In this document: positions 1 through 31,266 of the stretch, one piece after another
Position numbering within the stretch: the stretch's first letter is position 1
How the letters are laid out: every line of letters starts with the position of its first letter
Source: a virus
IMG/VR virus record: IMGVR_UViG_3300031746_000107
Location: 1 to 31,266 of that record
Strand: one strand, 5' to 3'
Length of the DNA stretch: 31,266 nt
Position numbers and translations under genes: made by a program
The notes under the pieces: model-generated
What the model was told of the DNA's origin: nothing
Seen by the model: the letters and a program-made list of their open reading frames with translations, nothing else
Database searches by the model: none

Positions 1-722
1 TCGACGTCAGAAAGTTTCCGGTTGTAGATGTACATATACTCTATGGCCCCCTGGAGGTTTCTGCCCATGTCGCTGGCACGGTTGCCGACATAGGCATTGA
101 CTCCAGGTCCTGCGGAGTAGTCCCCCGTATAGGGCCCCGAAAAGAGGGAGCCAAACCCCCACTTCGTACCGGAACGGTAAAGAATCTGTTCACCGGGAGA
201 CAAAACGATAGCCAAGGTATACCACTCTCCAGATGAGACCACACACCCGAGCCAGTAATCGTCCCTACTGGTCCCTCCAATCGTAGCGTACAGACCCATG
301 GCCCAATCGGCATTGCGAACATAGGGGGTCGGGGCAGGGTACTTGTCGATGATGCGGCCCAACCCCGCTGCGACCGCTTTGAACTTGAATGCGAACGTCA
401 TCTCTGTAGCGATGGAGTTATAGATATTGGCTCCAACGTTAATGGCGGAGTCGGTGAAATTAATGAATTTGCCGGTGTATCCATCCAACCATGTGGGACC
501 GTCTACAAAGGTCCCATGGTTGCCTTTACCGCTCAGGTCATTGACTCGGGTGCCGGTGCCTTCGTTAAATACGTAACAGCCTACCAACCCCTTGGCGAGA
601 GGATGGGACAAGAGAGGTTGATCGCCCAGTATGGGTTTATTCGTCTGACCCCCGCAGGGATCGGTGGACCAGAGAATGACGAGAAGCCAGAGGATAACGA
701 GAAGAAGGAATAGTCGTTTCAT
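1..722 (-). CDS. LamG/concanavalin-like secreted protein (3' end outside window)
   Basis: I translated this reading frame by hand; it is open from an ATG at 722 to the left edge, so only the first 240 residues are visible. Residues 1-20 are a basic start followed by a long Leu/Val/Ile/Trp run (MKRLFLLLVILWLLVILWS), i.e. a signal peptide or membrane anchor. From about residue 45 it reads as a laminin-G / concanavalin A-like lectin domain: 'GLVGCYVFNEGTGTRVNDLS', 'GKGNHGTFVDGPTW', a later 'GEWYTLAIVLSPG', and a closing 'GAIEYMYIYNRKLSD'. This family binds carbohydrate and often sits in phage fibres or appendages. The gene starts 1 nt after the stop of the upstream gene (TAACATG) with GGGG about 8 nt ahead. 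Its place right after the tailspike suggests a receptor-binding or accessory tail protein. The domain call is fairly sure; the role is inferred. Confidence 0.75.
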   Translation of the reverse strand, partial: MKRLFLLLVILWLLVILWSTDPCGGQTNKPILGDQPLLSHPLAKGLVGCYVFNEGTGTRVNDLSGKGNHGTFVDGPTWLDGYTGKFINFTDSAINVGANIYNSIATEMTFAFKFKAVAAGLGRIIDKYPAPTPYVRNADWAMGLYATIGGTSRDDYWLGCVVSSGEWYTLAIVLSPGEQILYRSGTKWGFGSLFSGPYTGDYSAGPGVNAYVGNRASDMGRNLQGAIEYMYIYNRKLSDV

Positions 723-723
723 G

Positions 724-1371
724 TTAGAGCCCCGTAGTCTTGCTGCAATAGCTGCGGAAGTGGACGCCGGCGTTGGCGTCCGTGTTGTTGACGATCACGC
801 GGACCTGGCTGGCTGCCAGAGGGATTGAAACGACCCAGTCATCCACGCGGTCCCACACGCTCAGGCCGTTTGCGTGTGCTCTCATCAGGTCTTGGCAGAG
901 TGTCACGGTATGGGTGGCATTGACGACGGATCGAACGGACTCGGAGTTGCCGACCGTTCCGTCTACGATGAACCACTTACGGCCCGGGACGTCGAAATCT
1001 CCAGTAGTTGCGTCCGTCAGCGTAATGCTCGTATCACCCGCATTCGCAGTAGCGTCATTTATGGTAGTCGTCGCCGGAGTCTCAGCCGTGCCAGTGAAGG
1101 TAGTGAGGGTTATCCAGTCATCGGCCGCGTAGGAAACCTCCACGATCACCGTGCAGCCATCCTGGGCGTCCGTGTCCGTCAGAGCCACCTCGATGTATAG
1201 GAGAGCGCTATAGCTGGCCGAGACGTCCTCGGCGTTTCCGACGACAAGGACGGCGGGGGCCACGGCCTGCCAGGCGTCGATGGTGTCAAAGGCAGTGGTC
1301 TTGGTCAATGCCGCCAGGGACACTTGGGAGAGGCCCAGGGCCAACATCAAAACTGCTAATTTCTTTCTCAT
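724..1371 (-). CDS. Secreted-looking beta-rich virion-associated protein
   Basis: A 215-residue protein not recognised by family. It opens with a textbook Sec signal peptide: basic MRKK, hydrophobic core LAVLMLALGLSQV, and a cleavage-like SLA|AL at about residue 20. The remainder is rich in Thr, Val, Ala and Asp, with alternating hydrophobic stretches typical of beta-sandwich proteins (for example VAPAVLVVGNAEDV and ASQVRVIVNN). It contains two cysteines in the interior and one near the C-terminus. A strong ribosome site (AAGGAGATCAAAG before ATG) decides the start. It lies 11 nt after the tailspike stop and 1 nt before the LamG gene, so it is in the same leftward operon. A tail or fibre accessory role is inferred only from position and composition. 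Confidence 0.7.
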   Translation of the reverse strand: MRKKLAVLMLALGLSQVSLAALTKTTAFDTIDAWQAVAPAVLVVGNAEDVSASYSALLYIEVALTDTDAQDGCTVIVEVSYAADDWITLTTFTGTAETPATTTINDATANAGDTSITLTDATTGDFDVPGRKWFIVDGTVGNSESVRSVVNATHTVTLCQDLMRAHANGLSVWDRVDDWVVSIPLAASQVRVIVNNTDANAGVHFRSYCSKTTGL

Positions 1372-1382
1372 CTTTGATCTCC

Positions 1383-4300
1383 TTAATTGACTGAATTCAC
1401 TGTGTATTCGAACGTCACGGTTGCGCTGGCTGGACTGCCGGTAGAGGTGGTCGTATGCCAGTTCAGGTAATCGCCTGCATCAACAGTTGGGTTGGTCAGA
1501 GAACCGTCATCGCTCGCACTGGTGCCGGCGTTGCTGGTTATGTCGGCGTCTATGGCCGCTGCATTGGCCCCATTTCCATCGGCCTCATCAAGCCCGCCCG
1601 TCACAAGCGTTCCTCCGATACAAAGTACGTGTATGGCCCGGATCGTGATGGCGTAGGGAACTCTCCATAGGGGAAAGTCATGCGTGTCTGCGGGCGAGCC
1701 AATCACGAACGATTTTGATTTATAGGCGGGCAGGGCGTAGGCCGCATCTCCGTAGAACCGCATCATGGCTCCGGACGTGGCAGAGGTGTCCACCGATACC
1801 TGCCCGGCCGCACTCACGGTCGGGTTCGCTCCATTGGGAATCTCAAATGTCAAGGCCGATCCGGCATCTACGGGACCACCACTCGGCTGTAAAGTCATTC
1901 CGCCATAGACCCCACCGGCCCCGGGAGTGCCTCCAGATAGGGCCAGGACTCCTCCGGCATTGTTTGCACCACTCGAAGCAGGGGCTTGGATGGTCGCTGT
2001 GACAGCCGAGCTGTCAGCCACGGTGTTTGGCCCCACGACTAACGCGAGTGGTTCGAGGTAGGTGACCGCTCCAGTGGCCCCCCATTGTCGCACGCCGTTT
2101 CTCGTGATAGACGGGTCTGTGCCGTTGCTCAAGTAAAATCCATAGTTCGTGGCCCCGGTGAAGGTGTAGGTGGGGACTGTTTTGTTGCCATAGGCGGATG
2201 ATATCTGGCCAGTTAGGGTGGGGCCGCCCGCTCGGACGGGAGCACCCGTACCCGTAGCCGTAGTCCAGACAGGGGCCGCTGTCCCTCCGCCCACCAGGAT
2301 TTCCGTAGTGGCACCTGCGGCCAGCGTTACCCAATTGGTCCCATTGCTGTACAGGGTTTTGCCGGCCGTCCCGGGAACTGCCCACGTCTCGGTAGAGTAG
2401 ACGTTGTTGGTCCCATCGCTGACCAGAATCTTGCGGTCCGTACCGGAGGCACTTGGGTACGTGGGTGTAGACCAGGCGGGAGGAGCTGCCCCTGCACCCT
2501 GTAGGACCTTGCCTGCTGCCCCGGCTGCCAGCCAGGCGTAGGCGTTGTCCGCCGTTCCGTACGCGATACCGCCGTTGGTCTCGGTCAGTCCGGCCAGGCT
2601 GGTGAGGGTAGCCCCGGCCCCGATGTCGCCGGCCGCGGAGAGTGTGATAGGAGAGGTCGCAGAAACGGCCAAGGTGCCGGAGGCGTTGGGCATGGTAATG
2701 GTCCGGTCTGCAGTCGGATCTGTCACAGTAAACAGCGTCTCATGGATATCGGCGGTGGCTCCCTCAAAAAGAATGCCCGTACTGCCGAAGATTATTTGGT
2801 TGGCGGATAGGGCTGGGTTGGAGGCCAACGTCCCCGCCTGATTGACATCGATGGACTGTGTTGCCAGCGTCAGGAAGTCGGCGGCCAGGCCGGTCAGGCT
2901 CACGGCATCGTGAGCCCCGCCTGTAGAGGTGGACCAGGTCGGAGCCGCTGAAGCCCCATTGCTCTTGAGATACTCGCCGTCTGATCCCAGGGCCAGCTCC
3001 TTGACATCTCCGGCACCGTCGCTGTAGAAGACCCGCCATGCGGTCTGGTCCAGGAACTCGGTGAGGTTGTCGTTGCCTCCGCTGGATATAGGGACGCCAT
3101 TGATTCTGATACCTGTGGCGTTCACATCGCCCACCACATTCAGCCGGTAGACGTTGTTAGGCTCGCCGATACCCAGGCACTGCTGGTTACTCGCGTTCAT
3201 GGTCCAGAAGATGTTATTGGCGGATCCCACGTGTGGACCGCCGAAGGAGTCGTTTTGCTGGTCCCAGACGTTGTGTCCGTTGGTGTTTTTGACGTAGCCT
3301 CGGTTGCCCACGATGGTAATGGGATTGAAGGTAGTGGATGTGATCTCTGCCAAAATATCCGTGGCAGAGCCACCGCTGTTATTGGAGATTTGTATCCAGC
3401 CCGGCTTTTGTCCCAACGCTTCGTCTTTGATAAGAATTTTAGGATAGACAGTCCCGTCGGAGTTCCACACCATCGTGTTGTCTCTGATAGTGACATAAAT
3501 AGCCACGGAGGTAGCGTCTGCTGATAACTCAATCAATGCATTGGCGTCGGAGTTCTCGAATTCGCAACTCTCAATCACCAGTTTGGAACCCTTCCAGTTG
3601 GGAAAAGGTATCTGCGTTCCACTGTTCTGAATGTCACAATCCCTAAAAACCCAGTCGTTGAAGCCAGAGTACCATCCTGGCAAAACAGTAGACTCGTGCC
3701 AGTTGCAGTCTACGATTATTGTGTTGGGTCCCATGATATGACAATCGATGACTCGGTTGGCGTTAGATTGACCAAAACTGCCATGAGTCTCACTATAGAA
3801 AACGGACCCACCGCTATACAGGTGCTGGAAGATGCAATCTCTCCAAGTGCATATTTGAGTATTGGGTACATTGAAGTCGATTGCAAAATTAGATATTGAT
3901 ACTCCCTCCCAGTTAATGCCACCAGCTACTTCAGAATACACAGTAGGAGTCAGGTCGAATGCCGCCTTTCCTGCCGTATTGTCACCAAACATACAAAAAT
4001 CTCGAAATACCGCACCAAAATATCCCTGGCCTTTTAGAGTAAATCCATTACAGCCATTCACGTCAAGGAAACTAGACCCCGGAGTACCCTCGACAGTAAT
4101 CACAACTCTTGTGGGGATATCAATCGGAGAGTCTATCCTGAACATGCCCGCTGGAACGATCACCTTGCCGTTGTCGTGCTCACTGCCGTACAGATTGGTC
4201 ACACGGTGAAAGAACTGAACGGCACACTGGAAGGCATTTGCGCAGTCCGTGTTCCTGTCGCCTTTGGCTCCCCACCATCGAGGGTCGGCCGCATTCACGG

Positions 4301-5255
4301 AGCCGGAGGTGGTCGTCACGTCACAGGGATCGAACCCGATGAAAACCGTATCGGGCGGGGCATCGAAAGCCCCACCGATCGTCAGTTTGTACGTACTGGC
4401 CTTGGTGATGGACCCTCCTGGGATGATCAAAAGCCCCAACGTACCGGGGGTAATGACAGAGGCCGTTAAGGTCTCCGCCGTGCTGACCACCAGCGTGGCC
4501 GGCGTAACCTCAATAGCCGATACGGCGGCCGCCAGGCTGGCGTAGTCATTAGAGTCGTACAGATACGAGGAGTGTAGGGCTCTCTTGGCCCCCAGGCGAT
4601 CGGCATTGGTCTCTGCACCGGTCACGATCCGCTGCCACTGGGCAGTCAGTGCCACGTTGGGGTCCCAGGTACCGGTGATCACTGGAGCCTCTGCGATCGT
4701 CGGGGCCCCGGCCGCATCGAAGGCCAGATACTTGCTCTTTCTCGCGGTCACGTCCGGCAGAGGCAACCAGTCATTGGGATCCGTTTGGGGGACCAGAAAC
4801 GCCCTGCCCAACAGGCGGTACAGAAACTGAACCTGCATGGTCAACTTGTCCAGGGAGTCCTCCAGGTTCTGGCGGTTGAGGTAGACCGTGTCCTTGTACG
4901 AGGCCTCCTGGGTCAGATCCGGCACCCGCAGGATGTGCAACTCATAGTCCGATGAGTACGTGTTGACCGTGGTCACCGTCCCACCCGGAGAGGCGAAGTA
5001 GTCGTCATTGTCCGCTGAAACTCTGTAATGGGTGGTCTCGGTCAAGACCGTCTCAGTGCCATCTGCGATCGTACGAAGCACCACGCGAATCTCCGCAGAC
5101 GTGAAGATCGGCCAGTCGAAATCGAAGTCCACAGTGGTCCCTTTGCAGGTATACGATATGGAGTCCGTGGTAGTGGTGATCTCCGCGATCGCCGGCAGGG
5201 GCGGGAAGGTAAGAAGGTAAGAAGCCAGGAAGGTAAGAAGGTAAGAACGTCGCAT
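1383..5255 (-). CDS. Tailspike: T7-fibre-like head-binding domain plus pectate-lyase-like beta-helix
   Basis: A 1290-residue receptor-binding tailspike. The ORF stays open for 65 more codons upstream, but those codons overlap the preceding gene. The ATG at 5255 is preceded by a strong site (AAAAAGGAGAATCAA), so I start there. Order of parts: residues 1-24, a signal-peptide-like leader built on a repeated YLLTF motif and ending AIA|E; about 26-160, a domain resembling the T7 gp17 N-terminal head-binding region (an ITTTTDSISYTCKGTTVDF start, later a QNLEDSLDKLTMQVQFLYR stretch); about 323-655, a pectate-lyase-like right-handed beta-helix beginning DPRWWGAKGD; about 700-1050, fibre-type repeats (DPTADRTITMPNASGTL, GKTLYSNGTNW); then a beta-rich C-terminus. 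T7 gp17 is 553 residues, so this is long. The helix suggests polysaccharide binding or cleavage, but catalytic residues cannot be assigned by eye. Confidence 0.85.
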   Translation of the reverse strand: MRRSYLLTFLASYLLTFPPLPAIAEITTTTDSISYTCKGTTVDFDFDWPIFTSAEIRVVLRTIADGTETVLTETTHYRVSADNDDYFASPGGTVTTVNTYSSDYELHILRVPDLTQEASYKDTVYLNRQNLEDSLDKLTMQVQFLYRLLGRAFLVPQTDPNDWLPLPDVTARKSKYLAFDAAGAPTIAEAPVITGTWDPNVALTAQWQRIVTGAETNADRLGAKRALHSSYLYDSNDYASLAAAVSAIEVTPATLVVSTAETLTASVITPGTLGLLIIPGGSITKASTYKLTIGGAFDAPPDTVFIGFDPCDVTTTSGSVNAADPRWWGAKGDRNTDCANAFQCAVQFFHRVTNLYGSEHDNGKVIVPAGMFRIDSPIDIPTRVVITVEGTPGSSFLDVNGCNGFTLKGQGYFGAVFRDFCMFGDNTAGKAAFDLTPTVYSEVAGGINWEGVSISNFAIDFNVPNTQICTWRDCIFQHLYSGGSVFYSETHGSFGQSNANRVIDCHIMGPNTIIVDCNWHESTVLPGWYSGFNDWVFRDCDIQNSGTQIPFPNWKGSKLVIESCEFENSDANALIELSADATSVAIYVTIRDNTMVWNSDGTVYPKILIKDEALGQKPGWIQISNNSGGSATDILAEITSTTFNPITIVGNRGYVKNTNGHNVWDQQNDSFGGPHVGSANNIFWTMNASNQQCLGIGEPNNVYRLNVVGDVNATGIRINGVPISSGGNDNLTEFLDQTAWRVFYSDGAGDVKELALGSDGEYLKSNGASAAPTWSTSTGGAHDAVSLTGLAADFLTLATQSIDVNQAGTLASNPALSANQIIFGSTGILFEGATADIHETLFTVTDPTADRTITMPNASGTLAVSATSPITLSAAGDIGAGATLTSLAGLTETNGGIAYGTADNAYAWLAAGAAGKVLQGAGAAPPAWSTPTYPSASGTDRKILVSDGTNNVYSTETWAVPGTAGKTLYSNGTNWVTLAAGATTEILVGGGTAAPVWTTATGTGAPVRAGGPTLTGQISSAYGNKTVPTYTFTGATNYGFYLSNGTDPSITRNGVRQWGATGAVTYLEPLALVVGPNTVADSSAVTATIQAPASSGANNAGGVLALSGGTPGAGGVYGGMTLQPSGGPVDAGSALTFEIPNGANPTVSAAGQVSVDTSATSGAMMRFYGDAAYALPAYKSKSFVIGSPADTHDFPLWRVPYAITIRAIHVLCIGGTLVTGGLDEADGNGANAAAIDADITSNAGTSASDDGSLTNPTVDAGDYLNWHTTTSTGSPASATVTFEYTVNSVN
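5206..5247. repeat. Octamer tandem repeat inside tailspike signal peptide
   Basis: Five consecutive 8-bp units of AAGGTAAG type (plus strand), the middle one degenerate (AAGCCAGG). This gives two perfect 18-bp copies at 5206-5223 and 5230-5247 with a 24-bp period. In the coding (minus) strand it encodes the duplicated YLLTF segments of the tailspike leader peptide. Confidence 0.85.
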
Positions 5256-5268
5256 TTGATTCTCCTTT

Positions 5269-8200
5269 TTACTCTTGCGCCCCGATGGGCGGAGGTGCTT
5301 TCTTCTCGTGGCGGCCCAGGGCGGATCTGGACCAGATGAATTCCTCGACGTTCCCAGACCGGACCGCCTTCTCGGCCTGGACCAGATACGGCGTGGGCAG
5401 GCCCATGGCGTAGCCTGCCACTTCGGCCATGGCCTCCAGGGTCTGGGCAAACTCTTCGGCGTCTACGTACTCATCCGGGTCCAGCCAATCTCGCAGGACC
5501 TTCGATCCTTTGCGTGCGAGTTTCTCCGTAGACCGCAAGGCCACACTCTCGATGGGACTGAAGGTGTCGCCCTTGCCGTAGTCCGGGTTCTGCCAGAAGA
5601 TCCTGGCCGTGGCCTGTATAAGCGTTCCGATGATGAATAGGTTCTGTAGAGGGGCTGCTGTGAGCTGCTCACCCTGTTTCTTCGGCCGCCACCGGAAGGC
5701 GTCACGGATCAGTTGGACCAGCATGGGCAGAACCACGGCCGCTATGACCATGTTTTGAAGGTTCTTGACCGGACTGCCCCGCTTGGCTACCAGGTTACGG
5801 TAGCCGTCCGCGAAGATCCTCCACTGCTTATTCGGTTCGTTCATGAAGATGGTCAGGAGTTTTTGAAAGGAGCTGTCCTGCTGGAAACTCGACAGACTGG
5901 TCATCGAGGCCGACGACTGGGTCTCCTCGGTGATTTCCTCGGCAAGGGCGATCGCCTTGGCCTTGTCCCCGGACCTGGCCAACTCCGCCCGGTAGGCAGA
6001 CCAGGCCCCCATCGCCGTTCCGAACTTGTCCATATCGCGGGTGCCGAAGGACAGGACCAACTTGAGCCAGGGCCGCTTGCCGGTCATCTGACCCACCCAA
6101 TCCTGGCGAAGCATGTCGCGGATGTCCCGCTCGTAGCCCTCGTCCCACCGCCTGCGGAGGATCGGACTGGCCGTTTGAAGTTCCTTGAAGTGGTCTATGG
6201 GGCTGGTCCAGAAGTCCACGGAACCCCGGACCAGGTCAGCAAGCCCAAGCCTCGGATCTGTAGCATAAGACACCAGGGACAACGGCTGGAGTAACGCCAC
6301 CGACGGCCGTGCCACCATGGCCGCTACCGCATTGGTCCGGACCTTGTCCATCCATCGGATCATCTTGGCCCGGTCCCGGCCGCCACGCCCAAAAATCCCG
6401 AGCAGGGCCATTACCTCATCGAGGTCGGCCTTGGAATGGTATTGCAGGACCGCCTGTGCAATCTGACGGTTTTTGAACATCCGTCTGAACTGCGACATCG
6501 GCAAGGCCCAGGCCTTAAAGTGCTCCATCTGTGCCACATGGTTGACGAGGACCTGCGTGGCGCCTGCGAATCGCAAGGGCTTGATCGATCGGACACGGCT
6601 CTTGAGACTCCCGTTTGTTGGACTGAGTCTGGCCAACATCTCCTGAGCCACCAGGAGATATTCCGGGATCTCCTGGCCTTCCACGTCTCGACCGAGGGGG
6701 CTGTAGAAGGCATTCTTGGGCAGGTCGATCCCGTAGGTGGCACGGTACACCTTGTTGATGCTGTCGTAATACCGATGGTAAAACCGCATCTGCCAGACGC
6801 CCCAGGACTTTTCCTGGGTAGTCAAGAGCATGCGGACCTTGTCCATGATGTCGTCGGTCCAGAGCATGCCGAAGGGCGTGCCATCTTCCCTGATCCCGCC
6901 CCGCAGAGTGGCGTCCAGGGACGGGTCAAGCATCTCCAGCCACTTCTTGAGAAAGGCATCCCGTGTGGCCTTGATGGTCACCTCGCGACCGAGAAGATCC
7001 GTCCCCACGATCGTCACCTCGTCTTGTAGGGCGGCCAGTGCCTTGTCTGCATCCTGGCCGAAGGTCTCCTTTGCCCCCGCAGTCAGCTCCTTGAGGACGG
7101 CATCCTGGCCGACTGCCTCCAGGGCATGTGCCTTGGGGGCCATGCGGCCGTACTCGCTCAAGGCCGATTGATAGGGTTTGCTCACTTTGTCCAGCCTGCT
7201 TATCCGGTCAAGGATCGATCTCCATCCAAATTGGGAAAGTATCAAGCCATGAAGGGGATTGATCTGTCTCTCGAGTTGTTCGCGGGGCATGGCCTCGGTC
7301 CCGGCCTTGAGATCTTGCCCACCGGTGATTACCTTCAGGATTGCCTCTTTGTCCGTCTCGAACCTGGCCCGATCCGCCAGTCGCTTGTCCTCCGCCAGCA
7401 TCTTGCCCGTGGCCTTGATCGACCGGATGTTGTCCAGAACCTGCTGAACCTCCTGGGCGGACATGCTGCTGAACCCCTGCCACATAGCCGCATCGGTCAC
7501 CATGCGGAGTTGGTCGATCTGGATCTCTCCGTTATCGTACTTGGCTATGGCCTCGGCAATCTGTGCCCTGACCTCTTCCCTCGGCGTGCCCTTGTGCATC
7601 TCCAGATCGAGCTCGATCTGATTGAGCCTGGCGTGGACGTCTGCCGTCAGGGTCCCGACGGGCTTGCCGGACTGGGATCGCACCCCGGTAGAGGCGATCT
7701 CGTCGCGGACCGCCTGACGCAGGTCCCTGGCATTGGATTCCTCGGCCAGTTGCTCGGCCATGGCCAAGGCCCGCATCAAGGAGGGATCCCCGGTGATGTT
7801 CTTGACCTGGTCCAGGAGCTTGCCCCGCTCACGCAGTGGCAGGTTCTTTTGGGCCCAGTCCACCAACTCACTGGCCCTGGCCTTCCGCTGGGCCTCCTTC
7901 GCCTTGAGGGACTCCCTGGCGAACTTGACCCGGTCCGCCCCGATCGCGTTGGCCTCGGCCAGTTTCTCGGCCCACTCATCCCGCTCCCGGCTGATCCGCT
8001 CACGCATGGCCGTCAGTTTGATGGTCTGGGCCGCCTGGCCCATCTTGTACCCCACCCGCTGGCCACGCTCTTGTGCCCTGAAAAAGGCCTCGTCTACTGC
8101 CCGGATCACATCCACGTCGGTCAGGATCATCCCCTTGGACTTGGCCAGTTTCTCGATCTGACGGCGGATCGCCGTCCGCTCGGCATTGGTCGGCCCCTCG

Positions 8201-11200
8201 GCGAAGTGGGGCAGGCCGCTGTCTTTGACAAACAGATCCGCGGCATCCTCAGGATTGCCACCCATCACCAGGACCAGGTCAAGGAGGGTCTGATTGATAT
8301 CCTGGACCGATCGTCCGGCCTTGAGCATCTCGTACTTCTGGACCAGTGCCTCAAAGCCCGGATCGTGCTGCTGCCTGGCCCGGTCGACCGCACCCTCAAG
8401 GAGAGACCCCTTGCCGGCCGTCGCGGAGAGCAGCCCCCCAACGTACTCCACGAACTGGACCGGGTCAGAGATATCCAGGTCCGCCTGCTGACCCGCCTGA
8501 TCCCAGGACAAGACCGCCTGAGCCTTCTCAAAGACGAACTTCTTGCGGAGATCCCTTTGGATGTCCTTGGGCTGTTGGTCTATTGCCTCCTGAACGTCGG
8601 TCTGGTTCGTCTTGCCCACATACCACGGCCCTGCTCCCAAGGTTCTGAATCGTCCCTGGGCCTCCTCAAAGGCATCGGCATACAACGGATGATCTGCAAT
8701 GGCCTTTCGAACCTTGGTCAGCTCGCCCGGGACGGGCCTGACCGGCACACCCTTGAGCTTGATGACCACCCCCTTCTTTTGAGGGGTGAACATCCTGCCC
8801 ATGACATCCTTTACCGCCTGTGGCACCTTGACGTCGATCGGCGAATCCTTGATGACCTGGTAGACCCGGCTGAGCCACTCCCTGAACCGCCAGAAGATCC
8901 GCCTCAGTGCAGGTATCGGGGCCTTGCCGTCTCGGAGCCACCTCTCGAAGGCCCTGGCCCAGGTCTCTTGATGTTCGGTAGTCCATTCGCCCTTGCCCGC
9001 ACCCAGCCAACCCTCTACAACCTGAAGGTCTGCCCCATCCAGGTCCCTGACAAAGACGTGGCCCAGCTCGTGCAGGAGGGTAGAGGCGTCGGCGTTCTCG
9101 AAGATGTGAATGATCGCTTTACCGGAATCCAGGAATTCGACGGCGCCTTTGTTGGATTGCGGAAGTGCACCGCCCCCCGGCCCGACCTGGCCTGGCTCGA
9201 TAGGCAAATTTGAGAGCAACTCACGGATTCGCCGTTCAAAACCAGTATCACTCTCCTTTTGCTTACGTGTGAATGTGATTTCGCTTATTGGGGCACGGGG
9301 ATCTATGGTCATTTCTGGCCAAGTGCTCAGACGTAGATCCCGATCAACAGTGAGTCTGGCCAGATAATTCTCCTGATCCGGCGAGAGGTTTGCCACGCGG
9401 ACGGTAATCTTTTCCGTCGTGGAATGAGTATCAACTGTTTCCACTCCGGCTGACATAAGCAACTCTACGGCGGTCGATGCTGGAACTCCCTCATTTTGCC
9501 GGACCATCTTAATTATTTCAGATGGCTCCTCCTGTTTCAATGCCCCAGGTCCAACCTCACCGGCCTTCCCCGTCCGGATCTCCGTGATATGACCGGCCAG
9601 GTACTCCTCTTCGGTCATCCCCATCGCCGAGGCCCTGGCCTCGATCAGATTCATGATCGTGTCCGTGTACCGCTTGGGGGTCTCTTCTATCCCTGGCGTG
9701 GCCTCCACCATGTCGATGATCTGGGCGCCGATGGTCTTGTAGGTCACAAAAAGAGAGGGGGCCCCGGTTGGCTCGGAGATCCCGGGTGCCCCACTCTCTG
9801 AAGGAGGTCCTATTCCTATTGGTTGCCGCCCTGGTTGAGCCGCCTCACCGGATGGCCAGCCCGCTTCGCCTGGGGCTGACGGCTGGCCGATCTCCCCTGC
9901 CTGGACCGGTTGCCCCTTGGCCGGTATCGGCCCTCCACGGGTCAGCATCTCGTCAAAGATCTTCTGCAGGATCTCCGGGGTGATCGGCCCTTCTATCTGG
10001 GCCGGCTCGCCTGCCTCCGCCTGGGGCCGACCCTCTTGTCTGACGCCCGCTGCTGCCTGGCCCTCTGGAGTAGGCAGGGCCCCTTCTTGCTTGCCATCTG
10101 TACCCCCTTTTTGCGGCCTTCCCATCCTGGCCGCCAGTGTTCCGGTCGTGAACTTGACCCCTCCAGGTTCCGCCAGGACCAGGACCTCGACAGGAAGGCC
10201 CTGGATATCCTGTTTGACCCCCTCCATCAGGCGATCGATCATCCCTGCGTCTGCACCTGCCCCGAAGTCCTGCGTGCCGCTGACAGCCTCAAGGATGGTC
10301 TGGAGGCGCTCCTCGCCTATCTCCTCAAGAAGACCGTTCCAGCCGGCCCGGTCGAAGAGCTTCCCCACGAAATCCGAATGACCTAACGTGTTGTGCAAGC
10401 CCAGCCAGGCCCGCTCAACGCCCGCCAGGAAGGGCTTGCCCATGGGTAGGGCATTGACGATCTTGTCAAACTGGGTAACTACTGGCCGCATGATCGATCC
10501 AACACCCTCGCCGATGGCCCCGCCGGCGGACTCCGTGGCTGCGGATATGACCGTTTCCCCCCAACCCTTGGCGATACTGGTCGCCCAATCCTCCGGGTTG
10601 ATCTCAAAGCGGATCTTGCCATCATCCAGGGCGATCTCGCCGGCCAGACGACGGTCCAGGATCTCCTCGGTGACCCGGTGGGGCATGCCCAGGGTCGCCC
10701 GGGTAATGCCCCCTCCTGCCCACCCGGCCGCTCGAAGGGCCAGATTCCCAATCTTGGTCTCGGTCTGCTTCCTCAAAAGGCGGACGCCCGCCTCCTTGGC
10801 CGCAGTCTTGCCCAGGGCGGCCAGTCCCCCGGTCAGGGCGAACTCAGCCATCCAGGCGGGAAGGACCGAAACCCCCTGCCCAACCTGTGCCCAGAACGTC
10901 AGGCCGCGGCGGTCCAACTCCTCTTGCTCCTGGAGGTACCGCTCGACCAACTCGGTGTCTTGTTGCTTGAGATCCTCCGGACCGAGGGGTGGACTCCACG
11001 GAGAATTATCGCCCGCACTGGCCCTTCGGATATCGTCGGTCACCCGTGACCAGGGATCCATTGCCTGGGCAGAGTATTTGGCCCTCTGTTCGGACGCCTC
11101 GGTGTATGAGTCGGCCTTGAGCCGCTGGACCGCCTGGTACAGATCCGCGTTCTTGACCAGTCCTGCAGGAGAGAACGGCATCAGCTCCAGCCAGTCAGAG

Positions 11201-11907
11201 GCGTCCATCTTGCCGACCATCTCGACAAGACCTATAGGATTCTCTTGGTGGACGTTTACCGGTGCCGCCGGGACCGCAAGGATGTCCCTTGGTCCGATCG
11301 GAGGGCTGAACGTGAACTCACCCGGCTTGACCAGGTCAGGCATCATCATCCGCGTTATGCTGGGGTCCACGCCCAGGACATCGCCCAGGACATCGGCCCC
11401 CAGGGCGGTCGCCTTGTCTTTGTCGGTCGCCCCAACCTGATCGAGCACGGCGGTACCTGGGACCACGTCTGCCAGTTTGCGGCGACCGTCCATGACGTCT
11501 TGGGCCGCGTGGGCCTGGCCCTGCTCCTGTTCCACCTGGTCCCAGACCGACGGAGGCGAGCCCGATCCCATTGCTGCCTGCTGCAGGTGAATGCCCTCGG
11601 CCGCCTTGTTTGCCGCATCGATCGAATTGTAGATCCCCAGGTGCCTGCCCGTCTTCCTGTATGTAGCGATGGCCTCCTCGTTGGACATTATGCGGGCGTC
11701 GTCGCTCACCGTGGGAATCAGAACCTCGTTGCCGTCAACCCCAATGCTGATCGATCTGACCGAGCTGGAGGTACCGTCAGGATTTTGGACATTGGGCCGG
11801 TGCAGTAAGTCGATGTTGCCGGGCGTGATCAGCCCGGATGTGTCTGGGGAGTCGGCAACGGCCGTCTGACCGGCGGACTCTTTTTCGACATCATCCCACA
11901 CGCTCAT
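5269..11907 (-). CDS. Giant polyvalent internal/ejection protein with HELGH metallopeptidase motif
   Basis: A 2212-residue protein in the position of T7 gp16 (1318 residues), the largest ejected core protein. Visible parts: residues 24-110, a module seen in many phage internal proteins ([40 protein letters not shown]); the SVWDxVE motif twice (near 2 and 118); about 530, an [17 protein letters not shown] motif typical of large polyvalent phage proteins; about 600-716, a Pro/Gly/Glu-rich linker; HELGH at 946-950, a zinc-metallopeptidase signature; about 1150-1700, long charged helical or coiled-coil stretches; about 1770-2135, a C-terminal region resembling the large polyvalent protein-associated domain LPD38, with two hydrophobic segments near 2051-2075 and 2090-2108 that could insert in membrane. 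The start overlaps the previous stop by ATGA. I see no lytic transglycosylase domain. The ejection role is inferred from gene order; the peptidase motif is seen directly. Confidence 0.82.
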
Positions 11908-13784
11908 TTGTAGTTGTCTTCCTTGGCCATAGCCTCGGCCTTGACCTTGTCCCCACCTGCGATCTGGAAGTAGTGCCGGGCCACATCGAGGGTCAGGGGT
12001 TTCTTGATCTTCCGCCAGGACTCAATCCACTCGTCAGACTTCACCCCGCCGGTTGCGGCCCACTGTGCCTTTGCCTCCGGAGGCAGCCGGCGGATGGCCG
12101 ACCGCGTCGCCGCTGGTGTCATGTTCTGGAAGTAGCTCATCAACACAGGCGTGGACAGATATCGCAGATACCCTTGATGCTGCTCAGGAGTGGCCTTTGG
12201 ATTGGCCTCCACCCAGGCATTGTAATCGTCTATGGATTCCAACCACTTTCGATTGTTGGCCAGTGCGTCTTTACCCTCAAAGAGCTTGGCGGTTCTGAGC
12301 TGGTCCAGATACTCCCGGCCCTTCTTGGCGTCCGGACTCGCCAGGACGTTCGCCGGGTCCACAGCGTCCTGGATCTTCTTGAAGTAACCTGCCCCTTCAG
12401 CACTCGTGAAATTGCCCGCGGCTCCGGCCAGAATCTTCATGGCCTCCGACGGTTTGATCCGCCGGGCGGCCACGTCGTCTATTGCGATCTGTACCTTTGC
12501 GTGTGCCTTCAGAACGGCCTCAGCCCCTGGCTTGGCCGGCTCTGTGATGATCCGATAGAGCTGCTGTTGCTCGTCGGCCGTGATGGTCTGGTCCTTGGCT
12601 GCCTGATCGACCTCGGCCAGGTCTTTGATATCGCCCCTCAGTACACCTGAGAACAAGGCCGTTTTGGCATCATTGGATTGTTTTTTGCCTTTGGCCTTTT
12701 CGGCGTCCTGTATCCGGTCCACATACTGAGCCGACTCACTGGGGGTCAATCTGTCCGCGTATGCGGCCAACACGCCCAGGGCATTGTCCGGATCCGCCGA
12801 GATCGCCCATGAGACGATTACGTTGGCCTCCAAGACCTGTTGCCGTGTGTATTCACGCGGCTTGGTCAAGTGGACCATCATGCCGGAGTATTCCGACGGG
12901 TCCAGCGTCTTGACCTTGAGTGCCTGGTCGGCCTGGTCCACAGTAAGTTCTCCGGACCATAGTTTGCGGGTCAACTCTGCCCGATCGGAGTCCCTTTGCA
13001 GGTCGGCCTGTCTCTGTGCGATCGCTGCCTGCGCCTGCACCCGATTGGTTATCCTGCCCACTCCATCGGCATCGAGACCCAGGGCCTCCTGAGTCTGGGG
13101 CCTGTTGATCACCTCGAGTGCGTACTGCCAACCGTTTTGGACTGCCACCTTCTGAAGAGACGCCCAGGCCGATTCCTCCTTAACCTGCGATCGCAGGACC
13201 TCGGATTGGGCCGGATCCATCCACCCCGTGCCCTTCTCCGCCAAATCGATGGCCTCTCCGAACCTGCCCTGCCCGGCCAGGGCAATGGCCTGGGCCGGAA
13301 TGGTTTTCTGCCAATACGTTTTCTCGGTGTTTTGTATCCCGTCCGCCACGGCCGCACGCCAAACCGGCAAATGCCTATCCATGGCCATCTTTAGATCATC
13401 CTGTACCGTGGTGGGTAGACCTTTCATCACACCGGTTACATGTTTTTTCAGGCCCGTCTGGAAGTCCTCGTCCCAGTACGTGGCCAGGTCTTTATTGCCG
13501 ATCCCGTTGGGAGGCTGGACGATCTGCTCCGGATCCGCCCGATCGATCTGGCTGCGGTACTGGTAGACGTAGTCCAGTATCCTGCTCTGACCCTGGCTGG
13601 CCAACAGGGCATTCCGCCGTCGGATGCGCTCCTGACCGATCTGCTGCAGGACATCCCCCATGCCCGCCACGGCCTGACCGACGCCGGCTGCCGCACGGGA
13701 CTGTGCGGAAACAGCCTCATAAGGCGTTGCCGCATTGCCTGACGGTCCGATCTGCGGGCTGGATTGTCGTGGAAATCTCGGCAT
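11904..13784 (-). CDS. Internal virion protein (T7 gp15-like by position)
   Basis: A 626-residue, largely helical, charged and Gln/Ala-rich protein lying between the gp14-like gene and the giant ejection protein, which is the gp15 position in T7 (747 residues). It starts [19 protein letters not shown], then has a helical segment with [20 protein letters not shown], similar in style to the N-termini of podoviral core proteins that form part of the ejection tube. Repeated helical blocks ([18 protein letters not shown] and similar) look TPR-like but I do not assign a domain. The start ATG at 13784 sits 3 nt after a run of ten G on the coding strand that also serves as the ribosome site. Its stop overlaps the next start (ATGA). 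Function is assigned from synteny more than from motifs. Confidence 0.72.
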
Positions 13785-13787
13785 GTA

Positions 13788-13797
13788 CCCCCCCCCC
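13788..13797. repeat. 10-bp C homopolymer (poly-G on coding strand) at a ribosome binding site
   Basis: Ten consecutive C on the plus strand fill the gap between the TAG of the gp14-like gene and the ATG of the gp15-like gene. On the transcript this is a G10 tract that doubles as the Shine-Dalgarno sequence. Length changes here would alter spacing without changing either reading frame. Confidence 0.85.
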
Positions 13798-14297
13798 TAG
13801 GCAAGCAAGGCTATCGTGCCTGCAGTCTGGGCCAGAGAACTGAATGCCCCCAGAATACCACTACGTTTGGCCGAACTGGCGGCCTTGCGATACGCCTTGT
13901 TTTCCAGGTATGCTTTTCTCTGAGAGATCGCGGTCTCACGGCCGACCATCAACGCATCCTGCATGATGTTCCTCTGAGTCTCCTCCAGAATGTCCATGGG
14001 CGTACCTTCGAGAGTCACGCTGGATTCACCGTATCGCTCCTTTTGCTCGGCCATCAGATCATGGCCCTGCCTCAGTATTTGCCTCTGCTGCCATTTGCCT
14101 TTGGCCAGGGCCTCCTTCCCCTCTTCCAGGGCAAACTGGGCAGACGAGTAGTATTGAGACGCCTGAGCATTCCCCGCCATGATGCTGCCTATCCCATTGG
14201 CGATTCCACCCATCATCATCAAGGAATTGCCCATTCCCCAACCGCCACTATTGCCACCGCCGAGGGGGCTCGAATTATAACCGTATGTCGTAATCAT
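13797..14297 (-). CDS. Internal virion protein (T7 gp14-like)
   Basis: A 166-residue protein close in size to T7 gp14 (196 residues) and in the same place, just after tail tubular protein B. The N-terminus is Gly/Met-rich and hydrophobic (GMGNSLMMMGGIANGIGSIMAG), consistent with a membrane-active helix. It is followed by a long amphipathic helix (YYSSAQFALEEGKEALAKG, then QILRQGHDLMAEQKERYG) and a hydrophobic C-terminus (LAQTAGTIALLA). The helix plus 'ESSVTLEGTPMDIL' pattern recalls the conserved segment of gp14-type core proteins. The start overlaps the previous stop by one base (TGATG), with GAGG about 10 nt ahead. gp14-type proteins are ejected and help form the pore in the outer membrane; this role is inferred. 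Confidence 0.78.
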   Translation of the reverse strand: MITTYGYNSSPLGGGNSGGWGMGNSLMMMGGIANGIGSIMAGNAQASQYYSSAQFALEEGKEALAKGKWQQRQILRQGHDLMAEQKERYGESSVTLEGTPMDILEETQRNIMQDALMVGRETAISQRKAYLENKAYRKAASSAKRSGILGAFSSLAQTAGTIALLA

Positions 14298-16894
14298 CAG
14301 TCGTATACCTCAACGTACGGCACCAGGGCCCGGACCGTCATGGGCAGGGGCTGGTCCTGTCGGATCGTCACGGATATATCCTGGGACATGGTGCTCTCAA
14401 AGGACAGGGTCTTGTCTCCGGTGAACAGGGGATTGACATCGATCGGGTCCCAGGAATTGCGGAAGTTGATCCGCTTCATGTGACCGGCGTCCGGACCCAT
14501 CGAGATTCCCCAGGTCTGATACAGACTCGCCGTGCACTCCTTGATCTGTTTGACGCGAGACCGCGTGTTTCCACGATCTGACACCATATCGAACCGGACC
14601 GTCTTGATCGTGGAGTCGTAGCCCAGTCCCATGGAAACATCCGTCACGAAATCAGACAGGTTCAATGTTCCTGTACCGGAGATCGTCTCGCCCTCCACAA
14701 CCGCCCCCTGGGCGAGAACCTCTACTGCCATTCCTGCCAGGTGAGTCGCACCAGCGAAGTCCTTTTCCACACACCGGACGGTCCCTCCTGACGTGTAGGT
14801 GCTGTACCCGGCAGTGGTAAAGTTGGTTCCGCCGGCGGAGTTGTCCAGAGAGAAGGTTTTGGCCGTTGAATTGGCGTCGTCTACGGTGAAGACCCGGCCG
14901 TTGATCTGGGTCATCCCCAACACACCCTCGATCAGGATCTGGTTGCCATCGGCCAGGGCCGCTCCGGAGCCCAGGGTTGGCCACGTGGATAGCGTCACAA
15001 CTCCAGGACTGGCCTTGGAGATCCCGGTGATATTCGCCGGATCACCCCCGCTCCAGGACAGCCCGCAATCGACAAAGAAGACGTCGTTTTGATCATCACC
15101 CCAGGACCAAGGAGCCAGATACTCGACGTACCTGACGTCATTGCCGTCAATGTCCCGGTGGGCTATCCACCAGACTTCATCCTCCTCGTCTTCCGGGATC
15201 ACCGCTATGGACTCTACGTCGCCATCCGTGATCTGCCTGCCCCATGCGGCCATGGAGTTGACTCGGTCGTAGGTATTCGTCACAACCACGCCGTCGGACC
15301 GCGTGGTCCACAGGATTGGGTATGGCCTGCTTTGCCAGGCCAGGCCGGTTATCCCGCCGGCGGTAATGTGGTCCGAAAGTAGTGTGATGTCCGGAGAGGC
15401 AATGGAGTCGGAGTCGTAGTCATAGATCACCTCTCGAACCTTGCGACCGCCCCGCTGGATGTACAACAGGGCGTTATCTGCATCGATCGCCGAAACCGTC
15501 GCACACGGGATAGAAACCCGGCTGCCGATCACAGGCGGATTGTCCGGCCGGATCGCGGCCGTGGTATCCAAGGGTTGAATCTCCAGCACATTGCCGGCAG
15601 TGCCCACGATCATTCCTCTCCGTTCAGGTATGGCGATCCATCGGATAGGGTGCTGCTGGCCCACGCTCAGGGTATAGGCGAAAGAGTCATCCGCCGCCGT
15701 ACCGGCCCTGAACTGCTCATAGTCGCCGGTGGCAGAGAACCACATCCGCGTAGGCTGGTGAGAAGTGCATGCGTACAGGACGCGGTCGGCGTACGTGCTG
15801 ATCGTCTCGGGATATCCCCGCAGATCGCTCCAGGCGCCTTCTGACCAATAGGTTGTTGCGTTCGCGTCCGCCAGGCCGACCAAAACGTCTGCCTGTACGA
15901 CATTGGGCTCATTGTAATCGGAGATCCGGACTATTCCGATGTGCATGTAAGGCTGGCTGTACAGGTGCCAGGTGACGGTCCCGCTGGTGTACGACGTGCA
16001 AGAAACGCGGAAGTACACGGACTGGTCATAGGTGTTCTCTCCGATCACCCTCTCGTTTGCGGTCATAGTGGAGTAGGTCAGCCACAGATTGCCATCAAGA
16101 CTATACTGTACCTGCACTTCTCCCACCCAGGTACCTGAAAGGACTGCCTCCCATCCCTGGTCGTCTGCAATCGTGACCTCGTTGCCGTCTCCGATCGCAG
16201 TGAATGTATCGTTGGCATCGGACTGGCCGACCACCTGGCGAAGCCGCCAAAGGGCGCCCACCTGGTTTCCGTCAAAGACGCTGCCTGAGGCGGTCAAGGA
16301 TATGGCCCCAGTCGTCCCCGAAGGAACGATGTTGACCTCTGTGTCGTTCTCTGTGAGGAACGGACCGTCGATGATGTTGACATCCGCACAGGTCCACGAG
16401 GCATGGTCTGACCTGGTCAGCTTCTGGGGCCGATGAAGGGGATGCGTCAGGTACATGACGTCCGCAGACTGGACCCACTGGATCCGGTCAAGCTCCGTGG
16501 CCAGATACGGCGTGTTGACCTCATAGGGATCGCTGTTGGAATCGAGGACCTGCCCGTGCGATCTGAAGAAGCGGACATATCTGTCTCCGAACTCCAGGCA
16601 GTACGAGTCCCCTGCAGCGTAGTACCAAGACACCAGCCTGGCCACACCATTGTTCTTGGTGAACGCCACGTACTTGGTGCCTGGCCTGCGAACGGCCGGC
16701 CCCTGGACCAGGGGTATCACGTTCTCCATCGTCTGGCAGGACGACGAGTACTTGGTCAGGTCCATGCGGACATCGATCAATGGAGAGATCTCGCCGCCTG
16801 AGAAGCTGTTGACCAAGACCGACGTGGCTCCCCACGTGGACCCAGCGAACAGCCACGCCAACAGGAAACAGATTACTCTCTTGATTCCAGCCAT
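14297..16894 (-). CDS. Tail tubular protein B / tail nozzle (T7 gp12-like) with signal peptide
   Basis: An 865-residue protein matching the tail nozzle family (T7 gp12, 794 residues), which forms the distal end of the short tail. The family's N-terminal signature is clear at residues 24-60: VLVNSFSGGEISPLIDVRMD, then YSSSCQTMENVIPLVQGPAV and RRPGTKYV. Homologues normally begin almost at this signature; here it is preceded by about 23 residues forming a Sec-type signal peptide (basic MAGIKR, core VICFLLAWLFAG, small residues STWGA). The C-terminal part is beta-rich (for example VRFDMVSDRGNTRSRVKQ). The gene begins 22 nt inside the end of tail tubular protein A and its stop overlaps the gp14-like start. 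Ribosome site weak (GAG about 8 nt away), so translation is probably coupled. Identity is confident; the leader is the odd feature. Confidence 0.88.
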   Translation of the reverse strand: MAGIKRVICFLLAWLFAGSTWGATSVLVNSFSGGEISPLIDVRMDLTKYSSSCQTMENVIPLVQGPAVRRPGTKYVAFTKNNGVARLVSWYYAAGDSYCLEFGDRYVRFFRSHGQVLDSNSDPYEVNTPYLATELDRIQWVQSADVMYLTHPLHRPQKLTRSDHASWTCADVNIIDGPFLTENDTEVNIVPSGTTGAISLTASGSVFDGNQVGALWRLRQVVGQSDANDTFTAIGDGNEVTIADDQGWEAVLSGTWVGEVQVQYSLDGNLWLTYSTMTANERVIGENTYDQSVYFRVSCTSYTSGTVTWHLYSQPYMHIGIVRISDYNEPNVVQADVLVGLADANATTYWSEGAWSDLRGYPETISTYADRVLYACTSHQPTRMWFSATGDYEQFRAGTAADDSFAYTLSVGQQHPIRWIAIPERRGMIVGTAGNVLEIQPLDTTAAIRPDNPPVIGSRVSIPCATVSAIDADNALLYIQRGGRKVREVIYDYDSDSIASPDITLLSDHITAGGITGLAWQSRPYPILWTTRSDGVVVTNTYDRVNSMAAWGRQITDGDVESIAVIPEDEEDEVWWIAHRDIDGNDVRYVEYLAPWSWGDDQNDVFFVDCGLSWSGGDPANITGISKASPGVVTLSTWPTLGSGAALADGNQILIEGVLGMTQINGRVFTVDDANSTAKTFSLDNSAGGTNFTTAGYSTYTSGGTVRCVEKDFAGATHLAGMAVEVLAQGAVVEGETISGTGTLNLSDFVTDVSMGLGYDSTIKTVRFDMVSDRGNTRSRVKQIKECTASLYQTWGISMGPDAGHMKRINFRNSWDPIDVNPLFTGDKTLSFESTMSQDISVTIRQDQPLPMTVRALVPYVEVYD

Positions 16895-17457
16895 GTGGTT
16901 GTCTCAAATTCCTCTACACTGCATTCTACGGCGTCGAAGTGTCTGGCGTCTGACATGGTCCGCTGGAAGTCCGCTTCCAGGCCCTCCGCCAGATCGTACT
17001 TCTCAGAGAGTCCAGGCAAAAGTCTCTGTGCCAGTCTCGTGTATAGGGCAGCGATGAATAGGGCTGTGTACCTGGCCGCGTCAGTTTCCCGCCCCATATA
17101 CAGTATCTTGGCCTCGGATTCGTCCATCACAAGGCAGTTCCCTTGCCGCCTCCACTCGATGTCCTGATCGTCCAACCGGATCACCCTCAGGCAATAGGGA
17201 TTCGTGGGCAGGGTGTATCTGTTCGTGTATCCCCAGGCCGGGGCGGTCGTGCTGGCGGCCGAGATGTCTTTGGGCTCAATGGCAAAGTTCCAGTTGTGGA
17301 GGGTAAGCACCTCATCCAGAATCTGATCGTACCAGAGCAGGCACAGCTCCGCCTCTATGGGGATCTGATCGCTCGGTGCATAGTCAAGGGCATTGACCCT
17401 CGCGGCCCCGATCCTGGCCAGAGCCATGTTGCAGATGCCGATCTTTGACGTAGCCAT
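16873..17457 (-). CDS. Tail tubular protein A / head-tail adaptor gatekeeper (T7 gp11-like)
   Basis: A 194-residue protein, nearly the length of T7 gp11 (196). It joins the portal to the tail and holds the nozzle. The family signature is visible: KIGICNMALARIGAARVNAL near the start, then EAELCLLWYDQILDEVLTLH followed by NWNFA, and a 'LPTNPYCLRVIRL' strand. The mid-C-terminal helix region (AARYTALFIAALYTRLAQRL) is typical of the DUF-type adaptor fold. The start lies 3 nt after the stop of the upstream small secreted-looking gene; the 3' end overlaps the nozzle gene by 22 nt. No leader peptide is present here, unlike its two neighbours. Confidence 0.88.
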   Translation of the reverse strand: MATSKIGICNMALARIGAARVNALDYAPSDQIPIEAELCLLWYDQILDEVLTLHNWNFAIEPKDISAASTTAPAWGYTNRYTLPTNPYCLRVIRLDDQDIEWRRQGNCLVMDESEAKILYMGRETDAARYTALFIAALYTRLAQRLLPGLSEKYDLAEGLEADFQRTMSDARHFDAVECSVEEFETTTWLESRE

Positions 17458-17460
17458 AGG

Positions 17461-17994
17461 TCACTGCCACTCTTCGCGGTAATACAGAATCACGTGAAGG
17501 TGCTTGGTGGTGCATCCCGGCCCATCGTCCAGGTTGGCCCACTTGACGGTCAGGGCACCAGAGAATGGAACTCCGGCGAATTGCGTACCGGCTGAATTGG
17601 CCATTGTGATCATGAAGGCACAGGGGTCAGTGGAACTCTTGCCGGCCACGTCTGCGAACAGGACCTTGCCATCTGTGTCCGTGATGTTGACATCGTAAGA
17701 CGGGGCGTTGCCGTCAGCGTAGTACGAGATCCGGTACAGAGTCCCCACGAGGTTCGAATCTGTGGTCGTACTGGAGTCCGTGTTGGCGTCGATAGCTATG
17801 ACCAGCCGCCTCATGGCCGATTCGTGTGGAGCGAACCTGCTCTTCTGACGATCGGTGGCAGACCTGTTCCCGGTAATGCCCCAGCTCGTAGTCTGGGTAC
17901 TGGCCGCCCAGGAGCCTATGGCCAAGCACAGAAACAGCCACGCTATGACCAGATACCATCCTTTGCTTCTGATTCTCTTTTTACACCAGATCAT
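17461..17994 (-). CDS. Small secreted-looking virion-cluster protein
   Basis: A 177-residue protein of unknown family. The ORF is open to 18216, but that extension lies within the glycosyltransferase gene. The ATG at 17994 has GAGGTG at good spacing and overlaps the upstream stop by 14 nt, so I choose it. The N-terminus is a clear signal peptide: MIWCKKRIRSKGW, core YLVIAWLFLCLAIG, then SWA|AST at about residue 33. The mature part is beta-rich with a conserved-looking end (VKWANLDDGPGCTTKHLHVI, then LYYREEW). It lies between the glycosyltransferase and tail tubular protein A, so a head-tail or decoration role is possible but not shown. Confidence 0.72.
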   Translation of the reverse strand: MIWCKKRIRSKGWYLVIAWLFLCLAIGSWAASTQTTSWGITGNRSATDRQKSRFAPHESAMRRLVIAIDANTDSSTTTDSNLVGTLYRISYYADGNAPSYDVNITDTDGKVLFADVAGKSSTDPCAFMITMANSAGTQFAGVPFSGALTVKWANLDDGPGCTTKHLHVILYYREEWQ

Positions 17995-18595
17995 GACACA
18001 CCTCAGAAAGATCAACCGTATTGAAATGTTTGCACCGAATGCCTGGATGGGCCCATACCTCGATGCCACAACCATCCGCCCTGGCACAGAAATACTCATC
18101 CTCGCTGGTCTTGATGCACTGCCCGTCCTCGCCCATCGGCTTGTACGTCGTGTGGAACCAAGGCCATCCGATGGACTCCAGGACATACCGCTGGACCAGA
18201 ACACATCCAAACCCACAGGCCTGGACCTGGAATGGCTCCGTAGGAAGTTGTTTGAGGTAGCCCAGACTCATATCCGGCGAGACGTTCCAACTCATCTCGC
18301 CATGCACCCGTATCGGCACGCACGCGGCCGCCACGGGCTTGTCCATGGCGATCAGCTCCAGTAGGGCCCCAGGCGGCGGAACGACATCGTAGTCCAAAAA
18401 CAGGATTGACCCGACGGACGGATCCTGGAGCTGCTGCTCACATATGGCATTACGCCCCATTTCCGGGGCTGGACTGAAAACCCAAACAGGACGAGCACCC
18501 AGGGGCAGGCATTCCTGCATGACCCAAGCAATCGTGTCTATCACGATTCGTCTGTTTGGAGCGATCGGCAACCCTACTATGATCCGTCCGTTCAA
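17981..18595 (-). CDS. GT-A-type glycosyltransferase in virion operon
   Basis: A 204-residue protein with glycosyltransferase family 2-like features. Visible are an initial strand (RIIVGLPIAPNRRIVIDTI), an MGRNAICEQQL helix, the metal-binding DxD as D68-Y-D70 in LFLDYDVVPPPGALLEL, a GFGCVLVQRYVLESIGWPWF acceptor-side strand, and SEDEYFCARADGCGIEVWAH, the ED/E-x(n)-C-x-R pattern of GT2 catalytic regions, ending near H190. The likely reaction is transfer of a sugar from a nucleotide sugar in the cytoplasm. The start codon is TTG (18595), preceded by AGAAGG; no in-frame ATG exists before residue 26. It sits between decoration and tail genes, so a virion protein or host glycan may be the acceptor. 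Confidence 0.75.
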   Translation of the reverse strand: MNGRIIVGLPIAPNRRIVIDTIAWVMQECLPLGARPVWVFSPAPEMGRNAICEQQLQDPSVGSILFLDYDVVPPPGALLELIAMDKPVAAACVPIRVHGEMSWNVSPDMSLGYLKQLPTEPFQVQACGFGCVLVQRYVLESIGWPWFHTTYKPMGEDGQCIKTSEDEYFCARADGCGIEVWAHPGIRCKHFNTVDLSEVCHDLV

Positions 18596-18631
18596 GTTTT
18601 TGCCTTCTTTCCTTCCTGCCCTCTGTGGTGC

Positions 18632-19066
18632 TCAGTTGTGCTCGGCCCAGAACAACTTGACCGTGATGACACTCGCGGCAGCAATATGTCCTCCCGCTGT
18701 GACGATCAGAATATCCGTGTCTGAGGTTAACGCCGTGTTGGGGGCCGTAGACACAAGAGTCTGCGTGCTGGCACCGGCTATCGTGGTAAAGGTGCCGAAC
18801 AGATCCGCGTCCCCGGCACTGCCGATCGTCCCGGTGACTTCCCCGGTAGCACCTGCCGCCGTCGAGATGATCGCGTACAGAGGGACGGCCCCCTTGTGCA
18901 CTTGCCCCACATAGAGGTAGCTGCCTAAATCGATCTGGGCCGCTGCCGTGTACGTCTCGGTACACGATTTGACCTTTCCCCCCCACTTTGCAGAATCCAG
19001 GAAGGTGGCAGGGGCCGGCGTCATGGCGATCGTGTAGTTTGTTCCATACGTAGTTCCAGTTGCCAT
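18632..19066 (-). CDS. Probable head decoration protein, copy 2
   Basis: A 144-residue protein, a tandem paralogue of the gene just upstream (19146-19580). Both share MATGTTYGTNYTIAMTP, LDSAKWGGKV, IISTAAG, VTGTIGS, GTFT, ASTQTLV, APNT and a closing VKLFW(A/T)EHN, with identical length. The fold looks beta-rich with no signal peptide or membrane segment. A good ribosome site (AAAGGAG) precedes ATG. The position right after the major capsid gene, and a presumably high expression level, suggest a capsid decoration or cement protein; this is inferred, since I do not recognise the family. Confidence 0.75.
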   Translation of the reverse strand: MATGTTYGTNYTIAMTPAPATFLDSAKWGGKVKSCTETYTAAAQIDLGSYLYVGQVHKGAVPLYAIISTAAGATGEVTGTIGSAGDADLFGTFTTIAGASTQTLVSTAPNTALTSDTDILIVTAGGHIAAASVITVKLFWAEHN

Positions 19067-19082
19067 ATAACTCCTTTCAAAG

Positions 19083-19110
19083 GCCCGGCGGGTGGCGAGA
19101 CCCGCCGGGC
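19083..19110. promoter_or_regulatory. 11-bp perfect hairpin between decoration genes
   Basis: GCCCGGCGGGT and its exact reverse complement flank a 6-nt loop. On the transcribed minus strand it is not followed by a U run but by the ribosome site of the next gene, so it looks like an intercistronic processing, stability or partial termination element rather than a simple terminator. Confidence 0.7.
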
Positions 19111-19145
19111 GACAAAGAAGGAACGACCGATTCCGTTTTTTTCGA

Positions 19146-19580
19146 TCAGTTGTGTTCCGTCCAAAACAGCTTTACATGCAACGTCTTGGCTGCCGCAAAG
19201 TTGGCCCCACCCGTCACGATCAAAATCTCGGTGTCTTCGGTCAACGGCGTGTTGGGGGCCGACGCCACCAGCGTTTGAGTACTGGCAGCATTCAACGACG
19301 TGAAGGTCCCGAAAAGCGTTGCCGTCGTCAGACTGCCGATCGTGCCGGTGACCGCCCCGGCCAGGCCGGCGGCCGTCGAGATGATCGAGAACAGAGGGAT
19401 GGCCCCCTTGGGCACTTGCCCCACATAGATGTAGCTTCCCGAATCAACCTGTACGGCACTCGTGTACACCTCCGTGATGCTCCGGACCTTTCCACCCCAC
19501 TTGGCCGAATCCAAGAAGGATGAGGCCGTCGGCGTCATGGCGATCGTGTAGTTGGTTCCATACGTAGTTCCAGTTGCCAT
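19146..19580 (-). CDS. Probable head decoration protein, copy 1
   Basis: A 144-residue paralogue of the 18632-19066 protein (about two thirds identical by eye). A TTG two codons upstream (19586) could extend it, but the ATG at 19580 with AAAGGAGTTGCAT before it gives proper spacing and makes both paralogues start MATGTTYGTN with equal length. Sequence: Thr/Ala/Gly-rich beta protein, including GGKVRSITEVYTSAVQVDSG, VPKGAIPLFSIIS and LTEDTEILIVTGG. It is the first gene after the major capsid gene, 85 nt downstream, with a hairpin between. A decoration or cement role is inferred from position and duplication. Confidence 0.75.
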   Translation of the reverse strand: MATGTTYGTNYTIAMTPTASSFLDSAKWGGKVRSITEVYTSAVQVDSGSYIYVGQVPKGAIPLFSIISTAAGLAGAVTGTIGSLTTATLFGTFTSLNAASTQTLVASAPNTPLTEDTEILIVTGGANFAAAKTLHVKLFWTEHN

Positions 19581-19602
19581 ATGCAACTCCTTTCAATCCT
19601 GA

Positions 19603-19637
19603 CCCCGGGCTTCCGAGGACACGCCAGAAGCCCAGGG
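19603..19637. promoter_or_regulatory. Hairpin between major capsid and first decoration gene
   Basis: GGGCTTC and GAAGCCC arms (7 bp), extended by three more G-C pairs after one mismatch, flank a 13-nt loop. It lies in the 85-nt gap between the capsid stop and the decoration start and has no U tract on the transcribed strand, so mRNA processing or stabilisation is more likely than full termination. Confidence 0.6.
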
Positions 19638-19665
19638 TGATTACTTCATTTCTCCAGACCGAAGA

Positions 19666-20595
19666 CTACGTCTTCTTGATCAGGATTTTGACGACCTTCG
19701 GCCCCTCAATACGGGTGGCTCCGAACGACGCACTCGAGTAGACACGGACCGAGAATCTCTTGCCGGGGTCCTCGGCGATTCGGGTCTTGCGGTTGGCTGC
19801 CGCTCCGTAGCCTACACCGCCCTTGGCATAGGCAAAACACTCGTAGCAGGCCGTGTCCACGGTGTGGGCGTTGAACCGGGTGGACGCAAGTGGAATGAAC
19901 GTGAAGCCGGCAAAGGAGTTGGCCCTGCCCTCAGCCAATGCCTTGATGGTGTTGTAGTCGACCGACTTCACCTCTGTAACCTGCAGCCAGTTGTTGATCG
20001 CCGTGAAGTTACAGACAAAGAACCGCTCCAGGTCGGGGTCGACGTCGGCCTCGTCAAGGAGGTTCTTACAGGTCATGACCTTGGCCAGGGTCAAGGTTGT
20101 TTCTGTGGTGTCCGCGGAGTCGGAACCGGCCGTGGCCACGGTGCCGTCCCCCGCAACCACCCTGCACTCTCCGCTGTCGTAGGCGTTGATTGAGGTGGCT
20201 CCCGCTACCCCGCTGTAGGATGTCCCTCCCAGGGCGTCAAGGATCGCGTCGTCGATAGCTCGATTGAACGCGTATGCCTGGGTGAGGGCGTAGGGAGAGG
20301 TAGGATCGATCAGCATCTTGACGGTGTCCAGATCGTCGATGATGTCTCCATCCTCGTAGTCCACCATGGTCACCTTTCGCCGACTGTGCGGGGTGTCCGT
20401 GGCCGGGGTGTCGCCGTGGCGAGTGGTCACTTTCTTGGCGGTTCTGGCTCCGATGCGGTCGAAGTAGGCATCAGATCCGACGATCTTGGTGGGTCCAATG
20501 CACGTGGCCATCAGCTTGGTTGACGTCTGTTGAGACAGCATGATGACGTTATTCTCATACTGTTGAACAAAGGCAATGGTGATTTCGGTACTCAT
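19666..20595 (-). CDS. Major capsid protein
   Basis: A 309-residue major capsid protein of the HK97-fold podoviral type. The frame is open 10 codons further, but ATG at 20595 has CAGGAG ahead and yields the family's usual start MSTEITIAFVQQYENNVIML. Family hallmarks seen: LSQQTSTKL, a DAYFDRIGA segment, the TPATDTPHSRRKVTMVDYED stretch (a near-invariant motif in this capsid group), DDLDTVKMLIDPTSPYALTQ and a RAIDDAILDALGGTSY helix, ending in VVKILIKK. It follows the scaffold gene after a 147-nt structured gap and precedes the paired decoration genes. Confidence 0.9.
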   Translation of the reverse strand: MSTEITIAFVQQYENNVIMLSQQTSTKLMATCIGPTKIVGSDAYFDRIGARTAKKVTTRHGDTPATDTPHSRRKVTMVDYEDGDIIDDLDTVKMLIDPTSPYALTQAYAFNRAIDDAILDALGGTSYSGVAGATSINAYDSGECRVVAGDGTVATAGSDSADTTETTLTLAKVMTCKNLLDEADVDPDLERFFVCNFTAINNWLQVTEVKSVDYNTIKALAEGRANSFAGFTFIPLASTRFNAHTVDTACYECFAYAKGGVGYGAAANRKTRIAEDPGKRFSVRVYSSASFGATRIEGPKVVKILIKKT

Positions 20596-20742
20596 GAGTA
20601 GCACTCCTGAAACGCTAAACCACACGTGTCTCGGAGAGCTACCCGGAACATCCGGACCCTGCCTGACGTTTTACGCCCGCGTCGGCGACCCACTTTGGGT
20701 CAGCGGACGGACCTGCCTGGCGGCAGGCTACCCGTCAAGCGG
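20596..20742 (-). promoter_or_regulatory. Structured leader between scaffold and capsid genes
   Basis: A 147-nt gap in an otherwise compact operon. It holds three short hairpins: CCGGA-ACA-TCCGG (20643-20655), GACCCA-CTT-TGGGTC (20687-20701) and CCTGCC-TGGC-GGCAGG (20712-20727), given on the plus strand. No convincing promoter was seen. The hairpins could protect or process the capsid transcript. Confidence 0.55.
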
Positions 20743-21648
20743 CTAGGCCGCCTTGTCTGGATACAACTGTTCGTAAAGCTTCTTGACCTGTTGAACTGTC
20801 GCGGCGTGCAGTGGGTGCCGTTCGTCATAGTATGGCCCCTTTGCATCGCTCGTGATCGCATTAATCTGATCTTGAATCCCTGCCCGTGCCGGTCCGCCTC
20901 CGGGCTGCCTCATCCGGTCCGGACTGATCGACTCGCCCACGGCAGCAAACAGCCGCTGAACCACCGGGTCCGTCAGGAACCCTTTACCCTTGAGGTATGC
21001 CAGATCTGCGTCATCGACAATAAACGCCGCTGCAGCCGAGTCGGCCAGTTGGATCTTCTCGTCGTAATGGGACCCCCACTGCTGCTTATTGACCGTCTGT
21101 GCCTCCAGGGCTGCCCCGGTCTGCTTTTCCTGGGCTGCCTTGTGCTGGTCCAGCACGATTTGGTTGTAGAACTGTGCAACTCCTGCCATTTGATCTTGAT
21201 TCAGCCTGAGCTTGTGTGCCGTCTGCGCCCACGTCTGAAAGAGGTCCTTCGATACTTCCACCCCCTCAGGTAGATTCTTGGGTGGCTCAGGCATCTTGTA
21301 TGCGTCAGGTTTATCAGGCCATCCGCCGGCCTGATAGAAGGCGTCCATCTCCGCAGGGTTGTCCGCCTTGGGAATAGCGATCTTGTCCCGACCGATCATC
21401 TTCTGGGCATTGACCAGCATCTTCAGGGCCTGTGGCAGATCAGACACGGCCGCCAAAGTCTTGTCCTGCCGAAGCTCCTCGGGAATGATGGGATTGCTAA
21501 GCCAGTCCTTGGCGAATAAGCCGTCTGCCCCGACGATCGAGACGGCCGGAGGCGGGGAAGCTGGAGGCGTACCCGAAGGGGCTGCCGGCGGAGTCGCCGG
21601 CGGCGTGACTGGCGGTGTATCTTGATGTGTCATTACTTTATCCGGCAT
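20743..21648 (-). CDS. Capsid assembly scaffolding protein
   Basis: A 301-residue protein between portal-side genes and the major capsid, the scaffold position of T7 (gp9, 307 residues). The N-terminal 40 residues are Pro/Ala-rich and disordered (TPPVTPPATPPAAPSGTPPA). A segment with DLPQALKMLVNAQKMIGRDK, then 'GGWPDKPDAYKMP', matches the pattern common in phage scaffold/assembly proteins. Acidic helical stretches follow, and the C-terminus is basic-helical (HAATVQQVKKLYEQLYPDKA), as in scaffolds that bind coat protein through the C-terminal helix. Start is ambiguous: ATG at 21648 or the ATG five codons later (21633); neither has a strong ribosome site. Confidence 0.82.
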   Translation of the reverse strand: MPDKVMTHQDTPPVTPPATPPAAPSGTPPASPPPAVSIVGADGLFAKDWLSNPIIPEELRQDKTLAAVSDLPQALKMLVNAQKMIGRDKIAIPKADNPAEMDAFYQAGGWPDKPDAYKMPEPPKNLPEGVEVSKDLFQTWAQTAHKLRLNQDQMAGVAQFYNQIVLDQHKAAQEKQTGAALEAQTVNKQQWGSHYDEKIQLADSAAAAFIVDDADLAYLKGKGFLTDPVVQRLFAAVGESISPDRMRQPGGGPARAGIQDQINAITSDAKGPYYDERHPLHAATVQQVKKLYEQLYPDKAA

Positions 21649-21679
21649 ATACTATCGCTCATTCTTTTTCTTGTCTTCG

Positions 21680-21907
21680 TCACTTCAATGCCTGTCTCGC
21701 CTTGCGTATGTCCCCGCACAGAATCTGGGACTTGCCCGTGTCACGCACAAACGAATACAACACGTCATCATCCGATTTTGTCGGATCATCAGGCAAGATG
21801 GCAAGGGGTCCAAGGAGACCCTTGAGCCGTCCTACTTCGGCATCGAGTTGACGGACCTTGGTTTCCAGATCTTCGGTTGGAGAGGTATACAGTTTATCCT
21901 TCGCCAT
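21680..21907 (-). CDS. Small coiled-coil protein
   Basis: A 75-residue acidic protein. A GTG three codons upstream overlaps the ribosome site, so I use the ATG at 21907 (AGGAGTGAAGATC before it). The residues TEDLETKVRQLDAEVGRLKG have heptad spacing of hydrophobics, predicting a short coiled coil. No family is recognised. It lies between the Bbp19-like gene and the scaffold, 11 nt after the former, so a minor head-assembly role is possible. Confidence 0.65.
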   Translation of the reverse strand: MAKDKLYTSPTEDLETKVRQLDAEVGRLKGLLGPLAILPDDPTKSDDDVLYSFVRDTGKSQILCGDIRKARQALK

Positions 21908-21918
21908 GATCTTCACTC

Positions 21919-22200
21919 CTATGAATCCAAGGACGATTCGGTTTTGACCTCTGTCTGTGCGGGCTCCTCTGGTCGATCTTTAAGGGCGTCCAGGATGTAC
22001 AAAAAGAAATCCCGGCCGGCCAGGTTGTATGCCGTGTGATCGAAAGAGCCTTTGACATAGAGGCAGGCATCGAATCCACAATACCTGCGAAGATCCGCCA
22101 GCACAGCCTCTCCGTGAGGCCCGGAAAACGCATGCAGGTAGTCAATGTGGAGCTGATCCTTCAGCTCCTCGGTGGTCAAGACGGGTTTCGCCGTGATCAT
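21919..22200 (-). CDS. Bbp19-like small phage protein
   Basis: A 93-residue protein with the pattern of the Bbp19-like phage family: a 'F-x-PHGEAVLADLRRYCGFD' segment, then 'GSFDHTAYNLAGRDFFLYIL', which in this family links a short helical pair. The function of the family is unknown; genes of this kind sit next to portal genes in many podoviruses, as here, where the start overlaps the portal stop by ATGA. The C-terminal 20 residues are acidic and probably disordered. Confidence 0.65.
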   Translation of the reverse strand: MITAKPVLTTEELKDQLHIDYLHAFSGPHGEAVLADLRRYCGFDACLYVKGSFDHTAYNLAGRDFFLYILDALKDRPEEPAQTEVKTESSLDS

Positions 22201-23852
22201 GCCGCCTCCAGCATCCTGCCGGCAGGACTATTGCGATCGACCGCCTTGCCGCCCTTGCTCATCTTTGCGGCTATCTCCGCCGTCTGCTGGGCTGCCTGCA
22301 ATTGGGCCTGCTGCATTAGGGCTTCACGTTTGGCCTTGCGGATGTCGCGTACCTCATCGATGGACCGCATCCACCGGGTGGGGACCGCCAGCCGCTCATT
22401 GATCCCGCGGGAAATCTCATCGAAAGAATAGTTGTCCCAGATCTCAGGGGCTATTTCTGCGATAGGAGATTGGTAAATCATCGCATCGTTGAACGACGAA
22501 AGCTCTGCATATTCCATGGCCAGTGCCATAGTCGAGGTATACCTTATGTGATACCCTTGTATCCCCTCAGGCACTATCAGCATTCCAGCCTCAGCCGCCA
22601 CGTACATCATGATCTCGACCATAGGATCAAAGAGCTCTACTTTGAGACGCCCCCAGGATGGAACAAGGTTGGCCATCTTCTCCTGCATGATGGCCCGCAC
22701 CTCGGTCGCAGTTCGTCCCTTTTCGTCCGATAGCATCATGAACAGATCGTTGTACCAGGCCCGTTTGATTGCAGTCCGCCGCTGCTCTTCCATCTCCAGC
22801 GACAGGCCTATGTCGCCCCCCGCCTGAAACGGCTCGGGTTTCATATTCAGCGATCCGGGCGTAACGCGGTAATACATCAGGGATCCCGGGCGTGTCTTGA
22901 CCGGCCCGATAAATGAATCGTCAGGCGCAAGAATCGGAGGATTGGCCGCCTTCTCGGCAGCGACCAAGGTAGTCTTGCACATTGCATTGAGCACCTTGAC
23001 GTCCGGCAAAGCCTTCATGCCCGGCGATCGACCGTACGTCTCCCGTGTGCCCTTACGGAACCTGGCCGCCAGGTACCGCATTTGAGGAAGTCCCGACACA
23101 GAGATCACGTGCTTGTTCGTTGAGTCGATCCAGACAGACGCCACGGGCATATCCAGGACGTCCCTGCTCTTGGCCCGTACCTCCCATCTGGGTTGCTGGA
23201 CGTGTAGAAACTCAAAGGTCTTGTCCAGGTCTCGGCCGCTCTGATCGGTTGACGCCTTGACGACGTTCTCGTGCAGCCATTGCTTTCCGAACTCAGAAAC
23301 GGCCTGCCTGGCCGTAATGGGTACCGAACGCATCACGGTATCGATCCTCTTGTCGAACCCTTCGGACCAGACATATTCGCCGAATGCTTGCGTAGCAAAG
23401 TTGAACAATGACTTCTTGCCTCGTCCTACCTCAACACAGGAACATCCGCACGACCCGAGATCAAGAAACGCTTCGTCCATCTGCTCGGAGAAATTACTTA
23501 CCACCTGGTTCTTCCGCAGAAGTTCGCTATTGGCCTGCATGGCCTGGCCGACGTTTGGGTCCTGCTCCACCGCGTCGTCGTCGGCCACAATCTGGAACCA
23601 CGCTCTGCCTGCCGGACACATGTTGGTCTGCATATTGGAGGCAAATCGTTCGTTCGCATCGATGGCCGTCGAATCGAATACGTGCTGCATCCGCTTCGAC
23701 CCGGGTGTTTCGGATTTAGTCACATTGGCCCGGTGGGGGTCCACGAACTCCAAGACCTCCTGGACGTGCGAATCCAGGGTACTCCTCTCGGACTTAAGCC
23801 GTGAGTACCTGGACAGGCACTCGTTCATCAGTCCAGAGTAGTCCACAGGCAT
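22197..23852 (-). CDS. Portal protein (head-tail connector)
   Basis: A 551-residue portal of the T7 gp8 type (536 residues), the dodecameric ring through which DNA is packed and ejected. Family features: an N-terminal helical region YSRLKSERSTLDSHVQEVLE; DSTAIDANERFASNMQTNMC with PAGRAWFQI (matching the 'D-S-T-a-x-a-x-x-x-L-A-s-x-l-x-x-x-l-f-P-x-x-x-W-F' pattern of head-tail connectors); GRSPGMKALPDVKVLNAMCK; and DEKGRTATEVRAIMQEKMAN in the C-terminal half, followed by the clip/wing LGPSWGRL-like 'LVPSWGRLKVELFDPMVEI'. The start overlaps the upstream stop by one base (TGATG), with GGGG eight bases away. Confidence 0.92.
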   Translation of the reverse strand: MPVDYSGLMNECLSRYSRLKSERSTLDSHVQEVLEFVDPHRANVTKSETPGSKRMQHVFDSTAIDANERFASNMQTNMCPAGRAWFQIVADDDAVEQDPNVGQAMQANSELLRKNQVVSNFSEQMDEAFLDLGSCGCSCVEVGRGKKSLFNFATQAFGEYVWSEGFDKRIDTVMRSVPITARQAVSEFGKQWLHENVVKASTDQSGRDLDKTFEFLHVQQPRWEVRAKSRDVLDMPVASVWIDSTNKHVISVSGLPQMRYLAARFRKGTRETYGRSPGMKALPDVKVLNAMCKTTLVAAEKAANPPILAPDDSFIGPVKTRPGSLMYYRVTPGSLNMKPEPFQAGGDIGLSLEMEEQRRTAIKRAWYNDLFMMLSDEKGRTATEVRAIMQEKMANLVPSWGRLKVELFDPMVEIMMYVAAEAGMLIVPEGIQGYHIRYTSTMALAMEYAELSSFNDAMIYQSPIAEIAPEIWDNYSFDEISRGINERLAVPTRWMRSIDEVRDIRKAKREALMQQAQLQAAQQTAEIAAKMSKGGKAVDRNSPAGRMLEAA

Positions 23853-24103
23853 CAGTTGTACCCCATCAACGAAGGCATAGACAGAGACGGGCTGGTGGCG
23901 AGGCCTCCAGTGACGATCGTGGATTTCCGTCCTCTCTGCTCGCTAATCTGTTTCCGGAGCCTTTTTCGCTCAGCTAAGACCTCGCTCGACACCGCCGTAG
24001 GAGCGCCTGGCACAGTAGGAGCAGGCTGCAGTTTGGACTTCATCAGTCCATAGGCGCCCAGACCCATAAGTAAAGGTAACAACGAAGCTAGTATCACACC
24101 CAT
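23852..24103 (-). CDS. Small membrane-associated protein between terminase and portal
   Basis: An 83-residue protein. The frame is open 44 codons further into the terminase gene, but the ATG at 24103 lies just past the terminase stop and gives a sensible product. Residues 1-22 are hydrophobic (MGVILASLLPLLMGLGAYGL), a likely membrane helix, followed by a Pro/Ala linker, a basic helix (AERKRLRKQISEQRGRK) and the motif GRKSTIVTGGLA. A 'GRxSTILTGxxG' ending is common in small proteins at this spot in podovirus genomes, whose role is unknown. The ribosome site is weak. A holin-like role cannot be excluded but is not supported. Confidence 0.6.
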   Translation of the reverse strand: MGVILASLLPLLMGLGAYGLMKSKLQPAPTVPGAPTAVSSEVLAERKRLRKQISEQRGRKSTIVTGGLATSPSLSMPSLMGYN

Positions 24104-24137
24104 ATTATCGGATGGTCGTTCTATCGGACTTAACTTC

Positions 24138-25751
24138 CTACACCAAATCAAAATCCGAATCCGCCGTTTCCTGCCTGACCGTGGGCCGGTCCGGGTCCAC
24201 GGTCGGAGACATACGATTGGCAGCCAACACGGCATAGCCCAGGGCGTGCCGAAAGTGATCGGGCCCCATCTTGACGTACACGTAATGAATCGCTCCGGAC
24301 TCCGGGTCCTCCTGGGGCACCTTGGTCATATTGCTCATGTGCAGGGCAAAGTCTTTGATCACCTGACTCGGGTACGGGAGACTCAGTTTGCCCGGATAGG
24401 TCGCCAGCCAATGGGTTTGATCGAGCAGCTCCGTCCTCTTTGCAGACACTACGCCGGATCCCATGTTGTAGTTATATCCGCTGATTTTGTCGTTGTACTG
24501 GGCGAGAAACACGTAACCTGTCCCCTTCTTTTGGTACTTTCGGGCAGCGAAGGTTTCGGCCATCCCATCCACGACCTGGGTGTGGGCATTCAATGCCTTG
24601 GCCATAGCATTGGCCAGGTCCCAGCAGTGCTCCCCTCGAAATTCCCAGGCGCCGATCAGACGTAAGGCCTTGGCTTCCAGCGGATGGACGGCAACCATAT
24701 ACAATACATCCTTGCCCACGTCCATACCGATCGCTGTCGGGACAGTAGAGGCCACCACCACCGCGTAGTCCCTGCAGCAGGCCAAGACCTGATCAGACGT
24801 CAGTTTATCCTTGGCGGCCACGTGGGCCCGGCCGAGGATCTTTCGATACACGTCGCTGAGGGTCATTCCTGGGGCCATGGTGCTGGGATCCCTGTAGGCA
24901 TCCAGAATTGACTTGGCCGAGACCGTGGTGCTGACGAGCTGTGACCACCAGTACCCAACGTGATCCGCCGATCGGCTGGGATGCTCAGGTACCCACTCCC
25001 CGAGGTTGACATCCACCGGCCGGCCGCATCGAATGCAGACCCGCTGAATGATCCCATTCTCATCCGGTCTCAGACAGTCCGGGAACTCACGGTCCAAACT
25101 GGTGTGTTCATTGCAGGCCTGACACCTGGTCATCCAGACCCGCTTGTCTGAATCCTCGTAGGCCTTGTCGATCCCGAAGCCCGGGACAGTTGGATTCGCC
25201 AACTGTCTCATCCACTTCAGCGCACTGTGGGCCGTCCGCTGTTTCGCCTTTCCTATCGCCTCCTGATTCATCAGATCCGATTCATCGACCATCACGGCAT
25301 CGGCCGGGTCCCCACTGAGGGCCTCGCTCTCTCTGTCCAACTTTTGAATATTGATGTTGAGCGTGCCCCACAGGATATACAACCAGGCGTGCCCCATCCG
25401 CTTGAGCAGGACGTTGTTGGTCCTTTTCATGTGCCTGCCGATGGCGATCTCGTTTTCCTCGATAATCGTCTGCACGCGGGATTGACTTATCTTGTAGGCC
25501 CTCCCCCGAGATGGCAGCATGTAGATCACCCCTTGAGGGGCCCGCTTGAATCGCAGTAGATGAAACGCAAGCCACAGGAAGATCTGAGTCCATCCCCCCT
25601 GTGTCGCTTTTTTAATTGTGATTTGAGGTGCCTCGATGCAGAGCGGCTCAATCTGATAGCGATGATCCTGAAACGACACTCGCTTGCCCCGCAGTTTCAA
25701 GGCCTGCTCCGCCCACACTGCCGGATTGACGCGGGACATCTGCCGGGCCAT
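24138..25751 (-). CDS. Terminase large subunit (GpA-like)
   Basis: A 537-residue packaging ATPase-nuclease. It resembles the lambda GpA-type family more than T7 gp19: the nucleotide loop is degenerate (KKATQGGWTQ, residues 47-56), Walker B is AVMVDESDLM with D156-E157, and a zinc ribbon (C210-x2-C213 and C239-x2-C242) is inserted between ATPase and nuclease parts, as in GpA proteins. The RNase H-like nuclease carries D344 (GMDVGKD), D395 (VVDGMAET) and D498 (GPDHFRHALGYAV). It cuts concatemers and drives DNA into the prohead through the portal. It follows the small subunit by 23 nt. Confidence 0.9.
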   Translation of the reverse strand: MARQMSRVNPAVWAEQALKLRGKRVSFQDHRYQIEPLCIEAPQITIKKATQGGWTQIFLWLAFHLLRFKRAPQGVIYMLPSRGRAYKISQSRVQTIIEENEIAIGRHMKRTNNVLLKRMGHAWLYILWGTLNINIQKLDRESEALSGDPADAVMVDESDLMNQEAIGKAKQRTAHSALKWMRQLANPTVPGFGIDKAYEDSDKRVWMTRCQACNEHTSLDREFPDCLRPDENGIIQRVCIRCGRPVDVNLGEWVPEHPSRSADHVGYWWSQLVSTTVSAKSILDAYRDPSTMAPGMTLSDVYRKILGRAHVAAKDKLTSDQVLACCRDYAVVVASTVPTAIGMDVGKDVLYMVAVHPLEAKALRLIGAWEFRGEHCWDLANAMAKALNAHTQVVDGMAETFAARKYQKKGTGYVFLAQYNDKISGYNYNMGSGVVSAKRTELLDQTHWLATYPGKLSLPYPSQVIKDFALHMSNMTKVPQEDPESGAIHYVYVKMGPDHFRHALGYAVLAANRMSPTVDPDRPTVRQETADSDFDLV

Positions 25752-25774
25752 GATCGCTTCAGGGCTGGGGGATT

Positions 25775-26317
25775 TCAGTTTCGTCCTTCCGTTGTCAACA
25801 TCAGCCTGGTCTTATGATTTTGCTGCAGGTACTCGGCAGCGAGCTTCTGCATGGCCGATCTCTCTGAGTCGCTCATTTCGGGCTCGCTCTGGACCTCAGG
25901 CAGTTCCGGGATACCCCCCTTGATCGACCGCCAGGTCTCCTTCTGTCGATTCGCCAGCCAAAATACCTGTGCCCCGAGAGATGCAGGCTGGTATTTCCAC
26001 AGCCTGGTCACCTCTCCAGTGTGCGGATGAAATACCTCATTCTGGTAGTAGTAACCCAGGGCCGACTGCAGGAGCGACGTTTTGACGCGCCCGCTGTCAT
26101 GGGATTCCTTGGCCCTTTTTAAGGCCTCCGAAAATTCCTCATGCTCCGCCACCCAGAGGGCCAGCGTGGATCCGGCCACGTGTAGGATCTTGCATAGCTG
26201 CTCGTCCGTTGCCCCGAACATCTCGGCCAACTTGCAGGCCGTCTGAGCCACCTCCGGACCGTACTTTGTCGGCCGCCCTCTTTGTGTCTTTTGCTCAGCC
26301 TTGCTTGACTTGCCCAT
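25775..26317 (-). CDS. Terminase small subunit
   Basis: A 180-residue DNA-binding subunit that recognises the packaging site. The N-terminus is basic (GRPTKYGPEVAQTACKLAEM), followed by a helix-turn-helix at about residues 36-60 (ATDEQLCKILHVAGSTLALW), the usual arrangement in phage small terminases. Then comes a KRAKESHDSGRVKTSLLQSA segment and 'ALGYYYQNEVFHPHTGEVT', also characteristic of this group. It starts 1 nt after the upstream stop and directly precedes the large subunit. Confidence 0.87.
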   Translation of the reverse strand: MGKSSKAEQKTQRGRPTKYGPEVAQTACKLAEMFGATDEQLCKILHVAGSTLALWVAEHEEFSEALKRAKESHDSGRVKTSLLQSALGYYYQNEVFHPHTGEVTRLWKYQPASLGAQVFWLANRQKETWRSIKGGIPELPEVQSEPEMSDSERSAMQKLAAEYLQQNHKTRLMLTTEGRN

Positions 26318-26318
26318 G

Positions 26319-27899
26319 TCACTGCCTCACGTACGCTGCATCGATGCGCTTGCGGACAACGGTCCACCAGATGGCGGCCTTGTTGCCTATATTCCCTTTT
26401 CGGCCAAGTCTTTGCGCCTCCTTGATCGACTTATCCATGATCCGCTGAATCAGATCACCCGGCAAACCGCACTGCCGGATCTGCACGTACGCAGACGCAA
26501 ACGACCCCAGGTTCTGAACGCCGGGCAGACTATCCGGTCGAAACGTCAGCCCCATGGCCTCAAACACCTGCTCGGCCCAGGCCCTGGCCTGTGGATCGTC
26601 CAGGGGTGAGTCGGGAAAAGCCGCCCCTGGCGGCGGTGCGGTGCAGGCAATATGTGCCCGCTTTGTCGCCGCCGCCAAGGGGTCGGAAAGAGTCGAACAA
26701 CCGCGAACAGACCCGCTTTCAGGGCCTGTAATCCCCGAATCGGCCTGTACGCCAGCGATCTGCCGTTCGTCGGTTGTATGTCCCGTTGGCTTTTGCGTTA
26801 GGGCGGTTTCCGTTTGGGACCCGCCGCCAGGCGGGTTCCCGTTCTCGGTTCCCGTTCTCGTTCCCGTTCCCGCGTTTAGCGGGGACGGCGAACTCCACGG
26901 CTCCGGCTCACCTGGCCAGGGATCGGCAGCAGATGCCGGGATTTGCAGCACAGGACCCAGCGGAGGAGGCCTTTGGGCCGACTCCGCCAGTGAATTCACG
27001 GGGGGGACCCCAGGGGGGGGCGAATACTTATCTCTCCCGTTATCCGTTGTTCGTTGTTCGTTTACGTTATTAAGTGGAGGGGGTTCGTTGTGGCGGTTTT
27101 CACAACTACTCTCAAAAAAACCGTTGATCTTGCCTCTCGCTCCGGACTTTCGTACGGTTCCGGTGCCGCGTTTCGCTCCAGGTTGTCTGGCGGGCCTGGT
27201 ACCGCCTTTCGCACGGGACTTGACCTGCCTGCCGGCAGATATGACGGATCCCGTTCCGTTCGCTCCGGGCATAGCGGGCCCGGTTCCGTTCGCCCCAGGA
27301 TTGACGATCATGGGAGTGAGGGGCTCCTGGGATACCCCTTCCCCACCATTAACCTGCTGGGCCGCCAGCGGCGGGGCTTGATTGCGCTGTGAACGAGGCC
27401 TCCAATCGCCCCTTGGCTGGCCGTTTACGGCACTATCCCAGACAGGGATCGGAACCTGCTCCAGAAGACCCACGCCAAACAGTGCGGTTAGGGCGTCCCT
27501 GGTGCGGTTCATGGTCAGGCCCAGGTTCATGGCCAGACCGTGATCGGTCAAGGGACGCAGATCCGGGTCCAGCAGATATCCACGATGAGATCGAGCGGGC
27601 CTGCTGGCGATCTTGACAATCGCCCAGTAGATTCCATGCAGCTCATAAACATTGGGGTGCCTGGTCAGCCAGCCGAGTTGGACCTGGTGATCCACAGCCT
27701 CATGATCTGTGGACCCCTCACAGAACAGCCGCACAAATTGCAGGCCCGACGTCCGGCAGTGCGGACTATTCACCTGTAGCTCGAACCTCTGCCCGTACCG
27801 ATACACATGGATCACCTGTGGTACAGGCCGGGCTGGGGCTTTCTGCTGCGGTGGCGGTCTCGAAGAGACTGCCTTCGGTTTCGTCCTGTCCGTTGCCAT
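26319..27899 (-). CDS. Replication-initiator-like winged-helix protein with long low-complexity linker
   Basis: A 526-residue protein, first gene of the leftward packaging/structural block. Residues 1-30 are Pro/Lys-rich; about 30-160 have a winged-helix look (FVRLFCEGSTDHEAVDHQVQ, LTDHGLAMNLGLTMNRTRDA, LTALFGVGLL), as in phage replication and DnaD/O-type proteins. About 170-400 are low complexity, rich in Pro, Gly, Asn and Thr, with repeated PGANGTG units and TGT/NGN runs. About 430-526 is a helical domain ending GNIGNKAAIWWTVVRKRIDA, similar to the C-termini of replisome-loading proteins. No Shine-Dalgarno is evident (AT-rich AAAAAATATTTCAG before ATG), so translation may be leaderless-like. 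Role is inferred; a regulator is also possible. Confidence 0.65.
   Translation of the reverse strand: MATDRTKPKAVSSRPPPQQKAPARPVPQVIHVYRYGQRFELQVNSPHCRTSGLQFVRLFCEGSTDHEAVDHQVQLGWLTRHPNVYELHGIYWAIVKIASRPARSHRGYLLDPDLRPLTDHGLAMNLGLTMNRTRDALTALFGVGLLEQVPIPVWDSAVNGQPRGDWRPRSQRNQAPPLAAQQVNGGEGVSQEPLTPMIVNPGANGTGPAMPGANGTGSVISAGRQVKSRAKGGTRPARQPGAKRGTGTVRKSGARGKINGFFESSCENRHNEPPPLNNVNEQRTTDNGRDKYSPPPGVPPVNSLAESAQRPPPLGPVLQIPASAADPWPGEPEPWSSPSPLNAGTGTRTGTENGNPPGGGSQTETALTQKPTGHTTDERQIAGVQADSGITGPESGSVRGCSTLSDPLAAATKRAHIACTAPPPGAAFPDSPLDDPQARAWAEQVFEAMGLTFRPDSLPGVQNLGSFASAYVQIRQCGLPGDLIQRIMDKSIKEAQRLGRKGNIGNKAAIWWTVVRKRIDAAYVRQ
26849..27310. repeat. Low-complexity micro-repeats and G runs in the linker of the 26319-27899 gene
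   Basis: Tandem GTTCCCGTTCTC-type units (about 26849-26875), two G runs of 7 and 8 (27000-27006, 27013-27020), and two 30-bp-period copies of a GTTCCGTTCGC(T/C)CC unit (about 27247-27300). They encode the TGT/NGN and PGANGTG peptide repeats. The sequence is slippage-prone and marks a fast-evolving linker. Confidence 0.65.
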
Positions 27900-27933
27900 C
27901 TGAAATATTTTTTACATTATTCCAATTTTCTCA

Positions 27934-27963
27934 TTGACTCTGTATACGGCAATGCCGTATACT
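27934..27963 (+). promoter_or_regulatory. Sigma70-type promoter for rightward regulator operon
   Basis: TTGACT (27934-27939) and TATACT (27958-27963) separated by 18 bp, followed by the start of the rightward pair about 75 nt downstream. The 21-bp palindrome covers most of the spacer and the -10 element, so a bound repressor would block it. Confidence 0.65.
27942..27962. promoter_or_regulatory. Perfect 10-1-10 operator-like palindrome
   Basis: Arms GTATACGGCA and its exact reverse complement around a single A. It overlaps the -10 box of the rightward promoter and lies 43 bp from the start of the leftward 27899 gene. A dimeric HTH protein such as the nearby Xre regulator is the natural candidate to bind it. 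Confidence 0.7.
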
Positions 27964-27970
27964 CTCATAT

Positions 27971-28005
27971 AGATGATCGAGACTGGCTCGATCGTCTGAT
28001 ATCAG
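27971..28005. promoter_or_regulatory. Second and third palindromes in the control region
   Basis: An 11-bp inverted repeat with one T-G mismatch (AGATGATCGAG, 5-nt centre, CTCGATCGTCT; 27971-27997) is followed by the perfect palindrome CTGATATCAG (27996-28005). Both lie in the untranslated leader of the rightward transcript and could be further operators or an RNA hairpin. Confidence 0.5.
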
Positions 28006-28045
28006 TTTCACCCGCGCCTCGGGGATCAGGGGCAGGAGAATGAAC

Positions 28046-28336
28046 ATGACTACACATCCTCATAGGAATAGACTCGCCGTGTACGGTGGCAGGATCATCC
28101 AGACCGACGATCGCCGGACAGTAGAGATGGTAGGAGCTAATGATAATGCCCATCGCCGATTCCAGTACCGGTGTACCATAGATGGCAGCGGAATCGAGCG
28201 ACGCGTCCTGCAGTCGACCGGAGAGCCATTTCTCGACACCGGATCGCCCTGGGAGGTCCTCGGCCCTGCCGACATGGCTCACCTGATCTCCGTCCGTGGA
28301 CGATACCACCCCATACTCAATCCACTGGGATTTTGA
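28046..28336 (+). CDS. Unknown 96-residue protein, first gene of rightward regulator pair
   Basis: A 96-residue protein of no recognised family. Two in-frame ATGs occur (28040 and 28046); the second has GGCAGGAG at 7 nt spacing and is preferred. The product is basic at the start (MTTHPHRNRLAVYGG), with later 'HRRFQYRCTIDGSGIERR' and a C-terminus 'VRGRYHPILNPLGF'. It is one of only two likely plus-strand genes. Its stop (TGA) is one base from the ATG of the Xre regulator, so the two are translationally coupled. The layout (unknown small protein then HTH protein, palindrome at the promoter) recalls toxin-antitoxin or regulator pairs, but the protein shows no RelE/HigB features. Confidence 0.6.
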   Translation: MTTHPHRNRLAVYGGRIIQTDDRRTVEMVGANDNAHRRFQYRCTIDGSGIERRVLQSTGEPFLDTGSPWEVLGPADMAHLISVRGRYHPILNPLGF

Positions 28337-28337
28337 C

Positions 28338-28505
28338 ATGACCCCCAAACAAATCAGACGTCTCAGATCAATAAAACGCCTCTCCCAGTCCCAGTTTGCA
28401 AAAGCCCTCGGGATCAGCCCGAGGACCCTGCAGGACTGGGAGCAGGGCAGACGCCGGCCGTCGAAAGCGGCCATCAGCCTGCTACGACTCTTTGGGGTCC
28501 GGTGA
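28338..28505 (+). CDS. Xre-family HTH regulator
   Basis: A 55-residue single-domain Xre/Cro-type DNA-binding protein. The core is unmistakable: LSQSQFAKALGISPRTLQDW then EQGRRRPSKAAISLLRL, with helices 2 and 3 at about residues 18-37. The frame is open 14 codons upstream, but the ATG at 28338 follows the upstream stop directly (TGACATG) and gives the usual start MTPKQIRRLRSIK. It lacks any extra dimerisation domain. It probably binds the palindromes ahead of its operon and may also affect the leftward block. Its 3' end overlaps the opposing small gene by 24 bp. Confidence 0.8.
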   Translation: MTPKQIRRLRSIKRLSQSQFAKALGISPRTLQDWEQGRRRPSKAAISLLRLFGVR

Positions 28506-28679
28506 GGATCGTATCTGGCCATCAAAAAGGGTGTTTTCTGTGGTGTCGCCATCCGTGGCCTTTACTCTCTTGCCTGACTTGATCTTCCCGATCGTCCGTA
28601 GTGCCAGACACAGCGGACAATCGCCCCGGCCTGACCGGCTCCAACTCACGCAGACGTCACCGTGGATACATGCCCTCAT
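28482..28679 (-). CDS. Small CxxC protein
   Basis: A 65-residue protein with MRACIHGDVCVSW and later GDCPLCLALRTIGKIKSG: paired cysteines (CxxxxxC and CPLC) suggest a small zinc-binding fold. It starts by ATGA overlap with the end of the winged-helix gene upstream, with GGGGAATGAATC before the ATG, supporting it as a real coupled gene. It converges tail-to-tail with the Xre gene. Function unknown. Confidence 0.55.
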   Translation of the reverse strand: MRACIHGDVCVSWSRSGRGDCPLCLALRTIGKIKSGKRVKATDGDTTENTLFDGQIRSSPDPKES

Positions 28680-29167
28680 GATTCATTCCCCTGCGATTGC
28701 CCGCCGGCAGGGCTGGTAGGATCATCCTCGGCCAGGCAGTACATGCCTTGGGCGGGCCGGTAGAACATGCCTCGTTTTTTGAAAAACAGGTTAGACAATT
28801 GTTTTCTGTCCACCTTGAGCTCGGTGGAGATATCATCCAAAAGCGTGCCCTTGGGATGGGCCTTAAGATGCGCACAGACCCGCTCCAGCAGCTCGGATAT
28901 CTTTCTCGGTGTGTATCCCCTGTGCGATTTCTCTTTAGCGGATGAAGGGGCCGCGACTATTGCCTGTTGGGAGGACGGTGTGCACAAACTCAACGCCCTT
29001 TTTTTTACGGCCCGCCGGAGTGGTGCGGATGAAGGGGCCGCGACTATTGCCTGTTGGGAGGACAAGGTCATCATCAGACCCTCTTTGATACCCAACTGTC
29101 GTGCCAACTCGATCTGCGCAAGACAGATTTTGTGATCGATATCCTTGATGTGGTCGCTAATTTCCAT
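28676..29167 (-). CDS. Winged-helix-like protein with duplicated segment
   Basis: A 163-residue protein. The C-terminal half (about 85-150) reads as a winged helix: ISELLERVCAHLKAHPKGTL, then LDDISTELKVDRKQLSNLFF and a basic wing GMFYRPAQGMYCL. The N-terminal part holds SSQQAIVAAPSSA twice, encoded by a perfect 39-bp direct repeat, separated by a basic stretch (PLRRAVKKRALSLCTP). A regulatory or DNA-binding role is likely; partners are unknown. The ribosome site is weak. It follows the 114-nt gap with a large inverted repeat. Confidence 0.62.
   Translation of the reverse strand: MEISDHIKDIDHKICLAQIELARQLGIKEGLMMTLSSQQAIVAAPSSAPLRRAVKKRALSLCTPSSQQAIVAAPSSAKEKSHRGYTPRKISELLERVCAHLKAHPKGTLLDDISTELKVDRKQLSNLFFKKRGMFYRPAQGMYCLAEDDPTSPAGGQSQGNES
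28938..29063. repeat. 39-bp perfect direct repeat (two copies, 87-bp period)
   Basis: Copies at 28938-28976 and 29025-29063 are identical and in frame (87 bp is 29 codons), each encoding SSQQAIVAAPSSA on the minus strand. The intervening 48 bp differ and contain an 8-bp T run. Confidence 0.85.
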
Positions 29168-29281
29168 GGTCGCCCGTTAAATTTGTAATATCTGATTTGT
29201 AATCTGAAGGGGCCTGAGGCCGCAACGAGCGGCTTGCCTTCTGGTACTCTGGGTCAATCGTGATCTCAGGCCCCTTATTTG
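29168..29281. other. Intergenic region with nested inverted repeats and degenerate heptamers
   Basis: The 114-nt gap between the resolvase stop and the winged-helix start. It holds AAGGGGCCTGAG (29207-29218) and its exact reverse complement (29265-29276), enclosing a smaller hairpin GCCGC-AACGA-GCGGC (29219-29233). Next to them are two related ATTTGTAAT(AT)CTG units (29181-29206). A terminator, small RNA or protein-binding cruciform are possible; no coding sequence seen. Confidence 0.6.
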
Positions 29282-29791
29282 TCAGTTCAGTTTCAATTCG
29301 ATCCTTTGCCGTGCCCACCATTGGCCGATCCGGATGGCGTCGGCAATGTCACCTCCCGGGTCTTTTGCCGATCGGTAGTCCGGCACCATGGTCGCCACGA
29401 TCGCCTTGCGAGCGTCTTTGGTCAGCTTTCCTCCGAGTCCCCTGATCCATTCTGTCTCGGTTGCGGTCCGCAAGATCCGCTGATGGGCCAAACAATAGGC
29501 CCGACACTCCTGGACCACAGCCTGCACCGCCCGTCCATAGATGGCCAGCCCAGCCCCGCCGCCGCGGTGACGGCCCCGGTGGGCGTGCCCTGACGGCACC
29601 TCGATCACGATCTCCTCAGGGGACGTCTCCATCAGCAGATGGCCCAACTGACCGACGATACTCTCGATGCGGTCATCTACTGACCGTGCCCGGCGATCCG
29701 GCCTGATGACACCAGCCGCCAAGACGCCGCCCTCAAAACCCAAAACGGTCCAGCCCGTCCGCGTCAGAGATGGATCTAGGGAGAGGATCAT
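29282..29791 (-). CDS. RuvC-like Holliday junction resolvase
   Basis: A 169-residue RNase H-fold nuclease. Catalytic acidic residues are visible: D6 in MILSLDPSLTRTGW, E64 in IVIEVPSG, and D148/D151 in DPGGDIADAIRIGQWW, the same D-E-D/D order and spacing as RuvC (about 170 residues). A Gly/His/Arg-rich segment (GHAHRGRHRGGGAGLAIYGR) follows the second acid, and a 'LTKDARKAIV' helix binds substrate in relatives. It probably resolves branched DNA during phage replication or before packaging. Its start overlaps the upstream gene by ATGA and has no Shine-Dalgarno; the upstream DNA is the heptamer repeat, so translation must depend on coupling. Confidence 0.85.
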   Translation of the reverse strand: MILSLDPSLTRTGWTVLGFEGGVLAAGVIRPDRRARSVDDRIESIVGQLGHLLMETSPEEIVIEVPSGHAHRGRHRGGGAGLAIYGRAVQAVVQECRAYCLAHQRILRTATETEWIRGLGGKLTKDARKAIVATMVPDYRSAKDPGGDIADAIRIGQWWARQRIELKLN

Positions 29792-30519
29792 AGAGAATTT
29801 CGGATTGCAGATTTCGGATTTCGGATTTCGTACAATGCCTCGGGCCGCTGGCGGACGATCCGGTCGCGGTCCTCTTTTGTCGTCGGGCGGCCATCGGTGC
29901 CGACCGTGGCCTTGACCCAGGCCGGAACTTCAGCGGCCTGGCAATGACGCACCACGCTGGCTATGTGATCATTGGTATGGGGTGTTAATCTGGCCTCTGG
30001 ACCCGTCTCGCAACCGACTATTCCCCAGGACATCGCCGACATCCCTGATGGGTTGATATCGACGTTGCTCAGAATCGGCTCTACACTCACCCAACGCCTG
30101 GGACAATCGACATGCTTGAGCCACCACAGCCGGCCGATCTGATCTTGCGACTCCACCGTCACCCCAGGCCAGACATTGTCCGAGATCGGGCAATGAGTAA
30201 AAAACCACGCCATCCGCTCAACCCGCTTCGTCAGGATCAGGACCTGGTGGGGACCCCTGGCCGCCGCGTCCAGAGCCTGTCCAATGAAGTCGTCTGGGAC
30301 ATCCGGGTGAAACAGATCCGACCAGATAGAGATGATCTTGGGTTTGCCCTTCTCCAGCCGCTGGAGTCGCTCCGGGTGAAGGATGATCTTGTCTGGGTCT
30401 TGTCCCCACCGCGTGAGGCCCGCTCGGTGCCAGCAGTGGTCGCATCCCTCGCTGACAGGTGTGCACCCGCTGACCAGATCAATCCCTTCATCCCAGTACT
30501 TCGCTTCTTTTGTGTTCAT
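29788..30519 (-). CDS. Phage Gp37/Gp68-family protein (DUF5131), radical-SAM-like cysteines
   Basis: A 243-residue member of the phage Gp37/Gp68 family (DUF5131). Hallmarks: the cysteine cluster C19-TPVSEG-C26-DH-C29 near the N-terminus (similar to three-cysteine iron-sulfur sites), 'ISIWSDLFHPDVPDDFIGQA', 'HQVLILTKRVERM', 'NVWPGVTVESQDQ', 'RWVSVEPIL' and 'WGIVGCETGPEAR'. The family is widespread in phages and its reaction is unknown; a radical-SAM-like activity is suggested by the cysteines. The last dozen residues (EIRNPKSAIRNSL) are encoded by a heptamer repeat and look like an added tail. The gene overlaps both neighbours. Confidence 0.85.
   Translation of the reverse strand: MNTKEAKYWDEGIDLVSGCTPVSEGCDHCWHRAGLTRWGQDPDKIILHPERLQRLEKGKPKIISIWSDLFHPDVPDDFIGQALDAAARGPHQVLILTKRVERMAWFFTHCPISDNVWPGVTVESQDQIGRLWWLKHVDCPRRWVSVEPILSNVDINPSGMSAMSWGIVGCETGPEARLTPHTNDHIASVVRHCQAAEVPAWVKATVGTDGRPTTKEDRDRIVRQRPEALYEIRNPKSAIRNSL
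29797..29830. repeat. Heptamer repeat (ATTTCGG)n at gene junction
   Basis: Five units of period 7 on the plus strand: ATTTCGG, ATTGCAG, ATTTCGG, ATTTCGG, ATTTCG. It encodes the C-terminal tail of the DUF5131 protein and occupies the position where a ribosome site for the resolvase gene would be. Confidence 0.85.
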
Positions 30520-30871
30520 GGGCTACATCCTTGTAGACCGTTAAAACTTTGTCATCCTGCTCGGTGCAGTTGACCATCACCGCGATCGTTCTGCACAGCA
30601 TGATGATCGTCTTTTCCGACTGTCTCAGGATGCCGTCGATTTCTATCGCTGCATCACGGATCTGGTCCACCTGGTGGACCAGGTCAGCTCTACGACCCGC
30701 CGGTGAATCGCCTCGTGCTTGTAACGTAGGGACCCACATCCTGCACGCAGGAGTGGAACTCCTGTAGACCACCCGCTTGACACACTCCGGAGCTGGTGCC
30801 GGACCGATATGCCATCTGCCGCAGGCGCCACAGGTCTCGGCCAGATAGCCACACGTCCCGTCACACATCAT
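30488..30871 (-). CDS. Cys-rich small protein with possible zinc finger
   Basis: A 127-residue protein. The N-terminus (MMCDGTCGYLAETCGACGRW) has four cysteines in about 15 residues (C3, C7, C14, C17), followed by another at about 30, suggesting a zinc-binding module. The C-terminal half is helical (LVHQVDQIRDAAIEIDGILR, then QSEKTIIMLCRTIAVMV). Two adjacent ATGs are possible starts, both close to AGGTGG. It overlaps the DUF5131 gene by 32 bp and the upstream gene by 11 bp. The stretch around residues 36-70 (SSTPACRMWVPTLQARG) comes from DNA full of palindromes and may be an inserted repeat. No family recognised. Confidence 0.55.
   Translation of the reverse strand: MMCDGTCGYLAETCGACGRWHIGPAPAPECVKRVVYRSSTPACRMWVPTLQARGDSPAGRRADLVHQVDQIRDAAIEIDGILRQSEKTIIMLCRTIAVMVNCTEQDDKVLTVYKDVAHEHKRSEVLG
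30662..30763. repeat. Cluster of short palindromes inside the Cys-rich gene
   Basis: A perfect 10-1-10 inverted repeat (CTGGTCCACC, T, then its complement; 30662-30682) is followed by two overlapping hairpins: TCCTGC-AC-GCAGGA (30739-30752) and AGGAGT-GGA-ACTCCT (30749-30763). The latter two cannot form together. Confidence 0.6.
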
Positions 30872-31067
30872 CCACCTGCCGTTCCCGTCTAGCCCGACGA
30901 TCCGGCCCAGTTACGATCCCACACTGACGCCAGGCATCCGCCAGACTGTCCAGCCACCGGTCTGCACGGATACACAGCCCTTCCACCCACAACAACAGCC
31001 AGATCCCGACGGCCGAGACGGTGGCACGAATCCTCAATCGGAAATCAGAAATTTGAAATAGTCTCAT
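30861..31067 (-). CDS. Small protein with possible membrane helix
   Basis: A 68-residue protein. The frame is open further upstream, but the ATG at 31067 has a strong ribosome site (GGAAGGAAGACT). The first residues MRLFQISDFRLRI derive from the heptamer repeat at 31039-31059. The middle (TVSAVGIWLLLWVEGLCI) is hydrophobic enough for one membrane pass; the end is basic (GPDRRARRERQVDD). It overlaps the upstream gene by 23 bp and the downstream gene by 11 bp. No family recognised; it could be chance coding in a repeat-bearing region, though the ribosome site argues for translation. Confidence 0.5.
   Translation of the reverse strand: MRLFQISDFRLRIRATVSAVGIWLLLWVEGLCIRADRWLDSLADAWRQCGIVTGPDRRARRERQVDDV
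31032..31059. repeat. Heptamer repeat copy, opposite orientation
   Basis: Period-7 units CCTCAAT, CGGAAAT, CAGAAAT, TTGAAAT on the plus strand, the inverse of the ATTTCGG array at 29797-29830. It spans the stop of one gene and the start of the next. Confidence 0.7.
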
Positions 31068-31266
31068 AGTCTTCCTTCCGTATTGGCTCCACCTGCGCCC
31101 GCAACAGCCGGAGCATCCCAACCCAGTCCCGCTCGGGGATCAGCAGCATCCCGCCACAATCCACACGCAGAACCTCCTGCGTCCGGTCGATCACCACCAG
31201 GATCGGCTCATTGGTCGCCACCCTCAGCACCCCACGGGACATCTCATTGGGCTCGGACAGGTGGAC
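31045..31266 (-). CDS. Unknown protein, 5' end probably outside window
   Basis: At least 65 residues from an ATG at 31242 (MSRGVLRVATNEPILVVIDR), but the frame is open to the window edge (eight further codons, reading VHLSEPNE) and the internal ATG has only a weak ribosome site, so the real start may lie beyond the window. A beta-rich stretch with 'VDCGGMLLIPERDWVGMLRL' is visible. No family recognised. The C-terminus (DYETISNF) runs into the heptamer repeat. Confidence 0.5.
   Translation of the reverse strand, partial: VHLSEPNEMSRGVLRVATNEPILVVIDRTQEVLRVDCGGMLLIPERDWVGMLRLLRAQVEPIRKEDYETISNF

Follow-up and report, generated by a model that had tools for sequence, protein, structure and literature searches.

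Sec-type leaders on the nozzle and tail spike of a podovirus group, and possible assembly of the particle in two compartments

The usual view of tailed phages is that particles are assembled entirely in the cytoplasm, and that nozzle and spikes are normally added last. Carin1, a Cobetia phage (PDB 8ck1), and phages of the epsilon15, BPP-1 and HTVC010P type share with those described here the gene order and homologues of nozzle, adaptor and head-binding spike domain. In all nine named-phage records checked (L001-L008 and L426; L-numbers denote relative loci), the nozzle and head-binding domain begin at residue 1 and are leaderless. Signal sequences on virion proteins are a feature of the Ff inoviruses. 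Their pIII and pVIII have type I signal sequences, are moved by host Sec (pVIII also YidC) and enter the particle at the membrane (PMC4823517). Our literature searches found no description of a tailed phage with exported tail parts.

We analysed an IMG/VR virus record of 31,266 bases, referred to as the window, in which the structural half of a podovirus lies on the minus strand. A preliminary description proposed that five of its proteins start with Sec-type leaders. In ordinary cytoplasmic assembly of the T7 or epsilon15 type, nozzle and spike lack export signals, whereas the window nozzle and spike have them.

Leaders in the window

Leaders were scored with a log-odds model of our own, using our own parameters, that describes the n-region, h-region, c-region and -3/-1 cleavage site. 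For calibration, twelve well-known E. coli signal peptides scored 9.8 to 22.8, and 1040 composition shuffles all scored 10.0 or less. The structural genes are terminase, portal, scaffold, capsid, two decoration-like paralogues, a glycosyltransferase-like gene, a 177-aa protein, adaptor, nozzle, three core proteins, spike, a 215-aa protein and a LamG-like protein. The features used below are as follows.

3..722, minus strand: LamG-like protein, truncated at the edge of the window; Laminin_G_3 (Pfam PF13385), E=6.8e-6, slightly below the cut-off; leader score 16.6
724..1371, minus strand: 215-aa protein with leader MRKKLAVLMLALGLSQVSLA (1312-1371); score 16.9
1383..5255, minus strand: putative tail spike preprotein, 1290 aa; phrog_1640 from residue 28, phrog_13893 from residue 26
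5184..5255, minus strand: spike leader MRRSYLLTFLASYLLTFPPLPAIA, 24 residues; score 13.7
5269..14297, minus strand: three internal core proteins (166, 626 and 2212 aa); phrog_418, phrog_9880; leaderless, scores -9.3, -3.7 and -21.1
14297..16894, minus strand: putative tail nozzle preprotein, 865 aa; phrog_376 from residue 24, mature part from residue 23-24
16829..16894, minus strand: nozzle leader MAGIKRVICFLLAWLFAGSTWG, residues 1-22; score 11.2
16873..17457, minus strand: tail adaptor (gp11-like), inner partner of the nozzle; phrog_394, E=2e-36; leaderless, score -4.5
17461..17994, minus strand: 177-aa protein that fills the slot ahead of the adaptor; leader at 17905-17994 (residues 1-30); score 18.9
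19666..20595, minus strand: major capsid protein; phrog_3437; leaderless, score -14.1
22197..23852, minus strand: portal; phrog_332, E=4e-104; leaderless, score -22.0

All five proposed leaders have a basic n-region and a hydrophobic core by our score, and range from 11.2 to 18.9. The remaining 21 window genes score -3.7 or lower. Small residues resembling a cleavage site are present in four (spike AIA/E, 215-aa protein SLA/A, 177-aa protein SWA/A, nozzle TWG/A; the slash marks the putative cut). The exception is the LamG-like protein, with a hydrophobic N-terminus (648-722) and no clear cleavage motif. By the same score, the window shows no leader on terminase, portal, scaffold, capsid, the decoration proteins, adaptor or the core proteins. 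The leaders, the four cleavage-like sites and their restriction to outer tail and neighbouring proteins are thus as first described. We discarded a Fisher test of outer versus inner genes as partly circular, since some 'outer' genes had been picked by their leader.

The preliminary description also stated that, in nozzle and spike, the conserved domain follows the leader directly, and PHROG profiles and alignments agree. Residues 24-863 of the nozzle match positions 4-709 of phrog_376 (E=6.5e-177), which is a full-length match. When the nozzle is aligned with seven leaderless homologues (alignment A1), these start at the end of the leader, as does the solved homologue, the 8ck1 'Tail Nozzle'. 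In a structure model of the nozzle, the leader is a separate helix (residues 2-21), predicted with modest confidence. For the spike, the phrog_1640 head-binding domain (E=3.2e-16; alignments A2 and A10) begins at residue 28, behind the 24-residue leader, rather than at residue 1 as in leaderless homologues (A2). The domain also starts at residue 1 in the solved homologue Dpo31/Dpo36 (28lx/8ck1). A close kinship with T7 did not hold; nozzle, adaptor and spike belong to the families of podoviruses of the epsilon15/BPP-1/Carin1/HTVC010P type. The nearest named relatives of the nozzle are HTVC010P-type Pelagibacter phages, epsilon15, BcepC6B and Carin1, all at 28-39% identity.

Other genes of the structural cluster have features of their own. 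Two decoration-like paralogues, 72% identical, lie in tandem (18632-19066 and 19146-19580), and a glycosyltransferase-like gene (17981-18595; phrog_1574, weak Pfam Glycos_transf_2) is found within the cluster. The 2212-aa core protein (5269-11907) has a zinc-peptidase-like motif, HELGH, at residue 946; L293, a genome-borne relative, has a similar one, HEYGH, in a core-type protein. Between terminase and portal, a small protein (23852-24109) would, from an internal start, be a single-helix membrane protein (MGVILASLLPLLMGLGAYGLMKSK).

Leaders and start codons among relatives

Several hundred relatives were collected in IMG/VR scans. For each gene, we scored every in-frame start lying no more than 55 codons before the conserved domain, a leader being a score of at least 9, and duplicates were removed. 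On the question raised in the preliminary description, some related phages do share the leaders. They were found on 13 of 267 distinct nozzle genes (12 at 9 or above and one borderline, at 7.2) and on 12 of 141 distinct spike genes. The identical procedure, applied to the same relatives, placed leaders on none of 241 adaptors, 188 capsids and 129 portals. We therefore rejected chance hydrophobic N-termini, on the strength of these controls and the composition shuffles. The nozzles are those of the window, L089, L009, L178, L177, L179, L311, L308 (identical to L373), L374, L375, L376 (with near-copy L377), L401 and L405. The spikes are those of the window, L102, L100, L178, L308, L310, L311, L317, L323, L374, L377 and L413. 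Hence, the leaders are not a peculiarity of one genome; the trait marks a group of contigs, and the spike leader is spread more widely than that of the nozzle.

Spike scores are bimodal, the lowest leader scoring 9.0 and the top leaderless gene, in the paired nozzle/spike contig set, 4.1. Leader sequences vary among contigs, of 43 to 67% GC, yet keep Sec anatomy. The leader-bearing nozzles that were included in a tree cluster on it, and three changes are needed. Each contig has one nozzle locus, and no leaderless spare copy was seen. Genomes from the phylum to which a Lentisphaeria MAG belongs also contain nozzle relatives, and the loci read there were leaderless. Similarly, phage zth2-2, with a Lentisphaerae host, has the same modules and no leader on nozzle or spike. 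L156 (Phycocomes), considered as a planctomycete relative, was rejected because it belongs to Paracoccaceae.

Two nozzle loci are unusual. In L179 (9989-13762), the nozzle is about 1250 aa, enlarged by insertions with hydrophobic stretches, and is possibly a composite gene. On the contig of L310 (G799 / L370, 1241-2829), a nozzle homologue appears to be broken in two: one ORF ends with residues 81-109, and a second ORF, which begins with the leader-like MRYLLILLLSCSSAFG, carries the rest.

The leaders of nozzle and spike are nested. Where both N-termini are readable, six contigs have both leaders (window, L178, L311, L308, L374 and L377), five have the spike leader alone (L100, L102, L317, L323 and L413) and about 94 have neither. 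No such contig pairs a nozzle leader with a leaderless spike. The association gives a Fisher value of 2.9e-7, uncorrected for kinship and with several contigs recruited through the spike domain.

The preliminary description had named conserved and used internal starts as what would speak against leaders, and in most genes these were not found. There is no in-frame ATG, GTG or TTG between leader and domain in five nozzles (L178, L177, L311, L374 and L405) and four spikes (window, L178, L377 and L413). Therefore, a leaderless form from these nine genes is excluded, and for them we rejected an internal start as the explanation. The start sites also show the leaders to be translated: those of spikes mostly start at an ATG behind a Shine-Dalgarno sequence. 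In the window, the spike ATG has AAGG 8 nt upstream, and the next in-frame start is codon 42, within the domain. The window nozzle is the weakest case. Its gene lies downstream of the phrog_394 adaptor gene, and its ATG, with a poor Shine-Dalgarno of its own, lies in a 22-nt overlap with the adaptor gene end; a TTG at codon 27 has GGAG 11 nt upstream. In L009, the nozzle leader starts at a TTG overlapping the TGA of the adaptor, and there is also an ATG at the usual start position.

Further leader-bearing genes adjoin adaptor or spike in L178, L177, L179, L089, L009, L100, L310, L317 and L323. They encode LamG proteins, pectate-lyase-like proteins and proteins of no known family, and are only candidates for a virion role. 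Homologues of the 177-aa protein occupy the same slot in L102 and L089, and both bear leaders. A fold search with its AlphaFold model (beta-rich, of modest quality, mean pLDDT 62) gave no convincing match. A relative of the LamG-like protein (L178, 8228-9052) is leader-bearing, and the 215-aa protein has no homologue among the collected relative loci.

Where the outer tail parts may join the particle

Sec signal peptides have a positive n-region and a short core; they direct translocation, and the mature domain is placed in the periplasm. Hydrophobic cores of the nozzle leaders are mostly 12 to 15 residues (KD19 1.04 in L178 and 1.53 in the window). The mature parts have KD19 maxima of 0.89-1.66 and no transmembrane segment. 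Together, positive n-regions, these nozzle cores and mature parts free of transmembrane segments predict a periplasmic mature domain. Furthermore, the presence of leaders on the outermost tail parts, and on none of head, portal and adaptor, suggests that particles are finished outside the cytoplasm. Our reading is that these are podovirus-type tailed phages with an outer tail module made as Sec preproteins, which joins cytoplasmic heads when the inner membrane is breached or later. We give this a probability of about 0.5. Note that we infer export, cleavage, and the place and timing of assembly.

The steps might be as follows. Spike and accessory adhesins, joined in a subgroup by the nozzle, would cross the inner membrane through host Sec. 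The leader would be cut off by signal peptidase I, and the mature proteins would fold in the periplasm. Meanwhile, DNA-filled heads with portal, core and adaptor would be built in the cytoplasm. The modules could then meet when infection ends and the inner membrane is breached, or else in the lysate, and nozzle and spikes would dock on the adaptor there. That completion waits until the separating membrane has gone, with head and adaptor cytoplasmic and nozzle and spikes Sec-exported, we hold at slightly under even odds.

The dividing line between adaptor and nozzle separates parts built before or at packaging from parts added last, which counts for export. The nesting also fits: an exported nozzle would force export of the attached spike, and not the reverse. 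A spike could be exported alone, and would join finished particles late. Late joining of a periplasmic tail module is thus favoured, because the leader-bearing parts are those added last and because of the nested pattern. A difficulty is that DNA must stay in the head while the nozzle is across a membrane. Also counting against export are the poor Shine-Dalgarno and codon-27 TTG of the window nozzle, and the lack of cysteine enrichment, a mark of the periplasm, which we looked for in leader-bearing nozzles. Pfam and PHROG scans for lysis genes gave one weak spanin-like match only. Of the two uses first proposed for the leaders, export is the better supported, with Sec-like leaders preceding domains usually found from residue 1 onwards.

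Alternatively, most spike and nozzle might be exported to act outside, in receptor masking, superinfection exclusion or glycan digestion, and virions would be built in the cytoplasm, as in ordinary phages, from a non-exported minority. Both spikes and LamG proteins are of a receptor or glycan type, inefficient leaders could divide the protein pool, and many adjoining leader genes have no known virion role. Yet nine genes have no internal start for a cytoplasmic form, and a secreted nozzle has no obvious role outside. To export an essential part and use the leftovers would also be costly, and the leaders are kept across deep divergence. We consider this alternative unlikely.

The other use first proposed, a membrane tether, is weaker. 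Here, the leader would be retained as a hydrophobic N-terminal element that tethers assembly to the membrane or, in a variant, helps the tail to penetrate the envelope. An N-terminal hydrophobic helix, modelled as separate in the nozzle, and the LamG leader with its unclear cleavage motif would suit such a role. However, cleavage-like small residues fall at the N-terminus of the homologues, and the head-binding domain of solved relatives begins at residue 1. The nozzle cores are short, there is no second transmembrane segment, and from the positive n-regions the mature part is expected on the periplasmic side. Retention is, in our judgement, improbable. It is more doubtful again that spike and adhesin leaders are passengers, acquired with host secreted proteins and of no use to the phage. 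LamG and pectate-lyase domains do resemble such proteins, but leaders are joined to phage-specific nozzle and head-binding domains, the leaderless forms of which start at residue 1, and are retained while their sequence diverges. Finally, mis-called starts, with translation beginning inside and the upstream codons non-coding or read-through, draw on the window and L009 nozzles and are the least likely reading. They are refuted for the nine genes without internal starts, and the good Shine-Dalgarno sequences of most spike leaders and the empty adaptor, capsid and portal scans speak against them.

Comparison with described phages

If export is correct, assembly spans two compartments, and finishing the particle depends on the inner membrane being lost. 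Receptor-binding proteins could then act outside the cell before release. In addition, discarding signal-peptide proteins when choosing phage virion proteins would lose real ones. Leaders on nozzle and spike also allow further phages of this kind to be recognised from sequence.

Among tailed phages, the metagenomic podoviruses vir555 (BK063671) and MW202898 are alike in having leader-bearing proteins beside the tail genes, and differ in that their own nozzle and head-binding protein are leaderless. The former (L003) is annotated as infecting Methanomicrobiales; it has five leader-bearing genes around the tail cluster, at 13872-14384 and 26880-31897. The likeness to Ff inoviruses is that virion proteins have signal sequences, known here from the nozzle and spike genes. 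In Ff inoviruses, coat proteins are embedded in the membrane before assembly and virions are extruded, whereas the mature parts described here have no transmembrane segment. Unlike inoviruses, the window group are dsDNA tailed phages, with leaders on outer tail parts only.
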